Assembly (NCBI GenBank): GCA_003167555.1 | Contig: PMSN01000025.1 | Coordinates: 124,001-188,000, forward strand | DNA from: Spartobacteria bacterium | GTDB lineage: Bacteria; Verrucomicrobiota; Verrucomicrobiia; Chthoniobacterales; UBA10450 | Reading direction: 5' to 3' | Length of the DNA: 64,000 nt | In this document: one piece after another, positions 1-64,000 of the stretch | Numbering within the stretch: position 1 is the stretch's first letter | Layout: the number at the start of each line of letters is the position of its first letter | Notes under the pieces: model-generated | The model's input: the letters and a program-made list of their open reading frames with translations, nothing else | Databases searched by the model: none | Told to the model about the DNA's origin: nothing | Position numbers and translations under genes: made by a program

Positions 1-52
1 CCTCGACGGCATCAGCCAGTTCGAAGCCATTCGCGCGTACCTACGCGGTCGG
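1..52 (+). CDS. 3' end of an unidentified gene (C-terminal 16 residues)
   Basis: The window opens inside a reading frame that ends SQFEAIRAYLRGR and a TAA at about 50-52. I cannot name the family from this tail. The same tail, about 80% identical in DNA, ends the fragment at 3550-3833 (SQFEAIRAYVRGR). The roughly 60 bases after both stops also match in patches (for example the motif agctttcagcaa). The body of the gene lies upstream of the window. Confidence 0.6.
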
Positions 53-208
53 TAACGCGAAGCGCGAGCGTCGGCCCGACGATCTGCGCAAAAAAACGGT
101 TAGCTTTCAGCAAAAAGGGCAAATGCAAAAGTTTCGGAACATCTATTCTGGCTCCAAAACATTCATATATTCAATACGAACCGAACCGGCCCGCGAGCCG
201 AAGAGAAT
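53..208. other. Intergenic region upstream of prs
   Basis: This 156-base gap precedes the PRPP synthetase gene. It holds downstream sequence shared with the repeat copy at 3834-3900. Just before the prs start there is AT-rich DNA (cattcatatattcaatacg) that could house a promoter. I do not see a convincing terminator. Confidence 0.4.
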
Positions 209-1165
209 ATGGTGGCTGCGCGGAGAAAGGAGATGAGAGCGAAATTTGTGATTGTGAGCGGAAGCGCCAGTCAGAAACTGGCGATGGCTACCGCTCAGCG
301 ACTGGGGGCCGAGATTGGGCAGTGCAGCGTCACGCGATTTCCAGATACCGAAGTCAACGTCCAATTGAACGAGCCGGTTCGCGAGCGCCGCGTCTTTATC
401 GTCCAATCTTCCTGCCCTCCGGTGGATCAGCACATCATGGAAGTATTGGCCATAGCGGACGCCTGCCGTCGCGCGGCGGCCTCGAGCATTACCTGGATCG
501 CGCCGTATTTCGGCTATGCCCGCAGCGATAAGCGCCGGGGCGGGCGTACTCCGATAATGGGCCGGCTCGTGGCGGATTTCGCCGAGCGCGCCGGCATCGA
601 TCACCTGATCGCGTTGGACCTGCACTCGCAGCAAGTGGAGGGATTCTTCCACATTCCGGTGGAGAATCTGTCGGCCGTTCCCGCAATCGCGGACGCGTTG
701 AAATCGCATTTGGAACCGGAGTCCGTCATTGTTTCTCCGGATACGGGACGAGTGAAAATGGCGTCGGCTTATGCTTCGCGGATGGGCTGTCCCGTGGCGG
801 TATTGCACAAGGAACGATTGAACGGAAGGAAAACCGCGGTCAGCAGAATCGTTGGCGAAGTCCGCGCAAGGCCGTGCGTGATTATTGACGATATGATCTC
901 GACTGGCGGAACGATCAACAACGCTGTCGAGGCATTAATTCGAGTGGGCGCGGCCGGGAACTTTATCGTAGCCGCCTCGCACGGAGTCTTCACGCCGGAG
1001 GCGCGGAAGAACCTGAATCATCCCGCCATCCGGAAAATAATCGTGACTGACTCGATTCCGGTCTCTTCAGATGATTGGCCGCAGGTAAAAATAGTTTCTC
1101 TGGCGCCGATCCTGGCGGGAGCAATTCGACGGTCCATCGGCGGGGAATCGATGACCGATCCATGA
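209..1165 (+). CDS. prs: Ribose-phosphate pyrophosphokinase (PRPP synthetase)
   Basis: Makes PRPP from ribose 5-phosphate and ATP in the cytoplasm, feeding nucleotide, His, Trp and NAD synthesis. At 318 residues it has the usual length. Visible family marks are the FPDTEVNVQL stretch near residue 45, the YARSDKRRGGR catalytic loop near 107, DLHSQQVEGFF near 140, and the PRPP-binding loop VIIDDMISTGGT near 224. The loop carries KRRGGR where classical enzymes have a longer RKxRxRxPI version, so it is somewhat atypical. The start is uncertain: an in-frame ATG at 233 (MRAKFVIVSG) begins closer to the conserved core, but the AAAGGAG before it touches the ATG. Convergent with the slipin gene. Family assignment is secure. 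Confidence 0.93.
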   Translation: MVAARRKEMRAKFVIVSGSASQKLAMATAQRLGAEIGQCSVTRFPDTEVNVQLNEPVRERRVFIVQSSCPPVDQHIMEVLAIADACRRAAASSITWIAPYFGYARSDKRRGGRTPIMGRLVADFAERAGIDHLIALDLHSQQVEGFFHIPVENLSAVPAIADALKSHLEPESVIVSPDTGRVKMASAYASRMGCPVAVLHKERLNGRKTAVSRIVGEVRARPCVIIDDMISTGGTINNAVEALIRVGAAGNFIVAASHGVFTPEARKNLNHPAIRKIIVTDSIPVSSDDWPQVKIVSLAPILAGAIRRSIGGESMTDP

Positions 1166-1451
1166 AGCCCGAACCGGTCGCGAACGGTATGAAATTCGCA
1201 TAATCGCCAGCGTGCACTGCCATCCCGAAGTTAGGCGAGCGAAGATCGTTTGTGCTAAATTCTTAAATGGATGCGAACGCGAAACCGAACGAACGGAAAG
1301 CGGGAAGAAAGTAGGAAGTCGCAGGACAGAGGCTGGAAGTCAGAGATCAGCGGACAGAAATCAGCGAGCAGCGATCCGCGGTCATAATTTTGCCAATTGG
1401 ATGTTGAGCGCTTGCTCGCGAAAGCTTTCGGAGTTGGACGCTTTCTTCGTC
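1166..1451. other. Convergent intergenic gap with purine-rich imperfect repeats
   Basis: 286 bases separate the stops of prs and the slipin gene. The stretch around 1300-1380 is a string of imperfect short repeats built from caga/gtcag units (gacagaggctgg, agtcagagatcagcgg, acagaaatcagcgagc). They resemble, on the opposite strand, the GTCCTCT heptamers at 17482-17530. No convincing gene is visible. Confidence 0.5.
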
Positions 1452-2222
1452 CTACGGTTTGGGTGGCCCGCCCTTGTTCATGAAGGGCGAGAACAGGTCG
1501 ATCGGCACCGGCAGGAAGGTGGTTGTGTTGTGCTCGCTGGCAATCTCGCGCATGGTTTGGAGGAAGCGCAGTTGCAGCGCAATCGGCTCCTTGCTCATCA
1601 TCGCGGCGGCCTGCACCATTTTTTCCGCCGCTTGAAATTCGCCCTCGGCGTTGACGATCTTTGCACGGCGCTCGCGCTCGGCTTCGGCCTGCTTGGCCAT
1701 CGCGCGCTTCATGGTGTCGGGCAGCGCTACGTCCTTTACCTCGACCGCTGTGACTTTGACGCCCCACGGTTCGGTTTGCCGGTCGATGATCTCCTGCAAC
1801 TTCAGGTTGATCGACTCGCGCTGCGAAAGCAGGTCATCCAAGGGGGCCTGGCCGAGGACGCTGCGCAGCGTCGTCTGCGACATCAGCGAGGTGGCTTTGA
1901 GAAAGTTCTCCACTTTCACGACCGCGGCTTGCGGATCGACCACGCGGAAATAAACAACCGCATCCACCGTCACCGGCACGTTGTCACGCGTCATCACCTC
2001 CTGTTTCTCGACACTGATGGTCACGACGCGCAAATCCATTCGCACCATCCGATCGACGATCGGGATGAGGAAAATCAGCCCCGGCCCTTTCGCGCCGAGT
2101 AATTTTCCGAGACGGAAAATGACTCCTCGTTCGTATTCGCGCAGGATGCGGATCATCTGGGGCAGGATGATCACGCCAAGGATGATGAAGGGTACAACGC
2201 AACTAATTAACGGTATTGGCAT
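1452..2222 (-). CDS. Slipin / stomatin-like SPFH (band 7) membrane protein
   Basis: 256 residues: an N-terminal hydrophobic anchor (about 1-22), then a band 7 domain (EYERGVIFRLGKLLG, ISVEKQEVMTRDNVPVTVDA) and a C-terminal helical stretch rich in Ala, Glu and Arg typical of the oligomerising tail. SPFH proteins form membrane rings or microdomains and often partner a long NfeD protease. Here the NfeD gene lies 4 bases upstream on the same strand, the classic two-gene nfeD-slipin operon. The substrate is not known from sequence. No odd features were seen. Function beyond membrane organisation or quality control is inference. Confidence 0.92.
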   Translation of the reverse strand: MPIPLISCVVPFIILGVIILPQMIRILREYERGVIFRLGKLLGAKGPGLIFLIPIVDRMVRMDLRVVTISVEKQEVMTRDNVPVTVDAVVYFRVVDPQAAVVKVENFLKATSLMSQTTLRSVLGQAPLDDLLSQRESINLKLQEIIDRQTEPWGVKVTAVEVKDVALPDTMKRAMAKQAEAERERRAKIVNAEGEFQAAEKMVQAAAMMSKEPIALQLRFLQTMREIASEHNTTTFLPVPIDLFSPFMNKGGPPKP

Positions 2223-2226
2223 GGCT

Positions 2227-3510
2227 TTATTTTTCTTTATTTTTTACTTTTAAAGTTAATCCTTGCACCGTCGCGATCTCTGCTACTTCGCCTTTTTCGA
2301 TAGGTGTATCGCTGACCGCGTTCCAATATTCGCCTTCGATGAAAATCCTGCCGCCGCGCGAGTCGATTGGCGTCAATGCGGTCACCGCTTTTCCAACCAT
2401 CGTTTCCACTCCAGCCTTCACCGGCAAGCGCTGCGCGCGCAAACCTTGTCCGATGACGAAAATAAAGAACGCCGCCGTAACCAGCGTCGCCGGAATGATG
2501 TAGCTGAGCGATAAACGAAAGAGCGGATCGGCGCGGTTGAAGAGCATGAGCGAGCCGATCAGAAACGAAATGATTCCGCCTATGGTCAGGATCCCGTGCG
2601 TTGGCGCGTAAATATCAAAGATGAAGAGCCCGAGCGCGAGCGCGATCAAGACAAGTCCGGTGACGTTGACCGGCAGGATCGCCGACATGTAGAGGGCCAG
2701 GATCAAGGCAATCGCGCCCACCACGCCGGGGAGGATCGCGCCGGGCGTGGTCATTTCACCGATAATTCCGTAGATCGCGATGAGCATGAGAATGAACATG
2801 ACCTCAGGCCGCCAGAGCCTTTGGAAGACGCGTTCGGACGCAGACATCTTGATCTCGGTGACCTCCGCGTTTGCGGTCTTGAGCGTCTTGCCATCCACCT
2901 CGCGTCCGTTCAATTGCCGTAGCAACTCCGGCAGATCGGCCGCGATCAGATCGATGACTTTTAGCTCGAGCGCTTTCTCGGCGCTGATCGACGCACTCTC
3001 GCGCACCGCGGATTTGGCCCAATCGGCATTGCGATGGCGCCTGGCCGCGATTGCCTCCATGTAACTCACGGAAAAATTCTCGAGCTTCTGCTTCATCGTC
3101 TCGTCGGGCTTTTCTTCTCCGCCGGTGGGATTACCGCCCAACATCACCGGGTGCGCCGCCCCAATGGTCGTGGCCGGCGCCATCGCCGCGACGCTCGCAG
3201 CAATCGTAATAAAGCAACCGGCACTGGTCGCGGTTGATCCCGTCGGAGCCACATAAACCACCACTGGCACAGGGGAGCCCAAAAAGCTTTGCACGATCGT
3301 TTGCGTCGAATCGAGCAAACCGCCCGGCGTGTTGAGTTGAATGACCAGACACTGTGCGTTCTGCGCCCGGGCTTCCTCGATACTTCGCGAAATGTAACTC
3401 GCCGTCGCCGGACCAATAGCTCCATCGATTTTGATAAAGGAAACCTTCTCCGCCACGACCGCAGCCGCGCACACCAGCCAGAGTGCCAAGCCTATCAACG
3501 CAGTTTTCAT
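2227..3510 (-). CDS. nfeD: Long-form NfeD membrane serine protease (ClpP-class N-terminal domain)
   Basis: 427 residues with a signal peptide (MKTALIGLALWLVCAAAVVA), a ClpP/SppA-like protease domain, four to five transmembrane segments (about 220-350) and a C-terminal OB-fold NfeD domain. The nucleophile is probably Ser96 in TATSAGCF. TPGG at 61-64 forms the preceding conserved loop. NfeD1b proteases cleave the hydrophobic C-terminus of stomatin-like partners, and the slipin gene follows by 4 bases. I chose the start at 3510 rather than 3537 because it begins directly with the signal peptide. Its 5' end abuts a duplicated gene tail at 3550-3833. Confidence 0.92.
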   Translation of the reverse strand: MKTALIGLALWLVCAAAVVAEKVSFIKIDGAIGPATASYISRSIEEARAQNAQCLVIQLNTPGGLLDSTQTIVQSFLGSPVPVVVYVAPTGSTATSAGCFITIAASVAAMAPATTIGAAHPVMLGGNPTGGEEKPDETMKQKLENFSVSYMEAIAARRHRNADWAKSAVRESASISAEKALELKVIDLIAADLPELLRQLNGREVDGKTLKTANAEVTEIKMSASERVFQRLWRPEVMFILMLIAIYGIIGEMTTPGAILPGVVGAIALILALYMSAILPVNVTGLVLIALALGLFIFDIYAPTHGILTIGGIISFLIGSLMLFNRADPLFRLSLSYIIPATLVTAAFFIFVIGQGLRAQRLPVKAGVETMVGKAVTALTPIDSRGGRIFIEGEYWNAVSDTPIEKGEVAEIATVQGLTLKVKNKEK

Positions 3511-3549
3511 CCCGATCTGCACGATGCAGACTATCACTTCCCCGGGCGA

Positions 3550-3833
3550 TCTACAGCCGCGAAAATGAGTTCGGCGGCGGCCTTCTGCCGGAAACTGAGC
3601 GCGAGCGAATCTTTCCCGAAGCGCACCAGCAGGAAGCGATGGGCATCACCGACTTCACGCAAGCGACGATGACCCGGTGGGTGCGCTCGGATTACGGTCG
3701 CGCCCATACCCTTCATCCGTTCCGGCACGGGCATTTCCTCGGGAGCGGCTCGGGCGCGATGGTGATGACGGAAGCGGGTCTCTACGGGGTTAGTCAGTTC
3801 GAAGCAATCCGCGCGTACGTGCGCGGCAGGTAA
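3550..3833 (+). pseudogene. Orphan 3' portion of an unidentified gene, duplicate of the tail at 1-52
   Basis: An open frame of about 95 codons reads from IYSRENEFGGG to SQFEAIRAYVRGR and a TAA. It has a coding look (AHQQEAMGITDF, LHPFRHGHFLGSG) but no credible start: the first ATG in frame (3483) lies inside the divergent nfeD gene. Its last 17 codons match the gene end at 1-52, with mostly silent differences, so both descend from genes that were under selection. I read it as the remnant of a broken paralogue. I could not identify the family. A short functional protein from an internal ATG (for example 3570 or 3639) is not excluded. Confidence 0.6.
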
Positions 3834-3928
3834 AGAGCGAAGATCGATTGCGCAAGAAACGGTGAGCTTTCAGCAAGAAGCGCGAATCGAAGAACGGTGA
3901 CGCTGCCTATGCTGCCTCCTCTACATTC

Positions 3929-5047
3929 ATGTCTTCGATACTATCCGAGCCGGCGCTCCCGTGCTTAAAAATTGATGAACGCGCCGGAAACGCTGCGGCT
4001 TCCAGTAACCCGGCGCGACTTACGAATCGCCAGCGTTTCCTAAACGCATGCGCCGGTCGTCCGGTGGATCATCCACCGGTCTGGCTGATGCGCCAGGCCG
4101 GCCGCGTGCTGCCGGAGTACCGCGCCCTCAAGGAGAAATTTTCCTTTCTCGAGCTCGTTCAAACCCCGGAGCTGGCGGCCGAAGTAACGCTGCAACCGAT
4201 TCGGCGTTTCGATTTCGATGTAGCCATTTTATTCAGCGACATTCTCGTTGTCCCGGAGGCGCTCGGGCAAGGCTACCAATTTCGTGACCGCGGCGGCATC
4301 GAGATGGCTTTCCAATTGCGTGACGCCGCTGCCGTTGCTCGGCTCGCGACCGCCGCCGTGACTGAGCGGCTGCAATACGTGGCGGAGGCTTTGCCGTTGA
4401 TCAAAAACGCTCTCGGCAATCGCACGGCCCTGCTCGGCTTTGCCGGATCGCCGTGGACCCTCGCCAATTTCATGCTGGAAGGCGGGAGCGCGAAGCAACA
4501 CACGAAGGGCTACGAACTTTTTTGCGCCGATCGCGCTTTGTTCGATTCGCTGTGCGAAAAACTGACCGACGCGGTGACGATCTTCCTTCAGATGCAGATC
4601 GACGCCGGTGTCGATGCTATCCAGATCTTCGACAGCCACGGCGGGTTCGCACCCGCGGAAGATTTCGATGCGCTTTCCGGCCGCTGGATCACTCGGATCG
4701 TCGAGAACATCGGGGGCCGCGTTCCCGTGATCGTGTTCTCGAAAGGCGCGAACTCGAGCTGGGACGAGCTGGTTTCGACGGGTGCAAATGTTCTGGGAGT
4801 CGATTGGAACGTGCGGCTCGGCGATTTGCGTAGACGTTTGCCGCAGCGCGTCGGTCTTCAAGGCAATCTGAATCCATCCTTGCTCATCGACTTCACGCCG
4901 AAGGAGATTGCCGCGAAAACGACGCGCCTGCTGACGGAGATGCGCGGAAGCAACGGCTACATCTTTAATCTCGGACACGGCGTCCCGCCCACGGCCAGAT
5001 TGGAATGCATCGAAAGTCTCGTCGCGACAGTCCGGAGCTTCGTATGA
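3929..5047 (+). CDS. hemE: Uroporphyrinogen decarboxylase
   Basis: Removes four carboxyl groups from uroporphyrinogen III to give coproporphyrinogen III, a cytoplasmic step of haem synthesis. Signatures are the N-terminal PPVWLMRQAGRVLPEYR, the LFSDILV segment with the conserved Asp, GFAGSPWTL in the middle, and NLGHGVPP near the C-terminus. The protein is 372 residues, with about 30 non-conserved residues before the core, so translation could start later than 3929 (an in-frame ATG at 4048 would cut into the core, so I keep the first). It is the first gene of a five-gene haem operon. Its stop overlaps the next start as ATGA. Very secure. Confidence 0.95.
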   Translation: MSSILSEPALPCLKIDERAGNAAASSNPARLTNRQRFLNACAGRPVDHPPVWLMRQAGRVLPEYRALKEKFSFLELVQTPELAAEVTLQPIRRFDFDVAILFSDILVVPEALGQGYQFRDRGGIEMAFQLRDAAAVARLATAAVTERLQYVAEALPLIKNALGNRTALLGFAGSPWTLANFMLEGGSAKQHTKGYELFCADRALFDSLCEKLTDAVTIFLQMQIDAGVDAIQIFDSHGGFAPAEDFDALSGRWITRIVENIGGRVPVIVFSKGANSSWDELVSTGANVLGVDWNVRLGDLRRRLPQRVGLQGNLNPSLLIDFTPKEIAAKTTRLLTEMRGSNGYIFNLGHGVPPTARLECIESLVATVRSFV

Positions 5048-6417
5048 ACGCGCTGCAGGTCGATCTCGATCTTGTCAGAAAGTACAACGTGCCCGGTCCA
5101 CGTTACACGTCCTATCCTCCCGCCACGGAATTTTCCGAGCAATTTTCGCTCAGAAATTTATTGAGCCACCTTCTCGCCAACAATGAGACGGAACGCGATC
5201 TTTCGCTCTATTTCCACGTGCCGTTTTGCCAGTCGCTTTGCTGGTATTGCGGCTGCACGACGGTCATCACGACGGAGCAAAGTCAGAGCGCGAGGTATCT
5301 TACTTACCTGAAAAAGGAGCTGGCGCTGCTGGCGCCGCTGCTCAATCCAAGACGCCAGGTCGTCCAACTTCATTTTGGCGGCGGCACACCCACCTTCCTG
5401 ACTCCGGATGAAATCCGCGCGCTCGGAAAAATGATCCACTCGCAGTTTGCTATCGCGCCAGACGCAGAAGCTGGAGTCGAAATTGATCCGCGGCGTTTGA
5501 CGCGCGACCATTTGACGGCGTTGCGCGAGATCGGATTTAACCGCGTCTCCATCGGCGTGCAGGACAACAATCCCGCCGTGCAAAAGGCCGTTCACCGCAT
5601 CCAGCCGTACGCGCTCATCAAGAAAGTGGTGAACTGGATTCACGCCGCTGGATTCTCTTCGCTCAATATCGATTTGATTTACGGATTGCCCCATCAAACG
5701 CCCGCTTCATTCGAAACCACTTTGAATGAAGTGCTCGAGCTCAAGCCGGATCGCTTTGCCGTTTTCAACTACGCCCATGTGCCGTGGATCAAACCAGCCC
5801 AGAAAATCCTGGAAGGCAGAGCGCTTCCTTCGCCGGAAATCAAATTGGAATTGCTAAAGCTGACCATCGAGAAATTGACTTCCGAAGGTTACATCTACAT
5901 CGGCATGGACCACTTCGCCCGGGCCGGCGACGAACTCGCCGTGGCGCAGCAGCAGAAAAGCTTGCAGCGAAATTTTCAAGGCTACAGCACGCGCGGCGGC
6001 GTGGACATTTACGCCTTCGGCATGTCGTCCATCTCGCAGGCGGATGGCTTCTATTGGCAAAACCTCAAGGAGTTGCCTCGTTATTACGCCGCGTTGGATC
6101 AGGGAAAATTTCCGCTGGCGAAGGCCTGCATGCTCACGCCCGAGGACCGCATTCGCCAGCAAACCATCATGCGGCTGATGTGTGATTTGGAGTTGGATTA
6201 CTCCGCCATGTCCAAGTCACTCGGAGTGGATTTCGCACAACACTTCGCCGCTGAGCTGGACTCGCTGGACGAGATGGAAGCGGATGGCCTGGTCTTGAAG
6301 ACTCCGGCGGCGTTAATCGTGACTGACCTGGGCCGGTTGTTCATCCGAAACATCGCGATGTGTTTTGACCAGTACGCGCCGAGGCGAAAGGAATCGCGGT
6401 TTTCGAAAACAATATGA
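5044..6417 (+). CDS. hemN: Oxygen-independent coproporphyrinogen III oxidase (radical SAM)
   Basis: Oxidatively decarboxylates coproporphyrinogen III to protoporphyrinogen IX without oxygen, using a 4Fe-4S cluster and SAM. The cluster motif CxxxCxxC is at Cys62, Cys66 and Cys69 (CQSLCWYCGC, with the extra Cys71 seen in true HemN). The N-terminal KYNVPGPRYTSYPPA and the GGGTPTFL glycine motif are also typical of real HemN rather than HemW. 457 residues, normal length. The start is at the ATG that overlaps the hemE stop (ATGA). Its own stop overlaps the next gene the same way, implying translational coupling. Confidence 0.95.
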   Translation: MNALQVDLDLVRKYNVPGPRYTSYPPATEFSEQFSLRNLLSHLLANNETERDLSLYFHVPFCQSLCWYCGCTTVITTEQSQSARYLTYLKKELALLAPLLNPRRQVVQLHFGGGTPTFLTPDEIRALGKMIHSQFAIAPDAEAGVEIDPRRLTRDHLTALREIGFNRVSIGVQDNNPAVQKAVHRIQPYALIKKVVNWIHAAGFSSLNIDLIYGLPHQTPASFETTLNEVLELKPDRFAVFNYAHVPWIKPAQKILEGRALPSPEIKLELLKLTIEKLTSEGYIYIGMDHFARAGDELAVAQQQKSLQRNFQGYSTRGGVDIYAFGMSSISQADGFYWQNLKELPRYYAALDQGKFPLAKACMLTPEDRIRQQTIMRLMCDLELDYSAMSKSLGVDFAQHFAAELDSLDEMEADGLVLKTPAALIVTDLGRLFIRNIAMCFDQYAPRRKESRFSKTI

Positions 6418-7844
6418 AATCCGTTGCCATCATCGGCGGCGGAATCACCGGACTTACCGCGGCCTTTCGGCTTCAACAGAAAAACATTCCGGTGACGCTT
6501 TACGAAGCGAGCAACCGGGTCGGCGGCGTCATTCAATCCGTGCGCCGCGATGGTTACCTGGCGGAGTTTGGGCCGAACACACTGCTGGAGACGTCGCCAA
6601 AGGTGTCGGCATTGATTGACGATTTGGGTCTGAAGAGGCGCCGGTTTTACTCCGACCCGATGGCGAAGAACCGTTACGTGGTTCGCGGCCGGCGTCTGAT
6701 CAAGATGCCCGAGTCACCGCTCGGTTTTATTGCGACGCCGCTGTTTTCCCCTGCGGCCAAACTCCGTTTGCTGCTCGAGCCGTTCGTCCGGCGGGGTGAC
6801 AAGTCGCGCGAAGAGAGCGTGGCCGAGTTCGTGCAGCGGCGTTTGGGGCGCGAATTTCTCGATCATGCGATTGATGCGCTCGTGGGTGGCGTTTACGCGG
6901 GTGATCCGCAGAAACTGTCTGTTCCGCAAGCCTTTCCCAAGTTGGACGCGGTCGAGCAGGAATACGGTTCGCTTATCAAAGGCCAGATCTTCGGCGCGCG
7001 GCAGCGGAAACGGAGCGGCGAGAAGTCCAAGGCGCACGCGCCAAAATTTTCGTTTGATGAAGGTTTGCAGGTATTGCCGGAAACGCTTTGCGCCGAATTG
7101 AGGGGCAACGTTCGATTACGCTCGCCGGTGGCCGCGCTCGTTCAGAGCGACAAGTCTTGGAACGTGAGATGGCGGGCGCACGGCAACGACATGCAGACGC
7201 TGCATTCCGCGGTCGTTTATGCAGGCACGGCTTTCGGACTTTCGAAAATTGAAATCCAGGCGCGCCAGCCGGTGAATGTCTCGTCCTTCGCAGATATTTA
7301 TTATCCGCCCGTAGCCAGTGTGGTTCTCGGGTTTCGACGCGAAGACGTCGCGCATCCGCTCGATGGGTTCGGCATGCTGATTCCGCGAGTGGAGGGATTC
7401 CGAATTCTCGGTTCGATTTTTTCCTCCTCCTTATTTCCAAATCGCGCGCCTGCCGGACACGTCACGTTGACCAGTTACATCGGCGGCGCGCGCTCGCCCG
7501 AACTGGCGCGGAAGAGTCCGGAGGAATTGTTCGAGGTGACCCTGGAAGATTTGCGAGCGCTCCTCGGCATCCGCGGCGAGCCGACCTTCAAACATCACGT
7601 TTTGTTTCCGCACGCGATCCCGCAATATAATCTCGGCTACGAACGGTTCAGGGCCCTGATGACCGAGATCGAGACCGGGACTCCCGGGTTGTTCCTTGCC
7701 GGGCATTATCGCGATGGCATCTCCGTGTCCGATTGCATCGTCTCCGGCGAGAATGTTGTGGGGCGAATTGAAAACTATCTCGCCGCAGCCTCAAGGGAGC
7801 ACCACGGATCTCCGGTTGAAAATTCCGCCCGGGAAGCCGCATGA
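6414..7844 (+). CDS. hemY: Protoporphyrinogen oxidase, FAD-dependent (HemG/HemY type)
   Basis: Converts protoporphyrinogen IX to protoporphyrin IX. The N-terminus carries the dinucleotide-binding fold IIGGGITGLTAAFRL followed by YEASNRVGGVIQS. The C-terminus has the second FAD motif LFLAGHYRDGISVSDCI. 476 residues, typical of the oxygen-dependent flavoprotein form. It is unusual in being paired with an oxygen-independent HemN in the same operon, which would make the pathway oxygen-tolerant at one step and oxygen-using at the next. Overlaps hemN and hemH by ATGA. The gene name hemY or hemG depends on nomenclature. Confidence 0.93.
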   Translation: MKSVAIIGGGITGLTAAFRLQQKNIPVTLYEASNRVGGVIQSVRRDGYLAEFGPNTLLETSPKVSALIDDLGLKRRRFYSDPMAKNRYVVRGRRLIKMPESPLGFIATPLFSPAAKLRLLLEPFVRRGDKSREESVAEFVQRRLGREFLDHAIDALVGGVYAGDPQKLSVPQAFPKLDAVEQEYGSLIKGQIFGARQRKRSGEKSKAHAPKFSFDEGLQVLPETLCAELRGNVRLRSPVAALVQSDKSWNVRWRAHGNDMQTLHSAVVYAGTAFGLSKIEIQARQPVNVSSFADIYYPPVASVVLGFRREDVAHPLDGFGMLIPRVEGFRILGSIFSSSLFPNRAPAGHVTLTSYIGGARSPELARKSPEELFEVTLEDLRALLGIRGEPTFKHHVLFPHAIPQYNLGYERFRALMTEIETGTPGLFLAGHYRDGISVSDCIVSGENVVGRIENYLAAASREHHGSPVENSAREAA

Positions 7845-8959
7845 GTCGGGACGCCGTCCTCCTCGTCAATCTAGGCTCGCCGAATTCACCGAGCGCCCGT
7901 GATGTCCGGACCTATTTGCGCGAGTTTCTCATGGACGGCCGCGTCCTCGACGCGCCGTATGCGATCCGCTTCGGCATTGTGCATTTCATGATCCTGCCGT
8001 GGCGTCCGAAAAAATCCGCCGAAGCCTACGCGAAAATCTGGACGACGAACGGCTCACCCCTGGTGGTGACGAGCCGTAAAGTCCGGGCGACGTTGCAGGC
8101 GCGCATGGGAATTCCGATCGAGCTGGCCATGCGCTATCAGAATCCGTCGATCGAGCTGGCGCTCAAGAAACTCCGGGCCGCGGGCGTGAAAAGGCTCCTC
8201 TTGATTCCGATGTTCCCGCACTACGCCATGTCGAGCTACGAAACCGCCGTCGAACGGGTCGCGTCGCGACTGGCGAAGATCGCGCCGGAAATATCGTTGA
8301 GTGTGATGCCTCCGTTTTACGAGCACCCCGATTACATCAGGGCTTTGGTAGGAAGCGCGGCCGACTATCTGAAACAACCCTACGATCATTTGCTCTTCAG
8401 TTTTCATGGGATCCCGGAGAGACATTTGCGCAAATCCGATCCGACAAGATGCCATTGCCTGGCGAAACAAGAGTGTTGCGCCGGGACCAGTCCCGTCCAC
8501 GACACATGTTACCGGGCACAATGTTTCAAGACGGCGCGGGCCTTTGCCAAATCAGCCGGTGTGCCGGACGATAAGTTTTCCATCGCTTTTCAATCGCGGC
8601 TTGGGCGGGACCCGTGGCTCCAGCCTTACACCGATCACGTCCTCGAAACTTTGGCCAGAACCGGAACAAGGAAACTGCTGGTGATTTGCCCCGCTTTTGT
8701 CGCGGACTGCCTGGAAACGCTGGAGGAGATTGGCATGCGTGGCCGGCAACGCTTCCGCGACGCGGGCGGCGAGGAACTCACGCTCATTCCTTGTCTCAAT
8801 GAGCATCCACTCTGGCTGGCGGCCCTCGAAAAAATAGTGAGAGAATGGATTGCGCCAGCCAGCACCGGCCCGCAATCTATCGCGTCTGAGATCAGCGGTT
8901 TCGCGAGCAGCCGCCAAAGCCGGCCACAGAAAACGAACGCCAGCAGGGAGAACTTCTAA
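7841..8959 (+). CDS. hemH: Ferrochelatase
   Basis: Inserts Fe(II) into protoporphyrin IX, the last step of protohaem synthesis. Clear marks are VLLVNLGSPNSP at the start, the catalytic His near residue 189 in FSFHGIPERH, and the conserved Glu region CLETLEEIG near 290. Between about residues 203 and 227 lies a cysteine-rich insert (CHCLAKQECC, then CYRAQC). Some bacterial ferrochelatases use Cys residues in this area to hold a 2Fe-2S cluster. Whether this one does cannot be told from sequence. 372 residues. The last 25 or so residues are polar and look dispensable. Stop and next start overlap as TAATG. Confidence 0.95.
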   Translation: MSRDAVLLVNLGSPNSPSARDVRTYLREFLMDGRVLDAPYAIRFGIVHFMILPWRPKKSAEAYAKIWTTNGSPLVVTSRKVRATLQARMGIPIELAMRYQNPSIELALKKLRAAGVKRLLLIPMFPHYAMSSYETAVERVASRLAKIAPEISLSVMPPFYEHPDYIRALVGSAADYLKQPYDHLLFSFHGIPERHLRKSDPTRCHCLAKQECCAGTSPVHDTCYRAQCFKTARAFAKSAGVPDDKFSIAFQSRLGRDPWLQPYTDHVLETLARTGTRKLLVICPAFVADCLETLEEIGMRGRQRFRDAGGEELTLIPCLNEHPLWLAALEKIVREWIAPASTGPQSIASEISGFASSRQSRPQKTNASRENF

Positions 8960-9747
8960 TGAGTTTTTTTCAAACGATTTTACTCGGCGCCATCGCCGGA
9001 TTCACCATCTACCTCGGTCTGCCGATTGGGCGCATCGAGAAGATCTCGGATCGGGTTCGCTCGTTCTTAACGATGACCTCGGTCGGTATTCTCATCTTTC
9101 TTTTGTTCGACATCTTTTCACACATCAAGGAACCGATTGAAGGAACGCTCAAGCAAACGCTCGAGGGAAAGGCGGGCGCCAGCGAGTTTGTTTTACTCCT
9201 CATCATCCTTGTCATCGGATTCGGTGTTGGTTTGCTTGGACTGCTCGCCTTTGAACTGCGCTTCACGCGAGCGACCAGGGAATCCGGGGAACCTCTTTCT
9301 CCCGCGCGGATAGCCATCATGATTGCGACCGGACTTGGTCTGCATAATTTTGCGGAGGGTTTGGCCATCGGCCAGTCCGCCGTGCAAGGACAAGTTGCCC
9401 TGGCCTCGCTCTTGATCATCGGGTTTGGATTGCACAACGCCACCGAAGGCTTTGGCATTGTCGGTCCGTTGGCCGGCACTCGCCCCTCATGGGGTTTCCT
9501 CGGTTTGATGGGTCTGATTGGCGGCGGCCCGACGTTCCTGGGAACCATCCTCGGTTACAGTTTTGTGTCGCAGCGAATCTCCATCCTGTTCCTGGCGCTG
9601 GCCGCCGGCGCCATTCTCTTTGTCATCGGCGAACTTTATCATGTCGCTCGCCGCGCCGGCCTGAAACACGCGGCGACCTGGGGCTTGTTGGTTGGATTCT
9701 TCCTGGCTTATGGCACTGAGTTGGTCTTGGAGATGTCCGGCGCGTAG
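8959..9747 (+). CDS. ZIP-family divalent metal transporter
   Basis: 262 residues with about eight predicted membrane helices. The two diagnostic ZIP metal-site helices are present: LHNFAEGLAIG near residues 127-136 and LHNATEGFGI near 159-168. ZIP proteins bring Zn(II), Fe(II) or similar ions into the cytoplasm. It is fused into the haem operon by a one-base overlap with hemH, so an iron-supply role for ferrochelatase is attractive, but this is inference from position. The metal specificity is not readable from the sequence. Confidence 0.88.
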   Translation: MSFFQTILLGAIAGFTIYLGLPIGRIEKISDRVRSFLTMTSVGILIFLLFDIFSHIKEPIEGTLKQTLEGKAGASEFVLLLIILVIGFGVGLLGLLAFELRFTRATRESGEPLSPARIAIMIATGLGLHNFAEGLAIGQSAVQGQVALASLLIIGFGLHNATEGFGIVGPLAGTRPSWGFLGLMGLIGGGPTFLGTILGYSFVSQRISILFLALAAGAILFVIGELYHVARRAGLKHAATWGLLVGFFLAYGTELVLEMSGA

Positions 9748-9751
9748 TGAG

Positions 9752-11797
9752 ATGACGACGACGCTCTCACCTCAGTTGAAGACTCTTGGTTCGCGAGAGG
9801 GGAATCAGGCGGAGCCGGTCGAAATCTGGAAAGCGCGGAATTTTATCCACGAGCATTCGGATGAAGAGCTTTCGCTGACCCAAGTTGCAAAGGCGGTCAA
9901 CATCAGCCCGAATCATCTGAGCGAGAAGTTCAAGCAGGTGACCGGGGTTAACTTCGTCGAATACATTGCTCGCACACGATTCGAGAAAGCGCGTGGTCTT
10001 TTGCACGATCCGAATCTTCGTGTGAGCGAAATCGCGTTCGCGGTCGGATTCCAATCGTTGTCGCAGTTCAATCGCGCAGAGCGCCCCCGCATTTTACTCA
10101 CGAGTGTCTTCGGCCCTTACGCACAAGACGACGAACACGGTAGCCGCGCCATCAACCCGATGGAGCTCTACCACAACCAGGTCACGCGCGTCCAAGGCCC
10201 GTTCTCGCTGCGCATGTTTCACAGGTCGTGGGGCATCATGCTCATCCAGGCCAACATCGAGGCGCCTTGCACGCTGCTCGATTTCCCCACGTTCGACCGT
10301 TTCCTCGAAGAAATCCGCCACAACCGCTACGATATCGTGGGCATCACCGGCATCACGCCAAACGTCCGCAAAGTCGAGACCATGTGCCGCCTTGTCCGCG
10401 AGCACCAGCCTCTCGCCACCATCGTCGTGGGCGGGCACGTCGCCAACATCGCCAAGATCGAAGATCGGCTCGAAGTTGACCATGTGGTGCGCGGCGAGGG
10501 CGTGCGCTGGTTCCGCCGGTTCCTTGGCGAGGACGAGAACAAACCCATCCGCCATCCGCGGATCTATTCCGGCCTCGGCGCGCGCACGATGGGCATCCCG
10601 ATTAGCGAAAAGCGCGGCGAAGTCGCCGCGACGCTCATCCCGTCCGTCGGCTGCCCGCTCGGCTGCAACTTCTGCTCCACCTCGGCCATGTTCGGCGGCA
10701 AGGGCCATTTCATTAATTTCTACAACACGGGCGACGAGCTTTTCGGCGTCATGCGCGAACTGGAGCGCGACATGAAGGTGCGCTCGTTCTTCGTGATGGA
10801 CGAGAACTTCCTGCTCCATCGCAAGCGGGCGTTGCGGTTGCTGGAGCTGATGCAAGAGCACGGCAAGAGTTGGTCGCTCTATGTCTTCAGTTCCGCCAAC
10901 GTGCTGCGATCCTACACCATCGAACAGCTCGTGAGCCTCGGCATCTCCTGGGTCTGGATGGGTCTCGAAGGCAAAAGCAGCAAATACACCAAGCTCAGCG
11001 GGACCGACACGCTCTCGCTCGTTCGCACCTTGCAGTCGCATGGCATTCGCGTGCTCGGCTCGAGCATCATCGGCATGGAAGAGCACACGCCGGAGAACAT
11101 CGACGAGGCCATCGCCCACTCGGTGAGCCACGATACCGAGTTTCACCAGTTCATGCTCTACACGCCGGTGCCCGGCACGGCGCTGTTCGCCGAGCATCGC
11201 GCCAAAGGCACCCTGCTCGATCCCGAAAGCCGCAAAACTGCGGACACCCACGGCCAACTCAAGTTTAACTTCCGCCACCCGAACATTCCGGCCGGCATGG
11301 AATCGGAGTTCATCATCCGTGCCTTCACGAAGGACTTCGCAGTCAACGGGCCCAGCGTCGTGCGCATGGCGCGGACCACGCTGCAAGGTTGGAAGCGTTA
11401 CCACAACCACCCGGACAAGCGCATCCGCTCGCGCTTCATCTGGGAAGCACGCGACCTCGCGGTGACCTACAGCGCGGCGTTGTGGGCGGCACGGCGGTGG
11501 TTCGACGAGCAGCCGGCGTTGCGCCAGCGCATCGACACCGTGCTGCGCGACATCTACCGGCACTTCGGCTTGCGTGCCCGCGTAGCCGCGCCGTTGGCAG
11601 GCCGCTACATCCATCGCCAACTCCGGCGCGAAGACGAACGCTTGCGCGCCGGCTGGACTTACGAGCCGCCGACGTTCTACGAGAAGACCAACCACCCCCC
11701 GGCCGGGAACTATTGCGCTTTGCCGAATGTCGCGCCCAACAGTGATGACCATCTTCTCATCGCTGCCGCGGTCGAAAGCAGTCTGCCTCATAATTAA
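9752..11797 (+). CDS. Chimeric protein: truncated AraC-type HTH fused to a B12-binding radical SAM enzyme
   Basis: 681 residues. Residues about 25-108 are an AraC/XylS DNA-binding domain (IWKARNFIHEHSDEELSL to FQSLSQFNR) very like the one at 50073-50648, but it stops before the last helix of the second HTH. From about residue 114 it becomes a cobalamin-binding/radical SAM protein beginning ILLTSVFGPYAQDDE, with a B12-binding Rossmann segment (DIVGITGITPN, IVVGGHVANI) and the cluster motif Cys301-Cys305-Cys308 (CPLGCNFC). Family members normally start at that ILLTSVFGPY. The DNA after about 10080 is noticeably richer in G and C at third codon positions. It starts 4 bases after the ZIP gene. 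Either a real fusion, a recombination scar, or an assembly join. The substrate of the enzyme is unknown. Confidence 0.8.
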   Translation: MTTTLSPQLKTLGSREGNQAEPVEIWKARNFIHEHSDEELSLTQVAKAVNISPNHLSEKFKQVTGVNFVEYIARTRFEKARGLLHDPNLRVSEIAFAVGFQSLSQFNRAERPRILLTSVFGPYAQDDEHGSRAINPMELYHNQVTRVQGPFSLRMFHRSWGIMLIQANIEAPCTLLDFPTFDRFLEEIRHNRYDIVGITGITPNVRKVETMCRLVREHQPLATIVVGGHVANIAKIEDRLEVDHVVRGEGVRWFRRFLGEDENKPIRHPRIYSGLGARTMGIPISEKRGEVAATLIPSVGCPLGCNFCSTSAMFGGKGHFINFYNTGDELFGVMRELERDMKVRSFFVMDENFLLHRKRALRLLELMQEHGKSWSLYVFSSANVLRSYTIEQLVSLGISWVWMGLEGKSSKYTKLSGTDTLSLVRTLQSHGIRVLGSSIIGMEEHTPENIDEAIAHSVSHDTEFHQFMLYTPVPGTALFAEHRAKGTLLDPESRKTADTHGQLKFNFRHPNIPAGMESEFIIRAFTKDFAVNGPSVVRMARTTLQGWKRYHNHPDKRIRSRFIWEARDLAVTYSAALWAARRWFDEQPALRQRIDTVLRDIYRHFGLRARVAAPLAGRYIHRQLRREDERLRAGWTYEPPTFYEKTNHPPAGNYCALPNVAPNSDDHLLIAAAVESSLPHN

Positions 11798-11849
11798 TTC
11801 GCCATCGCATCGACGGGCGCGATTTGCTCTCCTATAGTCCGCCCGAACG

Positions 11850-14747
11850 ATGCGAAAATTTTTACCTTTCCTTCTCGCGCTTGCCTTCTGTCCGTTCACC
11901 TTCGCGGCGGACGATCCGGCGCAGGAGGCGCGCTTCCTCACGAACACGCGCCAGTTGATTCTCGAAGGCCGGCGCAGCGGCGAAGGGTATTTCTCGCCGG
12001 ACGGCACCAAGCTCATCTTTCAAAGCGAGCGCGAGGCGGGGAACCCGTTCTACCAGATGTATGTGCTCGATTTGCGGACCGGCGATACGACGCGCGTTTC
12101 GCCGGGCACTGGCAAAACGACATGCGGATTTTTTCAGCCGGGCACCGATCGCGTGATCTTCGCGTCGACGCACGGCGACAGGGAGTCGGCGGCGAAACAA
12201 AAAGCGGAACTGGATTTTCGCGCGAGTGGGAAAGAGCGCCGTTACGCGTGGGATTACGACGACACTTTCGAAATCTATTCCGGCAAACTGGACGGCACCG
12301 ACCTGGTGAACCTGACGCATTCACCCGGTTACGATGCGGAAGGCTCCGTTTCGCCGGATGGGAAGCAAATCGTTTTCTGCTCGCTCCGCGCGGCGTTTCC
12401 GCTCGAGAAACTTTCGCCGGAGCTCCACAGCCAGTACGAGAAAGATCGCTCGTGGTTCGGCGACATTTACATCATGAACGCCGACGGCTCGAACGTGCGC
12501 CGGCTCACGGACGCGCCCGGCTACGACGGCGGTCCGTTCTTTTCACCCGACGGCCAGCGGATTCTCTGGCGGCATTTCGAAGAGAACGGAATGAACGCCG
12601 ATGTCTGGACAATGAAAACGGACGGCTCGGACAAACGGCGCGTGACCGATTTCAAATCGATGTCGTGGGCGCCCTTTCTACATCCGAGCGGGAAGTATCT
12701 CATTTTCACTTCGAACAAATTCGGGTTCGAGAACTTCGAGTTGTTCATCGTGGATGCGAACGGCGAGCACGAGCCGGTCCGGGTGACGTTCACGAACGGG
12801 TTCGACGGGCTGCCGGTCTTTTCGCCCGATGGAAAAAAACTTTGCTGGACGAGTGGACGGACGAGCGACGGTAAGGCGCAGATTTTTCTCGCTGATTGGA
12901 ACGACGCAGCCGCGCAAGAGGCGATCGCGCAAGCGCCGAAGCGCGGCGGTGAAAAAGATCAAGCGGCGGCCGCTGCGTTTTCGCCGCAAATCTCAAAGGC
13001 GGATTTGCAGCACGAGGTCGAATGGCTCGCGGACGAAAAACGCGAGGGCCGGATGACAGGCACCGCCGGGGCGCAGGCGAGCGCGACGTGGCTCATCGAT
13101 TACTTTCGGAAGGCGGGCCTCAAATCTTTCGGTGCGAGTTTCGAGTTGCCGTTCGAGTTCAACGCCGGCGAACGCGTGCTCCCGGAAAAGACACACTGCG
13201 AGATCGCGATCGACGGAGGATCAAAGGCGGACGCGGCGCTCGACCGTGATTTCCGGCCGCTCGCTTTCACCGACGATGGGACTGCGGAAGCCGAGGTCGT
13301 GTTTGCAGGCTACGGCCTCGCGGTGCCGGAGGGGAACGGCGCGCGTTACGATTCGTATGAGGGTCTCGACGTGAAGGACAAGATCGTGCTGCTCTTTCGT
13401 TACGTGCCGGAGAATGTCGATCCGGCGCGGCGCGCGCACCTGAATCGCTACGCAGGTCTTCGTTACAAGGCGATGCTCGCGCGCGAGCGTGGCGCGAAAG
13501 GCGTGCTCGTCGTCACCGGACCAAACTCGCCGAACGCCGGTGAAGTAATGGCGCTCACGAACGACGGCACGAGCGCTGGCAGTAGCATTCTGGCCGCGTC
13601 GATCAGCGGCAAAATCGCGGACGCGCTCCTGGCGCCAAGCGGCAAAACCTTGAAGCAATTGCAGACCGCGCTCGACGATGAAAATCCCCACGCGGAGCAC
13701 GGCTTCGTTTTGCCGAAGGTGAAAGTGAAACTCGCATGCGGCATCGAGCATTTGAAGAAAAACGATTCCGACGTGGTCGCGTATCTGCCGCCGCAAGAGG
13801 GAAGCGGCGATGAATATGTTTTGGTCGGCGCGCACTACGATCATCTCGGGCGTGGCGGCATGAGCTCGCTCCAGCGCTCCGGCGAGGAAAACAAAATTCA
13901 TCCGGGCGCGGACGACAACGCGTCCGGCACGGCGTGGGTAATGGAGCTGGCCGCGTCGCTCGCCCAGGAACGGACCGCGCATCCGGAAAAATTCCGGCGC
14001 GGCGTGATCTTCGCCTGCTGGTCTGGAGAGGAGATCGGGATAATTGGATCGGCGGCCTTTTGCGAGCATCCGCCCGTGCCGCTGAACAAAATCGTGGCCT
14101 ACATCAACGCCGACATGGTGGGCCGCCTGCGCGACAACAAACTCACCGTGCAAGGCGTCGGCTCATCGCATGCCTGGCGGCGGCTCATCGAAAAACGGAA
14201 TGTCGCCGCCGGTTTCAATCTCGTGTTGCAGGACGATCCGTATCTGCCCACCGACGTAACCAGTTTCTACATCAAGAATGTTCCCGTCCTGAATTTCTTC
14301 ACCGGCGCGCACGAGGATTATCACCGGCCGACAGACACCGCCGAGAAGTTGAACTACGACGGGCTCGAACGCGTCACGAATTTCGCCGAGCAGATCATCA
14401 TCGATCTCGCGCAAACATCCGAACGCCCCGATCTCGCCAAAGTGGAACGAAGCGGTCCCACCGGCGGTGGACGCGAGACATTGCGCGCGTATCTCGGCAC
14501 GATCCCCGATTACACGACCGAGGTGAAAGGAGTAAAGCTAAGCGGCGTCCGCGGCGGCAGTCCCGCGGAAAAAGCGGGCTTGAAAGGCGGCGACGTAATC
14601 GTGGAGTTTGCCGGCCAGAAGATCGCAAACATCTACGATTACACCTACGCGCTCGACGCCGTGAAGATCGGCCAACCCGTAAAGATCATCATCGAACGCG
14701 ACGGTCAGCGAATGACCCTCACCGTCACACCCGAAGCGCGAAAGTAA
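11850..14747 (+). CDS. Exported TolB-type propeller / PA / M28 aminopeptidase / PDZ protein
   Basis: 965 residues with a signal peptide (MRKFLPFLLALAFCPFTFA). Residues about 30-350 are TolB/WD40-like propeller repeats (repeated FSPDGKxI motifs). From about 380 comes an M28 zinc peptidase with an inserted protease-associated domain. Metal ligands are visible: H in AHYDHLG near 661, D in GADDNASG near 688, EE in SGEEIG near 727, D in NADMVG near 754 and H in HEDYHRPTD near 825. A PDZ domain closes the protein (about 880-963, SGVRGGSPAEKAGLKGGDVI). It would cleave peptides in the periplasm or outside. Propeller and PDZ likely bind substrate or partner. All catalytic positions look intact. Confidence 0.9.
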   Translation: MRKFLPFLLALAFCPFTFAADDPAQEARFLTNTRQLILEGRRSGEGYFSPDGTKLIFQSEREAGNPFYQMYVLDLRTGDTTRVSPGTGKTTCGFFQPGTDRVIFASTHGDRESAAKQKAELDFRASGKERRYAWDYDDTFEIYSGKLDGTDLVNLTHSPGYDAEGSVSPDGKQIVFCSLRAAFPLEKLSPELHSQYEKDRSWFGDIYIMNADGSNVRRLTDAPGYDGGPFFSPDGQRILWRHFEENGMNADVWTMKTDGSDKRRVTDFKSMSWAPFLHPSGKYLIFTSNKFGFENFELFIVDANGEHEPVRVTFTNGFDGLPVFSPDGKKLCWTSGRTSDGKAQIFLADWNDAAAQEAIAQAPKRGGEKDQAAAAAFSPQISKADLQHEVEWLADEKREGRMTGTAGAQASATWLIDYFRKAGLKSFGASFELPFEFNAGERVLPEKTHCEIAIDGGSKADAALDRDFRPLAFTDDGTAEAEVVFAGYGLAVPEGNGARYDSYEGLDVKDKIVLLFRYVPENVDPARRAHLNRYAGLRYKAMLARERGAKGVLVVTGPNSPNAGEVMALTNDGTSAGSSILAASISGKIADALLAPSGKTLKQLQTALDDENPHAEHGFVLPKVKVKLACGIEHLKKNDSDVVAYLPPQEGSGDEYVLVGAHYDHLGRGGMSSLQRSGEENKIHPGADDNASGTAWVMELAASLAQERTAHPEKFRRGVIFACWSGEEIGIIGSAAFCEHPPVPLNKIVAYINADMVGRLRDNKLTVQGVGSSHAWRRLIEKRNVAAGFNLVLQDDPYLPTDVTSFYIKNVPVLNFFTGAHEDYHRPTDTAEKLNYDGLERVTNFAEQIIIDLAQTSERPDLAKVERSGPTGGGRETLRAYLGTIPDYTTEVKGVKLSGVRGGSPAEKAGLKGGDVIVEFAGQKIANIYDYTYALDAVKIGQPVKIIIERDGQRMTLTVTPEARK

Positions 14748-14839
14748 TCGCCGCGCTTATGATCCGCGCCTGAGCCGCGGCGAACGTCTGTCTACCTCCG
14801 ATCCGCCGAAGTGAACCGCTGATTTTCTCCTTCCTACTT

Positions 14840-14929
14840 TGAAATTCGGTCGTTCGCCCGCCCGCCCTCACTGCTTCCCTCGCAGCTTTACCTTCTATGT
14901 CGTTCGTCCCACTCACTCCATTCTACTTT
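14840..14929. repeat. 90-bp dispersed direct repeat, copy 1
   Basis: The stretch beginning tgaaattcggtcgttcgccc and ending cattctacttt recurs at 18671-18760 with about four substitutions in 90 bases. A 26-base part of it (14897-14922) occurs a third time at 18646-18671, directly joined to the second full copy. Read on the minus strand, each copy opens a short frame beginning MSGTND. I regard that as part of the repeat, not a gene. Confidence 0.85.
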
Positions 14930-15444
14930 TTCGCCGCCACCTTAATCGACCCAATAATCCCCTGCAGCGCCTTCATCGTGTCGTCCGGGGCATCGTTATC
15001 GTAATCGGCGTAAACGATCCCCACGTTCCCTCCGCCCACCGGGAATATCGCTACCCGGAATTGCACCTTATTGCCGGCCCGTTTATCGACGCCGCTGCCT
15101 TTCACCACCACGATGTGGACTCCGTTCACCTCGATCGTCTGCTCTGAGCTGTCCTTATCGATGCTCTTGAGCGCATCCTTCAACGTCGTCTCCATATCTG
15201 CGATGATTGCTTTTTGATCCGAACCTTTCCTGATCCACGCGCTGAGATAAGCGTGATCGCCAGGCGCGGTCGCCTCCACGTATTCGTCGGCCGCATCGCC
15301 CTTTGGCTTCCAGTCGGAAGGCACATCAAAAGTGTAGGCTGGGGCCTCCTTGGTTGGCACTGACATCGTGTCGGCGCGCGCCGGCAGAGCGAAAGCAAGG
15401 GCGGCAGCGACAAAAGCAACTTGAGTGAATTTCATGGTTTTCAT
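14923..15444 (-). CDS. Small exported protein, PsbP-like/DUF fold, unknown function
   Basis: 173 residues. A signal peptide (MKTMKFTQVAFVAAALAFALPARA) is followed by a single domain with YTFDVPSDWKPKGD at its start and a C-terminal IIGSIKVAAKK. The xxVDVPxxW opening and overall size match the protein at 18908-19432 and the two half-domains of the lipoprotein at 53830-54909, so I place all three in one loose group of surface or periplasmic proteins. Start chosen at 15444, where the signal peptide begins. An alternative ATG lies 9 bases later. The stop codon lies inside the 3' edge of the 90-bp repeat. Confidence 0.7.
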   Translation of the reverse strand: MKTMKFTQVAFVAAALAFALPARADTMSVPTKEAPAYTFDVPSDWKPKGDAADEYVEATAPGDHAYLSAWIRKGSDQKAIIADMETTLKDALKSIDKDSSEQTIEVNGVHIVVVKGSGVDKRAGNKVQFRVAIFPVGGGNVGIVYADYDNDAPDDTMKALQGIIGSIKVAAKK

Positions 15445-15675
15445 TTTTTGTTTGGATTGGTGCCTCACAGCCTGAATGCCCGAGCCACGCCACACAAGAA
15501 CCATCGCTCGACGTCTTGCCACGCCGTAGCCGCGCGAAGGCGGGTACTCATTCGCTAAATCACTCACTCACCCGCTCGCTAAATGGCTTCAATCGCTAAA
15601 TCATTCATTCGCTACATCGCTAAATGATTTACTTTCCTCTGGAAAAATCCCCCTTTCCCTACTAGAAACATCCTT
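15445..15675. other. Repeat-filled intergenic region
   Basis: Contains one GCC-hairpin repeat (15517-15546, tgccacgccgtagccgcg then aaggcggg) and then, from about 15550 to 15630, degenerate copies of tcgctaaat interspersed with cattcattc-like spacers. No gene is visible. It separates the divergent exported-protein gene from the small antitoxin-like gene. Confidence 0.6.
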
Positions 15676-15885
15676 ATGAGCACCCTCGCCGAGATCGAAG
15701 CCGCCGTCGAAGCGCTCCCTGTCAATCAGAAGCAAGCGCTCCTCGAGTTTCTCTCCGCCAAACTCAACGGCGGGAATGCTACGTCGGCCAATCGCTTCGC
15801 GGGCCTGCACCCAGGGGCCTGGGAAGTCGCGCCCGATTTCGACGCGCCGTTGCCGGATGAATTCTGGCTGGGCCGCGACGCGTGA
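15676..15885 (+). CDS. Small antitoxin-like protein (DUF2281/VapB-like)
   Basis: 69 residues starting MSTLAEIEAAVEALPVNQKQ, the amphipathic N-terminal pattern of small antitoxins that usually precede a PIN-domain toxin, with an acidic C-terminus (PDFDAPLPDEFW). The expected toxin is missing. Directly downstream only a 27-codon frame follows, starting at a GTG that overlaps the stop (15882-15965), and it has no PIN motifs. So this is either an orphan antitoxin or the remnant of a decayed toxin-antitoxin pair. Confidence 0.6.
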   Translation: MSTLAEIEAAVEALPVNQKQALLEFLSAKLNGGNATSANRFAGLHPGAWEVAPDFDAPLPDEFWLGRDA

Positions 15886-15988
15886 AAGCGTCGACTTTAC
15901 GCACGATCTGCTCGCAATCAGGGATACCGCGCGCAGATTTCATCGAGGCGTATCGCAACAGCTGATCTCTGCCCTCCATCCTCGCCCT

Positions 15989-16014
15989 CGTTCCCCAAGT
16001 TGAACTTGGGAACG
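15989..16014. repeat. Near-perfect palindrome (cgttcccaagtt arms)
   Basis: The left arm CGTTCCCCAAGTT and right arm AACTTGGGAACG are reverse complements apart from one extra C. It lies in the gap after the antitoxin-like gene and could fold as a hairpin. It is not followed by a T-run, so I do not call it a terminator. Confidence 0.6.
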
Positions 16015-16069
16015 CAGAGTCCTTCCGCCTTGGTTACTCGCGTTTCCCGTCCTCCCTTGCCACGCCGCA

Positions 16070-16087
16070 GTCCGGCAGGTGCCGGAC
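16070..16087. repeat. 8-bp inverted repeat GTCCGGCA/TGCCGGAC
   Basis: A perfect 8-bp stem with a 2-base centre, embedded in a diverged copy of the GCC-hairpin repeat (ccacgccgcag precedes it). Possible hairpin. Role unknown. Confidence 0.5.
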
Positions 16088-16108
16088 GAATGCGGCCGCC
16101 GAAAAGAG

Positions 16109-16144
16109 AAAGCCGCCGACGCATTGTGCGCGCCGGCGGCTTTT
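16109..16144. terminator. Bidirectional terminator-like hairpin
   Basis: AAAGCCGCCG and CGGCGGCTTT form a strong stem around a 14- to 16-base loop, with A-rich DNA on the left (gaaaagag) and ttttcg on the right. It sits between the end of the plus-strand antitoxin-like gene and the end of the minus-strand gene at 16166, where a shared terminator is expected. Confidence 0.7.
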
Positions 16145-16165
16145 CGTCGATAGTTTCGACTTCTC

Positions 16166-17257
16166 CTATCCCATCCCGAGCGCGTCGAGCGTCGGTTCGT
16201 CGATCACCGCCGTCGCGACCATTCCCTGGTCGGCCTGATAGCTGGTAAGCGCTTCCCGGGTCAATGGCCCGAGCAATCCATCCACCTCACCTTTGTAGTA
16301 GCCCATCTCCTGGAGCACGGCCTGCACGTCTGCGATCACCTTGTCTGGCGGTTCCGCCCGCTTACCCACATAGATCGGGGCATCATAAGCATAATACTCA
16401 TTGGTAGAGTTGTAGCCCCACGCCGGATACCAGTACCCGTTGTTGAAGTAGTAGTAACCGCCACCGATTAGCTCCACCCGTTTGTAGCGCGAGTGATACC
16501 AACCCTGATCGTGCCGTTCCGGACGGTAAGAGCGATACACTTCGTACTGCGGCCCCTGCCACTGCTCGCTCCCCTGGATCCGGAAGTTCGCGTTGAACGT
16601 GACCGCGGGAACCTTGTCCGGCCTCGGTTGCGCATGAAAGCTCACGTGCTGCTGCTGAATCTGCTGCACCTTCTGCTGGTCCGGCTTCTTCGCTGCGGCC
16701 GTAGGATTAACCGGCTTTGTCGGGCTGGTTTGGGAAACCGACGGAGCCGCACTTGCCGACGCCGCCGCGGCCGGAGTGGTCGCTGCGGCCGGGGTGGTCG
16801 CTGTTGCCGGGGTGGTCGCTGTTGCCGGGGTAGCCGTCGTCCTGGCGGTTGCGGGAGTGGCACTCGGCGATGTCTTCGCGTTGGCGGCAGGCGACTTCAT
16901 ATCTTTGCTGCGTGGCGACTGCTCCTTCTTCGCGGCAGGCGTCGCACTCGTGGCCGGTTGTTCCGTCTTCGTCTCCGGAGCGTCGGCTGGCGCAGGCTTC
17001 CGTGACGTTTTCTTTTCCGGCTTTGTCGCAGCGGGCGATTCGTTCGCTGCCGGCTCCTTCACGGCCGGCTCCTTCACCGCTGGAGCTTCAGTCTTCGGCG
17101 CACGCGTCGGTGCGGGTTTCACTTCCGCCGGTGGCTCTTTTTTGGGTGCCTGTTTTTTGCCTGGTGGCTGCGATTCTTCCGGCGTTGGCTGTTGAGCCAT
17201 CACGGCTCCAGCCAGCGCCAGCGAACCGACTATCAGTAAGATGGTGAATTTTTTCAT
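16166..17257 (-). CDS. Exported protein with Ala/Thr/Pro/Lys-rich linker and C-terminal peptidoglycan-binding domain
   Basis: 363 residues: signal peptide (MKKFTILLIVGSLALAGAVMA), a low-complexity region (about 22-210) of Lys-Pro-Glu then Ala-Thr-Pro runs, a Tyr/Asn-rich segment (YYYFNNGYWYPAWGYN near 275), and a peptidoglycan-binding type 1 domain at about 305-363 (VQAVLQEMGYYKGEVDGLLG, LTREALTSYQ). It is probably anchored to the cell wall and spans or decorates the periplasm. The linker is built from an in-frame 18-bp tandem repeat. Its 3' end faces a bidirectional terminator hairpin. Confidence 0.85.
   Translation of the reverse strand: MKKFTILLIVGSLALAGAVMAQQPTPEESQPPGKKQAPKKEPPAEVKPAPTRAPKTEAPAVKEPAVKEPAANESPAATKPEKKTSRKPAPADAPETKTEQPATSATPAAKKEQSPRSKDMKSPAANAKTSPSATPATARTTATPATATTPATATTPAAATTPAAAASASAAPSVSQTSPTKPVNPTAAAKKPDQQKVQQIQQQHVSFHAQPRPDKVPAVTFNANFRIQGSEQWQGPQYEVYRSYRPERHDQGWYHSRYKRVELIGGGYYYFNNGYWYPAWGYNSTNEYYAYDAPIYVGKRAEPPDKVIADVQAVLQEMGYYKGEVDGLLGPLTREALTSYQADQGMVATAVIDEPTLDALGMG
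16775..16837. repeat. In-gene 18-bp tandem repeat
   Basis: About three and a half copies of an 18-bp unit (ggggtggtcgctgttgcc and variants) inside the linker of the gene at 16166-17257, coding for AATTPA-type repeats. Because 18 is divisible by 3, copy-number change would lengthen or shorten the linker without a frameshift. Confidence 0.8.
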
Positions 17258-17481
17258 ATTGCTCTCTTTTGGTCGTAGACGGAGGCGATCTATTCAATGC
17301 CGGGCGTTTTTTGCCTCGCCTCGAGCGTCGATCGCCTTAACGGATATAATTCGTGCATGGATGCCTCCTCGGTTCCCTCCCTGCCCGCAATGCTTCCACG
17401 CCCGCAACGCTTTCGCCTAGCGATACGGGCAGGGCGCATAGCGATGCAGGCGGGCGCCCTCCGTCCTCCGTCTCCGTCTCC

Positions 17482-17530
17482 GTCCTCTGTCCTCTGTCCT
17501 CTGTCCTCTGTCCTCTGTCCTCTGTCCTCC
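17482..17530. repeat. Heptanucleotide tandem array, unit GTCCTCT, seven copies
   Basis: Six exact GTCCTCT units in a row followed by one GTCCTCC. The preceding bases (ccgtctccgtctccg) are a degenerate six-base version. It resembles the heptameric short tandem repeats described in cyanobacteria. It is not a CRISPR because there are no spacers. Confidence 0.9.
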
Positions 17531-17534
17531 GATT

Positions 17535-17582
17535 CTTTCTACTTTCTACTTTAGCCTTTCTACTTTCTTGAGATGCTTTCTA
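17535..17582. repeat. Heptanucleotide array, unit CTTTCTA
   Basis: CTTTCTA, CTTTCTA, CTTTAGC, CTTTCTA, CTTTCTT, then a short break and another CTTTCTA. The same unit recurs at 18757-18763, 18826-18846, 18947-18981 and 20619-20639. Confidence 0.85.
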
Positions 17583-17715
17583 CTTTTCCAGAGTCCTCCA
17601 TCCTTGCACTCTCGAAACTCCCATCGCTTCATCGCGATCCGTTCGACCGGATGCTCATCGTCCAGGCACCACGGGCCGCGCTTTCTACTTCTACTTTCGC
17701 TCTCTTCTTTTCCCA

Positions 17716-18462
17716 CTATCCGGTTTTCATTTGCCGACCCGGGCCTGTGAAAATGATCGTCCAGTTGAACTGGCAAGCCGCCGGCTTCCCATTGCGAAAA
17801 CCAGGGATAAATGCCGCATCACGGATCGGCCCCACTGCTTGCGCGCCGAATCCCATCCCGGGCGGATGTTCGTAGGTCACGCTCGCCGCCTGCACCTGCC
17901 CCGTTTCATTGACGCTGAGTTTCAATGAGGCCAGCCCCGAGCTGCCAGGTGCCTGGGGCGGATAATAAATCCCTTTAAACTTCGTATTCCCCGGAGCGAA
18001 CGCGAATTGGGGGGCGACGAAATCGTTCCCTTTCTTTAGATCGTCCTCTTCCTGATGCAAAAAGATCCGGAGATGTGGCTTTCCATCGCGGACCGCAAAC
18101 ACCACCGACCCCATCAGATAAACTACCACGTGATTGCCTTTATAGACCGCAGGCTCAAACATCGCCTGGTCGATCCGGCCGAGGACTTCCTTTTGCAGGA
18201 GCTCGGTGCTAGGAGAGCAGCGATAGGTGCGGGACCAGTAGCCGCTCCCAAGTTCCGAGACGGCGCAGCCGAACATCACGAAGCCGTCACCCTGTCCGCG
18301 TTTCATCAAGCTTTGGGTATCGATAATATTAATGAGCGAGCGCTGGTTATGACCGAGCAACGCGGGCCGGAATTGCGGCAAAGTTTCCGCCAGAGCATCC
18401 TGCCCAAACCCGAGGGTGATCAGCGAGAGAAAGTAAACCAGGAGGCGAACCATGGATTTCAT
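17716..18462 (-). CDS. Exported protein with TonB C-terminal-like domain
   Basis: 248 residues. A signal peptide (MKSMVRLLVYFLSLITLGFGQDALA) is followed by a unique N-terminal part with GCAVSELGSGYWSRTYRC and a C-terminal domain (about 170-245) with the pattern LKLSVNETGQVQAASVTYEHPPG and AAFIPGFRNGKPAACQFNWTIIF, which resembles the beta-alpha-beta TonB C-terminal domain. No transmembrane anchor or Pro-rich spacer is visible, so it is not a classical TonB. I chose the start at the signal peptide. An upstream ATG at 18516 would add 18 residues encoded by repeat-like DNA. Confidence 0.7.
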   Translation of the reverse strand: MKSMVRLLVYFLSLITLGFGQDALAETLPQFRPALLGHNQRSLINIIDTQSLMKRGQGDGFVMFGCAVSELGSGYWSRTYRCSPSTELLQKEVLGRIDQAMFEPAVYKGNHVVVYLMGSVVFAVRDGKPHLRIFLHQEEDDLKKGNDFVAPQFAFAPGNTKFKGIYYPPQAPGSSGLASLKLSVNETGQVQAASVTYEHPPGMGFGAQAVGPIRDAAFIPGFRNGKPAACQFNWTIIFTGPGRQMKTG

Positions 18463-18645
18463 CTGCAGGGAATGAAAGGCTCCATTTCCTCCCATTCTCT
18501 GGATTCGTGCAAGCATAAACTGGGGCCCTCTTTTCGAGGGAGCGGCGTTCTCTTCTCCCGTCCGCTTCGCCCCCGTCTCCTACTTCCTAATTTCATTCGC
18601 TCAGTTCCCGCTTCGCTCTCCGCTACCCTCGCGGCTCCGCCGTGC

Positions 18646-18671
18646 ATGTCGTTCGTCCCACTCACTCCATT
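18646..18671. repeat. Partial copy of the 90-bp repeat
   Basis: The 26 bases beginning atgtcgttcgtcccactcac are identical to 14897-14922. They run straight into the full repeat copy that follows, giving a one-and-a-quarter-unit tandem. Confidence 0.8.
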
Positions 18672-18760
18672 GAAATTCGGTCGTTCGCCCGCACGCCCTC
18701 ACTGCTTCCCTCGCAGCTTTACCTTCTATGTCGCTCTTCCCACTCGCTCCATTCTACTTT
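18671..18760. repeat. 90-bp dispersed direct repeat, copy 2
   Basis: About 96% identical to 14840-14929 over 90 bases with no gaps. It ends in the CTTTCTA heptamer motif, as does copy 1. Confidence 0.85.
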
Positions 18761-18794
18761 CTACTTTTTAGAGACCTCTGACTTGTGTCCTCCC

Positions 18795-18827
18795 TGGCAC
18801 GTCGTAGCCTTGGCGAAGGCGGCTACT
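18795..18827. repeat. GCC-hairpin repeat (gccttggcgaaggc core)
   Basis: The core GCCTT-GGCG-AAGGC forms a 5-bp stem with a 4-base loop, extended by AGCC/GGCT. Similar elements are at 15517, 19561, 19601 and 20588. This copy runs directly into a CTTTCTA heptamer, as does the one at 20588. Confidence 0.8.
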
Positions 18828-18907
18828 TTCTAATTTAGACTTTCTAATCTTCCAGTGCCCTCCGATTTCCTCTTGCCTCGCTGCGCCGCGTCTTGCAGGT
18901 TGCGATT

Positions 18908-19432
18908 ATGAACAACTTGTCGTCCGCTCGCCGCCTTGCCGTCGCACTTTCTACTTTCGCCTTTCTACTTTCTACTTTCGCAGCCGCCTCGCTCCGGGCG
19001 GAAACCATTAAGTTCCCAAAAGACAGCCCCGCTCTTAGCGTCGATCTACCCGCAGGCTGGAAAGCCGAATGGGTCACGGGAGACGCAGCCAAACTAGGTG
19101 GCGAGCGACTCCAGTTTTCGACCGAGGGCGGCGCGGCCGATCTCTCGATCAAGGAATTACCGGCCGACGCGAACATCACCGATGGCGAATCGGCCAAAGC
19201 CGCGTTGAGCAAAGTCGCGCTGGTCGACATGAAAACCCTCGAAGCGACCAAGTGCGGCGACGTGGAAGAGAAAACCATCGCTGGTCAGAAAGCTTACGGC
19301 ACGATGGTCACCACCGGCCTGGGCCCGATGTTCTACGCCATCTTCACTCCCGACGGGAAAAAATATTTCTCCATGTTCTCGATGAACGGCGGCGCCGACC
19401 CAATCGTCGCCCTGATCAAGCCCGCGCAGTAG
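18908..19432 (+). CDS. Small exported protein whose signal peptide is encoded by heptamer repeats
   Basis: 174 residues: signal peptide MNNLSSARRLAVALSTFAFLLSTFAAASLRA, then a domain beginning TIKFPKDSPALSVDLPAGWKA and ending GADPIVALIKPAQ. It resembles the protein at 14923-15444 in size and in the VDLPxGW opening. The hydrophobic core LSTFAFLLSTFA is coded by five consecutive CTTTCTA/CTTTCGC heptamers (18947-18981), the same unit that fills neighbouring non-coding DNA. The start at 18908 is preferred to 18893 because it leads straight into the signal peptide. Function unknown. Confidence 0.7.
   Translation: MNNLSSARRLAVALSTFAFLLSTFAAASLRAETIKFPKDSPALSVDLPAGWKAEWVTGDAAKLGGERLQFSTEGGAADLSIKELPADANITDGESAKAALSKVALVDMKTLEATKCGDVEEKTIAGQKAYGTMVTTGLGPMFYAIFTPDGKKYFSMFSMNGGADPIVALIKPAQ
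18947..18981. repeat. Heptamer array inside a signal-peptide coding sequence
   Basis: CTTTCTA, CTTTCGC, CTTTCTA, CTTTCTA, CTTTCGC, 35 bases without interruption, read in frame as Leu-Ser-Thr-Phe-type residues. Gain or loss of a single unit would shift the frame. Confidence 0.9.
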
Positions 19433-19486
19433 CATTCCTCGCAAGCTTTCTTCCTGTAGTCGAGATCCGCGTCTCTTCCGTTGGAC

Positions 19487-19535
19487 GTTAAGCGTTAAGC
19501 GTTGGGCGTTGGGCGTTGGGCGTTGGGTGTTCGGC
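19487..19535. repeat. Heptanucleotide array, unit GTTGGGC/GTTAAGC, seven copies
   Basis: GTTAAGC twice, GTTGGGC three times, GTTGGGT, GTTCGGC. The total length and copy number equal those of the GTCCTCT array at 17482-17530. Confidence 0.88.
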
Positions 19536-19560
19536 GTTTGCTTCGTGCCTTTCCGCCCTC

Positions 19561-19594
19561 CCTGCCACGCCGTAAGCTTGCGCGAAGGCGGGTC
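19561..19594. repeat. GCC-hairpin repeat, tandem copy 1
   Basis: cctgccacgccgtaagcttg followed by cgcgaaggcgggtc. Repeated exactly 40 bases later. Confidence 0.85.
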
Positions 19595-19600
19595 TTCCCC

Positions 19601-19634
19601 CCTGCCACGCCGTAAGCTTGCGCGAAGGCGGGTC
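19601..19634. repeat. GCC-hairpin repeat, tandem copy 2
   Basis: Identical to 19561-19594 over 34 bases. The six bases between the copies are a run of C with T. Two such elements in tandem may mark a recent duplication. Confidence 0.85.
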
Positions 19635-19797
19635 CGTCCTGTGACCTCTGAGTACGGCGCGCTACGCTCTCCCAATAACCGGCAGCAAATAACAATTACC
19701 TCGGCGGTGCCCGCCTAAATTTTTCTTTACAAAAAACAGCGCAAGCGATTAAGCACATGCCTAACCGCATAGAACCACCTCAACAACAATTCAAACC

Positions 19798-20181
19798 ATG
19801 TTTCACCGGAATACCATTATCGCGTCATTCGCCTCTATCCTGTTTGCCATTGTCAGCCTGATTCCTTCTGCTGCTTACGCTGACAGCGCGCTCGACTTCA
19901 CGCTCGTGAACGACACCGGATTTACGATCGACAAGGTATTCGTCTCGCCGAGCAAGCTCGAAGAGTGGGGCGAAGACGTGATGGGCCCGGACGATCAGGT
20001 ACCGGACGGCAAGTCAGTGAAAATCCATTTCACCCGCGCCCACGAGAAAGATACGAAGTGGGACCTGAAAATTGTGTTCACCGACAATGAATCGCGATAC
20101 TGGACCAACCTCGACTTGTCGACGATCAGCGAAGTAACAATTCATTACAAGAACGACCACGCGACAGCTACTTGGAAGTAG
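19798..20181 (+). CDS. Small exported protein of a conserved hypothetical family
   Basis: 127 residues with a signal peptide (MFHRNTIIASFASILFAIVSLIPSAAYA) and one beta-rich domain: DFTLVNDTGFTIDKVFVSPS, then EEWGEDVMGPDD, a GKSVKIHF strand and KWDLKIVFTDNESRYWTNLDL. I recognise this pattern from a widespread family of small secreted proteins, sometimes mis-annotated as argininosuccinate lyase. It has no catalytic residues of that enzyme. Function unknown. Confidence 0.75.
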   Translation: MFHRNTIIASFASILFAIVSLIPSAAYADSALDFTLVNDTGFTIDKVFVSPSKLEEWGEDVMGPDDQVPDGKSVKIHFTRAHEKDTKWDLKIVFTDNESRYWTNLDLSTISEVTIHYKNDHATATWK

Positions 20182-20186
20182 TCTCT

Positions 20187-20522
20187 TTAGGCCTCTCGTG
20201 TTCCGCGACACTGCGGATAATTGAGACAACCCCAGAACGAAGAGCCGGCGCGAGCACCACGTTTCGCGGTCCGCTGCACCATTGTGGCGTTACAAATCGG
20301 GCAATACGGCGCTTCGCCTTGGTCCGGTTTCGTTTCAGCGACTGGGGCAGCACCTTGCGCCGGGCGCTTCTTCCGTCTGTCTTGTCCGAACCGGATTGCG
20401 CGTCGTTCCAACCACCGCAGCATCCCGCCAATCAACATTGCACCGCCGCCGCCCAAAATGATCCACGGAACCGCCTTCCAAAACAGAGCGTGAGTGAATT
20501 GATCGAGCTGGGGGTTGGCCAT
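20187..20522 (-). CDS. Membrane protein with topoisomerase-type C4 zinc finger
   Basis: 111 residues: one transmembrane helix near 13-38 (FWKAVPWIILGGGGAMLIGGM), a basic linker, and a C-terminal zinc ribbon YCPICNATMVQRTAKRGARA then FWGCLNYPQC, the four Cys pattern of the zf-C4_Topoisom family found at topoisomerase I tails. Such free-standing fingers bind single-stranded or damaged nucleic acid. What this membrane-tethered one does is unknown. I start at 20522 (MANPQLDQ). An upstream ATG at 20588 would begin inside a repeat. Confidence 0.75.
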   Translation of the reverse strand: MANPQLDQFTHALFWKAVPWIILGGGGAMLIGGMLRWLERRAIRFGQDRRKKRPAQGAAPVAETKPDQGEAPYCPICNATMVQRTAKRGARAGSSFWGCLNYPQCRGTREA

Positions 20523-20534
20523 GGGTGGGATATA

Positions 20535-20551
20535 CTGCACGTTTCGTGCAG
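20535..20551. promoter_or_regulatory. Inverted repeat CTGCACG-TTT-CGTGCAG just upstream of the zinc-finger gene
   Basis: A perfect 7-bp inverted repeat with a 3-base centre ends 13 bases before the start at 20522. On the minus-strand transcript it would form a hairpin in the ribosome-binding region. As DNA it could be an operator. No experimental support. Confidence 0.4.
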
Positions 20552-20587
20552 GGTGTGCCTCATGTTTTTTCATTCCCCCGCTTTCCA

Positions 20588-20618
20588 TGGCACGCCGTAG
20601 CCTTGGCGAAGGCGGCTA
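20588..20618. repeat. GCC-hairpin repeat
   Basis: tggcacgccgtagccttggc then gaaggcggct, same core stem as 18795-18827 and likewise followed at once by CTTTCTA heptamers (20619-20639). Confidence 0.85.
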
Positions 20619-20639
20619 CTTTCTACTTTCTCCTTTCTA
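20619..20639. repeat. Heptamer array CTTTCTA, three units
   Basis: CTTTCTA, CTTTCTC, CTTTCTA directly after the hairpin repeat, about 90 bases before the start of the defence-like operon. Confidence 0.85.
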
Positions 20640-20731
20640 ATTTAAACGCTTCCCGCTAAAACCACGCGCGTCCCCAACAACGAGCGCGCCTTTACGCATT
20701 TCTATTCAGCCCGTATGTTCTCTCCTTCGTA

Positions 20732-23700
20732 ATGCTCCCAACTGCACCAGCGACGCGACCGAGCAACATTCGCGATAATCACACGCGAGGGAACGTTGGC
20801 GATTTTCTGCGAGAGAAGATCGAACCAGAGTCGCTCCTGTCGTTCGTCACGGCGTACTTCACGATCTATGGCTACGCGGCGCTCCGTCAGGAACTTGAAG
20901 GAATCGAACGTCTTCGTCTCCTTTTCGGCGAGCCCCGTTTCATCCGGGAGGTCGATCCCGACAAATCCGCCGGCAAACAATTCCTGATCGATTCGTCGGG
21001 GCTTCGCATCGCAAATCAGCTCTCCCAGCGCGCCATCGCGCGCGAGTGCGCCGACTGGATACGCAGGAAAGTCGATATTCGTTCGGTGGCGCAGGCCGGC
21101 TTCCTTCACGGCAAAATGTATCACGTCGCCAAGAACGGGGTTGAACATGCTCTCGCGGGGAGCTCTAACTTCACCAGTCGCGGTTTGGGCTCCGGCGCCG
21201 ACGCGAACATTGAGTTGAACTTGGAAGTCGACAGCCGCCGAGATGTTCAAGACCTCAAAGCCTGGTTCGACGAACTCTGGAACAACGAAGTCTTGGCGAA
21301 AGACGTCAAAGGAGAAGTCGTTGCTTACCTGGAAGCAGTTTATCGCGACTACGCCCCTGAATTCGTCTACTACAAAACGCTCTATCACGTCTTCGAAAAG
21401 TTTCTTGCAGATCAGGAGAAGGGCGGACTGCTCGACGAAGACATCAAAATCGTCGACACCTTGATCTGGAGCGCACTCTTCGAGTTCCAGCGGGACGGTG
21501 TGAAGGGCGCGATCAACAAGATCTTAAAGCACAATGGCTGCATTCTCGCCGACAGCGTTGGTCTCGGAAAAACGTTCGAGGCGCTCGCCGTCATCAAGTA
21601 TTTCGAGCTCAGAAATGAACGAGTGCTCGTGCTCTGTCCGAAGAAACTGCGAGAAAACTGGACCGTTTATCGCCACAACGACGCGTTGAATCCTTTCATC
21701 CGCGATCGATTTCGCTTCGATGTGCTCTCCCATACCGATCTAAGCCGGGAGAGCGGCAAATCGGGGGATATTGAGCTCAGCACCTTCAACTGGGGAAATT
21801 TCGATCTCATCGTAATAGATGAGTCCCACAATTTCCGGAATAACACGCCAGGAAAGCGTGACGAAGTAACGGGTGAGATTGTCCGTCGGAGCCGCTACCA
21901 GCGGTTGATGGAGGACATCATCCAAAAAGGCGTAAAGACGAAGGTGCTTCTGCTCTCAGCCACGCCTGTGAACAACGACCTCAAGGATCTTCGCAACCAG
22001 ATCTACTTCCTTACGGAGGGAGACGACGCCGGATTGCGCGAAAGCATTGGAATCCCGAGTCTCAAGGACGCGTTAACGAGCGCGCAGAAAACCTTTGCGG
22101 CATGGGCTCGGAAACAAACTGGCGAACGACGTACGGCAGACCTCCTTGAAAAGCTCAGCTCCGCTTTTTTCAAGCTGCTCGATGAACTCACGATCGCCCG
22201 CTCCCGCAAACACATTCAGCGGTATTACAAGGATAGCATCGCGGCTTTGGGCGGATTCCCGGTTCGCAAAAAGCCCGAAGCGATCTATCCCACGATCGAT
22301 ACGCAAAGCCGATTCTTGTCGTACGATCGATTGAACGATGAGATCAGCGGGTACAAACTCTCGCTCTTTGCGCCGTCGCGTTATCTCAAGGAGTCGGCGA
22401 AGTCCCGATACCAAACGCACGCGGGCGATCCGTTCAGCCAGGCCGACCGCGAAAAGTTTCTGGTCGGCATGATGAAGGTCGGTTTTCTCAAGCGACTTGA
22501 GAGTTCTGTTCACTCTTTCGAGATCACAATGGGACGAACGATTGGAAAGATCGAAAGCCTTGAGAAGAAGATTCGGAACTTCATTGCGAATCCCGAGCAA
22601 AACCCGGAACTGGACGAGCTCGAACTCGGCTTGGACGAGCCGGACGAAGAGGAGTTGGAGGCTTCGAGACTGGTTGGCGGCAAATTCAAATACCGGCTCG
22701 AAGACTTGGAACTGGATTCGGGCAAGAACTGGCTCAAAGATTTGCAGGGAGACAAGCAGCAACTCAGTTTGCTCTACGCGTCCGCCAAAGATGTAAGCCA
22801 AGACCGCGATGCGAAGTTGCAGGAACTGAAAAAATTGATCGAGCGAAAGGCTCGCAATCCCTCCACAAACAAGCGCGGCGAACTCAACAGGAAGGTGCTC
22901 GTCTTTACCGCGTTTGCCGATACAGCTTCATACCTCTTCGACGCACTGGTATCGTGGGCATCCAAGGATCTTGGCGTCCATGTTGCCCTAGTCACCGGCG
23001 GCGGACACAACCACACCACTTTCGGCAAGACAGAGTTCAACCAAATCCTCACGAATTTCTCTCCGCGTTCAAAGAATCGCGACAAGATTCAATCCATGCC
23101 CCAGAGCGGCGAGATTGATCTACTGATTGCCACAGATTGCATCTCGGAGGGTCAAAACCTTCAGGACTGCGATTACCTGATCAATTACGACATCCACTGG
23201 AACCCGGTTCGGATCATCCAGCGATTCGGACGAATCGATCGAATCGGAAGCGTCAATGAGTCGGTTCAGCTAATTAATTTCTGGCCTACGCACGATCTCG
23301 AAAAATACGTGAACCTCAAGAACCGGGTAGAGGCTCGCATGGCTCTCGTAGATATCGCGGCCACCTTCGAGGACAACATCCTCAACACCGATGAACTGGA
23401 GGAACTCGTCCAAAGTGACCTCAAGTATCGCGACAAGCAGTTGCTTCGGTTGAAAGAGGAAATTCTGGACTTGGAAGACTTTAATGAAACCGTCGCTCTC
23501 AACGAATTCACTCTTGATGACTTTAGGATTGAGCTGAGCAAGTACATCGAAAGCAATAAGGCAGCGCTTCGCGATGCACCGCTTGGCCTCTACGCAGTTG
23601 TTCCTACTGCCGCCGATCATTCCGTCATCGGCCCAGGGGTGATATTTTGTCTCAAGCAAAGCGCCGCCACAGACAAGACCGAGGCGGTCAATCCTCTTCA

Positions 23701-24067
23701 GCCCTACTACCTAGTTTACGTTCGAGACGATAAGACGGTCAGGTTCGGTTTTCCGCAGCCTAAACAAATTCTCGAAATGTATCGACTGCTTTGTGCGGGC
23801 AAGACCTCTGCTTATGACGCCTTGTGTCAGATCTTCGATACCGAAACGAAGAGCGGTACCGACATGAGTAAATACAACACCCTGCTCGACGCGGCAGTTG
23901 AATCCGTCGGTCGCACCTTCCAGCGTCGCGTCGCCAGCGGCGTTACTAGCGATCGAGGGTTCATCATTCCGCGAGAAAGTGAACAGCCTTCGGAAACGTC
24001 ACAGTTCGACCTAATATCCTGGCTGGTCATCTTGCCCCCAGCGCAGAACGATGCCCGCCGCAACTGA
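20732..24067 (+). CDS. PLD-family nuclease fused to SNF2/HepA-type helicase
   Basis: 1111 residues. The N-terminal part carries a phospholipase D-type nuclease motif, His126-x-Lys128 (FLHGKMYHV) followed by GSSNFTSRG near 143. The helicase follows: Walker A in DSVGLGKTFEA (Lys near 279), DESH in LIVIDESHNF near 362, SATPVNN near 410, and the motif VI region QRFGRIDRIGS near 830. Only one HKD motif is visible, so it may act as a dimer. This architecture is typical of restriction or phage-defence helicases (compare DrmD of DISARM and PLD-helicases of other systems). It is the first gene of a three-gene operon. Its last 17 bases overlap the methyltransferase gene. Confidence 0.88.
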   Translation: MLPTAPATRPSNIRDNHTRGNVGDFLREKIEPESLLSFVTAYFTIYGYAALRQELEGIERLRLLFGEPRFIREVDPDKSAGKQFLIDSSGLRIANQLSQRAIARECADWIRRKVDIRSVAQAGFLHGKMYHVAKNGVEHALAGSSNFTSRGLGSGADANIELNLEVDSRRDVQDLKAWFDELWNNEVLAKDVKGEVVAYLEAVYRDYAPEFVYYKTLYHVFEKFLADQEKGGLLDEDIKIVDTLIWSALFEFQRDGVKGAINKILKHNGCILADSVGLGKTFEALAVIKYFELRNERVLVLCPKKLRENWTVYRHNDALNPFIRDRFRFDVLSHTDLSRESGKSGDIELSTFNWGNFDLIVIDESHNFRNNTPGKRDEVTGEIVRRSRYQRLMEDIIQKGVKTKVLLLSATPVNNDLKDLRNQIYFLTEGDDAGLRESIGIPSLKDALTSAQKTFAAWARKQTGERRTADLLEKLSSAFFKLLDELTIARSRKHIQRYYKDSIAALGGFPVRKKPEAIYPTIDTQSRFLSYDRLNDEISGYKLSLFAPSRYLKESAKSRYQTHAGDPFSQADREKFLVGMMKVGFLKRLESSVHSFEITMGRTIGKIESLEKKIRNFIANPEQNPELDELELGLDEPDEEELEASRLVGGKFKYRLEDLELDSGKNWLKDLQGDKQQLSLLYASAKDVSQDRDAKLQELKKLIERKARNPSTNKRGELNRKVLVFTAFADTASYLFDALVSWASKDLGVHVALVTGGGHNHTTFGKTEFNQILTNFSPRSKNRDKIQSMPQSGEIDLLIATDCISEGQNLQDCDYLINYDIHWNPVRIIQRFGRIDRIGSVNESVQLINFWPTHDLEKYVNLKNRVEARMALVDIAATFEDNILNTDELEELVQSDLKYRDKQLLRLKEEILDLEDFNETVALNEFTLDDFRIELSKYIESNKAALRDAPLGLYAVVPTAADHSVIGPGVIFCLKQSAATDKTEAVNPLQPYYLVYVRDDKTVRFGFPQPKQILEMYRLLCAGKTSAYDALCQIFDTETKSGTDMSKYNTLLDAAVESVGRTFQRRVASGVTSDRGFIIPRESEQPSETSQFDLISWLVILPPAQNDARRN

Positions 24068-27000
24068 TCAGCGCGTCGGCATAGCCGCCGCTCTTTCGGA
24101 CTTCGATTCGTATCCGCTTTCGGACGCTGCTAGTCGTTTTTTTGCTGTCCTCGGCTATCAGTCCGATCGTCGTCTGCCGATCGCTACTGTTGGCACGTTT
24201 CGGGAATTCTTTGATCCTCGCGGCATTCTCACGCAACGCGAGCGAGAGCAGCTTGATCAGCTGACTTCGCTGCACCTTCTTTTTCAGCTTACCGATGCCG
24301 AATTGACCGCGCATGGGGACATGTTTGACAACTCCAACGCAGTCGAGAACACGCGTATCCATTCGTACCTTTTCTTTGCCGCCGAGCTGCCGGCTGGTCA
24401 ATACACGCGGACCTACCTTTCAAGCATCGCACGCGCAATCAACAAGCCGCTGCCGATGCCTGCCCTTGTCCTTATCCGGCATGGTGATGCGCTCTCAGTC
24501 GCCATACTGCATCGTCGGCTAAACAAGCGTGAAACGGACAAGGATGTGCTCGAAAAGGCAACCCTCATTAAGGATATCGCCGTTATAGATCCAATTCGGG
24601 CGCATCTGGAGATTCTCAATGAATTCGCCCTCGCCAATCTTGATGCAGAGTTTGGAATCCACAATTTCGTCTCTCTTCACAACGCTTGGCAGAAGCGCCT
24701 CGCGACCTCTGCGCTAAACGACAGGTTCTACACTGAGATCGCCAACTGGTATTTTTGGGCGAAGAAGCTCATCGCTGAGGGCAAGGTCCTTCCGCCGCGC
24801 GATGTCGACACCGACCCCGAGCGCTCACTCTTCCTCATCCGGTTGCTCACCCGCCTAATATTCTGCTGGTTCCTCCTCGAAAAGCGCCTCCTCCCACCCG
24901 CGCTGTTTCGGGAAAAGGACCTTGGCAAGCTGCTCGCCGACCTCGCCCCCAATAGCCCCACTTTCTACCGCGCTGTCCTGCAAAATCTTTTCTTCGGCAC
25001 ACTCAACCAGCCCGCCGACGAACGCGGTTTCCGCAAACGCACTGCCAGCGGCGGACGCGACCCAAACCGTGGCATCACCAATCTCTGGCGCTACGCCGAC
25101 CTCTTCTGCAAGCGGACCCAATGGGAGGAGTTGGCAAAAAATGTCCCTTTCCTCAATGGCGGCCTCTTTGACTGCCTCGACCGGATCTATGAAAAAGCGG
25201 ACGACGCCCCGAACACCCGCCTCGACGGTTTCTCCGACAATCCCAAAGAGGCTGCCGCGCTCCCGAACTATCTCTTCTTCGACGACACCGGGCGCACCGT
25301 AGACCTTTCCTCAGAGTTCGACGACGAAAAGAAAGCCAACGCCCGCTCCCGCAAGACCCCCGTCCGAGGCCTTATCCAAATTCTCACCCGATACAAATTC
25401 ACCGTCGAAGAAAACACCCCGCTCGACGAGGAAATCGCCCTCGACCCCGAGCTCCTCGGCAAAGTCTTCGAGAACCTCCTCGCCTCCTACAACCCCGAGA
25501 CGCGCGACACCGCCCGCAAGGCCCTTGGTGCCTTCTACACTCCGCGCGAAGTCGTCTCCTTCATGGTGGACGAAGCCCTCATCGCCTACCTCGAACCGAT
25601 CCTAAATGAAAGGGGAGCAGCCGCGAGCGCGAACGCTGACCGGCTGCACGATTTTTTCCACCCCAAGCCAGACAGCCCCGAAAATCCCTTTACCGACCCC
25701 GAAACCGACCACCTCGTGGATGCGCTCGATGATGTAAAAATCCTCGACCCGGCCTGCGGCTCCGGCGCGTTTCCGATGGGTGCGCTCCAGCGGCTAGTGA
25801 ATCTCCTCGCCCGGCTCGACCCGCACAACGAACGCTGGCAGGCCCGCCAGCGCACCCGCCTCGCCGACGATCGCGCCGCCGCCTCCAAGACCGCCGACCC
25901 GCAAGAACGCGTCGAAAAGCTCGCCGATCTCCAGCGTTGGGAGGACGAGCTCAACGTGATCTTCGACACCGGCCGCTTCCACCCTGACTACGCCCGCAAA
26001 GTCTTCCTCATCGAAAACGCCATCTTCGGTGCCGACATCCAGCCCGTAGCCGTTCAGATTGCCAAGCTCCGCTTTTTCATCGCCCTCATCTCGGATCAGA
26101 AGACCGAGGCTTCGACCCGTCCGACTCCGCTCCCCTTGCTCGAAAACTTCGGCGTCCTCCCCCTGCCGAACCTCGAGACCCGCATCGTCGCCGCCAATAC
26201 CCTCCTCCCCGTGGGCCGCACCGCGACCGGGCGCCTCGGCCAGGCCGATCTCCTCGACCAGCGCGTGGACCGCGTGCGTGCTGAGCTCCGGCAGGTCCAC
26301 CACGACCACTTTCAGGCCCGCACCCTCGCCCGCAAGCGGCGCTGCCGCGAGCGCGACGCCGCCCTCCGCGCCGAGCTGGCTTCGATCCTCCGCGGCAGCC
26401 TCCCCGCCGACCGCGCCGAGGCCCTCGCCACCACCAACCTCTTCGACCAAAACTCTTCCAGTCCGTTCTTCGAGCCCGCTTGGATGTTCAGCCATCCGTC
26501 CCCGCGCGGCGGCCACTCCGCTATCGAGGGCTTCGACATTGTCGTCGGCAATCCGCCCTACGTCCGGCAGGAGAAGATCAAGGACCAGAAAGAAGAGCTG
26601 CGCCCGCACTACCCGGAGACCTACAGCGGCACTGCCGACCTCTACGTGTATTTCTACGACCGCGCCCTCCAGCTCCTCCGCTCCGGTGGCATCCTCTCTT
26701 TCATCACTTCGAATAGCTTCCTGAATTCCGCCTTCGGCGAAAAGCTGCGGGCTCATCTTGCCAAGACCACCCGCATCCTCGTGCTGATCGATTTCGCCGA
26801 AGCGAAAGTCTTCACCGCAATCACCGAGCCATGCATCTTCATTGCGAAGAAAGAGACGCCGGGCAACAGCAGCTTCAAGGCGCTGCGATGGGATGAGGAG
26901 AAGCGCCCGGACAACATCCGCGCCGAGTTCGTAGCAAATGCCTTCTCGATGCCGCAAATCGTCCTGAGCAACCCGCCGTGGCAAATCGAAGTGCCCCGTG

Positions 27001-28067
27001 TCCGCAAATGGATGGACAAGCTCGTGGGTGCCGGCCCGCCGCTGGGGAAGTTCGTCAACAATCGGTTCTGCTACGGAATCAAGACGGGCTTGAATGAAGC
27101 ATTCATCATCGAGCGCGAGAAGCGCGACGAAATCGCCCGCGACAAGAAAAGCGCTGCATTCCTGAAGCCGTTTCTGCGCGGGAAAGATTTGCGGCGCTGG
27201 AAGCCGGTGTTCGCCGACCAGTGGCTCATCGTCATTCCGTCATCGGAGAATGCCACGCACCCTTGGTCCGGGCAGAAATCAGCCGAGGCTGAGAAGACGT
27301 TTCAGCACAGGCTGCCTGCTATCTACGAACACTTCCGGCCTCTGCGTGCGGAACTAATCGCCCGCGCCGACCAAGGTCACTATTATTGGGAACTGCGGAG
27401 TTGCGCCTACTACGAGGAATTTGCCAAGCCGAAGGTAATTTACCAGGAAATTAACCGGACGGACTCCTACGCCTACGATGCTTCAGGGCTCTACATGAAC
27501 AACAAGCTGTTCATGTTGCCCGAAGCGCCCATCTGGCTGCTTGGCATTCTTAACTCGCCTGTTGCCGCTTTCTTTTTGCACCGTTCCACTGGCGTGCCGA
27601 AAGGCGGCTTTCTTGCGCTGCAATGGCCTGTCTTCTCTCCGCTACCTGTCGCTGCTCCAGACGCGAAACAGAAGAAGATCCTCACCAATCTGGTTCACCT
27701 CGCGATGCAACTCACCGATCTTGTCCCGACGGGTGGACGGGCCGAACAGCCGCGGGATCCGATGATGCGCGACTACTACGAGGAGCTGCTGAACGCCTTG
27801 GTTTATGAGCTGTATCTGCCGGAGGAACTCCACGCCGCCGGGCTACGGATGTTTGATCGGGTGACGGCCGCCGGCCTGCCAGCGCTCGACGCGCCCCTTG
27901 CCGCGAACGCTCGTGGCGGTAAGGCGGACTCGGTTCAGGCCGCCCGCCACTTGACGGCTCTGCGCGAAAAATTCGAGGAACTCCACGCTCCCACGCACGC
28001 CCTCCGCGCCGCGCTCCAAAAACTTCACACCCTGGAGCCCATCCGCATCATTGAAGGCAAGGCGTGA
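24051..28067 (+). CDS. Eco57I-class N6-adenine DNA methyltransferase with TaqI-like specificity domain
   Basis: 1338 residues. Motif I is ILDPACGSGAF near 564-574 and motif IV is VVGNPPYVRQ near 831-840, the NPPY signature of N6-adenine or amino-methylases. The C-terminal third (from about 1000, with KTGLNEAFII and FLRGKDLRRW) is a TaqI-like target-recognition domain. The N-terminal 500 residues have no nuclease motif that I can identify. It resembles PglX/Type IIG proteins in size. Codon use changes along the gene: from about 24,850 to 26,700 nearly every third base is C or G, unlike the two ends. Stop overlaps the next gene as GTGA. It probably marks self DNA for the PLD-helicase. Confidence 0.88.
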   Translation: MPAATDQRVGIAAALSDFDSYPLSDAASRFFAVLGYQSDRRLPIATVGTFREFFDPRGILTQREREQLDQLTSLHLLFQLTDAELTAHGDMFDNSNAVENTRIHSYLFFAAELPAGQYTRTYLSSIARAINKPLPMPALVLIRHGDALSVAILHRRLNKRETDKDVLEKATLIKDIAVIDPIRAHLEILNEFALANLDAEFGIHNFVSLHNAWQKRLATSALNDRFYTEIANWYFWAKKLIAEGKVLPPRDVDTDPERSLFLIRLLTRLIFCWFLLEKRLLPPALFREKDLGKLLADLAPNSPTFYRAVLQNLFFGTLNQPADERGFRKRTASGGRDPNRGITNLWRYADLFCKRTQWEELAKNVPFLNGGLFDCLDRIYEKADDAPNTRLDGFSDNPKEAAALPNYLFFDDTGRTVDLSSEFDDEKKANARSRKTPVRGLIQILTRYKFTVEENTPLDEEIALDPELLGKVFENLLASYNPETRDTARKALGAFYTPREVVSFMVDEALIAYLEPILNERGAAASANADRLHDFFHPKPDSPENPFTDPETDHLVDALDDVKILDPACGSGAFPMGALQRLVNLLARLDPHNERWQARQRTRLADDRAAASKTADPQERVEKLADLQRWEDELNVIFDTGRFHPDYARKVFLIENAIFGADIQPVAVQIAKLRFFIALISDQKTEASTRPTPLPLLENFGVLPLPNLETRIVAANTLLPVGRTATGRLGQADLLDQRVDRVRAELRQVHHDHFQARTLARKRRCRERDAALRAELASILRGSLPADRAEALATTNLFDQNSSSPFFEPAWMFSHPSPRGGHSAIEGFDIVVGNPPYVRQEKIKDQKEELRPHYPETYSGTADLYVYFYDRALQLLRSGGILSFITSNSFLNSAFGEKLRAHLAKTTRILVLIDFAEAKVFTAITEPCIFIAKKETPGNSSFKALRWDEEKRPDNIRAEFVANAFSMPQIVLSNPPWQIEVPRVRKWMDKLVGAGPPLGKFVNNRFCYGIKTGLNEAFIIEREKRDEIARDKKSAAFLKPFLRGKDLRRWKPVFADQWLIVIPSSENATHPWSGQKSAEAEKTFQHRLPAIYEHFRPLRAELIARADQGHYYWELRSCAYYEEFAKPKVIYQEINRTDSYAYDASGLYMNNKLFMLPEAPIWLLGILNSPVAAFFLHRSTGVPKGGFLALQWPVFSPLPVAAPDAKQKKILTNLVHLAMQLTDLVPTGGRAEQPRDPMMRDYYEELLNALVYELYLPEELHAAGLRMFDRVTAAGLPALDAPLAANARGGKADSVQAARHLTALREKFEELHAPTHALRAALQKLHTLEPIRIIEGKA

Positions 28068-29638
28068 GACTCACGAAACTCAGTGTAACGGCATTTCGCG
28101 GCATCGCCGAGAAGTTTACGCTGAACTTCGATAACGCCGCGAAAAACATTCTTCTCTACGGTGAGAACGGCTCGGCCAAGTCATCGCTCTCTTATGCACT
28201 AGAGCTGCTTTTCGACCCAGAGCCGAACCGCGACCTCTTTTCACAGAGAAACCGCTTCGCTGCGACAGAACCGAAGATCGAAGCCGAATTTGTTGGAAGA
28301 GTCTCTGGAAAGAAGAGAATCGACACGCTGACTTGGACGAGTGACGAAAAACCTACTCCGCCTTGGTTGCTGGCCGCAGCCGCGCGCTCGGCATTCCTCG
28401 ATCACCGGAAGCTCCTTCTCCTGAGCGACCGCACGCGAGATCTCAGTGAGAATTTCTTTCGCACCTCAGTTGCGCATCTCTTTAGCCATCTGCCTACTGC
28501 CGGGGGCCTAACAGTAGGCCAGCTTTGGAAAGACGTGAATGATCGTGCAGCGGCGTATCGCACGGCACAGTTAGGCAAAGGCAGAGAGGCAGAATCGGGT
28601 CTCAGTGATCCAGTGGCGCACCACAAACCGATCGAAGATGGACTCAACGCATTGAACCTTGCGCTGGATGACTATCTCCTTCCGCTTGGCGGCAAGCCGC
28701 CAAGGCTCGTCAGCGAGGCTACTCGCTTGCTCTCGTATTTCGAGCATTTGAACCTCACGCTGGCGCTTCAATTCGATCACCTGAGCTTCAACCGCACGGA
28801 AGGGACATTCGAAGGTGGGCGCCTGCGCCCTGAGGTGAATTATTGTGGCATTGGCTTGACGATGGAGTCACTGAACGCTCGTGGCGAGAAGACGATGATT
28901 GCAATCCACCACGAAATCCTAAATGAAGCGCGCCTGACGGCGCTGGCACTCGTCCTCTTCTTTGCCGCGGTGCGATTGCAGAATGAGATTCCGTACACGG
29001 CTGGACCGGCCGAGCAGGAGCAGCCGGCGCGATTGCTTGTGATGGATGATGTGCTGGTGGGACTCGATTATGATCATCGTCTACCGATCTTGGAAATCAT
29101 TCGCAAGGAGTTTGAGCCGCACGGGTATCAGGTGATTCTTCTTACGCACAATCGCGTCTGGTTCGACATATGGCGACTCCAAATGGCTGAGCGCACGTGG
29201 AAAATCATCGAACTTTACTCCCGCCGCGGAGCCGGCCCCGGAAATTCCGACCACCCAGTGCAAAAACAGAGCGCCACCGATCTGCTTGTTCGTTCTCGCG
29301 AGTTTCTCGCCGACCACGAATTACCGGCCGCGGCGAATTACGCCCGTAGCGCGGTTGAGACAGCACTGAAGAAAATCTGCGACAAACGAGGCCTTCGGGT
29401 CCCTTTTCGCCTCGATCACGAACGATATACAACCGAGGTTTTTCTTAATGCCATCAAAGACGAAAAAAAGGTAGTAGACGGCAAACATCTTCTCGTTCCG
29501 AAAGACACTCAAAGTCAGCTGAGGGCGCTACGCAAAACGGTGCTCAACGAGCTAAGCCATTGGCATCCAACCACTGCGACTACCGCGGAGGTAAACAAAG
29601 CGATCGCCGTCGCGGAAGTTGTGGTAAAGGCTAGTTAG
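28064..29638 (+). CDS. SMC/RecF-like AAA ATPase with C-terminal HEPN-like helical domain
   Basis: 524 residues, GTG start overlapping the methyltransferase stop. The N-terminus is the RecF/SbcC type (LTKLSVTAFRGIAEKFTLNF) with Walker A GENGSAKSS near 33-41 (Ala replaces the usual Gly). A signature-like segment LNEARLTALALVLFFA lies near 285, and Walker B LLVMDDVLVGLD near 323-334 has Asp-Asp where Asp-Glu is usual. There is no long coiled coil. The last 120 residues (LPAAANYARSAVETALKKI, ending with VLNELSHWHP) look like a helical HEPN-type domain seen in abortive-infection ATPases such as the RloC group. That link is inference. Probably the sensor or effector of the operon. Confidence 0.85.
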   Translation: MRLTKLSVTAFRGIAEKFTLNFDNAAKNILLYGENGSAKSSLSYALELLFDPEPNRDLFSQRNRFAATEPKIEAEFVGRVSGKKRIDTLTWTSDEKPTPPWLLAAAARSAFLDHRKLLLLSDRTRDLSENFFRTSVAHLFSHLPTAGGLTVGQLWKDVNDRAAAYRTAQLGKGREAESGLSDPVAHHKPIEDGLNALNLALDDYLLPLGGKPPRLVSEATRLLSYFEHLNLTLALQFDHLSFNRTEGTFEGGRLRPEVNYCGIGLTMESLNARGEKTMIAIHHEILNEARLTALALVLFFAAVRLQNEIPYTAGPAEQEQPARLLVMDDVLVGLDYDHRLPILEIIRKEFEPHGYQVILLTHNRVWFDIWRLQMAERTWKIIELYSRRGAGPGNSDHPVQKQSATDLLVRSREFLADHELPAAANYARSAVETALKKICDKRGLRVPFRLDHERYTTEVFLNAIKDEKKVVDGKHLLVPKDTQSQLRALRKTVLNELSHWHPTTATTAEVNKAIAVAEVVVKAS

Positions 29639-29683
29639 AGGGCTTGACCTTGAATTCAGCCTAAGGAGATCGGTGCCATCATC

Positions 29684-29833
29684 TTCGCCGGGTCGCTCCA
29701 GCCGCCTACGTTCGTCCGCTACTTTTGAGTGGTGCGGTTGGAACTCGACCGCTTAAAGCGGTCGAGTTACCGCGGCGATTGAGATCCCTTTGGCTTCAGG
29801 TAATGCATCGTAAGCCGCTTACGATAACGCTCC
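29684..29833. repeat. 150-bp composite palindromic repeat, copy 1
   Basis: Contains a coding tail (WSDPA on the minus strand), palindrome A (29742-29768, arms AACTCGACCGCTT, 1-base centre), a 38-base spacer and palindrome B (29807-29825, arms ATCGTAAGC, 1-base centre). Copy 2 at 31013-31162 differs at only five of 150 positions. Confidence 0.9.
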
Positions 29834-29944
29834 CTGATCCCGAAGTAATCTGAAGAATTAGCCGACTCGGATCTGCGCGGAGTCGCTCCAGCCGGACGTA
29901 TTCCAGCCCGGTCTTCGTTCGTTAGTCTGAAAGAATTAGCCGAC

Positions 29945-30060
29945 TCAGATCTGCGCGGAGTCGCTCCAGCCGCCGACTTCGCCGTCGGTGCCGATCTTGC
30001 GCACCCGGCCCCAGATGATCGTGCCGGCCGTAAAGGCGCTCAGCTCGGCCCGGCCGCCGA
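29945..30060 (-). pseudogene. Orphan C-terminal fragment (fibronectin-III-like tail)
   Basis: The minus strand reads about 38 codons without a start: ELSAFTAGTIIWGRVRKIG, then TDGEVGGWSDSAQI and a stop. The WxRVRxIG and GxWSD pattern is what one sees at the end of fibronectin type III-like domains. I take it as the tail of a lost gene. The neighbouring shorter tails are probably related copies. Confidence 0.5.
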
Positions 30061-30120
30061 CACATTTTCGAAAACCTCGACCGGAGCTTCCCGTAGATAC
30101 AGAGACGGGACTTAAGCTAT

Positions 30121-30966
30121 ATGAAAACCAAATTGACGGCTCTATTGACGATTTCAGTGCTGCTCTCTGGTACGCAGCTTGGCTATGCTCAGGTCCGCAG
30201 GGTGGACCCTTTGCCCGTCATGCCCGTTGTGCCCATCACGCCGATTACTCCCATCACCCCGATCACTCCAATTATCGATGTGAGACCTTTCACGGTATCA
30301 CCGCCGAATTCCGCGGTGCCTTTGACCGTGAATCCGCCAACGGCGGTCTATGTACCGCCCGTTCCGAGCCGGCCCGCGCCGCCTCGCGAGGTGAATCCGC
30401 CACCGGTTTATGTAGAGCCTGTTCCGCGCGAACCCGACCCCGTTCCCGCGAATGGCGGTGATGGCCCTCCGCCGATGAGCGCGGAACAAGCCTTCGTGAT
30501 CGCTGTCTGCGCGAACGACTCGGACGTCTCGAGTGAGTGCCTCCAGCAGTCAGGCCGCGAGGCCGCGGCACAACTTCGCTGGATGTTACTGCAGTCATTC
30601 GCGGAGGGCGTGTATTCAAAAACAATCAGCATTCGATTTCCGTATATGACTTCGTCTCAGAAGCAGTTCGATTTCCTGAAGGAAATCGAGACAGTCGCGA
30701 TCGCGGCCGTTCACGCGAAAATGAAGGCCGACATCGAAAGGCTGAAGCCATTCTACTACGATTCATTGGGCACCAAGGCCGCGAAGTGGGAAGTGGTGCA
30801 GAGGGACCGAATCGCACTGAACAAGTGGAATCAAAGCGCCACGGCGGCGGCACAAAGTAGTTCGAACTGGTCACACGATTGGCGTTCGCAAACCCACACG
30901 TTTAACGAAGGCCCGGCGTATCGGCAGCTGAAGCAGATCTCCATCAGTGGATGGGGTGGGCATTAG
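30121..30966 (+). CDS. Exported Pro-rich protein, unknown function
   Basis: 281 residues with signal peptide MKTKLTALLTISVLLSGTQLGYA, a Pro-rich region (about 28-118) that includes a PIT tandem (VPITPITPITPITPII, from a 9-base DNA repeat) and many NPP/PVP motifs, then an alpha-helical domain with two Cys (VCANDSDVSSEC near 130-141) and a Trp- and Ser-rich end. I do not recognise the family. It sits between two copies of the 150-bp composite repeat. Its stop codon overlaps another minus-strand orphan tail (GTAQIKVVV). Confidence 0.65.
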   Translation: MKTKLTALLTISVLLSGTQLGYAQVRRVDPLPVMPVVPITPITPITPITPIIDVRPFTVSPPNSAVPLTVNPPTAVYVPPVPSRPAPPREVNPPPVYVEPVPREPDPVPANGGDGPPPMSAEQAFVIAVCANDSDVSSECLQQSGREAAAQLRWMLLQSFAEGVYSKTISIRFPYMTSSQKQFDFLKEIETVAIAAVHAKMKADIERLKPFYYDSLGTKAAKWEVVQRDRIALNKWNQSATAAAQSSSNWSHDWRSQTHTFNEGPAYRQLKQISISGWGGH

Positions 30967-31012
30967 ACCACGACCTTGATCTGCGCGGTGCCCGATTTAC
31001 ACCACCATTAGT

Positions 31013-31162
31013 TTCGCCGGGTCGCTCCAGGCGCCCACGTTCGTCCGCTACTTTTGATTGGTGCGGTTGAAACTCGACCGCTTAAAGCGGTCGAGTTACC
31101 GCGGCGATTGAGATCCCTTTGGCTTCAGGTAATGCATCGTAAGCCGCTTACGTTAACGCTCC
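31013..31162. repeat. 150-bp composite palindromic repeat, copy 2
   Basis: 145 of 150 bases equal copy 1 (29684-29833). Palindrome A is at 31071-31097 (perfect), and palindrome B at 31136-31154 has one mismatch at its outer edge. Confidence 0.9.
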
Positions 31163-31229
31163 TCAACCAATCTTGCGGATCGCCACGGCCGACTCATGTC
31201 AACGTCTCGACAAGCTTCGCCCTGGATGC

Positions 31230-31248
31230 ATCGTAAGCGGCTTACGAT
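31230..31248. repeat. Isolated palindrome B
   Basis: ATCGTAAGC-G-GCTTACGAT, perfect 9-bp arms. The centre base is G here and C in the other copies. Confidence 0.85.
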
Positions 31249-31289
31249 AGATTGTTTTAGTCGCGAACCGGCTAATTTTCGAATGTGAA

Positions 31290-31371
31290 ACTCGACTGGT
31301 TTAACCAGTCAAGTCATCGCAGCGGTTGAAATCCTTTCGCTTCAGGCAGTGCATCGTAAGCCGCTTACGAT
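31290..31371. repeat. Diverged copy 3 of the composite palindromic repeat
   Basis: Palindrome A at 31290-31314 has a changed core (GACTGGTT/AACCAGTC instead of GACCGCTT/AAGCGGTC), with both arms changed together. The 38-base spacer is kept in length and partly in sequence (tttcgcttcagg), and palindrome B at 31353-31371 is perfect. Confidence 0.85.
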
Positions 31372-31476
31372 AGATTGTTCCGATCTTCGCTCGTTGAGAT
31401 AAAGAATTAGCCGACTCGGATCTGCGCAGGGTCGGAATTTGCCGGGATGGGTAGTATCGCGTAAGCAGGGGGCTGC

Positions 31477-31767
31477 ATGAATCATCTGCGCAAACTCGGG
31501 CTGGCGTCGTTTCTTTTTCTCGGGCTCGGGCTTTTGGGCGGGACTTCCGGGGTCCCGCGGCTGCGGGGTCCCGCGGCTGCGGGATCGACGGCTCTTACCG
31601 TGACGCTGATCTGTTACGCCGTGGGGCTGGTGCTGGCGCTAATGGCGTTCATGCAATCACGGCGTGGCCAGAGTCTCGATGGGACGACGAAGTTTCTCGC
31701 TCGCGCACCGCTCGCGCTCGTCACTATCGGCGTCTTGATCTTTTTCCTCCGGGCCATGATCGGTTAG
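31477..31767 (+). CDS. Small membrane protein, unknown function
   Basis: 96 residues with an N-terminal hydrophobic segment (GLASFLFLGLGLLGG), a short Arg/Pro/Ala stretch and two further membrane helices (VTLICYAVGLVLALMAFM and ALVTIGVLIFFLRAM). The Arg/Pro/Ala stretch is coded by a 16-bp perfect tandem duplication (ggggtcccgcggctgc twice, about 31551-31582), which changes the frame between the copies. The protein could be the product of a compensated frameshift. I do not recognise a family. Confidence 0.6.
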   Translation: MNHLRKLGLASFLFLGLGLLGGTSGVPRLRGPAAAGSTALTVTLICYAVGLVLALMAFMQSRRGQSLDGTTKFLARAPLALVTIGVLIFFLRAMIG

Positions 31768-31983
31768 TAGCCGACCGGAACGAACTACGGAAACGATCTG
31801 ATGGAGGTGCTATACGTGAATCACGTATAGCAGCGAAATGTCCTCGCGAACCGTACGCGGGAAACAGTGTTTGGATCGAACCTAGCTCTACTCCATTCGG
31901 AACCGTTATTGGTACGTTAGTGTGAGCAAGAAGTTCTAGACTCGCTGGCGCAAGCGCCGCGGCTCCAGCGGGGAACGAGGAAA
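31768..31983. other. Intergenic region with a 21-bp palindrome
   Basis: 216 bases between the small membrane protein gene and the end of the mlaD-like gene. Apart from the palindrome at 31810-31830 and a GC-rich inverted stretch near 31950 (gctggcgcaagcgcc), nothing gene-like is seen. Confidence 0.5.
31810..31830. repeat. Palindrome C, copy 1
   Basis: CTATACGTGA-A-TCACGTATAG, perfect 10-bp arms with a single centre base. Copy 2 is at 34778-34798 with centre T. No T-run follows. Confidence 0.85.
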
Positions 31984-32886
31984 CTACTGCTTTTTCGCGG
32001 GCAACGGTTCCTTGCTCTTAAGAATCTCCGCCTCGGGCGTGAGCGTATTGCCCTTGCCGCTGAAGAGGATGCGGCTCGGCTTCTCGGCGAGCGACTGGGT
32101 GAGTGCCTTAGCGTGAGTGCTGACCACCTTCAGGTTCAACAAAATCACGCGCAGCTCTTTCATCTGATCCTGGAGCTGCTTGTCGGTGTTGCCGACGAAT
32201 TTGCCGGCACTCTCGAACAAGGTGTTCGCATTTTTTTCCACGTCATCGAGGCCTTTGATGATGCGTTGCAGTTCCTCGAGGTCCGTTTTTGCGGTATCGA
32301 TGAGCGGCGGGATCTTCGGCATGAATTCGTCGAGGCCGGTGCGGACGGTTGTAATGGTGCCGTCCAGATTGGTGACGGTGCGGCTAAGCGTGTCGATCAG
32401 TTTGTTCGCGTTGTCGACCAACGGCCCGGCCGCCGCGGCGATCTGCTGGATTCCGTAAGCCGGGTGCCCTTCGACGACAGCATTGTTCGCCAGCGTCTCA
32501 CCACCCGGGGTGCCGGCTGACAGGGCGACGAACATCGGCGCGAGTAACGTATCCGAGCTTAACGTCGCGATAACATCGGCGGGCAAGGGCGGAATATCGT
32601 CCGCAAGACTGACCGTGACCCGCACGGCATTTCTCTTGTTCGTAGCGGATTCGCGCTGGTCGCGGCTCAGATGCCGCATCGCGATAACCCGTCCGGCCGG
32701 CGCGCCGGCGTAGCGCACTTCGGAATGGAGCTTAACGCCGGTGACATCTTCGAAATCGATCTGCAACGTGCGCGTCGGCTTTTTCAATCGGAAACCGGAC
32801 AGCGCCATGGTGAGCGCAGCGAGCAAGACCACGCTGCAAGCGATCACGGACAACGCGACGACGTAATCGGAGAAGTTTTTTTTCAT
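31984..32886 (-). CDS. mlaD: MCE-domain substrate-binding protein of an Mla-type lipid transporter
   Basis: 300 residues: one N-terminal membrane anchor (VVALSVIACSVVLLAALTMAL), a single MCE domain (about 38-125: IDFEDVTGVKLHSEVRYAGAPAG) and a long C-terminal helical part that probably forms a tube or stalk. MCE proteins carry phospholipids between the outer and inner membranes. It is the last gene of an mlaE-mlaF-mlaD operon with overlapping ends (ATGA with mlaF). Symbol by analogy. The direction of transport is not known. Confidence 0.88.
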   Translation of the reverse strand: MKKNFSDYVVALSVIACSVVLLAALTMALSGFRLKKPTRTLQIDFEDVTGVKLHSEVRYAGAPAGRVIAMRHLSRDQRESATNKRNAVRVTVSLADDIPPLPADVIATLSSDTLLAPMFVALSAGTPGGETLANNAVVEGHPAYGIQQIAAAAGPLVDNANKLIDTLSRTVTNLDGTITTVRTGLDEFMPKIPPLIDTAKTDLEELQRIIKGLDDVEKNANTLFESAGKFVGNTDKQLQDQMKELRVILLNLKVVSTHAKALTQSLAEKPSRILFSGKGNTLTPEAEILKSKEPLPAKKQ

Positions 32887-33737
32887 GGCATTTTGAGGTT
32901 AAAGCGCCGGCGCGCCGAAACCAGCGGGCGCGCTTTCACGTGCGGGTGATTTTCGTGATCGTCCTGGGAAAGGTTCAGGGGCATGGGGCCGTCGGCTTCG
33001 CCATTGATGAATTGTTGCACTTCAGGATCGGGGTGGGTCCTGATTTCGTCGGGAGTACCTTGCGCGAGAATCTTGCCGCGTCCGAGCATAATCATGCGGG
33101 TCGCGATCCGGAACGCGCTCGTCATGTCATGGGTAACGACGACGGCGGTCATGCCTGCGTCCTTCGTCAGCTCGAGCGTGAGCCTGTCCACGACCGCGGT
33201 CATGATCGGGTCGAGGCCGGAAGTCGGCTCGTCGCTGAAGAGCAACTCGGGATCGAGCGCGAGGGCGCGCGCCAGACCGACGCGTTTCCGCATGCCGCCG
33301 CTGATCTCGGCGGGCTTGAGATCGTTGAAGCCGCTCAGCCCGACCATCTGCAATTTCCGGGTCACGGTCTCCTGAATTTCATCAACCGACAGGTCGGTGT
33401 GCTGCAACAACGGCAGCGCCACATTTTCGCCGACGGTGAGCGACGCGAGGAGCGCGCCGGATTGAAACAACATCCCGAAACGGCGCCGGATATCTTCGAT
33501 CTGGCGATCGTTCATCGCCGTGATCTCGTCCCCGAAGATTTTCACCGAGCCGGCGCTCGGTTTCATGACGCCAATGATGTGACGGAGCAGGGTGCTCTTG
33601 CCGCAACCGCTGCCGCCCATGATCACGAGCGTCTCGCCGCGATGAATGGTGAAAGAAAGATCGTCGATCACGGTCCGGTCTCCGAATTTCCGGACGAGAT
33701 TGTTCACTTCGACGACGGGCTCTGTTGTCAGATTCAT
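32883..33737 (-). CDS. mlaF: ABC transporter ATPase, MlaF type
   Basis: 284 residues. Walker A is GGSGCGKSTLL, the signature is ISGGMRKRVGLARAL, and Walker B is LLFSDEPTSGLDP. The GGMRKR form of the signature is typical of MlaF/Ttg2A ATPases. I start at the ATG at 33737 (MNLTTEPVVEVNNLV), which overlaps the permease stop by one base (TAATG). A much longer upstream frame is just the shadow of the permease gene. It powers lipid transport with the neighbouring MlaE permease and MCE protein. Confidence 0.93.
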   Translation of the reverse strand: MNLTTEPVVEVNNLVRKFGDRTVIDDLSFTIHRGETLVIMGGSGCGKSTLLRHIIGVMKPSAGSVKIFGDEITAMNDRQIEDIRRRFGMLFQSGALLASLTVGENVALPLLQHTDLSVDEIQETVTRKLQMVGLSGFNDLKPAEISGGMRKRVGLARALALDPELLFSDEPTSGLDPIMTAVVDRLTLELTKDAGMTAVVVTHDMTSAFRIATRMIMLGRGKILAQGTPDEIRTHPDPEVQQFINGEADGPMPLNLSQDDHENHPHVKARPLVSARRRFNLKMP

Positions 33738-34474
33738 TAGTTGAAAAAGAAGAGCGCCGTGAGGATCGCGTTCGCCACGAGCATGGCAAGGAGCGATTGG
33801 ACGACCGCGGACGTGGTCGCCTGGCCGACACCTTCCGCGCCGCCTTCCACGTGCAGGCCGGCGTTGCACGCGATCGTGATGATGAGCCACGCGAAGACTG
33901 CACTTTTGATGATGCCGGAATACAGATCCCACGTGTCGGCGCTTTGGAGCGCGCGCAGGATGAAACCGGCCGTGGTCACATCGAGCGTGAAGTAGCAGAT
34001 GGCCCAGCCGCCGAAAACGCCGATGTAATTTCCGAGGACGGTCAGTGCCGGCAACATGATCAACATGGCAATGAATCGCGGAACGATCAGGTAGCTGATC
34101 GGGTTGATCGCCATCACTTCGAGCGCCTCGATTTCCTCGGAGACTTTCATGGTGCCTAATTCGGCCGCGACCGCGGACCCGCTCCGGCCGATGACGATCA
34201 CCGCGATAAGCACGGGGCCCATCTCGCGCAACAGCGTGACCATCACCAGATCGGGCACGTAAATTTCCGCGCCGAGTTGTTGGAGCGAATGCGCGGCCTG
34301 CATCGCGAGGGTCACGCCGATGCTGAACGCGGTCAGCGCCACCATCGGCGTCGCGCGCACCCCGATGAAGACCATCTGCCGGAAGATTGGCGATATCTTG
34401 AAAAGCTGGCCCTTAAACGGAGCGACCAGAACCCAGTAGAGCAGGCTAGCGTTGAGTCGGAGAAAATTTTTCAA
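33737..34474 (-). CDS. mlaE: ABC transporter permease, MlaE type
   Basis: 245 residues with five to six membrane helices and the conserved MlaE core: GVTLAMQAAHSLQQLGAEIY, LREMGPVLIAVIVIGRSGSAVAAELGTM with the coupling-helix Glu region, and EEIEALEVMAINPISYLIVPRF. It is the first gene of the mlaEFD operon. Upstream, at 34475-34533, is a short gap before the end of a truncated cupin gene on the same strand. Confidence 0.93.
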   Translation of the reverse strand: MKNFLRLNASLLYWVLVAPFKGQLFKISPIFRQMVFIGVRATPMVALTAFSIGVTLAMQAAHSLQQLGAEIYVPDLVMVTLLREMGPVLIAVIVIGRSGSAVAAELGTMKVSEEIEALEVMAINPISYLIVPRFIAMLIMLPALTVLGNYIGVFGGWAICYFTLDVTTAGFILRALQSADTWDLYSGIIKSAVFAWLIITIACNAGLHVEGGAEGVGQATTSAVVQSLLAMLVANAILTALFFFN

Positions 34475-34533
34475 AGCGCGGCCGCAAGGTTATCACCCCA
34501 CCGTCCGCGCTTTCCAGCCTAGAAACGGGCCGG

Positions 34534-34767
34534 TTACTTAGCCGCGTAATGCTCCGCGCCGAGGAAGTGGAGGGAGACGGACGGCTCGTCGCCGACAACC
34601 CAACTGTCGTGGCCGGGACCGATATAGAAGAGATCGCCGGGTTTCATTTCGTAATAACGGCCGTCGTTCATCCGGCAGGCGGCTGAGCCGGAAATAACGA
34701 GGCCGATGTGCTCCACGTCGCACGAGGTCGCGCCGGTCGCCGACTGCACCGGTAAAGTCGACGGCAC
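34534..34767 (-). pseudogene. N-terminally truncated cupin-domain protein
   Basis: 77 residues, GTG start at best. The cupin barrel is visible (EHIGLVISGSAACRMNDGRY, MKPGDLFYIGPGHDSWVVGD) and complete to its C-terminus, but members of this family normally have about 50 more residues before EHIG. The 5' end stops 10 bases from palindrome C (34778-34798), suggesting that repeat-associated rearrangement removed the start. It could still make a minimal cupin. Function unknown. Confidence 0.6.
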
Positions 34768-34777
34768 TCGCGTTCGC

Positions 34778-34798
34778 CTATACGTGATTCACGTATAG
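34778..34798. repeat. Palindrome C, copy 2
   Basis: CTATACGTGA-T-TCACGTATAG, perfect 10-bp arms with a single centre base. The centre base is the complement of that in copy 1, so the two copies are reverse complements of each other. Confidence 0.85.
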
Positions 34799-34837
34799 GA
34801 CTGATCAACGCAACCTCTTCTTCATCCTCGAGTATGC

Positions 34838-34856
34838 ATCGTAAGCCGCTTACGAT
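34838..34856. repeat. Palindrome B, additional copy
   Basis: ATCGTAAGC-C-GCTTACGAT, perfect, followed 36 bases later by a palindrome A-like element (34893-34917, ACTCGACTGG with CCACTCGAGT, one mismatch). Confidence 0.85.
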
Positions 34857-34892
34857 AGACAATGCCATCGCGCACTCGCTAGCCCGCCTTGC

Positions 34893-34917
34893 ACTCGACT
34901 GGCTTAACCACTCGAGT
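34893..34917. repeat. Diverged palindrome A
   Basis: ACTCGACTGG and CCACTCGAGT around a CTTAA centre, one mismatch in ten. Close to the version at 31290-31314. Confidence 0.7.
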
Positions 34918-35092
34918 TTTGAATGCGCGCTCAGCCTTCCGGGCGGATCACGAGAGCCGCCAAGAGATCGGATCGGATTCAACCCCGAGCGATCCGGGGC
35001 GAACCGATCTGAGAGAATCGAAAGTGAGAGGTTCGGGAGCTTTACCTACGAAGACGCGCTAACCAAGGCTTCCGGTCCCACTCGCCTCGCGA

Positions 35093-35272
35093 CTATTTTC
35101 CGAATACTTTTTTCACGTCGCCTATTTTCTTTTGCACTTTGCCAGCGACCTTTTCGTCGGTCCCGCGATCCCTTAAGTTAGGATTACCGATTGCTTTCCC
35201 GGCCTCTTCTTTGACTTTGCCTTTGGCTTCGCGCAGACCGCCTTTGATCTTATCTTTTGTGCTCGATCTCAT
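35093..35272 (-). CDS. CsbD-family stress-response protein
   Basis: 59 residues, very hydrophilic, beginning MRSSTKDKIKGGLREAKGKV and continuing KEEAGKAIGNPNLRDRGTDE, the signature layout of CsbD proteins. These are small, abundant general-stress proteins of unknown mechanism. The open frame runs much further upstream, but that part is repeat-like DNA. I start at the ATG that opens the conserved domain. Not in an obvious operon. Confidence 0.88.
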   Translation of the reverse strand: MRSSTKDKIKGGLREAKGKVKEEAGKAIGNPNLRDRGTDEKVAGKVQKKIGDVKKVFGK

Positions 35273-35380
35273 ACATCTGATTCGCTGCGGGCAGCGTGTC
35301 CGAGCGGGTATTTCGGCGAACGGGAGATAACGCACGCCTTCGGATCGGGACAGAAAGGTCCCTCCCACATTGGCGGCTAG

Positions 35381-35408
35381 AGCAGCCCGCGCCACGGAAT
35401 ACCGGCGA
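35381..35408. repeat. 28-bp duplicate of the 3' end of the 35584-35985 gene
   Basis: Identical to 35588-35615 (agcagcccgcgccacggaat, then accggcga). Read on the minus strand it encodes AGIPWRGLL and a stop, like the end of the neighbouring gene, with only weak similarity further upstream. Confidence 0.8.
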
Positions 35409-35520
35409 ATCCCGCGGCAAGAAACGACTAGCGTTTCGCAATTCGCGATCAGCCAGACCGGTGCCGTCCGACCAGCGTTAAGGCGGCAATCCAGGAAACG
35501 AGAAAGTTTGTTTGCATCGG

Positions 35521-35552
35521 CGACCCGGCAGAAATGCCGGGTCGTTGTTTTC
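35521..35552 (+). terminator. Rho-independent terminator-like hairpin
   Basis: CGACCCGGCA-GAAA-TGCCGGGTCG is a perfect 10-bp stem with a tetraloop, followed by TTGTTTTC on the plus strand. There is no plus-strand gene just upstream, so it may serve antisense transcription or act as part of a repeat. Confidence 0.55.
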
Positions 35553-35583
35553 TTAACAGCGCTTGTGCGGCGACGAAGTGCCG

Positions 35584-35985
35584 CTACAGCAGCCCGCGCC
35601 ACGGAATACCGGCGAGCATCACAAGCAGCGAAATCGTGTAGGCGATGGCCGCGCCCCGGTATTTCATTTGATCGGTGCGGCCTTTGCGCGACAAAGCTCC
35701 TCCGACGTGCGCGCAAATGACCGCCAGAACCATGAGCATGGTGTGGCTGGCCAGCGCGCTGCGCAAGGCGGGGCTTGCACCGAAATAGAGCAGCAGACCG
35801 ATGAGCAATTCGATATCCATCGCGATGACAAAGATGACGCTGAACCGTCGAAGGTTTGTGCTTGCCGGTTTTGTCCCGCTCCAACCGGAGAACGCGACGA
35901 CGATCGCTACAACCGCAGCAACGAGAACAACCCAACGAAACAAGCCGTGAAAGCCGAGCAGATGAGGATAGAGATTTTGCAGCAT
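35584..35985 (-). CDS. Four-helix membrane protein of the cytochrome-b-like hypothetical family
   Basis: 133 residues with four membrane helices: LYPHLLGFHGLFRWVVLVAA, VIFVIAMDIELLIGLLLYFG, HTMLMVLAVICAHVGGA and AIAYTISLLVMLAGIPW. The His near the start of helices 1 and 3 and the iPW ending match a family often labelled cytochrome b, but haem binding is unproven. I start at the ATG at 35985 (MLQNLYPHLL). The 3' end carries the 28-bp sequence duplicated downstream. Confidence 0.75.
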   Translation of the reverse strand: MLQNLYPHLLGFHGLFRWVVLVAAVVAIVVAFSGWSGTKPASTNLRRFSVIFVIAMDIELLIGLLLYFGASPALRSALASHTMLMVLAVICAHVGGALSRKGRTDQMKYRGAAIAYTISLLVMLAGIPWRGLL

Positions 35986-36093
35986 CCGCGAAGTGTCTCG
36001 AATCGCCGCTTTCAAGTCGAGCCTCTCTTCTCGATCACCAGCTTCTTTGCGCGGCTGTGTTAGTTTGGGTTGCTGACAAAACTGGGAGGGAAC

Positions 36094-36669
36094 ATGAAAG
36101 ACCCAATCGTGCTGTTTCAAGACTGGCTCCAGGAAGCGGTGGATGCCGGGTTGAAAGATCCGACGGCCATGACGGTCGCCACCGTGGATGTCGATGGCCA
36201 TCCGGACGCGCGCATGCTTCTGCTCAAGGGCTGCGACGAGCGCGGGTTTGTTTTCTTCACGAACATGGAAAGCCCGAAGGCCCGGGCGTTGCGGAATGAT
36301 TCGCGCGGGGCGCTCTGCTTTTTCTGGACGCAGCTCGACCGGCAGGTGCGCATCCGCGGTCGCGCGGCAATCGTGAGCGACGAGGAGGCTGATGCGTATT
36401 TCGCGACGCGGCCGCGTTTGAGCCAGATCAGCGCATGGGCGTCAAAGCAATCGCGAACGATGCAGGGCTATTTCGAATTGGAGGCGGAAGTCGCGAAGGC
36501 GGCGATCCGGTTCGGAATTGGTCAGGTGCCGCGCCCGCCGTTCTGGTCGGGCTTCCGCCTCGTGCCCGAGCGAATTGAGTTTTGGACAGGAAAACCTTAC
36601 CGCCGCCATCAGCGCATTCTATATACGCGCACGGCTGACGGCTGGGAGAAGCAGTGGCTCTATCCGTAG
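36094..36669 (+). CDS. pdxH: Pyridoxamine 5'-phosphate oxidase
   Basis: 191 residues. Oxidises pyridoxine or pyridoxamine phosphate to pyridoxal phosphate with FMN, in the cytoplasm. The FMN-binding segment (ARMLLLKGCDERGFVFFTNMES and FFWTQLDRQVRIRGRA) and the C-terminal signature FWSGFRLVPERIEFW then RRHQRILYTR are intact. The start at 36094 has a GGAGG six bases upstream. An in-frame ATG 24 bases earlier is less likely. Stand-alone gene with a divergent membrane-protein gene upstream. Confidence 0.95.
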   Translation: MKDPIVLFQDWLQEAVDAGLKDPTAMTVATVDVDGHPDARMLLLKGCDERGFVFFTNMESPKARALRNDSRGALCFFWTQLDRQVRIRGRAAIVSDEEADAYFATRPRLSQISAWASKQSRTMQGYFELEAEVAKAAIRFGIGQVPRPPFWSGFRLVPERIEFWTGKPYRRHQRILYTRTADGWEKQWLYP

Positions 36670-36785
36670 CTGTTCGCGGCGAACCGCGCTGCATCGCGAC
36701 GCGAGCAAAATCCGCCTCACATTTGGCAAGCGATGGTGAGCGCAACTCCGCCGGGCGCGGAATCCTTGGTGAGGAGGTAATTCAG

Positions 36786-37094
36786 ATGAACAACGAATCG
36801 CTTGTGTGTTCGAACAAAGAAATCGTGAGTGCGGAAAATAAATGGGCAGCGTTCCTCAGCATTATCGTGCCGGGACTGGGCCAGATTTACAAAGGCCATG
36901 CCGCCGCCGGATTGCTCTGGCTGTTTCTGGGAATGCCCATCGCGGTGTGGGCGGGGATTCTGCTTGGTCTGGCCACCGCCGGCCTGGGCTTGCTCTTCCC
37001 GTTGCTGTGCTGGGCCGGAGTGGCGGTTGACGCCTACTACGAGAAAGACCTGCGGATTCATCATTGGTTTCCGCCTCGTGATTGCCAGGCCTAG
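36786..37094 (+). CDS. Small TM2-like membrane protein
   Basis: 102 residues with two membrane helices: AAFLSIIVPGLGQIYKGHAAAG, in the PGxGQxYxG pattern typical of TM2/DUF5683-like small proteins, and LGMPIAVWAGILLGLATAGLGLLFPLLCW. The C-terminus is polar (YYEKDLRIHHWF). A strong GAGGAGGT ribosome-binding site precedes the ATG. Function unknown. It probably sits in the inner membrane. Confidence 0.75.
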   Translation: MNNESLVCSNKEIVSAENKWAAFLSIIVPGLGQIYKGHAAAGLLWLFLGMPIAVWAGILLGLATAGLGLLFPLLCWAGVAVDAYYEKDLRIHHWFPPRDCQA

Positions 37095-37127
37095 CCGGCG
37101 GCGTTATCGGGAAAATTCCTGGCTGCG

Positions 37128-38591
37128 TTAAAGCGGGGAAAGTTTCGCGCTCGCCAGGTTGGACTCGGGCCTGAGCGGATTCCGCGACGACAAGAACTTG
37201 TGAATGCCGGCGGCGGCCTTGCGACTATCGCGCACGGCGCGCACGACCAAATCCGGGCCGCGCACAAGGTCGCCGCCTGCGAACACGCCGGGCACGCTGG
37301 TCATTTGGTTGGGATCGACGATGACGCCTCCCCATTTGTTGACGGCGATCTCGTCCGAATTACCGGCGGCAAAAATCGGCACCGCATCGAAACCGTAAGC
37401 GACCAGAACCACATCGACTGGCACGGTGAGTTCGGAATCAGGGATCGGCCGCGGCTTGCGCCGCCCTTTCGCATCCGGTTCTCCCAGCTCCATCCGCACG
37501 CAACGCGCCTCCGCCACCTGACCGGCTCCGTTGCCTGAGAGTGCAATCGGATTTGTGAGAAACATGAAGCGCGCGCCTTCCTCGACGGCGTTGGCATATT
37601 CCCGCCGGCTGCCGGGCATGTTCTCGAGATCACGCCGATAGATGCAGATCGTTTCGCGCGCTCCGGAGCGAATCGCCGTGCGCAAACAATCCATCGCGGT
37701 ATCGCCTCCGCCAAACACGACAACACGTTTCCCCGCCACCTCGATCGGTGAATGTTCCGATGCTGCGTCGAGATTCTTTTGAATCAGAAACGGCAGCGCA
37801 TGAAAAACCCCGCGCAATTCGGGGCCGGGGACCTCCAGCGGCTTCGGCTTCTGCGCGCCGATGGCGAGATAGACCGCATCGAACTGCGCGCGCAAGTTCG
37901 ACAACGAAACGTCGCGCCCAACTTTGATACCGCGCCGGAACGTGACGCCGCGCCGGCGCAAGAGATCGAGCCGTCGCTCGACGATTCGCTTCTCGAGTTT
38001 AAACGACGGAATGCCATTGACCAGGAGACCGCCGGCGCGGTTTTGCGATTCAAAAATGGTGACGGCGTAACCGAGCTTTGCCAATTCATCGGCACACGTC
38101 ATTCCGCCCGGTCCACTCCCGACTACCGCGATCTTCAATCCATTCGGCGGGGCGACGGCCGCATCAACCTCGTGGTGGGCGAACGCGGATTCATTAATGA
38201 ACTTTTCAATCGCGCCGATTGAAACCGGATCCGAGCGCGCGTTCAACGTGCAGGCGCCTTCACACAAACGTTCCTGCGGACAAACCCGGCTGCAAATCTC
38301 GGGCATGTTGCTCGTGGAACGCGAGAGCTCCGCCGCTTCGAGGAAGCGGCCGTCCGTTACCAGGCCGAGCCATTCGGGAATCCGATTGCCGAGAGGACAT
38401 GTCTTGACGCAAGGAGGATCAGGACAGTTGATGCAGCGGCTGGCTTGCGCGCGCGCGGTCGCTTCGTCAAACAAGCCGTAGATCTCGTCGAAGTCGCAGA
38501 TGCGTTCGGCGACGGCGCGTTTCGGCGGCGACTCCCGCGCGATATAACGCCAGTTGTGTTTCGCCGGCCAACTAGCTTTCGTCGTCTCCAT
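37128..38591 (-). CDS. gltD: Glutamate synthase small subunit-like NAD(P)H oxidoreductase
   Basis: 487 residues. The N-terminal domain holds two 4Fe-4S-type Cys clusters (CINCPDPPCVKTCPLG near 53-68 and CSRVCPQERLCEGAC near 99-113). It is followed by an FAD fold (VVGSGPGGMTCA), an NADPH fold (VVFGGGDTAMDCLR) and the C-terminal FAGGDLVRGPDLVV. In glutamate synthase this subunit feeds electrons from NADPH to the large subunit. No gltB is in the window, so it could be a stand-alone GltD homologue (for example a dehydrogenase partner). Symbol by homology. Confidence 0.88.
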   Translation of the reverse strand: METTKASWPAKHNWRYIARESPPKRAVAERICDFDEIYGLFDEATARAQASRCINCPDPPCVKTCPLGNRIPEWLGLVTDGRFLEAAELSRSTSNMPEICSRVCPQERLCEGACTLNARSDPVSIGAIEKFINESAFAHHEVDAAVAPPNGLKIAVVGSGPGGMTCADELAKLGYAVTIFESQNRAGGLLVNGIPSFKLEKRIVERRLDLLRRRGVTFRRGIKVGRDVSLSNLRAQFDAVYLAIGAQKPKPLEVPGPELRGVFHALPFLIQKNLDAASEHSPIEVAGKRVVVFGGGDTAMDCLRTAIRSGARETICIYRRDLENMPGSRREYANAVEEGARFMFLTNPIALSGNGAGQVAEARCVRMELGEPDAKGRRKPRPIPDSELTVPVDVVLVAYGFDAVPIFAAGNSDEIAVNKWGGVIVDPNQMTSVPGVFAGGDLVRGPDLVVRAVRDSRKAAAGIHKFLSSRNPLRPESNLASAKLSPL

Positions 38592-38681
38592 GCTGCTTTC
38601 CTTGGAACCTATAGTCGCACAACTGACGCCAGGGCCTGCGCATCAGTTGCGAAACTATGCGCATTTATTGCCACGCGCCGT

Positions 38682-39764
38682 CTATCCCTGTTTGTCTTTA
38701 AGGATGGATTTCGACAGCTCATTCGTGAGCACGGCGCGGAATTTCTCGGGCTCTTCCAATTGCGGCCAGTGGCCCGAATTTTCGAACCAGATCAGATGTT
38801 TGCCTTTTGGTGCATCGAGGCTATCGAAATACCGTTCCGCCAGCGCGGCGGAAGCCGTTACAGTGCGATCGCGCCTGCCGAGAAAAAAATAAACCGGCAC
38901 ATCGAGTTTGGGCGCTTGCTGGAGTAAGTCGGTCCGGTAGAAAACCTCCTGCCAGAGGTGCGAAAAGGAAAAGCGCATTCCGAGGGCGAGGCGCAACAGG
39001 TCGCTCCATGAATACGCGGGAGAAGCGAGGGCCAACCACGCGAACTTCCATGGACTGATCTCTGAATAGCCCGCGTCGCGGAATTGATGAACCCACCCTT
39101 TCATTGTGCGGTAGTCCGCGAAATTATTGTAAGGCGGCTCGCCCATCCGCCGAAGCTCTGCCCCGGCTTTTTCGTTTCCCTGCTTCGCCGCCGTCTCGAG
39201 CGCGAAGCGATACATCATTCGTTCCGATTCGGGCGGATCGACGGCCTGGCTGATCCCCACGTACGCCTCAAACAATTCGGGATACCTCGCCACAGTGAGC
39301 GCGCCAACGATCGATCCCCAGGAATGCGCAACGAGAATCAACTTCGATCGGCCAAACCGTTGCAAGAGAAGCTGCGTGAGCTGATGCGTGTCCGCGACGA
39401 ATTGCTCGATCGTCATGGAGTTCTCCGGAATCGAAGCGGAATAAGATTTTCCCGCGCCGCGCTGATCCCACTGCACAACGACCAACTTTTTTTCGAGCGC
39501 CGCGTTCACATGCGAAAACGGCATCTCGGGGAAGCCGGGCCCGCTGTGCAGAAAAAGCAGGATTGGGTTCGCGCGATTGTCCCCGCGAATTTGAATCCAT
39601 TGCTCAATGCCGCCGAGCCGGATTTTCTCAAGTGAAGCGATCCCAGAGCGAGAAACGATCCTGATTTGGTCGGCGGTCTTGCGCTGAAGAAGGAGGCGCA
39701 ATGAGCCCAATCCGATTACGCAAACAACTAACCCGCCGCTAATTCGCAGGAGTCGTGATTTCAC
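38682..39764 (-). CDS. Membrane-anchored alpha/beta hydrolase (prolyl aminopeptidase-like)
   Basis: 360 residues. An N-terminal hydrophobic anchor (ISGGLVVCVIGLGSLRLLL) precedes an alpha/beta-hydrolase fold: oxyanion HSGPGFPEMPF, nucleophile Ser in AHSWGS near 146, WDQRGAGKS near 100, Asp in GRRDRTVTA and His in NSGHWPQLEEP. The HGGPG-like motif and WDQRGxGxS favour the proline iminopeptidase subgroup, but the substrate is unknown. Monocistronic. Confidence 0.85.
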   Translation of the reverse strand: MKSRLLRISGGLVVCVIGLGSLRLLLQRKTADQIRIVSRSGIASLEKIRLGGIEQWIQIRGDNRANPILLFLHSGPGFPEMPFSHVNAALEKKLVVVQWDQRGAGKSYSASIPENSMTIEQFVADTHQLTQLLLQRFGRSKLILVAHSWGSIVGALTVARYPELFEAYVGISQAVDPPESERMMYRFALETAAKQGNEKAGAELRRMGEPPYNNFADYRTMKGWVHQFRDAGYSEISPWKFAWLALASPAYSWSDLLRLALGMRFSFSHLWQEVFYRTDLLQQAPKLDVPVYFFLGRRDRTVTASAALAERYFDSLDAPKGKHLIWFENSGHWPQLEEPEKFRAVLTNELSKSILKDKQG

Positions 39765-39878
39765 CGATTTACAGGCTTGTTGTAAGCGAGAGAGTCTTTG
39801 ATGTGCCCCCCATCAAGCTTCATCCGGCACACAGGATCCTTTACAGTCCTTTTGTCCGCACTCATATCTTCTGCGATC

Positions 39879-42800
39879 TCACGCGGGCACGACTTCGGCA
39901 TTCGTCGAAACCGGCTGGTGCTCGAGTTTGCGTGAACGCCAAACGAAAAAGATGGCGGGATAGACGATGAGTTCCATCAAGGTCGAGGTAACTACGCCGC
40001 CGACCATCGGCGTGGCGATTCGCTTCATGACATCGGCGCCGGCGCCGTGACTCCAAAGAATCGGCAACAAGCCGCCGATGATGACGGCGGCCGTCATCGC
40101 CTTCGGCCGAACGCGTTTCACCGCCCCGTGATAAATTGCATCGCGCAAATCACCGGCGCTCCGGAGCCGGCCGTTTTCTTTCCACTCGTTGTAGGCCAGA
40201 TCGAGATACAACAACATGACGACGCCCGTTTCCGCATCGAGGCCGGCCAGGGCAATGATCCCAATCCAAACGGCGACACTGAGGTTGTATCCAGCGAGAT
40301 AGAGAAGCCAGAATGCGCCGACCAGGGAAAACGGAACGGCGAGAAGAACGATTGCGGTTTTCACGAGCGAGCGGGTGTTGAGGTAAATGATCAGGATGAT
40401 GAGGAGCAGCGTGATCGGGATGACGACGGCGAGCCGTTGCTTGGCGCGCTGCATGTATTCGTATTGGCCGCTCCAAAAAACGTTGTAACCGCTCGGCAGC
40501 ACGACTTGCTTCCGCGCGACAGCCTCGTTCAACGCGCGCTGGGCCATCTGCACATAGGTGCCGACATCGATTCCTTTTACATCGACATAAATCCACGCGT
40601 TCGGAACCGCGCCTTCGCTCTTCACGCCCATGGGCGCGCGCACCACATTCAACGTCGCGATCTGGCCGAGCGGGATCTGGGCGCCGGTCGGCGTCGGCAC
40701 CACGATTTGTTTTAGCGCCTCGAGATTCTCGCGAAAATCGCGATCGTAACGGAGGTTAATGCTGTAGCGCTCCAAGCCTTCCACGGTGGTGGTGAGCGGC
40801 ATTCCGCCCAGCGCCACTTCGAGCACTTCCTGCACGTCCGCCAGGGCAAGGCCATAGCGCGCGATCTCGTCGCGATTGATGTTGAACTCAATGTAATTGC
40901 CGCCCATCACGCGCTCGGCGAAGACACTCGAGGTGCCGGGGACTTGTCGAATGACCGTCTCGATTTCTCCGGCGATGCGTTCGAGTTGCGCGAGATCGGC
41001 GCCGGCGACTTTGATGCCGACGGGCGTTTTGATTCCCGTGGCCAACATGTCGATCCTGGTTTTGATCGGCATCGTCCAGGCGTTGTTCAGCCCGGGAAAT
41101 TGAATCGCGGCATTCATCGCGTCAGTCAGTTCGTCGACCGTGCGCTTGCGATGCGCGACGATCTGGCCGCTCTGATTCTTTATGTCGACGACGGGCCAGT
41201 CCTTCTCGTTTTTCAACATGATGGTCGTCTCAATCATGTCCATCGGCGCGGGATCGGTGGCAGTTTCGGCGCGGCCCACCTTGCCGAAGACATGATGCAC
41301 TTCGGGAAAGCTCTTGATGATTCTGTCGGTCTGCTGGAGAAGCTCGCGCGCTTTCGTCGTCGAGATTCCGGGGAACGTCGTCGGCATGTAGAGCAAGTCG
41401 CCTTCGTAAAGCGGCGGCATGAACTCAGAGCCCAGGTTTTGGAACGGGAAAAGTTTTCCGATTGCGAGTGAGGCGCTGCGGAGCGGTCCTTCAGGCAGAG
41501 AATTTGTGACGAAGCGGTTCCACGGCAGAAAGACCCACGCGACGATCAACGCCGCGACAAGGATCACCATCCGCCGTCGCCGAATGACGAAATCGATGAC
41601 CGGGTGATAAGCCCAGATGAGAAATCGATTGATCGGATTGCGCTCTTCCTTCGGCAATCGGCCGCGGATGAAATAACCCATCAGAATCGGCGCGAGCGTC
41701 ACCGAGAGCAACGCCGCCGCGGCCATCGAATACGTTTTCGTGAACGCGAGCGGTTTGAAAAGCCGGCCTTCCTGGGCCTGGAGCGCGAAAACCGGAAGGA
41801 ACGAAACCGTGATGACGAGGAGCGAATAAAACAATGTTGGTCCCACCTCGATCGAAGCGTCGCGAATGATCTGCCAGTGCGGTTTCTTGCCGCCATCGCG
41901 CTCGATGTGCTTGTGCGCGTTCTCGATCATGATGATCGCCGCGTCCACCATGGCGCCGATAGCGATCGCGATGCCGCCAAGCGACATGATGTTTGAGCTG
42001 ATGCCCTGCCGATACATGACGGCGAACGAGATCAACACCGCCACCGGCAGAATGATGATCGCGACCAGCGCGCTCCGAAAATGCAGGAGGAAAACGATGC
42101 AGACCAGCGCGACGACGATGCTTTCCTCGATGAGCTTCTCTTCCAACGTGGCCACGGCGCGATCGATCAACGCCGTCCGATCGTACGCGACCGTGTAACT
42201 GACATCCGGCGGCAATCCCTTCATGGCCTGATCGAGCCGTTTCTTTACGTCGCCGATGACCTGGCGCGCGTTGGCGCCGTAGCGCACGACGACGATGCCG
42301 CCGACCGTTTCGCCATCGCCATTCAACTCCGCAATGCCGCGCCGCATTTCGGGCCCGAGCTGCACGTGCGCGACCTGGTCGAGCAAAACGGGAACACCGT
42401 TCGCGCCGACGCCGACCGCCACCTTGCGCAAATCGTCGATGGATTGGACGTATCCGCGGACGCGCAGAATAAATTCCTTTTCCCCCATCTCGATGGAGCG
42501 GCCGCCGACTTCGCCGTTGCTCTTCTTTACCGCCATGCTCACGTCGGCGATCGAAAGGTTGTAGGCGCGGAGCTTCGTGGGATCGACCGTCACCTGGTAC
42601 TGCTTTACAAATCCGCCGATCGACGCGACCTCGGCGACGCCTTCCACGGACGTGAGCTGATATTTCAAATACCAGTCTTGCATCGACCGCAGCTCGGCCA
42701 GACTGCGCTCCTTCGAATTAAGCGAGTAGATGAACGCCCAACCGACACCGGTCGCGTCGGGTCCGAGGGACGGCGTGACATTTCTGGGCAAACTGTTGCC

Positions 42801-43151
42801 GAGCGAACTGAGATATTCGAGCACGCGGCTTCGGGCCCAGTAGGGATCAGTGCCGTCTTCGAAAATCACGTAGACGAACGAGAAACCGTAGAAGGAATAG
42901 CCGCGGACTACTTTCGCGTGCGGCACCGAGAGCATCTTCGTCGTGATCGGATACGTCACCTGGTCCTGCACGATCTGGGGCGCTTGTCCCGGCCACTCGG
43001 TATAGATGATGACTTGCGTGTCGGAGAGGTCGGGAATCGCGTCGAGCGGGATATTGCGAAGAGCAAAAATGCCGGCCAGCGTCAGCGCAAGCGCCGCCAG
43101 CAAAACAACGAATTTGTTTCGCAGCGAAAAGTCGATGATCGCCTTCAGCAT
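39879..43151 (-). CDS. cusA: Copper/silver efflux RND pump, inner-membrane subunit
   Basis: 1090 residues, full length for a heavy-metal RND pump. It has twelve membrane helices and the usual duplicated porter domains. It starts LKAIIDFSLRNKFVVLLAAL and carries GGIAIAIGAMVDAAIIMIEN in helix 4 (with the proton-relay Asp) and GLDAETGVVMLLYLDLAYNE, the CusA version of the TM10-11 signature. CusA exports Cu(I)/Ag(I) from periplasm or cytoplasm via CusB and CusC. The cusB and cusC genes lie upstream on the same strand, but a toxin-antitoxin pair in the opposite direction separates them from this gene. Confidence 0.95.
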   Translation of the reverse strand: MLKAIIDFSLRNKFVVLLAALALTLAGIFALRNIPLDAIPDLSDTQVIIYTEWPGQAPQIVQDQVTYPITTKMLSVPHAKVVRGYSFYGFSFVYVIFEDGTDPYWARSRVLEYLSSLGNSLPRNVTPSLGPDATGVGWAFIYSLNSKERSLAELRSMQDWYLKYQLTSVEGVAEVASIGGFVKQYQVTVDPTKLRAYNLSIADVSMAVKKSNGEVGGRSIEMGEKEFILRVRGYVQSIDDLRKVAVGVGANGVPVLLDQVAHVQLGPEMRRGIAELNGDGETVGGIVVVRYGANARQVIGDVKKRLDQAMKGLPPDVSYTVAYDRTALIDRAVATLEEKLIEESIVVALVCIVFLLHFRSALVAIIILPVAVLISFAVMYRQGISSNIMSLGGIAIAIGAMVDAAIIMIENAHKHIERDGGKKPHWQIIRDASIEVGPTLFYSLLVITVSFLPVFALQAQEGRLFKPLAFTKTYSMAAAALLSVTLAPILMGYFIRGRLPKEERNPINRFLIWAYHPVIDFVIRRRRMVILVAALIVAWVFLPWNRFVTNSLPEGPLRSASLAIGKLFPFQNLGSEFMPPLYEGDLLYMPTTFPGISTTKARELLQQTDRIIKSFPEVHHVFGKVGRAETATDPAPMDMIETTIMLKNEKDWPVVDIKNQSGQIVAHRKRTVDELTDAMNAAIQFPGLNNAWTMPIKTRIDMLATGIKTPVGIKVAGADLAQLERIAGEIETVIRQVPGTSSVFAERVMGGNYIEFNINRDEIARYGLALADVQEVLEVALGGMPLTTTVEGLERYSINLRYDRDFRENLEALKQIVVPTPTGAQIPLGQIATLNVVRAPMGVKSEGAVPNAWIYVDVKGIDVGTYVQMAQRALNEAVARKQVVLPSGYNVFWSGQYEYMQRAKQRLAVVIPITLLLIILIIYLNTRSLVKTAIVLLAVPFSLVGAFWLLYLAGYNLSVAVWIGIIALAGLDAETGVVMLLYLDLAYNEWKENGRLRSAGDLRDAIYHGAVKRVRPKAMTAAVIIGGLLPILWSHGAGADVMKRIATPMVGGVVTSTLMELIVYPAIFFVWRSRKLEHQPVSTNAEVVPA

Positions 43152-43173
43152 GACGGTGCGTTAGATTTTGGGC

Positions 43174-43551
43174 ATGGCCACGGTGGAAGAACTGAAAACC
43201 GCCATCGATGAACTGACGCCGGAGGATCGCGGGGCGTTGTGTCCGTATTGGCGTCCGGATTGGGAGAAACACTTCGGTGTGACCGCGGAAGGCTCCGCGC
43301 GCATCAAGGAAACGCCGGCCACGGAGCTCGGCGCGCGCGTGAAAGAACTTAAGGCGAAGATCGATGCGCTCTCGCACATGGAAAAGGCAGAGCTGAATGC
43401 GCTGGTGCAGGATTGGCCCGACGATGAATGGGACAAGCAGATGCGCGCGGATTGCGAGCCCGGCGGGAAGTTGCACAAGCTGATGTTGGAGGCCCAAGAG
43501 GACGCGAAGGCTGGGAGGTTGAGCGATTGGCCGGAGCCGCCGGCCGAATGA
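43174..43551 (+). CDS. Putative antitoxin partner of the ParE-like toxin
   Basis: 125 residues. Hydrophilic, with an N-terminal ATVEELKTAIDELTPEDRGA and a helical middle. The C-terminus is acidic (AGRLSDWPEPPAE). It precedes and overlaps (ATGA) a RelE/ParE-type toxin gene, the standard antitoxin-toxin arrangement. It is longer than most antitoxins, and the N-terminal 60 residues do not match one that I know. I start at 43174. An in-frame ATG at 43168 is possible. Confidence 0.7.
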   Translation: MATVEELKTAIDELTPEDRGALCPYWRPDWEKHFGVTAEGSARIKETPATELGARVKELKAKIDALSHMEKAELNALVQDWPDDEWDKQMRADCEPGGKLHKLMLEAQEDAKAGRLSDWPEPPAE

Positions 43552-43802
43552 TTTCGAAGCTTTCCGTTTCGTTCCGAAGACGACTCGTTAGGCTGCCTCC
43601 GGAAGTTCAGCGACTGGCGTTCAAAAACTACAAACTTTGGCTTCGAAACGAGCGGCACGCCTCGCTGCATTTCAAAAAGTTCAAAGTCTCTCAATGGTCT
43701 GTCCGCGTTGGCGACCATTACCGCGCGGTCGGCTATTACACCGACCGGCAAACCTTCGTCTGGACGTGGATCGGCACTCATGAGGAATACAACAAACTTT
43801 AG
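43548..43802 (+). CDS. RelE/ParE-superfamily toxin
   Basis: 84 residues, basic, with the RelE/ParE fold pattern: KLSVSFRRRLVRLPPEV, WSVRVGDHYRAVGYY and the ending FVWTWIGTHEEYNKL (the HxEYxxL tail is common in this family). Such toxins act on translation or gyrase. Which one applies here cannot be read. The stop codon overlaps the cusB stop from the opposite strand by 4 bases. Confidence 0.8.
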   Translation: MISKLSVSFRRRLVRLPPEVQRLAFKNYKLWLRNERHASLHFKKFKVSQWSVRVGDHYRAVGYYTDRQTFVWTWIGTHEEYNKL

Positions 43803-45232
43803 TGCTGATGCGCAGGCGTTGGCGTCGCTGTTGGCGCTGGCGTTGGCGAGGCGAGCTTTTCATCGGCCGTGGGAATGAGCGTCATGCCGCAGATCGGGCA
43901 TTTGCCAGGATGATTATATTTAATGTCTGCATGCTCGGGCATCGGGCAGACGTAAGTGCTCGGCACGACTGCCGGTTGGACCGGCGCGACGGTCGCTTGC
44001 GAGTCCGGGCGCGCGGAATGATCTTCCGCGGCCGTTGCTGCCGGAGTCGCATTCGGATTCAGCATTTTTTGAATCGCTTCCCGAAGCTGGCTCTCGGAAT
44101 CGAGCAGGAACTGACCCGATGTCACAACGCGCTCGCCTTCCGTCAAGCCGCTGATCACTTCATACGCGTTGTTATCGGCGCGCGCGCCGAGCAGCACGTC
44201 GCGCGGTTCGAAGTGGCCGTCATCGATCGCGACAAACGCCGTGTTTTTCTCGCCGCTTCGCAACACCGCCGAATCAGGAACGAGCAGCGCATCGGGTTTT
44301 AGTTCAGCCTGTAACTCCACTGTGGCGAACATGCCGGGCTTCAAGAACAACCCCGGGTTGTGAAATTCCATCCGCACCCGCGCCGTGCGTGTCTTCTCAT
44401 CGACGGTCGGATAAATGTATGTGACGCGTCCCCGAAATTTCCGGTCGGGTAAATACGAGAGACTCACGTCCGCTTCCTGTCCGAGCTTGAGAAGGGCGAG
44501 GTCTTGCTCGTAGATCTGCGACTGGACCCACACGATCGAAAGATCGGCCAGCCGGTATAATTTCATTCCGGCTTCGACCATCTGTCCGCGCACGGCCATT
44601 TTCTCGACCACGATTCCGTCGATCGGCGCATCGACCCGCAACGCGCGCAGCGGCTGCCGGCTTTTTTCCAGTTCCGCGATTTGATCTTCGGAAATGTCGA
44701 AGAGCCTCAGCTTTTGCCGCGCGCTGGCTTTGAGACCGGACGCGCCGCCTTGATTCAACCCGAGCACGTACTCGTTTTGCGCGCTGTAGAGATCGGGCGA
44801 GTAAATGTCGAAGAGCGGCTCGCCTTTGTGCACCTGTTTGCCGGTGGAATCGACGAAGAGGTTTTCGATCCAGCCCCGGAATTTTGTCGTCACATCCGCG
44901 AGCGCGGTTTCGTTGTAGTCGATCGAGCCGACTGTGCGAATGATTCGACGCAGCGGACCTTTTGTGACGATCGCTGTGCGAACCCCCATCTTCTGCACGG
45001 TCGCGGCATCGACCGTGATGGTTTTCGATTCGTCCTCGCCTTCGTAAACGGGAACCATGTCCATCCCCATGCTGTCTTTGCGCGGGGTTTGACTGATCTC
45101 GCCGAGCAGCATGGTGGACTTGTAGTATTTAACTTTGCGATCAGCACCGTCGGTCGGGCCGGGCTTCTTCGAGCACGAAGGCGTTAACGTCAGCGCGACT
45201 AAACAAACAAGATAAATGACGATCGTTTTCAT
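43799..45232 (-). CDS. cusB: Copper/silver efflux periplasmic adaptor with heavy-metal-binding domains
   Basis: 477 residues with a lipoprotein-like N-terminus (IYLVCLVALTLTPSCSKK). It has a membrane-fusion-protein body (barrel-sandwich hybrid, coiled hairpin, beta-barrel) and a C-terminal metal-binding domain YVCPMPEHADIKYNHPGKCP then ICGM. A degenerate second metal domain lies near residues 35-65 (YYKSTMLLGE, DSMGMDMVPVY). It passes Cu(I)/Ag(I) to the CusA pump. The start at 45232 overlaps the cusC stop (ATGA). Ends convergent with the toxin gene. Confidence 0.92.
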   Translation of the reverse strand: MKTIVIYLVCLVALTLTPSCSKKPGPTDGADRKVKYYKSTMLLGEISQTPRKDSMGMDMVPVYEGEDESKTITVDAATVQKMGVRTAIVTKGPLRRIIRTVGSIDYNETALADVTTKFRGWIENLFVDSTGKQVHKGEPLFDIYSPDLYSAQNEYVLGLNQGGASGLKASARQKLRLFDISEDQIAELEKSRQPLRALRVDAPIDGIVVEKMAVRGQMVEAGMKLYRLADLSIVWVQSQIYEQDLALLKLGQEADVSLSYLPDRKFRGRVTYIYPTVDEKTRTARVRMEFHNPGLFLKPGMFATVELQAELKPDALLVPDSAVLRSGEKNTAFVAIDDGHFEPRDVLLGARADNNAYEVISGLTEGERVVTSGQFLLDSESQLREAIQKMLNPNATPAATAAEDHSARPDSQATVAPVQPAVVPSTYVCPMPEHADIKYNHPGKCPICGMTLIPTADEKLASPTPAPTATPTPAHQH

Positions 45233-46497
45233 TTTGCGTCTCCGTTCTGACCATCCGGCGTGGTTCTTCCGATGATCGCGTCCAGTTCCGCGATGGCAGC
45301 CGCATAATCTGCAAGATGATTGAGCGCCGCGGACTCGGCGTCCTGCAGAGTGCGGCGTGTTGTGATCAACTGCAAAAATCCGCCCGTGTTCGCTTCGTAC
45401 GCGGCGCGGCTTGCCTCGACCGTCTGCCGCGCGACCGGCAGAATCTTGTCGCGATAAAGTTCGTATTGCACAGCTGAAGTCCGGATTTTTTTGAGCTGAT
45501 CGCGCGCCAGTCCGAGCGCTTCGAAACGCGTCGCGTCGAATTCGTGCTGCGCATTTTCCACACTCTTGCGCGACTCCAAAACTCCCGCGGAATACTTCTT
45601 CCAGTTCAACCACGGGATGGGAAACGAAATGCCGACATCGACTTCACTGATCGCTTGAGAAGCGTCGTTGTAGCGTTGCGATTTGACATTCAGTGCCGGA
45701 TCGGGAAACCACTGACGGTTTGCAAGCTCGAGGCGGAATCTCTCCGCGTTGATCCGGCTCTGTGCTCGCTGGAGCTCTGGCCGACGCGCGATGGCGATTG
45801 CTTGCAGTGTTTGCAGTGAAAGCGCGCGCGGCGTAAAGACAAGCGGGACGGGCTGGCCGAGGGGCGCTTGCGCCGGGCGGTTCAGCAAGACATTCAGCGC
45901 CGATTGGGCTTCGGAAATTTGGCGTTCGATGTCGGCGCGCGTTTCCAACAGCTTCGCCGCGTCGGTCTGGGCGATGAGCACATCAGCTTGCGTGGCTGCT
46001 CCGGTTTCGTAGCGGCTGCGGCTGATTTGCACAAACTGGCTAAGGAGATCGTCGTTGCGGCGGTTAACTTCCAGCTGCGCGTAGCCGTTCGCGAGGCGCG
46101 CATAAGCAACTCGCGCACGAGAGACCACGTCGAGCTCCATACGGCGCAGATCTTCAAACGCCGCGCCGGCCTCAGCCGTCGCAGCACGAGCGCGGCTGCG
46201 ATTTTTGCCGGAAATGGGCACCTCCTGCTCCAACGTCGCGGTTTGATCCATGAAGGAGTTCGGGGGAATGCTGACGGAACGCGTTGTCATCGAATCGACG
46301 CCCGCACGCAAATCCTCCCAAGCGCCAGCCTGTGGTACGCGCGCTTTCATCGCTTCCCATTTTGCACGCGCCGCTTTGATCGACGCGTTGTCGCGCAAAA
46401 CGGCGCTCACAACGCCGCCCTGCGAGAGGGTGTCGCCCGCGAGGAGAATCGGAGCGCTGAGCGCGCTCATGAGCAGGAGGATGAGAATTCGCTTCAT
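45229..46497 (-). CDS. cusC: Outer-membrane efflux channel (CusC/TolC type)
   Basis: 422 residues with signal peptide MKRILILLLMSALSAPILLA. The two repeated outer-membrane efflux protein domains are visible (for example ATAEAGAAFEDLRRMELDVV and ARDQLKKIRTSAVQYELYRD). TolC-like proteins form the trimeric exit duct for RND pumps. Translationally coupled on both sides (ATGA with the 46494 gene upstream and cusB downstream), so it belongs to this metal-efflux operon. Confidence 0.9.
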   Translation of the reverse strand: MKRILILLLMSALSAPILLAGDTLSQGGVVSAVLRDNASIKAARAKWEAMKARVPQAGAWEDLRAGVDSMTTRSVSIPPNSFMDQTATLEQEVPISGKNRSRARAATAEAGAAFEDLRRMELDVVSRARVAYARLANGYAQLEVNRRNDDLLSQFVQISRSRYETGAATQADVLIAQTDAAKLLETRADIERQISEAQSALNVLLNRPAQAPLGQPVPLVFTPRALSLQTLQAIAIARRPELQRAQSRINAERFRLELANRQWFPDPALNVKSQRYNDASQAISEVDVGISFPIPWLNWKKYSAGVLESRKSVENAQHEFDATRFEALGLARDQLKKIRTSAVQYELYRDKILPVARQTVEASRAAYEANTGGFLQLITTRRTLQDAESAALNHLADYAAAIAELDAIIGRTTPDGQNGDAK

Positions 46498-46733
46498 GGG
46501 TCGAAAGGAGAAAAAGATCCCTGCGGATGTGTGTCTTCGGAGATTTTCCCCGCAGCGCGGCGACGCAGGTACTTGGCTGGGTCTTTCCCGAATGTTTCGA
46601 AACAGAGCGGACAACAGAGCGCGATCATTTGGCTTTGGATGTTGAGATGGCTGAAGCCTTCTCCGTGTCCGACCGATTTGCCGCAGACGGCGCACTGCTC
46701 GTCCCACTTGATCGCTGCATTTTCCGGCTTCAT
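46494..46733 (-). CDS. Small Cys-rich metal-binding protein of the cus operon (YHS-like)
   Basis: 79 residues, cytoplasmic or periplasmic (no signal peptide). Cys motifs CAVC near 15-18 and CCPLCFETFGKDP near 41-53 form a treble-clef or YHS-type metal site. Overlaps its neighbours on both sides by ATGA, so it must be co-translated with cusC and the 46730 gene. Likely a metal chaperone or sensor for the efflux pump, but this is inferred from position and the cysteines. I do not recognise a named family. Confidence 0.72.
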   Translation of the reverse strand: MKPENAAIKWDEQCAVCGKSVGHGEGFSHLNIQSQMIALCCPLCFETFGKDPAKYLRRRAAGKISEDTHPQGSFSPFDP

Positions 46734-47116
46734 TTCATAATGACCGCGTTTTCGATCATATAGATGCCATCCCGCGACACGATCTTGCCTTCGACCGTGA
46801 TCTTCTTCGCGGCGTACTGCGCGAGTTCGCTATTAAGCGGCTTGTGCTCGCCGATGAGCAGATAGGTCTTGCCGTCGTCTGCCTTCAAGCCAACTGGCAA
46901 GCCGCTCGTGATGCATTTCTTCGCGCAGTCGGCGTGTTTCTCGCCGGTCGCGTTGTGATCGACATAGCAGGCCATATCGATGACTTCGCCGGTGATCTTC
47001 TTCGTCTCGCCGGCCGCGAGATTCTCTTTATCATCGTGCCCTTCATGAGCGACGAGAGGAGATGCGGCGAATACCGCCGCGGCTGCGATTGTTAACAGTA
47101 GTTTCATTTTATTCAT
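46730..47116 (-). CDS. Exported Cys-containing protein of the cus operon
   Basis: 128 residues with signal peptide MNKMKLLLTIAAAAVFAASPLVAHEGHDD. The segment VIDMACYVDHNATGEKHADC then AKKCITSGLPVGL recurs in many exported proteins near metal-resistance genes. The following part is an OB-like fold (KTYLLIGEHKPLN, KKITVEGKIVSRDG). A periplasmic metal-binding or redox role is plausible but unproven. Follows the 47158 gene after a 41-base gap. Confidence 0.75.
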   Translation of the reverse strand: MNKMKLLLTIAAAAVFAASPLVAHEGHDDKENLAAGETKKITGEVIDMACYVDHNATGEKHADCAKKCITSGLPVGLKADDGKTYLLIGEHKPLNSELAQYAAKKITVEGKIVSRDGIYMIENAVIMK

Positions 47117-47157
47117 GTGTGGTCTTGGTTGTTACCCGAGACATTCCCAGTGTGTGG

Positions 47158-47565
47158 TTACTTCTTCACTTCCCCGCAACCGAGCATTTCTTTGCCGCCA
47201 TACGGGTTGGCGACTTTATCGCTTGTCTGCACCCAATCCTTATTCTTCATGGGGCAGTGCATGACGTAGTAGCCGCCTTGACCGGCAGCTAGTTTCGCGG
47301 CTTCAGCGCTGAGTTTTTCGAACGCCGCGCGCGCCTGATCGAGTGTCTCGCTCTTCGCGAGGTCCGATCCCGGCGAGCCAAGATCGGCCGCCGCTTTCTT
47401 CGCAGTCGCGAGATCGTCGGCGACTAGGGCCTGATGCACCTTCTCGTAATTGGCGAGGAATTGTTTGTTTTGATCCGTCAACGGCACCGCCGAGAGCGGA
47501 GCAGCGAGAGCAACGAGCGCGAGCGCGGTTGCTGCGACACAGACTACATATTTTTTCATTTTCAT
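47158..47565 (-). CDS. Exported DUF3347-type copper-binding protein
   Basis: 135 residues with signal peptide MKMKKYVVCVAATALALVALAAPLSA. A helical domain (NKQFLANYEKVHQALVADDL) is followed by the metal motif YYVMHCPMKNKDWVQ and GGKEMLGCGEVKK. DUF3347 proteins often accompany CusB-type adaptors and have the same M-C-P-M element as CusB C-terminal domains, suggesting a Cu(I) site. Start at the signal peptide; 47559 is a near alternative. Confidence 0.8.
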   Translation of the reverse strand: MKMKKYVVCVAATALALVALAAPLSAVPLTDQNKQFLANYEKVHQALVADDLATAKKAAADLGSPGSDLAKSETLDQARAAFEKLSAEAAKLAAGQGGYYVMHCPMKNKDWVQTSDKVANPYGGKEMLGCGEVKK

Positions 47566-47678
47566 TTTTTTATTTTGGTTCTGATTTTTCGAAACGAGGC
47601 GACGATGCACCACGGCATACCGCCATGAGTGCCACGCACGAAGACGAGAAAGCCCTCGAGCGCGGCGAGCGAAGAGGC

Positions 47679-47725
47679 TAACGAGCTGAGACGTCCCGCG
47701 AGCAGCGGGTTTCAGTCGTTAGGCG
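47679..47725 (-). terminator. Imperfect stem-loop at the end of the 47719 gene
   Basis: CTAACGA and TCGTTAG, then CTGA/TCAG and CCCGC/GCGGG form a long interrupted stem that overlaps the stop codon of the minus-strand gene. No T-run is present, so this is at most an attenuator or processing hairpin. Confidence 0.35.
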
Positions 47726-48141
47726 AGGGCAGGCGGAGCGTGCGCCAGAATGCTCCGCTGCAAAACCAACTCCGCAAAGGTGGACGAGCCGGGCGGCCCG
47801 GTATCCGCGAAGTACGAGACGCATTTCAGTTGCCGATCATCGAAGGCGTGAATTTGCGAAACAAAATCGTAGGCGAACAGACTCGCATGCATCTGGGCAT
47901 CCGGCGCCTTGACCGGAACCGCCAAAGTCGCACGCAACGTTTTGCAGCAGGGCGACTCCTGATCGCCGCCACTGGGCTGAACCGGGGAAGGTTCGGGGCC
48001 ATGACAATGCGCCACGGGTTTCCCGGCGCTCGCTTCGATCGCGCTCAAGACACAATGATTCGAAATCGCGAACCACGCCGCCATCGTCAGCATGACGACG
48101 AAAAACTTGGACACCCCCGTGGTTTGGTGACTCACGATCAT
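47719..48141 (-). CDS. Small exported His/Cys-containing protein linked to the cus cluster
   Basis: 140 residues with an N-terminal signal or anchor (VSKFFVVMLTMAAWFAISNHC). Cysteines and histidines follow (AHCHGPEPSP, ESPCCKTLRA). It is coupled to the upstream ThDP enzyme gene by ATGA overlap. Similar short proteins occur before CusA/CzcA-type operons, but I do not know a name for the family. A metal-binding role is inference. Confidence 0.6.
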   Translation of the reverse strand: MIVSHQTTGVSKFFVVMLTMAAWFAISNHCVLSAIEASAGKPVAHCHGPEPSPVQPSGGDQESPCCKTLRATLAVPVKAPDAQMHASLFAYDFVSQIHAFDDRQLKCVSYFADTGPPGSSTFAELVLQRSILAHAPPALA

Positions 48142-49850
48142 ATTCGTTCATCCCGAATGCCTGAACGTTCAAGCGTTTTGTCCAATCGGGTGGAGTCTCC
48201 GGATGGAGCGTTGACTGGCTTCCAGCCGCGCACTCTCGCCACTTCGAGGCCGATTGTCGCCAACTGCGGACTGATGTTGTCGCGCGGAATTTTGATTTCG
48301 ATGACGGTCAACTTGCCGGAGTCCTGGGCGCGTCGGATGGCTTCGTCTAATTCGCCTTTGGTGGAGACGACGGCGGATTCACCGCCGCCAACCAATTCGC
48401 AAATCTTGTGGTAGTTCCATTGCGTGATGACGTTGAACTTGCCGTCATGGAGCTTTCGCATCGTGCCGTAGCCGTCGTTGTTCAGGATAAGAATGATGGG
48501 GTTGAGTCCGAGCCGGACCGCGGTGGAAATTTCCGTCCCGGTCATTTGAAAAGCGCCGTCGCCGACGAGGACGTACGGCCGCAGCGTGGGCCTGGCCAAA
48601 GCGACGCCAATGCTCGCGGGCACGGCGAAGCCCATCGACATATAATATGCGGGCGCGATGAATTGCGCCTGCCGCGCGCTGTGAATCCCGACCGCGCCGA
48701 AAATCGCGTCGCCCACATCAGCGACCACGCAACAACCTTCATCCAGATGCAGGGAAAGGATGCGGAAGATATCGACCGCCGTGAGTGGATCGGAGCGTTC
48801 GCGTTTCTTCAAGGGAGCGGGGACGGCGCGCGGGTTGGGATGTTGAAAGCGCTTCTGCCTGGTCGTGGCCGTCGCGAGTGAGTCGAGAAAATCGCGGAAC
48901 TGCACGGATTCGTAGCGGTGATACTGAACGTTCACGCGCTCGGTCGTGGCCAGGACGGTCCGTTTCCGATCGAGCTTCGCGGTGTAGAACCCCATGCTCA
49001 TGTCGGTGATGAACGTTCCGAGCATGATGACGAGGTCCGCCGATTCAACGTAATTGCGGACGTGCTCGTCGCTGCTCATGGCGCCGCCATAGACGCCGAG
49101 GTAAAGAGGATGGTTTTCGGGGACGGCGCTCTTGCTCAAGAGATCGGCGGCGATGGGGATGTTCATCCGCTCGGCCATCTGCACGACGAGGTGAGCCATT
49201 CGGTAGCGCGCCAGTTCCACGCCGGCGAGGATGACGGGTTTTTTCGCGGCGCGGATGAGTGCGAACGTTTCGTCGAGCGCGGCGGCCAGCGTGTACGGAT
49301 CGGATTTTTCCTGGGCGAGGGGCGCGGCGAAGGCAGTGGGAATTTCGCGGTCGACCATGTCGTGCGGCAGTTCTATGTAGACCGGGCGTTTATGCAGCAG
49401 ACACGCCTCGACGCAGCGAACAATCTCGGAAGCCGCCCGCTGTTCATCGAGCAGGACAGCGCTCGCCACGGTGACTTCATCGTAGACGCGCCGCTGGGTC
49501 TCGAAGGTCTTCACCTTGTGATGAAGGAGCGGATCTTTCTCTCGATCCTTTCGGCCGGGCGCTCCGCTGACAACGACCACGGGTGATTTTTCGGCATACG
49601 CGCCGGCGATGGCGTTGAGAACGTTGAGTCCCCCCACGCAGTAGGTGACGCAGACCAGACCGATTCCGTTGATGCGAGCATACGCGTCGGCGGCGAATCC
49701 GGCGCTGGGCTCGTGCGTCATCGTGACGTTTTTGATTTTCGATTTGTCGAGCGCGGCAAAAGTGGGAAGAGCGAAGTCGCCCGGGATGCCGAAGCTGTGG
49801 CGGACACCGCAGCGGTAAAGGTATTCGAAGAGAAATTGCCCCAATGGCAT
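48138..49850 (-). CDS. Thiamine-diphosphate-dependent decarboxylase (pyruvate/indolepyruvate decarboxylase group)
   Basis: 570 residues. The N-terminal Pyr domain has GIPGDFALPTF and the catalytic Glu in MTHEPSAGFAADAYARING. The C-terminal PP domain has the ThDP motif GDGAFQ...NNDGYGT (VGDGAFQMTGTEIS to LILNNDGYGTMRKL). HHKVKTFETQ in the middle holds the His pair typical of pyruvate and indolepyruvate decarboxylases. It non-oxidatively decarboxylates a 2-oxo acid to an aldehyde. The substrate is not readable. I start at 49850 (MPLGQFLFEYLY), where homology begins. Divergent from an AraC gene. Confidence 0.85.
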   Translation of the reverse strand: MPLGQFLFEYLYRCGVRHSFGIPGDFALPTFAALDKSKIKNVTMTHEPSAGFAADAYARINGIGLVCVTYCVGGLNVLNAIAGAYAEKSPVVVVSGAPGRKDREKDPLLHHKVKTFETQRRVYDEVTVASAVLLDEQRAASEIVRCVEACLLHKRPVYIELPHDMVDREIPTAFAAPLAQEKSDPYTLAAALDETFALIRAAKKPVILAGVELARYRMAHLVVQMAERMNIPIAADLLSKSAVPENHPLYLGVYGGAMSSDEHVRNYVESADLVIMLGTFITDMSMGFYTAKLDRKRTVLATTERVNVQYHRYESVQFRDFLDSLATATTRQKRFQHPNPRAVPAPLKKRERSDPLTAVDIFRILSLHLDEGCCVVADVGDAIFGAVGIHSARQAQFIAPAYYMSMGFAVPASIGVALARPTLRPYVLVGDGAFQMTGTEISTAVRLGLNPIILILNNDGYGTMRKLHDGKFNVITQWNYHKICELVGGGESAVVSTKGELDEAIRRAQDSGKLTVIEIKIPRDNISPQLATIGLEVARVRGWKPVNAPSGDSTRLDKTLERSGIRDERI

Positions 49851-50072
49851 GGTGGGCGGGAAGACGCCGCGCGCCCGCGCGCCCAGGTTGTTCGTGGATC
49901 GCCTGGCCCCAATGCTTTGTTCACCTGCGCAACTCGCGTGCATGGCACTATTGTGCGCAGGCGTTGGTCCTTCGGCTCACCATCCTTTGCCAAACACGGG
50001 GCGGATTTTGCCGAAGCAATTTTCGGTTGAGCAAAATGAGGTGAGTGATTAGCAAGGAACGGGGAGCGTCCC
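49851..50072. promoter_or_regulatory. Divergent promoter region between the decarboxylase and AraC genes
   Basis: 222 bases between two divergent starts, where promoters for both are expected and where the AraC-type regulator might bind. I can see no clear pair of repeats. The region includes tgtgctcccggaaatatttc just before the AraC frame. Confidence 0.4.
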
Positions 50073-50648
50073 GTGTGCTCCCGGAAATATTTCATCACTG
50101 TGAAAAAGAAATCGGGGCGGGCGGGAAAGCGAGCAACAAGGAGCAGAGCGCTTAGGGATTTCCCTGATAGAGCCGGCAAGAATTCATCGGATAGAACTGG
50201 GGCCGCATCTAATTCCGCCTCGGTGAAAACGATTTCTGAACGAAGACTGGATGGGGAGAAAGGCCGGCTCAGCAAGGCCGAGCCGCGCGAAATTTGGAAG
50301 GCCCGGAACTTCATTCACGAACACGCCAGCGAGGAGATCTCGCTGAAGATGGTGGCGAAGTCAGTCAACATCAGCGCCAATCACCTAAGCGAGAAGTTCA
50401 AGGAGGTCACCGGGGTGAATTTTGTGAAGTACGTCGCGCACAGCCGCTACGAAAAAGCGCGAGCGCTTTTGCACGATCTCAATGTGCGCGTAAGCGAGGC
50501 TGCCTTCGCCGCGGGCTTTCAATCCTTGTCGCAGTTCAATCGCGTCTTTCGAAACCTGGCCGGGAAGTCTCCGACTGAATACCGCGCTGTCGCGCGCCAA
50601 ACGCGAACGGGGTGGAACGGCGAGACCAGTGCGGAATTTCGCCCGTAG
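50073..50648 (+). CDS. AraC-family regulator (DNA-binding domain only)
   Basis: 191 residues. Only the DNA-binding part is recognisable (about 75-165): NFIHEHASEEISLKMVAKSV, the first HTH with ANHLSEKFKEVTGV, and the second with FAAGFQSLSQFNRVFRNLAG and SPTEYR. The first 70 residues are basic and unstructured, and there is no sensor domain. The start could lie later. The HTH is nearly the same as in the chimera at 9752, but complete. Probably acts on the divergent decarboxylase or on the cytochrome operon that follows. Confidence 0.8.
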   Translation: MCSRKYFITVKKKSGRAGKRATRSRALRDFPDRAGKNSSDRTGAASNSASVKTISERRLDGEKGRLSKAEPREIWKARNFIHEHASEEISLKMVAKSVNISANHLSEKFKEVTGVNFVKYVAHSRYEKARALLHDLNVRVSEAAFAAGFQSLSQFNRVFRNLAGKSPTEYRAVARQTRTGWNGETSAEFRP

Positions 50649-50650
50649 AA

Positions 50651-51532
50651 ATGCGTAGCCACCCGCGAGCGCTTCCGGTAAAACTGTGTCGCGTGTGGCA
50701 TCCAAGATTAACTCGTTCGTTCCGCGGTAAGCGCGAGAAACTCTGGTGGGTGGTCGGCGGCGGAGCGGCGCTCACCGTCGTTTTGCTTTCTTGCAGTAAC
50801 TTCGAAACAAGCCGCGCCATTCTTGCCCCGCCGAGTATTCCCGGAGCGGAATTTGTCGGGTCGAGCGAGTGCACGACCTGTCACGAAGCGATTGCGCGCG
50901 ATTTCCCGACGGCCACGCACTCGCGCCTGAAAGCGGAGGGAGACAACGCGAAGAACATCGGCTGCGAATCGTGTCACGGGCCGGGAAGTCTTCACGTGAA
51001 AAGCGGCGGCGGCGCACACACGATCATCAACCCGCGCAAATCGCCCGCGGCCTGTTTCCAATGCCATCTGGAAGTGAAGGCGAAATTCGATTTGCCGCAT
51101 CATCACCCGGTGCTCGAAGGAAAAATGAGCTGCGCCGATTGCCACAACCCGCACAAAGGCGACGCGATCAAAGGCGGCGGGGCGAATCTTCCGCAATCGA
51201 TCAAGGGCGGCGGCATCTCCTTGCTCAGCCAAAACGAGACCTGCTTCCAGTGTCACGCCGCGCAACGCGGCCCGTTTGTCTTCGCACACGAAGCGGTGCG
51301 CGAAGGCTGCGTGAGTTGTCATTCGCCGCACGGCTCCGTCAATCAGCGGATGCTAAATGAACGGAGCGCGACGCTTTGCTTGAAGTGTCATTTCCAGCAG
51401 CAAACAGTCGCGGGCCGAATTTTCATTGGCGATTCCGATCACACCAATCGGTTGCCGCAGGCCACCTGTTGGTCGGCCGGCTGTCATGAAGCGATCCATG
51501 GGTCGCAGGTGAATTCGCACCTCAGGTACTAA
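50651..51532 (+). CDS. Octahaem c-type cytochrome, MtrA/DmsE-like
   Basis: 293 residues. An N-terminal anchor or lipoprotein signal (WWVVGGGAALTVVLLSCSN, possible lipobox Cys) is followed by seven CxxCH motifs (CTTCH, CESCH, CFQCH, CADCH, CFQCH, CVSCH, CLKCH) and one CxxxxCH (CWSAGCH). This is the layout of MtrA/DmsE periplasmic cytochromes that plug an outer-membrane barrel. The next gene, 4 bases downstream, encodes such a barrel. Start at 50651 (MRSHPRALPV) is a choice between several. Confidence 0.88.
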   Translation: MRSHPRALPVKLCRVWHPRLTRSFRGKREKLWWVVGGGAALTVVLLSCSNFETSRAILAPPSIPGAEFVGSSECTTCHEAIARDFPTATHSRLKAEGDNAKNIGCESCHGPGSLHVKSGGGAHTIINPRKSPAACFQCHLEVKAKFDLPHHHPVLEGKMSCADCHNPHKGDAIKGGGANLPQSIKGGGISLLSQNETCFQCHAAQRGPFVFAHEAVREGCVSCHSPHGSVNQRMLNERSATLCLKCHFQQQTVAGRIFIGDSDHTNRLPQATCWSAGCHEAIHGSQVNSHLRY

Positions 51533-51536
51533 GGCA

Positions 51537-53813
51537 ATGCGTGATCTAATCATGAGCGCTGTTTGTCCGCGAAGCGGAGCAGCCCGTTTTGCGCGAGGCG
51601 CCGCGCTCTACGCGTGCATTGCTCTGGGCGGAAGTTATCCGCTGCACGCCGGGGACAAAGAGGTGGTGAAAACGGAAACCGCCGCGGCGACCGAGGAAGA
51701 GGAGCCCGACTTTAAGAACTGGATCGAGTTGGGAATTGGCGGGCTCAGCGTCAATGGCGACGCGGCCCAATTCAAACAGGAGCACAGAATTTCGGGCGAC
51801 ATCTTTGGCGGAATTTCGGATCTGCATCTCGAGCAGGCGGTCGGCAAGAAGGGACAATTGACGATCGATGGCCACGCGATGTTCGATAATCACGATTACG
51901 ACGTGAAGCTCGACTTATCGTTCCCGGGCGTGGGTTATATTCGCGGCGGTTACACCGAGTTTCGCAGTTGGTATGATGGCAACGGCGGATTTTCCCCGGG
52001 GAACGGACAATTCTTCACGCCGCCGGATCAGGAGATGGAGCTGGATCGCGGCGAAGCCTGGGTGGAGCTGGGATTGCGGATGCCGAACCTGCCGGAAATT
52101 ACCTTGCACTACTCGCATCTGTTTCGTGATGGCCGAAAGGATTCGACCATCTGGGGTGACACCACGCTAACCGGCCTGGCGGTCAATCCGACCCGGAAAA
52201 TTGCGCCCGCCTTCCGCGACATCAACGAGACGCGGGATATTTTCTCTGCCGATATTTTGCAAAACTTCGGCAAGACCGATATCGGCCTGGGCATGCGCTA
52301 CGAGCACAGTGAAGTAGACGATCGGCTGCAACTCGAACGCAACGCCGGCCAGCTACCGCCGGTGGTCGCAGCGCCGGGCGCGCAACGCTTTATCACTGAT
52401 AATGGCAGGAACAATCTCGATTCCTTTAACGGACATGTGACGGCGGAAACGCGTTTCAGCGATTCGCTCTGGTTCACCAGCGCCTACTCCTATTCCACGC
52501 TCGACAGCGACATCTCCGGCACCCGCATCATCGGGGCAGGATACGACTCGATGTACGGCGATCCCATTTTGACACTGCAATCCAACGATCACGGTGTCCT
52601 CAATTTGAGCGGCGTCTCGCAGGTGAACGAGCACGTGGCCAATCTCAACTTGATGTGGTTGCCCGCCAAAAAACTCACGGTGCTCGCCGCGTTCCGTTAT
52701 ACCCGTGAAGACCAGGACAGCGCCTCCAGTTTTCTCGACAGCAATACCGCGGCGAACACCGCGCCGTTCACGGCCACGAATCCCGCGGGCGGCTTCCATC
52801 AGATTACCCCGGTGCTGCGATCCGGCGATACCGCGGAGTCGTTCAATAACTTCGCGGAAAGCCTGGAACTTCGCTACACCGGCATCGATAACTGGGTCTT
52901 CTATGCGCGAGGCGAGTGGGAAGAAGAAGACGGCAACGTCCACGAACACATCGTCGCGGCGGGCCCCGTCGATCAAGGCTCGATGAACAAGGACACCGAC
53001 ATGCTGATGCAAAAATACACGGTGGGCCTGAACTGGTATCCGACGACAACGCTCAACGTTTCGGGGCAGTATTATCACAAGAGCGTGGACTACGATAACC
53101 ACTTCATCTCCGAGCTGGCCACGCCGCCGGTTGTTGGCTCGGAAAGGAGCCAGCGATTGCTTAGTCAGGAATTGGACACCGATGACGTAAATTTCCGCGT
53201 GACCTGGCGCCCGAAACTCCCGCCGAAGCTGGGCACGATCGCTTTTGTCACGCGTTACGATTACGTGCACGGCACGATCGACGGGATGTGGGGAATATCG
53301 CCCGCCGGCACACCGGGCGTAGGTCTCACCGGCACTACGCTTGCCGAACAGCAATCGGCCGTGATCACCAACCACGTCATCAGCGAAAGCGTTACCTGGA
53401 ATCCGTGCGCGCGGCTTTACCTGCAGGGGAATCTCTCTTATGTCTTAAACGAAACGGACACGCCGGCTGATTTCAACTTGATTCCGAATACGAGCCCGAC
53501 GGTCCTTGATTTCAAGAATGATTACTGGACCGCGAGCGGAGCCGCTGGATTTGTCCTCGACCAGAAGACCGATCTGCGCGCCGAATATTCCTACTATCGA
53601 GCGGACAACTCCCAGAATAATTTCCTGGTCGCCCAGCCCTACGGCATGGGCGCGACCGAGCACACTGTCTCGGCGAGTATCAGCCGGCAGATTACAAAGA
53701 ACGTCCGGCTCAAGGTGCAATACAGTTACTTTAATTACACCGACCAACTTTTCGGCGGCCACAACAACTACGAAGCGCACTCGGTCTTCTCCACGCTGCA
53801 ATTCCGTTTTTAG
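51537..53813 (+). CDS. Outer-membrane beta-barrel, MtrB/PioB-like porin for the octahaem cytochrome
   Basis: 758 residues with an exported N-terminus and a long run of alternating amphipathic strands with aromatic ends (for example GQLTIDGHAMFDNHDYDVKL and VRLKVQYSYFNYTDQLF), ending in FRF, the C-terminal Phe signature of outer-membrane barrels. Together with the preceding octahaem protein it forms a porin-cytochrome pair. In known systems the barrel holds the cytochrome so that electrons cross the outer membrane. No CxxC motif typical of some MtrB proteins is seen in its first residues. A general porin is the alternative. Confidence 0.85.
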   Translation: MRDLIMSAVCPRSGAARFARGAALYACIALGGSYPLHAGDKEVVKTETAAATEEEEPDFKNWIELGIGGLSVNGDAAQFKQEHRISGDIFGGISDLHLEQAVGKKGQLTIDGHAMFDNHDYDVKLDLSFPGVGYIRGGYTEFRSWYDGNGGFSPGNGQFFTPPDQEMELDRGEAWVELGLRMPNLPEITLHYSHLFRDGRKDSTIWGDTTLTGLAVNPTRKIAPAFRDINETRDIFSADILQNFGKTDIGLGMRYEHSEVDDRLQLERNAGQLPPVVAAPGAQRFITDNGRNNLDSFNGHVTAETRFSDSLWFTSAYSYSTLDSDISGTRIIGAGYDSMYGDPILTLQSNDHGVLNLSGVSQVNEHVANLNLMWLPAKKLTVLAAFRYTREDQDSASSFLDSNTAANTAPFTATNPAGGFHQITPVLRSGDTAESFNNFAESLELRYTGIDNWVFYARGEWEEEDGNVHEHIVAAGPVDQGSMNKDTDMLMQKYTVGLNWYPTTTLNVSGQYYHKSVDYDNHFISELATPPVVGSERSQRLLSQELDTDDVNFRVTWRPKLPPKLGTIAFVTRYDYVHGTIDGMWGISPAGTPGVGLTGTTLAEQQSAVITNHVISESVTWNPCARLYLQGNLSYVLNETDTPADFNLIPNTSPTVLDFKNDYWTASGAAGFVLDQKTDLRAEYSYYRADNSQNNFLVAQPYGMGATEHTVSASISRQITKNVRLKVQYSYFNYTDQLFGGHNNYEAHSVFSTLQFRF

Positions 53814-53829
53814 TTTCCGCGAGTTTTCG

Positions 53830-54909
53830 ATGCGAGTGGTTGGATCAAGGGCAGCATCGATATCTTTTCTTGCTTTCGCGTTCCTCGCCGCGTGCGACCG
53901 GAACGACCAGCAGATCAGAGTCTACCGCGTCGCCAAAGCGCCACTCGAAATGACGCCTCCTGTGGACGCGGCGATGCCAACGAATGCGTCTTCTCCTTCG
54001 TCCCTCTCTACAGCTGCTCCAAGCACGACGATGGCTGGAATCGTCCCGCCGAATTGGGAACCGCAGCCTCTTTCGCAAATGCGGCAGGCCAGTTTTCTGG
54101 TTCACGGCGACAACGGCGCGGTCGCCGATATTTCCTTCGTCACGCTCGGCCCTGCCGCGGGAAACATTCTCGATAACATCAATCGCTGGCTCGGGCAGCT
54201 CGCCCAACCGCCGATCACCCAGGATAAACTGGCCGGCACGATCGAGCGGTTGCTGCCCACCGCGCGCGGCGATGTCGCGATCGTCGATCTTTCCGGACAA
54301 CCGGAGAACGGCGACGCGACCAAAGACGGGCGCATCATCGGCGCCATCGCATCCGAGGAAGGCAAGACCGCTTTCTACAAGATGCGCGGCAATCCCGCGC
54401 TCGTCGGCGCGCAGAAAGAAAATTTTTTGAAATGGGTCAACTCATCTCGCGGCGCGGATTCCTCTGCGAGCGCCACGACGCCAGCGCCGCCGCCAAGTTC
54501 CGACAAGCCGCAAATAAAATGGGAAGTTCCTGCGGGCTGGTCGCCCGCGGCACCAGCGCCGATGCGCTACGCGAGTTTCAGCGTCGAAAAAAATGGCGAG
54601 AAGGCGGATATCTCCGTGGTGACCTTCGCCGGCGATGGCGGGAGCGACGCGGATAATATTAATCGGTGGCGTCAACAAATCGGTTTGCCCGCCGCGGAGG
54701 CGAGCGCTCTCAATGCAATGATCGTTCCCGTGAAAGCTGGCGAGATCAATTTCTCCACGGTCGATTTGGCGGGTGAAACGGCGCACATGCTCGCGGGTTG
54801 GACGCGCCGCGACGGACGCGCCTGGTTTTTCAAGTTAACCGGACCCAAGGCTGTAGTGGAGCAGGAGAAGGCGAAGTTCATGACGTTTCTCCAGTCGGTC
54901 CGCTTCTGA
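53830..54909 (+). CDS. Lipoprotein with two copies of a PsbP-like/DUF domain
   Basis: 359 residues with a lipobox (SISFLAFAFLAAC). The two halves align: PPNWEPQPLSQMRQASFLV then ISFVTLGPAAGNILDNINRW in the first, and PAGWSPAAPAPMRYASFSV then ISVVTFAGDGGSDADNINRW in the second, separated by a Ser/Ala/Pro linker. This is an internal duplication. Each half resembles the small exported proteins at 14923 and 18908. Location beside porin and cytochrome biogenesis genes suggests a role in that envelope system. Function unknown. Confidence 0.75.
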   Translation: MRVVGSRAASISFLAFAFLAACDRNDQQIRVYRVAKAPLEMTPPVDAAMPTNASSPSSLSTAAPSTTMAGIVPPNWEPQPLSQMRQASFLVHGDNGAVADISFVTLGPAAGNILDNINRWLGQLAQPPITQDKLAGTIERLLPTARGDVAIVDLSGQPENGDATKDGRIIGAIASEEGKTAFYKMRGNPALVGAQKENFLKWVNSSRGADSSASATTPAPPPSSDKPQIKWEVPAGWSPAAPAPMRYASFSVEKNGEKADISVVTFAGDGGSDADNINRWRQQIGLPAAEASALNAMIVPVKAGEINFSTVDLAGETAHMLAGWTRRDGRAWFFKLTGPKAVVEQEKAKFMTFLQSVRF

Positions 54910-54912
54910 AAT

Positions 54913-56088
54913 ATGCTGCGCAAACTGATCGATCTTCTCACGTCGTTGAAGCTGACGATCGCCTGTCTCGCCGCGGCCATCGTGCTTATCTTTGCCGGCA
55001 CGATTGCGCAGGTTCATCTCGGCATTTACGAAGCGCAGCAGCGCTACTTCCAGAGTTTGTTTGTCTGGTGGCCGCCGGAAGGGCGCGGCTTCAGGATCCC
55101 AATCTTTCCCGGCGGACATCTGATCGGCGCGATTCTGCTCATCAATCTCGTCGCGGCACACGCCAAACGTTTTCGTTTGGTTTGGCGCAAACTCGGTATT
55201 CATCTCACCCATGCCGGACTCATCATCATGCTCGCGGGCGGTTTGTTTACCGATCTCTTCGCGGTGGAAAGTCACATGCGCTTGAGCGGCGGCGACACAA
55301 AAAACTATTCCGAGAGCCCGCGTTTGATGGAACTTGCCGTCATCGACACGAGCGACCCGGAGTTGGATCAGGTGACCGCGATTCCGGAAACGGTCTTGCG
55401 GCAAAGCCGGACGATCGAACATCCGAGCCTGCCTTTTCGAATCAACATCCGTAATTTTTTCCAGAACTCACGGCTCCACATGCTCGGCGAAGCGGGAAGC
55501 ACTGCCAGGCCGATTGCGAATCAGGGACCCGGCGCGCAGATCGCGGTGGAAGCGGCCCCGCGCGTGACCGGGATGGACGATCGCGACGTGATGAGCGTGG
55601 CGATCGAGATCGTGCCGATCGAATTCGTGAGCGGCCGAGCCGCGCCGCCGCTCGGGACGTGGCTGGTATCGGACGCGCTCGGGGCGCCGCAGACATTTTC
55701 GTGCGCGGGCCGCACCTGGCAGATCGCGTTGCGCCCGGCGCGTTACTACAAACCGTATAGCGTCACGCTCCAGAAGTTCACGCACGAGCGTTACCCCGGC
55801 ACCGAGATTCCAAAAGATTTTTCCAGCCGCGTGACGCTGGTCGATCCGGAGCGTTCGGTGAATCGCGATGTCCTGATCTACATGAATCATCCGCTGCGTT
55901 ATCGCGGCGAAACATTTTACCAGGCCGGTTTTGAGAAAGACGATCGCACCACTATCTTGCAAGTCGTGCGCAACCCCACTTTCATCGCGCCTTACATTGC
56001 CTGCATTGTCGTTGCCGCCGGATTGCTCGTGCAATTCGGCTACCATCTCATCGGTTTTTCGCGACGGAGGAGAACAGCACTGGCATGA
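54913..56088 (+). CDS. resB: ResB-type cytochrome c biogenesis protein
   Basis: 391 residues. N-terminal membrane helices with LTSLKLTIACLAAAIVLIFAG and HLTHAGLIIMLAGGLFTDLF, a periplasmic ResB domain with MNHPLRYRGETFYQAGF, and a C-terminal helix (IAPYIACIVVAAGLLVQFG). System II (Ccs) assembly: ResB and CcsA carry haem out and attach it to apocytochromes. Overlaps the ccsA gene by ATGA and follows the lipoprotein after 3 bases. The neighbouring genes encode about 26 haem-attachment motifs, which explains its position. Confidence 0.9.
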   Translation: MLRKLIDLLTSLKLTIACLAAAIVLIFAGTIAQVHLGIYEAQQRYFQSLFVWWPPEGRGFRIPIFPGGHLIGAILLINLVAAHAKRFRLVWRKLGIHLTHAGLIIMLAGGLFTDLFAVESHMRLSGGDTKNYSESPRLMELAVIDTSDPELDQVTAIPETVLRQSRTIEHPSLPFRINIRNFFQNSRLHMLGEAGSTARPIANQGPGAQIAVEAAPRVTGMDDRDVMSVAIEIVPIEFVSGRAAPPLGTWLVSDALGAPQTFSCAGRTWQIALRPARYYKPYSVTLQKFTHERYPGTEIPKDFSSRVTLVDPERSVNRDVLIYMNHPLRYRGETFYQAGFEKDDRTTILQVVRNPTFIAPYIACIVVAAGLLVQFGYHLIGFSRRRRTALA

Positions 56089-58061
56089 AACGTTTCTTTC
56101 CCATGCTTGTCTTTGTCGGCGCCCTCTTGTGGGTGACCTCAAGCTGGCTACCGCAAAAAACCCCGAGCAGCGAGGTCAATCTCACCGGCTTCGGAAAAAT
56201 TCCGGTGCTCGTCGGCGGCCGGGTCAAACCGCTCGATACCGTCGCGCGCAATTCGCTCCTGATTCTTCAGGGCCGCCAGCGCGTCAGCACGCCGGAGATC
56301 AGCGAACCGTTCGTCTCATCGCCGACCGAGTGGCTCCTCGACGTCTGCTTCCGCCCGGAAAAAGCCGACACCTACCCGACCTTCGCGATCGACAACACCG
56401 AACTCCTCTCGCTGCTCGGCAAAAACGACGACGACCTTAGCATCAATTACACCTCGACGCCGAAAAAAATCCTTGCCGTCTTCGGCTTCCTTCCGAGCCG
56501 CCACCGCCGCTTCGCCTTCCGCGACCTTGCGCCGTACCTGAGAACAATCGACGAGCAGGGCGATCAATCGGACAAGCTCCAGTCAGTCCAGCGCTCGGCC
56601 TATCAGAACGCGGTCGTCAATTTGCGCAACGCGCTCGTCCTTTATCAGCGCTTGAAGAACAGCGTGCAGCCAGAGGGCACGGAAAACTTTGTGGCCGAAC
56701 TGGACGCGTTCGACAACGCGTTGCCGGAGGCGGCGAAAGCGGCGCGGCAACGCGAGGCCGGCGGAACTTTCGATCAAGCAAAGCTCAACCGCGTCGTGGA
56801 ACTCCTTCAGCGTTATCAGAGGATCGCCGAGGCGGCTTACGTCCTTGCCGTCCCTTCGGCGAAGCCGAGTGAGTGGCATTCGATCGGAGAAAATCTCGTT
56901 GAATCCGTCGCTGCGGGGAAAATTGATCCGATCGTAAAACTGTATGCGCAGATCGGGGATGCGTATCGCGCCAACAATCGATCGCTCTTCAGTCAGCAGG
57001 TCGATCTTCTCGCCGGTGCGCTGGCAAAGGAACAACCCACCGCAGCCAAACGCACGTCGTTCGAGTTCTTCTTCAACCAGGTCGATCCGTTCACGCACAG
57101 CATGGTTCTCTACGTCCTGGCATTTCTGCTCGCGTGCGGATCGTGGCTCGGCTGGAACCGCCCGCTGAATCGCGCCGCGTTTTACCTGCTGTTCCTCGCG
57201 CTCGCGGTGCACACCTTCGGCCTGGTCTCGCGGATGTATCTTCAGGAACGTCCGCCCGTCACCAATCTCTATTCCTCGGCCATTTTCATCGGTTGGGGCG
57301 CGGTCATCGTCTCGCTCATCCTCGAACGGATTTTCCGCGATGGAATTGGCGCGGCCTGTGCCGGCGCGATTGGCTTCATCACGCTCATCATCGCGCATCA
57401 TCTCGCGGGCAGCGGCGACACGCTCGAGATGTTGCAAGCCGTGCTCGACACCAACATCTGGCTGGCCACGCACGTTGTCGCGATCACGACCGGTTATTCC
57501 GCCATGTTCCTGGCTGGGATGCTCGCGACGATCTATATCGTGCGCGGCGTCTTCACGCGCTCGTTGAAAAAAGAAACGGCCGATAGCCTCACACGCATGA
57601 CTTACGGCGTGGTTTGTTTTGCCACGCTCTTTAGTTTCGTCGGCACCGTCCTCGGCGGCATCTGGGCCGACCAATCGTGGGGACGCTTCTGGGGTTGGGA
57701 CCCGAAAGAGAACGGCGCCGTGCTCATCGTGCTTTGGTGCGCGATCATTTTGCACGCGCGCTGGGGCGGCTTCATTCGGCAGCGCGGCCTCATGATCATG
57801 GCGATTTTCGGAAACGTGATCACGAGCTTCTCCTGGTTCGGCGTCAACATGCTCGGCGTCGGTCTGCATTCCTACGGCTTCATGGAGAAAGCGTTTCCAT
57901 GGCTCGTCGGATTCATCATCAGCCAGCTCGCCTTAATGGGCGTGGCCGCGATGCCGCTCGAGCGGTGGCGAAGTTTTCGCACCTTTCCGAGCGCGCCGCG
58001 TGGAAAGGATAAGTTGAACTTTGTTCCTCCGGGGCTACCAGTAGAAACAACGTCAGAGTAA
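56085..58061 (+). CDS. ccsA: CcsA-type haem handling protein with large N-terminal domain
   Basis: 658 residues. The first 330 residues after an N-terminal helix are a soluble, helix-rich domain (VARNSLLILQGRQRV, LLQRYQRIAEAAYVLAV). The rest has about eight membrane helices and the haem-binding WWD motif WADQSWGRFWGWDPKENGAV near 530-549. Conserved His flank it (IIAHHLAGSG, ATHVVAITTGY). This long form is common where ResB is separate. Works with ResB to load haem onto c-type cytochromes. The role of the N-terminal domain is unknown. Confidence 0.92.
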   Translation: MKRFFPMLVFVGALLWVTSSWLPQKTPSSEVNLTGFGKIPVLVGGRVKPLDTVARNSLLILQGRQRVSTPEISEPFVSSPTEWLLDVCFRPEKADTYPTFAIDNTELLSLLGKNDDDLSINYTSTPKKILAVFGFLPSRHRRFAFRDLAPYLRTIDEQGDQSDKLQSVQRSAYQNAVVNLRNALVLYQRLKNSVQPEGTENFVAELDAFDNALPEAAKAARQREAGGTFDQAKLNRVVELLQRYQRIAEAAYVLAVPSAKPSEWHSIGENLVESVAAGKIDPIVKLYAQIGDAYRANNRSLFSQQVDLLAGALAKEQPTAAKRTSFEFFFNQVDPFTHSMVLYVLAFLLACGSWLGWNRPLNRAAFYLLFLALAVHTFGLVSRMYLQERPPVTNLYSSAIFIGWGAVIVSLILERIFRDGIGAACAGAIGFITLIIAHHLAGSGDTLEMLQAVLDTNIWLATHVVAITTGYSAMFLAGMLATIYIVRGVFTRSLKKETADSLTRMTYGVVCFATLFSFVGTVLGGIWADQSWGRFWGWDPKENGAVLIVLWCAIILHARWGGFIRQRGLMIMAIFGNVITSFSWFGVNMLGVGLHSYGFMEKAFPWLVGFIISQLALMGVAAMPLERWRSFRTFPSAPRGKDKLNFVPPGLPVETTSE

Positions 58062-58080
58062 TTCCAGAAAGGAATCATCT

Positions 58081-58410
58081 ATGAAAGCACTCGTCTCCAT
58101 CGTCATTAGTCTATTCGCCGCCTCGGCCGTGTCTCTCCACGCCGCGGACGCGAAAGCAAACTGGGATGCCAACTGCGCGCAGTGCCACGGCAAGACCGGC
58201 AACGCCGACACCAAGATGGGAAAGACCTTGAACGCGAAAGATCTGACCGATGCGAAAGTGCAGGCTGCGTTCACGGACGCCAAGGCCACGCAATCGATCA
58301 CTGAAGGCGTGAAGGACGGCGGCAAAACGACCATGAAAGCGTTCGGCGGGAAACTGACCGCCGACGAAATCAAAGCGCTCGTCGTCTACGTGCGCACGCT
58401 GAAGAAATAA
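58081..58410 (+). CDS. Small exported class I cytochrome c
   Basis: 109 residues: signal peptide (MKALVSIVISLFAASAVSLHA), one CAQCH haem motif near residue 34, and a C-terminal Met-containing axial ligand region (TTMKAFGGKLT). It resembles the c6/c551-type carriers. The neighbouring gene codes for a close relative of exactly the same length, so the two arose by tandem duplication. Probably a soluble electron carrier between the bc-type complex and an oxidase or the porin-cytochrome. Confidence 0.9.
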   Translation: MKALVSIVISLFAASAVSLHAADAKANWDANCAQCHGKTGNADTKMGKTLNAKDLTDAKVQAAFTDAKATQSITEGVKDGGKTTMKAFGGKLTADEIKALVVYVRTLKK

Positions 58411-58489
58411 GCAACAAACCGATCCCAATGCGCTGCGGCGCGAATTGAAGTTTTTGCGGTCAAATTCACATCCAGAAAGAAGTAATCCG

Positions 58490-58819
58490 ATGAAACGAAA
58501 AGCATTCCTCTTCATGATGGTCATGATGACCTCGGCCGGCATGGCTGTGGCAGCAGATGCGACGGGCCTTTGGAACCAGCACTGCGCATCGTGCCATGGA
58601 AAAGACGGCACCGGCAATACCACGATGGGCAAGAAGAATGGCGTCAAAGATTACACGGACGCCAAAGTCCAGGCTGCCTTCAGTGATGGGGAGGCGGCTA
58701 AGGCAATCAAGGAAGGTGTGAAGGAAAACGGCAAGGACAAGATGAAGCCGTTCGGCGAGAAGCTCTCGGACGCCGACATTAAGGCGCTCGTTGCCTACAT
58801 TCGTTCCTTCAAGAAGTAA
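58490..58819 (+). CDS. Small exported class I cytochrome c, paralogue
   Basis: 109 residues: signal peptide (MKRKAFLFMMVMMTSAGMAVAA), CASCH motif near residue 33, Met ligand region (DKMKPFGEKLS). It shares the YTDAKVQAAFSD and IKALVAYIRSFKK patterns with the upstream gene. Start at 58490 has an AGAAAGAAG 7 bases before it. An upstream in-frame ATG at 58445 would remove the signal peptide. Confidence 0.9.
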   Translation: MKRKAFLFMMVMMTSAGMAVAADATGLWNQHCASCHGKDGTGNTTMGKKNGVKDYTDAKVQAAFSDGEAAKAIKEGVKENGKDKMKPFGEKLSDADIKALVAYIRSFKK

Positions 58820-58948
58820 CGCGAACGTCAGAACAACTTCGCCGGATACTTAATCAGCCGGCGAGTTAGTTAATCAGGTCGATCTGAATGGTGAGAGCGA
58901 CCGGCGGATTTTGCATGACTTCTTGAGCAATCCGTAAACAATCGAGCC
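58820..58948. other. Intergenic gap before the NapC-like gene
   Basis: 129 bases. An inverted-like pair (cttaatcagccggcga, then gttagttaatcagg) could be a weak hairpin. No gene is seen. A promoter for the following respiratory genes may be here. Confidence 0.4.
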
Positions 58949-60427
58949 ATGGCCGATGCCTCAACGCCGCGCCGCTCTTTCAAGCGGCTCTTTCGCAACT
59001 GGCTTAGCTGGGCCGGAATCGTTCTTGCGGCCAGCGCGCTCTTCGCCTTCTTCCTCCTTCTCGCGATCGATCAGTTCGCGGGGCACCGTAACCCGTACGT
59101 CGGCATTCTCGCGTATGTGGTGGCGCCGCTTTTTCTCCTTGTCGGAGTTGCTCTCATCCTGGCGGGCGCTTTTTTCCAGCGTCGGAATGAGCGCCGCGCC
59201 GTACGGGGGGCCAAGCCTCTCGTCATCGATTTATCGCGACGGCGCGACCGCAGAATTCTGGCCGTGTTCGCGGCAAGTGCTGTCGCCTTTTTATTTGTTA
59301 CCGCTCTGGGCAGCTACCAGACTTACCAATACACGGAGTCCGTGCAGTTCTGTGGCCAGAGATGCCATCTGCCCATGGAGCCGGAGTTTGTCGGATCGCA
59401 GCATACCGCGCATGCGAAAGTGGAGTGCGTCGCGTGCCACGTCGGGCCTGGCGCGGCTGCGTATTTCAGGACCAAAATAAACGGCGTCAAACAGCTCTAT
59501 CACGCGATCGCTAACGATTTCGAGCGCCCAATTTATGTCACCGCGGCCAACCCCCGCCCGGCGCAGGCAATTTGCGAGCAATGCCATTGGCCTCAGAAAT
59601 ATGCCGGGAGCGTCGAACGCACCTATCGCCATTTTTTGTCCGATGAAAAGAACACGCCTTTCACCGTGCGGCTCTTGCTCAACGTCGGAGGCGGCGATCC
59701 ATCGAATGGCCCCGAGGGCGGCATTCATTGGCACATGAATATCGCGAACAAGATCGAATACATCGCGGCGGACGACCGGCTTCTCTCCATTCCATGGGTG
59801 AGGATGACGGATCCGAAAGGAGTGACCACTGAGTACCGCACGCCGGATTTCAAAGGAGATCCGTCGCAATCTCGCATCCGCCGAATGGACTGCATGGATT
59901 GCCACAGCCATCCCGCCCACAAAGTGCATTCGCCTAACGACGCCGTCGATCTGGCCCTGGCCACGGGCCGGATCGATCCCAGCGTCCCGTGGGCCAAGGC
60001 AAAAATCGTGGCCGCGCTCGTGAAGCCGTACTCCGCCAAGCCGGAAGCGTTGCAGAAAATCGCCGCGTCGTTGCGCGAAGATTATCCTGATCCCGCCCAG
60101 GCGGATCGTCTCATCGGCGAAGCGCAGGCGATTTATCGCGACAATTTCTTTCCCGAAGTGAAACTCGATTGGCGCACGCACCCCGATTTTGTCGGTCACA
60201 AGAGTTGGGATGGTTGCTTCCGCTGCCATGACGGCAAACACACCTCGGCCGACGGCAAGATGTCGATCAAGGCGAGCGACTGCCGATCGTGTCACCTGAT
60301 TCTTGCCCAGGGCAGCGGCGAAAAACTCGAGCAGGTAAATCCGAAAGGGCACGATTTCATGCACATCGATGCGGAATACGCCGAGTATTCCTGCACCGAA
60401 TGCCACACCGGCGGGATTCAGAAATGA
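58949..60427 (+). CDS. NapC/NirT-like heptahaem inner-membrane cytochrome (ImcH-like)
   Basis: 492 residues with three N-terminal membrane helices (IVLAASALFAFFLLLAI, ILAYVVAPLFLLVGVALILA and ILAVFAASAVAFLFVTA). Seven haem motifs follow: CGQRCH (with three residues between the Cys), CVACH, CEQCH, CMDCH, CFRCH, CRSCH and CTECH. The size and heptahaem count match ImcH, the NapC/NirT-family quinol-oxidising cytochrome used by Geobacter for electron transfer to high-potential acceptors. That equivalence is inference. It would take electrons from menaquinol and pass them to periplasmic carriers. Confidence 0.85.
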   Translation: MADASTPRRSFKRLFRNWLSWAGIVLAASALFAFFLLLAIDQFAGHRNPYVGILAYVVAPLFLLVGVALILAGAFFQRRNERRAVRGAKPLVIDLSRRRDRRILAVFAASAVAFLFVTALGSYQTYQYTESVQFCGQRCHLPMEPEFVGSQHTAHAKVECVACHVGPGAAAYFRTKINGVKQLYHAIANDFERPIYVTAANPRPAQAICEQCHWPQKYAGSVERTYRHFLSDEKNTPFTVRLLLNVGGGDPSNGPEGGIHWHMNIANKIEYIAADDRLLSIPWVRMTDPKGVTTEYRTPDFKGDPSQSRIRRMDCMDCHSHPAHKVHSPNDAVDLALATGRIDPSVPWAKAKIVAALVKPYSAKPEALQKIAASLREDYPDPAQADRLIGEAQAIYRDNFFPEVKLDWRTHPDFVGHKSWDGCFRCHDGKHTSADGKMSIKASDCRSCHLILAQGSGEKLEQVNPKGHDFMHIDAEYAEYSCTECHTGGIQK

Positions 60428-60511
60428 CTTTACGGCGACCCCGGTGCTCTCGAATTTTCCGAAAATTTGCGGAAGGATGGTTCTTGAAACATTTGTCGCG
60501 GCCCGAATAGG
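60428..60511. other. Short gap before the Rieske gene
   Basis: 84 bases with no gene. The sequence has a Shine-Dalgarno-like aggatg near 60508. Co-transcription with the upstream gene is likely. Confidence 0.4.
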
Positions 60512-60997
60512 ATGTCGCGATCTGAGATGGAAGAACAGACACTGACGACTTCCCATCCGAAAAAGTCACGCCGTGATTTTTTGGATCTTCTCGTGGGCGC
60601 GAGCTTCCTCGGCTGGCTGGTCACGATGGCGTACCCCATCATTCGGTATCTCAAGCCGCTGCCGCAGACTGGCGCCTCGGGACCCACGCATTTGACTCGC
60701 GATGAGTCGTCCAAGCTGGAGCAAAATAAATTCGTGATCGTTCCGGTGAGCGGCCAGCGCGTCATCGTTTTGCAAGCGCCCGACCAGCAACTCTTCGCCT
60801 TCAGCGCCAAGTGTACGCATGAAGGCTGCACGATCACGTATCAGCCGGCGCAATCCGTTCTTTGGTGTCCCTGCCATGATGGCCGCTTCGATTTAAATGG
60901 TCGGGTGTTGTCTGGGCCGCCGCCTCAAGCGCTGGCGAAGTATGACGCTCGCCGGCAGCCGGATGGGAGCATTGTCATTTCTGAACAAAAAGCCTGA
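60512..60997 (+). CDS. Rieske 2Fe-2S protein of a bc-type complex
   Basis: 161 residues. A twin-arginine signal (KKSRRDFLDLLVGASFLG) leads to the Rieske domain with the cluster ligands CTHEGC near 101-106 and CPCHDGRFD near 118-126. It accepts one electron from menaquinol at the Qo site of cytochrome b. The start is 60512 or the ATG at 60527. I keep the first. The next gene encodes cytochrome b, one base away, so the pair forms the core of a quinol:cytochrome c reductase. Confidence 0.93.
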   Translation: MSRSEMEEQTLTTSHPKKSRRDFLDLLVGASFLGWLVTMAYPIIRYLKPLPQTGASGPTHLTRDESSKLEQNKFVIVPVSGQRVIVLQAPDQQLFAFSAKCTHEGCTITYQPAQSVLWCPCHDGRFDLNGRVLSGPPPQALAKYDARRQPDGSIVISEQKA

Positions 60998-60998
60998 C

Positions 60999-62393
60999 AT
61001 GAACGGACCCGGCAAGGGTGGAGGGCTGCTCGGCTGGCTGGATCGGCGTTATCAATTAACCGCGCTGACCGAATTCCTGCGCCACAAGGAGGTGCCGTTG
61101 GGCTCGCACTGGATGGGCTGGTATTACCTCGGCGGAATCACCCTGTTTTTTTTCATCGTCCAGGTCGTGACCGGAGTTCTCCTGCTCATGTACTACCAGC
61201 CGGGGGAAACGACGGCTTACGAAAGCATTCGTTTTCTCACAACCAAGGTCCCTTTCGGCTGGCTGATTCGCTCGATCCATAGTTGGAGCGCGCACCTAAT
61301 GATCATTTCGTTGGTGCTCCACATGTTCAGCACGATGATGCTGAAGGCCTACCGCCCGCCGCGCGAATTGACCTGGGTTTCCGGCTACCTTTTGTTTCTG
61401 CTGACGCTCGGCTTTGGTTTCTCCGGCTATCTGCTGCCTTGGAACAAACTCGCTTACTTCGCCACGACGGTAGGCACCAATATCGTGGCTTCGGTCCCGC
61501 TCTTGGGCAGCTGGCTCTTGCAGGTATTGCGCGGCGGACAGGATGTTACGATCAATACCCTGTATCGGTTCTTTGCCGGTCACGTCGTCATTCTGCCATT
61601 GGCGGTTGTCGGCTTCATCGGTCTGCACATCGTCTTCATTCAACGGCAGGGAATGGCGCCGCCGCTCGGTGCCAAAGTCGCCCCGCGCGGGATGAAATTT
61701 TTTCCCAGCTTCGCGCTGCGCGATCTGTTGTTGTGGCTGGCCTGTTTGATGGTGCTGCTGGCGCTGGCGGTCTTCCTTCCTTATGGCCCGGGTATCCCGG
61801 GGATGGATTGGGAACTGGGTCAGAAGGCGGATCCTCTGGCGCCCGCCTATCCTGGCATAAAACCGGAATGGTATTTCCTGTGGGAGTATCAATTGCTGAA
61901 AGAATTTCCGCCGCACCTTTTCGGCCTGGAGGGACCGCAGGTCTGCTTGTTGTTGATCGCGCTCATGTTCGGCATTTGGGGTCTCATTCCGTGGCTCGAC
62001 CGCCGCGTGCGCCGGGACCAACCATCCCCCGCTTTCAGCGATTTCGGCTGGGCCGCTCTCCTGTTTTTGACCTACCTCACGTTGCTGGCTTGGGACATCG
62101 GAGCCGGCGCGGCCAGCGGAGCAGGGGATGAGTTAACCGCACTGCGCAACATCGCGCGCGTCTGCGCCTGGTGGACTTTGGGAGCTGGCGCGCTGGTTAT
62201 TGTCGTTCGCTACTTGCGCTACGAGCATCGCTGGTTCCTGCTTAGCGGGGCGGCGTTGTTGCAGGTAACGCTGCATGGCCTTGTCGGTCTTACTTATCTG
62301 CTGGCCGGCGTGATCTCGGTAGTCCTGGCCGCGGTCTGGATTGTCGTGGCTCATTTCGTCGGTTCGCGGACCGATCGGAGAAGCGAGACGTGA
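60999..62393 (+). CDS. Cytochrome b of a bc-type quinol oxidoreductase (fused b6/subunit IV type plus extra helices)
   Basis: 464 residues. The N-terminal b6-like half has the haem ligands HSWSAHLMIISLVLHMF and GHVVILPLAVVGFIGLH. The C-terminal half has the Qo motif PGIKPEWYFLWEYQLLK (PEWY) near residue 285, plus two or three more helices at the end. No cytochrome c1 or f gene follows. Instead a nonahaem cytochrome gene overlaps it by GTGA, so that protein is the likely electron exit of the complex. Confidence 0.93.
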   Translation: MNGPGKGGGLLGWLDRRYQLTALTEFLRHKEVPLGSHWMGWYYLGGITLFFFIVQVVTGVLLLMYYQPGETTAYESIRFLTTKVPFGWLIRSIHSWSAHLMIISLVLHMFSTMMLKAYRPPRELTWVSGYLLFLLTLGFGFSGYLLPWNKLAYFATTVGTNIVASVPLLGSWLLQVLRGGQDVTINTLYRFFAGHVVILPLAVVGFIGLHIVFIQRQGMAPPLGAKVAPRGMKFFPSFALRDLLLWLACLMVLLALAVFLPYGPGIPGMDWELGQKADPLAPAYPGIKPEWYFLWEYQLLKEFPPHLFGLEGPQVCLLLIALMFGIWGLIPWLDRRVRRDQPSPAFSDFGWAALLFLTYLTLLAWDIGAGAASGAGDELTALRNIARVCAWWTLGAGALVIVVRYLRYEHRWFLLSGAALLQVTLHGLVGLTYLLAGVISVVLAAVWIVVAHFVGSRTDRRSET

Positions 62394-63937
62394 GAACGCT
62401 CCTCATCATCATTGGTGGGCTTATGTTTTCCAGCGCCGCTTTTGCGGTGGACCAAAACTCTACCAAGCCGAATCCGAAGCTGGCCGAGATGATCGCGGCC
62501 AAAGACGAAAGCGGCAAAGCGATCATGGGCCCGGAGGAGCAGACCTACTTCAATGGCCTGAACGACAATCTAAGGGAACTGCTCAATCAAGCCGTGCAAA
62601 AAGAGACCATCACGCGTCCGGAGCATTTGGCCGCGCTGCTCTCGCTGCAATTGCGGCCGCAAAAGATGGAGCTGGTCCTGCAAAACAACTGTCTTCTTTG
62701 CCACAGCGACTCGGCCAACCATTCGGCCGACACCCTTTTCACTCTCACCCCGGCTCCAGGCGCCACGCCATCGCACATGAACCTCAAGGAGGTTGTCGAA
62801 GATGTTCATTTTCGTCGCGGCGTTTCGTGTGCCGGTTGTCATGGCGGCGACCCCACCGCCGATCTCGGTCATGCGCACGTGAAAGAATGGCCGGAGAAAG
62901 ATCGCGACAAGAATCGCGAGTGGATCGTTCAATTCTGCGCGCGTTGCCACTCCGATCCAACCTTCATGCATCAGTTCAATCCCGCGCTGCCGACCGATCA
63001 GTTGGCGAAGTTCAAGGAGAGTCCGCATGGCCGGACCCTGCTGGAGAAACATGACAGCCGCGCGGCGCAATGTGTAAGCTGCCACGGCGTTCACGGCATT
63101 CGCCCGGCGAAGGACCCGCAATCAAAAGTCTATGCCCGGACTGTGCCGGAAACGTGCGGGGCCTGCCATGCCGATTCCAAAGTCATGGCCGGCTTCACGC
63201 GCGCGGATGGCTCACCTTTGCCGACCACCCAGCTCGCGGAGTATCGCTTGAGCGTTCACGGTCAAGCGCTGCTGGGACGGGGCGATCTGGGCGCGCCCGC
63301 GTGTAACACTTGCCACGGCAACCACGCCGCCACGCCGCCTGGTATCGCAGGAGTGAGCCGAAGTTGCAGCCTTTGCCATTCGGCCAATGCCAGTCTGTTC
63401 GATGGCAGCAAACACAAACAGGCCTTCGATCGCAATAATTGGTCCGAATGCGCCAAGTGCCATGGCAACCATACCATCGCCAAAACAAACGATTCGATGT
63501 TGGCGTCAGGAAAGGGCTCGTTGTGCGGTGATTGCCATCGCGAGTTCGCCAAGGACAATCCCAATTGCATCGCCACCGCGGATTACTTTCGCCAAACGAT
63601 CACGCGCATCGACGAGGCGCGGAACAATTTTAGCGCAATCTCCGAGAAACTCGCGGCCAAAGGTCTGGATGTGGAGCCGATCAGCAACCAGTTAACCGAA
63701 CTCACTGATGGCCTGAAGAAATCGCGCACGCACATCCATTCATTCAGCCGGGATAATTTTCAACAAGTGGCGTTGCCGGCGGAACAAGCCGTCCAGAACA
63801 CGGACGCCCTGGTGAAGAAAGCGCGGGAAGAATACAATTCCCGGCAGGTCGGTTTGGCCGCGAGCATCGGACTAATCGGACTCCTGATGCTGACGATTTA
63901 CTTAAAGCTGCGGCGGTTGGAGAAGCCAGGCGAGTGA
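62390..63937 (+). CDS. Nonahaem c-type cytochrome with C-terminal membrane anchor
   Basis: 515 residues, GTG start. Signal peptide (LLIIIGGLMFSSAAFA), nine CxxCH motifs (CLLCH, CAGCH, CARCH, CVSCH, CGACH, CNTCH, CSLCH, CAKCH, CGDCH), a helical stretch (about 380-470) and one C-terminal membrane helix (GLAASIGLIGLLMLTIYLKL). It replaces cytochrome c1 downstream of the Rieske/cytochrome b pair. I know of no named family for it with confidence. The CxxCHxxH pattern recalls the doubled-CXXCH cytochromes. Overlaps cytochrome b and the next gene by GTGA. Confidence 0.9.
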   Translation: MRTLLIIIGGLMFSSAAFAVDQNSTKPNPKLAEMIAAKDESGKAIMGPEEQTYFNGLNDNLRELLNQAVQKETITRPEHLAALLSLQLRPQKMELVLQNNCLLCHSDSANHSADTLFTLTPAPGATPSHMNLKEVVEDVHFRRGVSCAGCHGGDPTADLGHAHVKEWPEKDRDKNREWIVQFCARCHSDPTFMHQFNPALPTDQLAKFKESPHGRTLLEKHDSRAAQCVSCHGVHGIRPAKDPQSKVYARTVPETCGACHADSKVMAGFTRADGSPLPTTQLAEYRLSVHGQALLGRGDLGAPACNTCHGNHAATPPGIAGVSRSCSLCHSANASLFDGSKHKQAFDRNNWSECAKCHGNHTIAKTNDSMLASGKGSLCGDCHREFAKDNPNCIATADYFRQTITRIDEARNNFSAISEKLAAKGLDVEPISNQLTELTDGLKKSRTHIHSFSRDNFQQVALPAEQAVQNTDALVKKAREEYNSRQVGLAASIGLIGLLMLTIYLKLRRLEKPGE

Positions 63938-64000
63938 CGGAACCTAACGAGACAGAAGAAAAATTCTTTCCGAGAGGCGCGATTTTCTTCTTTGCGCTTC
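63934..64000 (+). CDS. Start of a membrane protein gene, truncated by the window edge
   Basis: A GTG overlapping the nonahaem stop opens a frame MTEPNETEEKFFPRGAIFFF that continues past the end of the window. The short acidic N-terminus followed by the start of a hydrophobic helix is like small oxidase subunits, but too little is seen to name it. Confidence 0.55.
   Translation, partial: MTEPNETEEKFFPRGAIFFFAL

Follow-up and report, generated by a model that had tools for sequence, protein, structure and literature searches.

The window, a stretch of 64,000 nucleotides (G000:C12:124001-188000) from a source genome of 4.2 Mb in 29 contigs, carries at positions 9752..11797 of the forward strand an ORF of 681 aa with an ATG start. 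Upstream lies a hemE-hemN-hemG-hemH-ZIP row, in which the last gene (8959..9747, forward strand) was named from its sequence as a ZIP-family-like metal transporter; its stop codon precedes the ATG of the ORF by 4 nt, and among 83 genomes of the family the gene was found only here and in G019, a genome of another genus. A sequence-only reading of this DNA had described an AraC HTH running in frame into a radical SAM protein. This was borne out, as the ORF listing shows a frame that is open across the join and Pfam profiles matched HTH_18 (residues 46-109), HTH_AraC (32-72), B12-binding (177-253) and Radical_SAM (296-454) within the one protein.

Residues 1-109 (9752..10078, forward strand), here termed AraC', comprise the start codon, a complete first HTH (HTH1) and a second HTH (HTH2) that is cut in its recognition helix. 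Homology to AraC stopped at R108, the last residue of FNR (window ~10075-10077), and the strongest DNA matches to this part in other genomes stopped at query base 323-327. Homology to radical SAM proteins began at about R111 (RPRILL), two or three residues past the end of the AraC homology, in agreement with the earlier placing of this start in the ILLTSVFGPY region. The junction, FNR/A-E/RPRILL, occupies 10073..10084 (forward strand). A shift in base use at the join had also been recognized, and GC3 was indeed 0.65 before the join and 0.85 after it, most neighbouring genes having values of 0.68-0.75. A complete B12-binding/radical SAM enzyme follows in residues 111-648 (10082..11697, forward strand), and the last ~30 residues (GNYCALPNV...PHN; 11706..11797, forward strand) form a tail. 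The HTH had been called nearly identical to that of the complete AraC relative in the same genome (50073..50648, forward strand), but the actual identity was 74% for DNA and about 76% for protein.

The two-HTH unit of AraC proteins has seven helices and ends in F(K/R)xxxGxSPxxYR. The first HTH, with its conserved core, is present in AraC' (HTH_AraC, E 1.3e-11) and 26/26 invariant positions were kept. The HTH_18 match covered profile positions 2-65 of 80, the last 15 (66-80) being missing. In an AlphaFold model AraC' contained helices at residues 23-34, 42-48, 53-64, 68-84, 91-97 and 103-108; helix 6, the recognition helix of HTH2, was cut to 103-108, helix 7 was absent, and helix 6 passed without a break into the first strand (beta-1) of the B12 domain, at residue 114, with pLDDT below 50 at 103-105. 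The sequence-only reading was correct in that the AraC homology ends at FNR and the last helix is missing, while the exact place of the break is inside the recognition helix of HTH2. All 18 stand-alone AraC relatives compared keep the tail that AraC' is missing; their sequences run on beyond FNR through a whole final helix region, which ends SP..(Y/F)R. Up to R108 the region shares 59-88% identity with complete proteins that stand alone in genomes of the same bacterial family, and it resembles the HTH-only subfamily of AraC/XylS-type regulators, from which the fusion differs in its cut second recognition helix, its absent last helix and the enzyme that follows. The nearest stand-alone AraC to AraC' was that of G019 (88.7% DNA identity).

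The enzyme part has the features of the radical SAM superfamily, with a CxxxCxxC 4Fe-4S motif (C301, C305 and C308) near-invariant in 28 sequences and a Radical_SAM match of E 4.4e-11. An N-terminal B12-binding domain (PF02310, residues 177-253, E 2.4e-11) precedes the radical SAM domain, which is the class B layout. The model of the enzyme was closest in fold to AprD4 (the top match), MgmA, CysS, TokK and OxsB, at an identity of only 12-17%, and shares with these class B enzymes a B12-binding domain followed by a radical SAM barrel with CxxxCxxC; it differs from them in belonging to an orphan family of its own and in its long helical C-terminal domain. AprD4 has the class B fold but is not known to use B12, and fold alone therefore does not decide cobalamin use. 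No solved structure was related to the enzyme by sequence profile, and no NCBIfam equivalog (BchE, HpnJ, HpnR, PhpK and others) scored above cut-off, the best being BchE with 63 bits against 481. The fusion protein reaches 681 aa because of its AraC' leader. Stand-alone members of the B12-binding radical SAM family occur widely, in Planctomycetota, Omnitrophota, Verrucomicrobiota, Desulfobacterota and others (loci L034-L112 and L166-L183). Conservation within the family is high, with 140 columns invariant among 25 sequences; its neighbours are unconserved and it falls outside named families. An operon partner was sought and rejected, since no neighbour was conserved among 79 loci.

The radical SAM part was present in two of the 83 genomes of the family, namely that of the window and G024, and the other 81 did not have this radical SAM gene. 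At the level of the order (213 genomes) six more carried the enzyme, all without the AraC part. Among 80 enzyme loci drawn from 84,980 species genomes the fusion occurred only in UBA10877, the other 79 beginning with an unconserved leader. The AraC part was absent from all 97 other radical SAM loci, and a widespread family architecture was rejected, as no further case of the fusion turned up in these loci, in the 213 order genomes or in 387 sampled phylum genomes. No published AraC-radical SAM fusion was found in the open-access literature. Separate genes in relatives, which the sequence-only reading would have held against the fusion, are the rule in most genomes; yet the fusion is common to two genomes, and so is not refuted.

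A search of related genomes for the same fusion, and for a second genome spanning positions 10040-10120, had been suggested from the letters. One such genome was found: G024 (DMCG01000130.1, Spartobacteria bacterium UBA10877), of another genus in the same family, which spans the junction with identical sequence. The two fusion copies were identical at 1916/1955 bases (98%), with 39 substitutions and no gaps. Identity began at the ATG and ended at 11705, and the flanks differed on both sides. The fusion is a real in-frame chimera, present in two soil-type bacteria of different genera.

Comparison of the two copies gave a dN/dS of 0.19 for the enzyme part (12 non-synonymous against 19 synonymous changes), and both copies keep 140/140 of the columns invariant among 25 stand-alone relatives, the CxxxCxxC cysteines included; the enzyme part is under purifying selection. 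It was considered whether the gene might instead be a dead scar, a chance open frame that is neither expressed nor selected. Such a reading would suit the surroundings in UBA10877, where the fusion stands in a row of gene fragments, and the C-terminal tail in the window, which is a read-through of former intergenic sequence. Against it are these selection data and the 681-codon frame, open in both genomes, and we regard it as unlikely.

The state of AraC' is less easily read. The window copy retains 34/34 near-invariant AraC positions, and five amino-acid and two synonymous changes separate the two copies. The resulting dN/dS of 0.75 rests on these 7 changes and did not differ significantly from the 0.19 of the enzyme part (Fisher p 0.21), so that the sign of relaxed selection on AraC' is no more than suggestive. 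The lack of visible decay is compatible with youth or with a retained role, and the fusion is too young for decay and use to be distinguished. A retained role would mean that HTH1 and protein dimers take the enzyme to DNA, or that the state of the enzyme controls binding, giving a catalytic regulator comparable to Ada. Ada, which combines an AraC-type HTH with methyltransferase domains, retains the whole HTH unit, and its regulatory role has been tested. The fusion likewise joins an AraC-type HTH and a catalytic domain in one chain, but its HTH unit is truncated, in contrast to that of Ada. The complete HTH1 and the preserved near-invariant positions would favour such a role, as would an upstream motif retained in G024, with a CGAGCAA direct repeat that is possibly an AraC autoregulatory site. 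However, HTH2 is without half its recognition helix and without helix 7, both kept by 18/18 stand-alone relatives; the joint has low model confidence and no linker; and the upstream motif is lost in the window copy. Because the second recognition helix is cut and joined into a B12 strand, specific DNA binding by the fusion protein appears unlikely on the model, and a working AraC' is accordingly held to be improbable. Structurally, the earlier description (a regulator joined to a catalytic domain) is accurate, but a working regulator is unlikely given the broken second recognition helix. There is a still slighter chance that the truncated unit gives DNA contact through HTH1 and dimerization, in which case a cobalamin-dependent radical SAM enzyme would be targeted to DNA or regulated by it; a leader that still touches DNA would make it a new catalytic regulator.

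The site of insertion was identified by comparison with G019, which shares the hemE-hemN-hemG-hemH-ZIP row with the window (83.6% over 6.2 kb) and lacks the fusion. In G019 the ZIP gene ends GCGCGTAG and is directly followed by GAACTATTGCGTTTTACCGA, whereas in the window GCGCGTAG is followed by the inserted segment (9748..11705, forward strand) and then by GAACTATTGCGCTTTGCCGA. At the stop codon TAG, GCGTAG runs directly into GAACTATTGCG in G019, and in the window the insert lies between GCGTAG and GAACTATTGCG. The 3' end of the fusion differs in UBA10877, where it reads DPEEVAVSAGLVAATQPSAAS. Since GAACTATTGCGYTTTRCCGA immediately follows the stop codon of the ZIP gene in G019, the C-terminal residues of the window protein are encoded by DNA that was once intergenic, behind the ZIP gene, and is now read through. 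The intact stand-alone relatives of both halves, the empty site and the sharp ends of the insert favour the recombination scar that had been proposed from the sequence. By a repeat search and by comparison with the empty site, 9600-11900 has neither terminal inverted repeats nor a target-site duplication nor mobility genes, and thus shows none of these features of a transposon or integron cassette; transposon or repeat-mediated insertion was rejected. A viral, phage or plasmid carrier was likewise rejected, as a degenerate junction pattern had no match in viral contigs and the enzyme part had none in plasmids or phages. The other proposal of the sequence-only reading, an assembly join, was discarded because the second genome carries the same junction between different, unrelated flanks. 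An assembly or binning artefact is barely plausible, for although each of the two assemblies is fragmented into many contigs and that of UBA10877 comes from a metagenome, the exact junction is common to two separate assemblies that are 2% diverged, it is not credible that both made the same chimera independently, and the window copy sits within a 398 kb contig exactly at the site that is empty in G019.

Outside the fusion, the remainder of the G024 contig was only 64-85% identical to the genome of the window. The 98% identity of the fusion segment against these surroundings, together with the empty site in G019, marks the segment as horizontally transferred, and the low similarity outside the fusion suggests a recent arrival in the genome of the window. 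In a tree AraC' of the window grouped with G019 (SH-aLRT 98), apart from the AraC paralogue of its own genome. On the G024 contig the identities to G019 were 87.6% for AraC', 89.4% for a transketolase-like gene and 83.6% for a PDC-like gene; the three are about equally close, and AraC' thus looks native in UBA10877. In that genome AraC' is preceded by a 109-aa gene and by the motif CGAGCAAGATTAGACGAGCAATTGCC, and a similar motif stands before the stand-alone AraC genes of G019, G058 and G106. As the AraC piece still follows its ancestral neighbour and upstream motif there, the fusion was probably formed in a UBA10877-like lineage; formation there and subsequent transfer to the lineage of the window would be the simplest order. 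The parent radical SAM gene was not found, the nearest relatives being about 73% identical. A tree placed the enzyme part, with moderate support (SH-aLRT 85), next to copies from Chthoniobacterales, and a planctomycete donor, which had been considered from raw identity (72-73%), was rejected on this placement.

The motif CGAGCAAGATTAGRCGAGCAATTGCC with the CGAGCAA direct repeat was seen upstream of stand-alone AraC genes, of the UBA10877 fusion and of an isocitrate-dehydrogenase-like gene row (G024:C26:2650-2667 in L164, G019:C1:213879-213896 in L160, G024:C225:7637-7654, G024:C139:3912-3929 and G024:C26:8256-8273). Its core was absent from the genome of the window, and no Rfam match to a riboswitch or other known RNA was found near AraC or the upstream motif. 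Behind the fusion in UBA10877 (L164, G024:C26, 1-570) lie 63 HemN-like residues and then, adjoining the PDC-like gene, a pdxH-like 3' remnant that appears to be frame-shifted; the same contig also carries a second, complete pdxH-like region. The HemN-like residues were 58-65% identical to their best matches, which belong to a different family of the order, and such a fragment was absent beside all other enzyme copies. The fragment and the remnant may be read as a recombination patchwork.

Taken together, these data describe a real chimeric gene that was born by recombination and has moved horizontally; its product is most probably an ordinary radical SAM enzyme that carries AraC' as a passenger leader. 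The joining would have taken place in a UBA10877-like lineage, where recombination without long homology linked a radical SAM gene to codon 108/109 of the lineage's own AraC gene; the upstream region of AraC, its start codon and its first 108 codons would have stayed in place, and all behind them would have been lost. The finished chimera would later have been transferred to the lineage of the window and inserted directly behind the ZIP stop, at the end of the hem row. Its product would be an ordinary cobalamin-binding radical SAM enzyme of an orphan family, translated from the captured start, with AraC' as an N-terminal leader without specific DNA binding. The likely benefit would be expression, which in UBA10877 would come from the AraC upstream region and start, and in the window from a start codon that follows the stop of the ZIP gene by 4 nt.

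Enzymes activated by in-frame fusion to an upstream gene (promoter capture) have been seen experimentally (PMC4395868), and deletion-born fusion genes have been reported across bacteria (PMC12803068). The chimera resembles both in that an upstream start, and in UBA10877 also an upstream region, stands in frame with an intact downstream enzyme, and in that the function of the front part may be lost. It differs in occurring in natural genomes of two genera and in having moved horizontally as a finished chimera, and its cause need not be deletion. Here the birth of a gene by fusion can be traced in nature: the sequences reveal the families of both parents, an empty target site, a locus that retains its ancestral surroundings and a further copy in another genus. 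The case suggests that fusions of the promoter- or start-capture kind can persist under selection and pass from one genus to another.

Several further observations concern the rest of the window. In G019 the match to the ZIP-like gene (8959-9747) is split into two parts that lie in different frames. Upstream of hemE (3582-3845) there is another partial match to the transketolase-like 3' end. Positions 1-190 resemble about 3779-3953 (69%), and G019 lacks the intervening region at this place; the neighbourhood is a rearranged one. The complete AraC gene stands in 48138-53813, as in G019, together with a PDC-like enzyme, a many-CxxCH protein and a 758-aa MtrB-like outer-membrane protein, which by eye looks like a porin-cytochrome electron-transfer cluster.

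Follow-up and report, generated by a model that had tools for sequence, protein, structure and literature searches.

Short palindromes beside small DNA-binding-type genes in soil Verrucomicrobia, and their possible origin as ends of one-gene cassettes

Palindromes of the intergenic mosaic

The window, the whole 64,000-nt stretch of DNA that was analysed, comes from contig C12 in a genome of 4.2 Mb (98% complete) and contains an intergenic mosaic (29.6-31.5 kb, downstream of a defence-like operon) in which short palindromes recur. This locus raises the question of whether these palindromes act together as one composite element and, if not, what each of them belongs to. The defence-like operon, directly upstream of the mosaic (20732-29638), encodes an SNF2/HKD helicase (C3a139-like), a type IIG restriction-methyltransferase (Eco57I/TaqI_C), and an AAA/SMC-like ATPase. 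The 3' end of one gene has also left several remnants in the mosaic (minus strand, ...GWSDPAQIRVG*); these remnants (...VRKIGTDGEVGGWSDPAQIRVG*) were located at 29676-29704, 29853-29894, 29931-30061, 31005-31033, and 31402-31443, and at C20:61654 in the same genome a related sequence forms part of a longer reading frame. A 96-aa membrane-protein-like ORF (31477-31767) has DNA-level relatives at several sites in the genus and belongs to no Pfam family.

Three palindrome families, referred to here as A, B, and C, were identified. An earlier note on this DNA had described three joint occurrences of A and B between 29742 and 31371, the third with a changed A, and further A and B elements at 34838-34917, and all of these palindromes are present. 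The first copy comprises A (AACTCGACCGCTT-A-AAGCGGTCGAGTT, 29742..29768, no strand), which is of the same family as the palindromes flanking winged-helix (wHTH) genes, a 38-nt spacer (29769..29806), and B (ATCGTAAGC-C-GCTTACGAT, 29807..29825). The second comprises A at 31071..31097 and B at 31136..31154, the latter with one uncompensated A-to-T change (ATCGTAAGCCGCTTACGTT); in both copies A has 13-bp arms and a one-base centre. As the note had recognized, the two are nearly identical, and they are not independent instances, because both lie in one duplicated 158-bp block (29676..29833 and 31005..31162, 95% identical) that includes the gene 3'-end remnant (minus strand, ...GGWSDPAKMMAPISLG*). 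In the third copy (A at 31289..31315, B at 31353..31371), the proposed joint change of both arms of A is borne out by two compensated pairs (core TGG/CCA), but two changes at the right end (GTCAAGTC for GTCGAGTT) are uncompensated and the spacer is not kept at 38 nt. The A-to-B offsets are 64, 64, and 63, equal to spacers of 38, 38, and 37 nt, so that A and B do occur together three times, but not at the fixed distance that had been proposed. The third copy is an older paralogue of the duplicated block, and a single A-B pair of the window was multiplied by local segmental duplication.

Of the more distant elements, B (34838..34856) and a degenerate A (ACTCGACTGGCTTAACCACTCGAGT, 34893..34917) are both found as claimed, but B comes before A, 36 nt separate them, and A carries an uncompensated G-to-C change. 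Absent from the earlier list were a solo B centred on the alternative base, G (31230..31248), and two copies of C (CTATACGTGA-A-TCACGTATAG at 31810..31830, and one with centre T at 34778..34798), a palindrome of odd length (CTATACGTGANTCACGTATAG) that also precedes an XRE-HTH gene elsewhere in the genome. The window holds five B matches with at most three mismatches, compared with 0.01 expected from shuffles, and a sample of the same genome contains 10 palindromes with one-base centres and arms of at least 11, compared with about 0.6 in a third-order Markov control. No gene for an A, B, or C protein, nor a convincing remnant of one, was found at 29.0-35.5 kb, and the copies in the window are therefore solo palindromes. 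Genome-wide, B normally occurs without A. A functional A-38-B composite is ruled out by the duplicated block, the 38/38/37 spacer, and the independence of A and B elsewhere, and fixed spacing as a functional feature is unsupported.

Distribution and conservation of the palindromes

B (ATCGTAAGCSGCTTACGAT) has 11 exact sites in its own 4.2-Mb genome and 16 sites with at most three mismatches (reversed control, 0); these B sites, only about 16 in number, are mostly intergenic and clustered, and the genome has just a handful of A sites. Within the family, exact B was detected in 31 of 83 genomes and seven of 14 genera, with copy numbers from 0 to 12 among congeners, while A, searched with its 11 central bases left free, was detected in 22 of the 83 genomes and six of the 14 genera. 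All three palindromes occur together in intergenic clusters of a congener (L196). Across about 85,000 species genomes, B occurs in 55 stretches, nearly all from the Chthoniobacterales/Spartobacteria/Udaeobacter group (Verrucomicrobia), and the four outside this group are near the roughly two that we estimate to arise by chance in 257 Gb. One contig filed under Acidobacteriaceae (L075) holds four B copies 63-67 bp apart and is probably mis-binned. A viral reservoir of B was rejected, as neither B nor a relative of the B protein was found in 2.9 million viral contigs. A literature search for the letters of the palindromes gave no match.

The more than 100 contexts of B have unrelated flanks save for a weak symmetric TCATSY/RSATGA consensus, and A is flanked by AA/TT. 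According to a crude gene caller, 30 B sites are in tandem, 24 in convergent, and 14 in divergent positions, and 29 are inside called ORFs, most of them short. Local duplications were found near 50 of 111 B sites, compared with 379 of 1592 intergenic controls. In two genera (L055 and L068), the duplicated 3' end of a dehydrogenase-type gene adjoins B, and a further family of palindromes with one-base centres (GGTCGCAAWTTGCGACC) was seen in several contexts (L068, L073, L116, and L196).

The earlier note held that covariation of the arms implies selection for symmetry. In A, four core types, all fully compensated (GGC/GCC, CGC/GCG, TGG/CCA, and TGC/GCA), are spread over the family; the covariation score is 0.138 versus 0.066 in shuffles (reached by one of 500 shuffles), and the cells changed on both sides number 7 versus 2.7 (3/500), while the count of pairs with changes on both sides is no higher than in shuffles. 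In B, only pair 4 covaries (G-C to A-T, at a CpG; 111 paired versus 91 expected), the core otherwise hardly varies, and outer positions are conserved without covariation. The claim thus holds for the core types of A. Because B covaries at one pair alone, symmetry is not a general covariation signal, and the symmetry of A mirrors separate sub-types that are each linked to a particular unit.

At an orthologous locus in Udaeobacter, six species keep B, where one of 95 positions differs compared with 14% in the flanks, and none of 184 neighbouring 19-nt windows is equally conserved; coding as a cause of B conservation was rejected at the L078 locus, where no open frame is common to the species. 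One species carries a 41-bp REP-like insert inside this B, and others have B deleted or lost. The centre base flips between orthologues. At another locus (L044), genome G022 has one uncompensated change, and in G021 REP-like sequence is inserted at this same internal position. When gaps and free bases were allowed in a scan for B, five interrupted copies with related inserts were recovered, all in one orientation at ATCRTA^AGCSGC (controls, none), and REP-like sequence thus inserts preferentially in B. REP-like inserts of 31-42 nt at the same point and in the same orientation were noted at L318, L317, L319, L320, L321, and L267. Insertion of REPs within other palindromes has been reported for GTAG- and CGTC-tagged palindromic repeats (Di Nocera et al. 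2013, PMC3733652). These tagged repeats resemble B in that REP-like inserts interrupt it at a fixed position, but differ from it in that B is mostly uninterrupted and flanks its own gene.

Small genes between palindromes of one family

In several loci, duplicated fragments ended exactly at B, and the same small basic ORF recurred between two Bs; tblastn searches with this ORF returned relatives with B as the nearest neighbour on both sides. In total, 11 B-ORF-B units were identified (264-342 bp and one of 385 bp) in six genomes (G000, G012, G024, G034, G044, and G072) from five genera, each carrying the gene for a basic protein (about 65-77 aa) that falls into no known family. The start of the homologous ORF lies 5-11 nt after the 5' B in eight of the 11 units and exactly 6 nt after it in five, and the downstream (3') B is close to the ORF stop. 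In several cross-genus pairs, DNA similarity sets in with the opening base of the 5' B or breaks off no more than one base from the 3' B end: similarity between L061 and L103 runs from +1 to 265 of 264 and from +1 to 270 of 269 (B to B), that between L061 and L094 ends at 264/264 and 298/298, and that of L061/L069 and L069/L074 begins at B. In other B-unit pairs, the alignment stays within the ORF.

The B protein has 28 invariant columns among five sequences, and differences between the ORFs favour codon position 3 (e.g., 15/10/35 and 18/13/37). It matched no family in Pfam, NCBIfam, or PADLOC and had only a weak match in PHROGs; its structure model is all-helical with moderate confidence (pLDDT 69.8), and a fold search with this model gave no match with E below 6 and no solved fold. 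It is a candidate DNA-binding protein. As A or B had served to retrieve most of the loci, the link between gene and palindrome is conditional except in half of the source genome, and gene copies lacking palindromes are possibly under-sampled for the same reason. That half, 2.07 Mb fetched largely regardless of B, contains a single copy of the B gene, which is flanked by B 6 nt ahead of the ATG and 45 nt beyond the stop. A scan for palindrome-ORF-palindrome layouts in which neither A nor B was specified picked up A units, B units, and a REP-RAYT-REP locus as positive control. L308, L074, and L350 are decay intermediates.

Three complete A-ORF-A units (L295, 483 bp; L302, 482 bp; L301, 529 bp) and two partial loci, one cut by the contig end (L309) and one truncated and fused to A (L308), were identified for A, and the gene in all of them encodes an ArsR-like winged-helix protein. 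Between L295 and L302, which come from two genera, DNA similarity begins and ends at A, and in three of four loci A precedes the ATG by 13, 15, and 16 nt. The A core differs from unit to unit (TGC in L295, GGC in L302, and TGG in L301), and the proteins are about 50-58% identical. The A protein matches NCBIfam HTH_metalloreg (E 3.6e-6) and ArsR_Rv2640c (E 2.8e-6), both below the curated cut-offs, and another member has a weak match to Pfam HTH_5 (E 0.0019). The A protein also matches the N-terminal part of a candidate defence protein, PDC-M05A (PADLOC, E 3e-19), and among plasmid proteins its nearest relatives carry the annotation nucleotidyltransferase-domain protein. In the source genome, an XRE-HTH gene begins 21 nt after C, in one intact case and with C upstream only, and a decayed relative of this gene was found between two C copies. 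Two Cs also flank a DUF433 gene in the same genome; C as the end of this gene was rejected, as its homologues elsewhere are without C.

Possible origins of the dispersed palindromes

On balance, the data lean towards A, B, and probably C being the end palindromes of tiny one-gene cassettes, each bounded by the operator of its own regulator. A cassette would consist of a palindrome, a short gap (mostly 5 to 16 nt), a small DNA-binding-type gene, and a second copy of the palindrome that closes it, with A pairing with the ArsR-like winged-helix protein, B with the basic all-helical protein, and C with the XRE-type HTH protein. The palindrome at the start codon would most likely be a dimer operator through which the encoded protein regulates its own gene, and the dimeric protein site envisaged by the earlier note fits this layout, as the genes between the A or B palindromes encode small proteins that are basic or of DNA-binding type and the 5' palindrome usually lies 5-16 nt before the start. 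Cassettes may have been dispersed as blocks and scattered, along with lone palindromes, over intergenic DNA, which is consistent with the sharp edges that units in unrelated surroundings have in common, where similarity starts or stops at A or B in several cross-genus pairs; solo palindromes, such as the copies in the window, may have been left by decay of the gene or deletion of units. Solo palindromes, however, greatly outnumber the units, and the strong local conservation of one solo B locus in Udaeobacter counts against this model, as it is unexpected for a dead scar. Neither a transposase linked to A, B, or C nor a clean empty site was found, the neighbouring intergenic regions being too diverged, and no target duplication is evident.

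The earlier note had also proposed a mobile REP-like element and a search for a RAYT-like (Y1) gene. The REP-like anatomy stands, given the unrelated contexts, the many solos, and the mostly intergenic positions, but the palindromes are not of the RAYT/Y1 kind in any tested sense. The genome contains five Y1 genes, all of them more than 1.5 kb from the nearest A, B, or C, so a RAYT-linked REP was rejected for all three palindromes, and tblastn of the five Y1 proteins against the examined B loci found none near B. The two Y1 genes with flanking palindromes carry other, GGAG-associated REPs; RAYT/Y1 genes with REPs of their own were recorded at L165 (G000:C1:3903-4199, GGGGAGCGCAGGCT...CGGCAGCTTGCCG) and L163 (G000:C23:521467-521739, GGAG-CGGCGATTT...AAATCGCCG). 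Tag-less REP-like elements, i.e., single hairpins that a Y1/HUH nuclease mobilizes in trans, with the small genes as passengers between two palindromes and the Y1 proteins of the genome as candidate movers, are nevertheless suggested by the perfect single-strand hairpins (A -14, C -10, and B -5 kcal/mol), the intergenic clustering, the very presence of five Y1 genes, the identical anatomy of REP-RAYT-REP loci, and the REP-like inserts at one fixed point inside B. We consider this explanation unlikely, given that the Y1 genes stand apart from A, B, and C or bear other REPs, that GTAG, GGAG, and CGTC tags are absent from B flanks, and that one gene family keeps the same palindrome at a near-constant distance from its start in several genera, which is unexpected of passengers. 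It is less likely still that A, B, and C are ordinary operators, sites of chromosomal regulators that control many loci with nothing mobile: dyad symmetry with a one-base centre, the near-invariant core of B with half-site-like flanks lacking covariation, the B locus conserved across Udaeobacter species, and the position of a palindrome before the putative regulator's own gene would all suit such sites, but the flanking genes vary by site without concentration upstream of genes (tandem, convergent, and divergent positions as above), exact B sites range from none to a dozen among congeners, and palindromes stand at both gene ends with similarity bounded by the unit.

Two further explanations appear very improbable. 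If the palindromes acted as RNA-level hairpins, namely 3' stabilisers or terminators, the slight preponderance of convergent over divergent positions would be understandable; terminator-like sites in the region, however, show no excess (8 versus 6.6 expected from shuffles), no Rfam match reaches gathering level, and the B stem is near-invariant instead of showing compensated change. Equally little weight is given to the absence of any selection for symmetry, in which template-switch correction keeps the palindromes symmetric and copies multiply only by local segmental duplication. Quasi-palindrome correction is a known mutational route (PMC7202029) that could also restore symmetry, the A-38-B blocks of the window are segmental duplicates, and both the local duplications near B and the flips of the centre base between orthologues agree with it, but more than 100 B copies with unrelated flanks go beyond local duplication, and B is nearly without compensated double changes.

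Compared with known systems, one-gene cassettes share with REP/RAYT elements short dispersed intergenic palindromes, a single-copy gene between the same palindromes, many solos, and clusters with duplicated flanks; they differ in that the flanks of B have no tag tetranucleotide, the centre is one base, and the gene encodes an ArsR-like wHTH or a 65-77 aa basic protein rather than a Y1 transposase, and true RAYT-REP loci of other sequence coexist with them in the same genome. ArsR/SmtB and XRE (Cro/CI-type) regulators are autoregulated via palindromic operators and likewise have a palindrome immediately ahead of the start codon of a small wHTH/HTH gene, whereas here the palindrome also closes the gene at its 3' end and is scattered as solo copies. 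MITEs and Correia-type elements are small, non-autonomous, and palindrome-ended, but the A and B units carry a conserved gene, and no related transposase was found. A broader possibility, which we put forward only tentatively and regard as somewhat doubtful, is that these are mobile one-gene cassettes without a transposase, in which the gene for a small DNA-binding protein lies between its own operators, several unrelated families (ArsR-like wHTH, XRE-HTH, and a new basic protein) having converged on this layout, with solo operators being seeded across the genome and regulator and sites spreading and co-evolving, as the unit-specific A cores would indicate.

Palindromes of the REP type are usually explained by a Y1 transposase (RAYT), and here a similar layout belongs to small DNA-binding-type genes. 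If the proteins bind their palindromes, a regulator could spread across a genome in company with its binding sites, and hypotheses on how tag-less dispersed palindromes arise would become testable. Each of three palindrome families in the abundant, little-studied soil Verrucomicrobia now has a candidate cognate protein.

Follow-up and report, generated by a model that had tools for sequence, protein, structure and literature searches.

Octahaem porin-cytochrome pairs have already been predicted in Verrucomicrobia. The relevant section of He et al. 2017 (PMC5615132) names homologs in Opitutus (Opitutus terrae) and 'Ca. Udaeobacter' and proposes electron transfer to humics. The locus studied here lies in a 64,000-nucleotide stretch of contig PMSN01000025.1 from a Spartobacteria bacterium (the window) and, compared by that section's description, has the same layout, with a porin gene adjoining the gene of a cytochrome of the periplasm whose eight haem sites are conserved. 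A criterion of the type used there, at least 20 porin strands, can be set beside 24 strong alternating segments in the window barrel by a home-made score. The text of the section, taken apart from its figure, mentions no lipobox, CX4CH site, ImcH-type partner or bc/oxidase part. The window pair is one more case of the verrucomicrobial kind already predicted, and what is newly added is the set of accompanying breathing-chain genes.

MtrAB, MtoAB and PioAB share with the window an MtrA-related cytochrome and the order of the gene pair, and the latter two also the lack of MtrC. These systems have ten haems, whereas the window cytochrome has eight and carries a lipobox-like cysteine, and its barrel falls outside PF11854. 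The nearest NCBIfam models, NF041028 and NF041027, correspond to GSU2203 (OmcK)-GSU2204 of Geobacter sulfurreducens, and the window proteins score far below both cut-offs; NF041027 is assigned to the MtrB/PioB barrel family in a passage of PMC13188914. On the inner-membrane side, ImcH homologs are reported only from Fe(III) reducers in the consulted part of PMC6295460, and the window has a protein of the same architecture, with CbcL-like proteins in the loci of relatives. The window gene lies beside a porin-cytochrome pair, unlike the imcH loci surveyed in that part, where no mtrAB or mtoAB is given beside imcH. Clusters that combine a conduit with ImcH-like or NapC-like and bc1 genes (petB/petC), as the window does, are described in a section of PMC13264449 (2026); unlike the window, that group has decahaem cytochromes, and the section mentions no oxidase. 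The PCC genomes of that group are mostly Gammaproteobacteria or Acidobacteriota according to the same section.

The cytochrome-barrel pair

The open reading frames, their strand, the 4-base gap between the genes (51533-51536), the barrel length and its C-terminal Phe are as the earlier note had them, and its octahaem count holds if the CX4CH site (CWSAGCH) is included with the seven CX2CH sites. Shuffled versions of the cytochrome contain a mean of 0.08 CX2CH motifs (maximum 2 in 1000 shuffles). All eight sites are kept in 33 of 33 cytochrome sequences, the window's own among them, which argues that the atypical eighth site is real; its counterpart in the profile comparison is MtrA's final haem site. 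The cytochrome is related to MtrA (PDB 6R2Q chain A, E 2.2e-27 by sequence and 9.1e-30 by profile); its matches to NF041028 (E 4.5e-50, 170.6 bits against a cut-off of 325) and TIGR03508 (E 3e-48) both lie below cut-off. The start codon is uncertain, either 50651 (ATG, 293 aa) or ~50693 (GTG, 279 aa), and several relatives begin at the latter. The LLSC cysteine is preceded by a basic and then a hydrophobic stretch, and the protein is probably a lipoprotein, judging from these signals.

Table 1. Features of the porin-cytochrome operon, with positions in the window
Feature	Position	Strand	Evidence
AraC-family HTH protein	50073..50648	+	HTH_18 E 5e-21
Octahaem MtrA-like cytochrome c, probably lipoprotein	50651..51532	+	7 CX2CH + 1 CX4CH; 6r2q_A
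Lipobox-like cysteine, residue 48 (LLSC)	50792..50794	+	invariant in 33/33 sequences
Eighth, atypical haem site CWSAGCH (CX4CH)	51467..51487	+	CX4CH here in 33/33 sequences
758-aa outer-membrane beta-barrel protein, C-terminal Phe	51537..53813	+	alternating-hydrophobic pattern; weak family matches
Predicted lipoprotein, duplicated domain, no known family	53830..54909	+	no Pfam/NCBIfam match
ResB-like cytochrome c biogenesis protein	54913..56088	+	PF05140 E 6.2e-20
CcsB/CcsA-like haem lyase	56085..58061	+	TIGR03144 2e-37 (below cut-off); PF01578 9.7e-25
Monohaem class I cytochrome c	58081..58410	+	Cytochrome_CBB3 2.5e-12, Cytochrom_C 3.2e-10
Second monohaem class I cytochrome c	58490..58819	+	Cytochrom_C 7.6e-13
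ImcH-type inner-membrane heptahaem cytochrome (NapC-like)	58949..60427	+	PF03264 1.1e-10
Rieske iron-sulphur protein	60512..60997	+	PF00355 3.5e-15
Cytochrome b (b6/bc type)	60999..62393	+	PF00033 4.9e-50; start picked by eye
Nine-haem cytochrome c, C-terminal membrane anchor	62390..63937	+	9 CX2CH; hydrophobic segment at residue 487

The barrel-like pattern of the second protein is clear at a strict threshold: an alignment of 30 barrels, scored by the home-made measure, gave the 24 strong alternating-hydrophobic segments against 10.0 ± 2.9 in shuffled sequences (maximum 18 in 200 shuffles). When the threshold was swept, the excess at 1.5 was small (47 vs 42.6), and an earlier strand count on 12 barrels (29 vs 24.1 ± 3.5 shuffled) was unconvincing. 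The barrel alignments A1 and A5 leave out the sequences with an in-frame stop (G051) or a split barrel (G136, G145), and A5 also the broken barrel of G202. Matches to known families were all weak and to general porin families (BBP2, Porin_2), together with NF041027 at 25.7 bits, below its cut-off of 350. PF11854 (MtrB_PioB) matched neither the window barrel nor anything in its own genome, and only 1 of the 30 aligned barrels, at E 0.0046; a profile search of the PDB gave no match, and kinship with MtrB is undetectable by sequence. AlphaFold2 models of cytochrome and barrel, built on two-row alignments of the window with a relative (L004, a Spartobacteria MAG), had pLDDT values of 25.6 and 28.3, too low to be of use. 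The earlier assignment to an MtrAB/PioAB-type pair is supported for the cytochrome and for the strict pairing described below, and is unsupported for the barrel family.

Distribution and operon partners

Barrel and cytochrome occur in the same 15 of the 147 genomes of the order and are adjacent in all 15, the barrel being split between contigs in two of them. Outside the order, 18 of 19 barrel-bearing genomes have it adjacent to the cytochrome, the exception being the one with the barrel in pieces (G202). The two proteins are obligate partners. A longer operon, of which they are the 5' part, extends to the window end and further; its other genes, absent from the earlier note, are more telling on the role of the pair than the pair itself. 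The AraC-family gene ends 2 bases upstream of the cytochrome gene; in all 11 genomes of family f1 it lies directly 5' of the pair, and in the order's four other loci it is absent from that place. Downstream, the duplicated-domain lipoprotein gene adjoins ResB in relatives too, even where ResB/CcsB sits away from the pair.

The ImcH-type protein, assigned by architecture, agrees with the ImcH features given in the part of PMC6295460 drawn on here: it has ~500 aa, three TM segments, a CX3CH motif at residue 135 beside the membrane domain and six CX2CH motifs, a layout identical in nine relatives. Beyond the window follows a B-type (ba3-like) oxidase (PDB 7deg, E 1.4e-173; 1ehk, 1e-106).

Several of these genes travel with the pair. 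An ImcH-like protein is encoded in 12 genomes, 11 of which also have the pair (Fisher 1.3e-12 order-wide, 0.0014 within family f1). Full-length nine-haem relatives are found in 5 of 147 genomes, the window's own included, and the oxidase at ≥83% identity likewise in five; in both cases 5 of 5 carry the pair (each 5.6e-6 order-wide and 0.0039 within f1). All these Fisher values are too small since the genomes are related to each other. Four pair-bearing genomes (G019, G051, G091, G145) have no ImcH-like protein, and there a Rieske/cytochrome b/c set adjoins the pair; the close oxidase is missing from 10 of the 15.

At 9 of the 18 loci outside the order the same stretch encodes a protein with 10-13 haems followed by a multi-TM part. 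These ORFs were considered as surface cytochromes and rejected: they are CbcL-like inner-membrane proteins, because both of the two ORFs scanned have a b561-type domain and TM segments follow the haem part at all nine loci.

Electron flow and competing readings

Extracellular electron exchange, the function suggested by the earlier note, is the best supported, given the MtrA kinship, the strict pairing and the partners. With moderate confidence we read the pair as a porin-cytochrome conduit that links the quinone pool to a redox partner outside the cell, probably for electron export. The haem lipoprotein, probably at the inner leaflet of the outer membrane, would sit inside the barrel and provide a haem wire across the membrane. 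Electrons from the quinone pool would enter the ImcH-type protein, and perhaps also a Rieske/cytochrome b/nine-haem complex, and the small class I cytochromes c would carry them on to the octahaem protein, which may pass them to humics, Fe(III)/Mn(IV) or another outside acceptor. The same cytochromes could feed O2, when present, through the downstream ba3-type oxidase. The computation covers gene order, haem sites, MtrA kinship, the barrel-like pattern, the strict pairing and the co-travelling genes; from these the complex, its insertion, the lipid anchor, the substrate and the direction of flow are inferred. Counted against the conduit and export reading are the AlphaFold2 models, too poor to lend structural support, the barrel without detectable MtrB kinship and the four pair genomes without an ImcH-like protein.

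Export is favoured over PioAB-like Fe(II) oxidation because ImcH-type proteins are reported only from Fe(III) reducers in the part of PMC6295460 cited above and RuBisCO, the one carbon-fixation route sought, was not found in the window's own genome. Run inward, the same conduit would lead electrons from Fe(II) or reduced humics through the octahaem protein to the class I cytochromes, as in MtoAB/PioAB organisms, and onward to the ba3-type oxidase (downhill) or to the Rieske/cytochrome b or ImcH-type complex (uphill). We consider inward flow rather unlikely, although the operon has no MtrC-like gene, as the earlier note had stated, monohaem class I cytochromes adjoin the pair, and a bc-type complex is present in the operon or, where the ImcH-like gene is missing, beside the pair; the class I cytochromes and the co-travelling oxidase would suit a high-potential chain running inward no less well than export. 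Besides the ImcH-type protein and the RuBisCO result, the absence of the close oxidase from most pair-bearing genomes speaks against it, as do the CbcL-like proteins of relatives, though CbcL-type proteins serve both directions. The Fe(II)-oxidising parallel to PioAB drawn in the earlier note is weakened by the ImcH-type and CbcL-like proteins and by the RuBisCO result, kept alive by the oxidase, and possible but less likely. Bolder, and in our judgement doubtful, is a reading in which heterotrophic soil Verrucomicrobia have a complete respiratory chain for electron uptake on a single mobile operon: the octahaem lipoprotein conduit with a haem lyase of its own, the class I cytochromes, the two quinone complexes (ImcH-type and Rieske/b/nine-haem) and a dedicated ba3-type oxidase. 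Mineral or humic electrons could then be passed to O2 for extra energy.

The barrel might instead be an ordinary porin or work in the outer membrane with a surface enzyme that has escaped recognition, the cytochrome serving it as a periplasmic electron store or relay. The weak matches of the barrel, all to general porin families, would suit this, the operon encodes no surface haem protein, and the complex of the two proteins is deduced. The strict pairing and adjacency across several families, the MtrA kinship of the cytochrome and the quinol-oxidase partners in the operon speak against it, and we regard the absence of any extracellular wire as improbable.

Soils commonly harbour Verrucomicrobia of this kind, which have hardly been cultured. 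A working conduit would mean that some of them exchange electrons with humics or minerals, a matter of relevance to carbon turnover in wet soil. With the conserved partners (ImcH-type, CbcL-type, bc/oxidase), a conjecture about two genes becomes a chain whose links can be tested one by one, for instance in isolates with relatives of the pair; He et al. name Opitutus terrae.

Other multihaem genes in the genome

A haem-pair pattern run on the window's own genome had poor recall; even the octahaem gene escaped it, and a negative from it is no proof of absence. With the 11-haem ORF of a relative as query, the sole match in this genome was the nine-haem gene of the operon. Two ten-haem ORFs (L081, L083) are present elsewhere in the genome.

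The gene pair and its proteins

The two-gene layout described in the earlier note was borne out: the octahaem cytochrome gene, whose start codon is ambiguous, is separated by a 4-base gap from a 758-codon reading frame encoding a terminal Phe. The genome comprises 4.2 Mb in 29 contigs (completeness 98%), and its nearest named relative, a Spartobacteria MAG (L004), has a barrel of 71% identity. Seven of the cytochrome's haem sites are CX2CH and the eighth is CX4CH (CWSAGCH), with shuffled copies of its sequence giving a mean of 0.08 CX2CH by chance. Its closest solved relative is PDB 6R2Q chain A (E 2.2e-27 with the single sequence, 9.1e-30 with a 15-row profile), an entry described as Shewanella baltica MtrAB in PMC10654088; in the PDB listing the chain carries the deposited molecule name 'Cystathionine beta-synthase'. 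The CX4CH site aligns with the last haem site of MtrA, and the nearest NCBIfam models, GSU2203 (NF041028) and DmsE (TIGR03508), both score below cut-off. All 33 cytochromes compared (15 within the order, 18 outside) retain the seven CX2CH and single CX4CH sites, and none has lost its lipobox-like cysteine (LLSC in the window protein). We infer that the octahaem protein is a lipoprotein, and any place of anchoring assigned to it would be conjectural in the same way.

The window barrel matches family models weakly: Pfam BBP2 (7e-05), Porin_2 (0.00076), and NF041027 (4.6e-06, ~80 residues near the C-terminus, far below cut-off), the GSU2204 family counted among MtrB/PioB barrels in PMC13188914. 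Of 30 aligned barrels, four are matched by NF041027 and one by PF11854 (MtrB_PioB; E 0.0046); PF11854 matched neither the window barrel nor any other protein of its genome, and profile searches of the PDB with the barrel did not find MtrB. The alternating-hydrophobic pattern of barrel strands was found in 24 segments of the alignment at a threshold of 3.0, versus 10.0 ± 2.9 (maximum 18) in 200 shuffles, and the count stayed well above the shuffles from a threshold of 2.5 upward. AlphaFold2 on two-row alignments gave pLDDT values of 25.6 (barrel) and 28.3 (cytochrome), neither model being usable.

The barrel is present in 15 of the 147 genomes sampled from the order, and the octahaem cytochrome in those same 15 and none other (E 1e-20 or better, with a search model built from sequences of these genomes). 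The two genes are adjacent in all 15, the barrels of G136 and G145 being split between contigs. Phylum-wide, 22/387 genomes have the barrel, and outside the order the octahaem gene lies directly upstream of it in 18 of 19 genomes, the exception (G202) having a fragmented barrel. Within the window's genus the pair is present in four of the six genomes sampled; its distribution inside single genera is patchy, as expected of a trait gained and lost. The in-frame stop codon in the G051 barrel gene reflects either gene decay or a fault in the assembly; this genome is also without an ImcH-like gene.

The operon and the partners of the pair

The gene context of the pair is richer than the earlier note recognized. 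Downstream on the same strand follow a lipoprotein of no known family, ResB, CcsB, two class I cytochromes c with one haem each, a NapC-like protein with seven haems, a Rieske protein, cytochrome b and a C-terminally anchored nine-haem cytochrome. Past the window end come a CuA-type subunit II with fused cytochrome c, a ba3-type subunit I (PDB matches 7deg, E 1.4e-173, and 1ehk, 1e-106) and a protein judged by eye to be SCO-like (NCBIfam match absent). An AraC-type HTH gene, present in 11/11 family genomes, ends 2 bases 5' of the cytochrome gene. The order up to the nine-haem gene is kept in G008 and, minus the lipoprotein, in G095, while G111 and G058 keep it in pieces; the whole run is presumably a single transcript. 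The lipoprotein accompanies ResB/CcsB in several families, even where these sit away from the pair, and is a candidate for a new cytochrome c maturation factor.

Features in and around the proposed conduit operon and in related loci
Location	Strand	Feature
Window 39879-46707	minus	Genes for RND-type metal efflux (judged CusA/CusB/TolC-like by eye, on ORF size and translation), upstream
Window 48138-49943	minus	Gene resembling a thiamine-diphosphate decarboxylase (by eye), divergent from operon; same neighbour in G008, G111
Window 50651-51532		Octahaem cytochrome; start 50651 or about 50693
Window 51537-53813		Outer-membrane barrel
Window 53830-54909		Lipoprotein with a duplicated unknown domain; matches neither Pfam nor NCBIfam
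Window 58949-60427		NapC-like (ImcH-type) protein
Window 62390-63937		Nine-haem protein
L002:4726-10051 (contig C12:191726-197051)	minus	Beyond window: porin-like protein, monohaem cytochrome c, DsrP/NrfD-like membrane protein, DsrO-like ferredoxin protein
L002:11345-18455		Pyruvate:ferredoxin oxidoreductase-like (1224 aa) and ADP-forming acetate-CoA ligase type (940 aa) ORFs, named by eye
L083:4108-7986 (own genome, C23)	minus	Ten-haem protein, 1293 aa, LVIVD repeats
L081:9535-11046 (own genome, C18)	minus	Ten-haem protein, 504 aa, N-terminal membrane segment
L023:3244-5421 (G051)		Barrel gene interrupted by a single in-frame TAA
L064, L065, L066, L069, L070, L071, L073, L074, L078		CbcL-like protein loci

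Several of these genes accompany the pair across genomes. Of the 147 genomes, 12 have the NapC-like protein; 11 of these have the pair, and the twelfth (G070) holds a C-terminal fragment of the protein. The full-length nine-haem protein and the close oxidase (at least 83% identity) each occur in five genomes, all with the pair; partial nine-haem matches occur in two further pair-bearing genomes (G093, G105), the oxidase is located elsewhere in the genome in G008 and G058, and 50 further genomes match it only distantly (≤37%). Fisher tests gave 1.3e-12 (NapC-like), 5.6e-6 (nine-haem) and 5.6e-6 (oxidase) across the order, and 0.0014, 0.0039 and 0.0039 within the family (11 pair-bearing and 18 pair-less genomes), values that are too small because the genomes are related. 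Genera g4 and g5 each have one sampled pair-bearing genome (G111, G058), which carries all partners, and their four pair-less genomes (G037, G103, G099, G107) are without any close partner form. Where the pair occurs without the NapC-like protein (G019, G051, G091, G145), a different Rieske/cytochrome b-c set adjoins the cytochrome c gene.

In six Verrucomicrobia MAGs from a humic bog, He et al. (2017; PMC5615132) described porin genes neighbouring genes for cytochromes with eight haem sites. They named Opitutus and 'Ca. Udaeobacter copiosus' as having homologs, and proposed electron transfer to humics, a prediction mentioned again in PMC6344600. Porin-cytochrome (PCC) clusters that include ImcH/NapC-like genes and petB/petC have been published for other bacteria (PMC13264449), as have PCC4 clusters (PMC5566968), and the pair thus adds one case to a predicted kind. 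Among the matches listed on verrucomicrobial ImcH, on EET and multihaem cytochromes in soil Verrucomicrobia, on MtrA/CbcL/EET in relation to Opitutus and on Udaeobacter cytochromes, no title or displayed abstract describes the operon found here.

Quinol oxidase candidates and the direction of electron flow

The NapC-like protein (492 residues) has three hydrophobic segments followed by a CX3CH and six CX2CH sites, a layout common to nine relatives. It shares the features listed for ImcH in PMC6295460 (three TM, a CX3CH adjoining the membrane domain, six CX2CH and, for the Geobacter group, a length of 495-519 residues), a likeness of layout. All ImcH homologs reported in that paper belong to Fe(III) reducers, and none of them adjoins mtrAB/mtoAB. 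At loci outside the order, the NapC-like protein occurs in 13/18, and in 9/18 a 10-13-haem protein whose haem region precedes a multi-TM part lies near the pair. Given this combination, and the cytochrome b561 domain in both ORFs scanned, we call the latter CbcL-like; both proposed Geobacter quinol oxidases therefore have look-alikes near the pair.

In the working we propose, quinol oxidation would fall to the ImcH-type protein, possibly joined by the Rieske/b/nine-haem complex, and the class I cytochromes would shuttle electrons on to the octahaem protein, which would conduct them via the barrel to an acceptor outside the cell; the oxidase would serve as an O2 outlet for those same cytochromes. 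The direction of flow is the weakest step of this scheme, and we lean towards export with moderate confidence. Electron uptake would suit the class I cytochromes and bc part of the operon, its want of a surface cytochrome and an oxidase that travels with the pair; we consider it rather unlikely. The ImcH-type protein, the CbcL-like proteins of relatives, the failure of a search for RuBisCO in the genome and the humic habitats of He et al. all count for export.

Further redox genes of the genome

Beyond the window, the porin-like to DsrO-like genes of L002 (NCBIfam DsrO 8e-55 and DsrP 4.7e-32, both below cut-off) may encode a second membrane redox complex adjoining the conduit operon. The two large ORFs that lie near them, if named rightly, would point to anaerobic metabolism. 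The ten-haem proteins encoded on two other contigs are possible outer-surface or relay partners.
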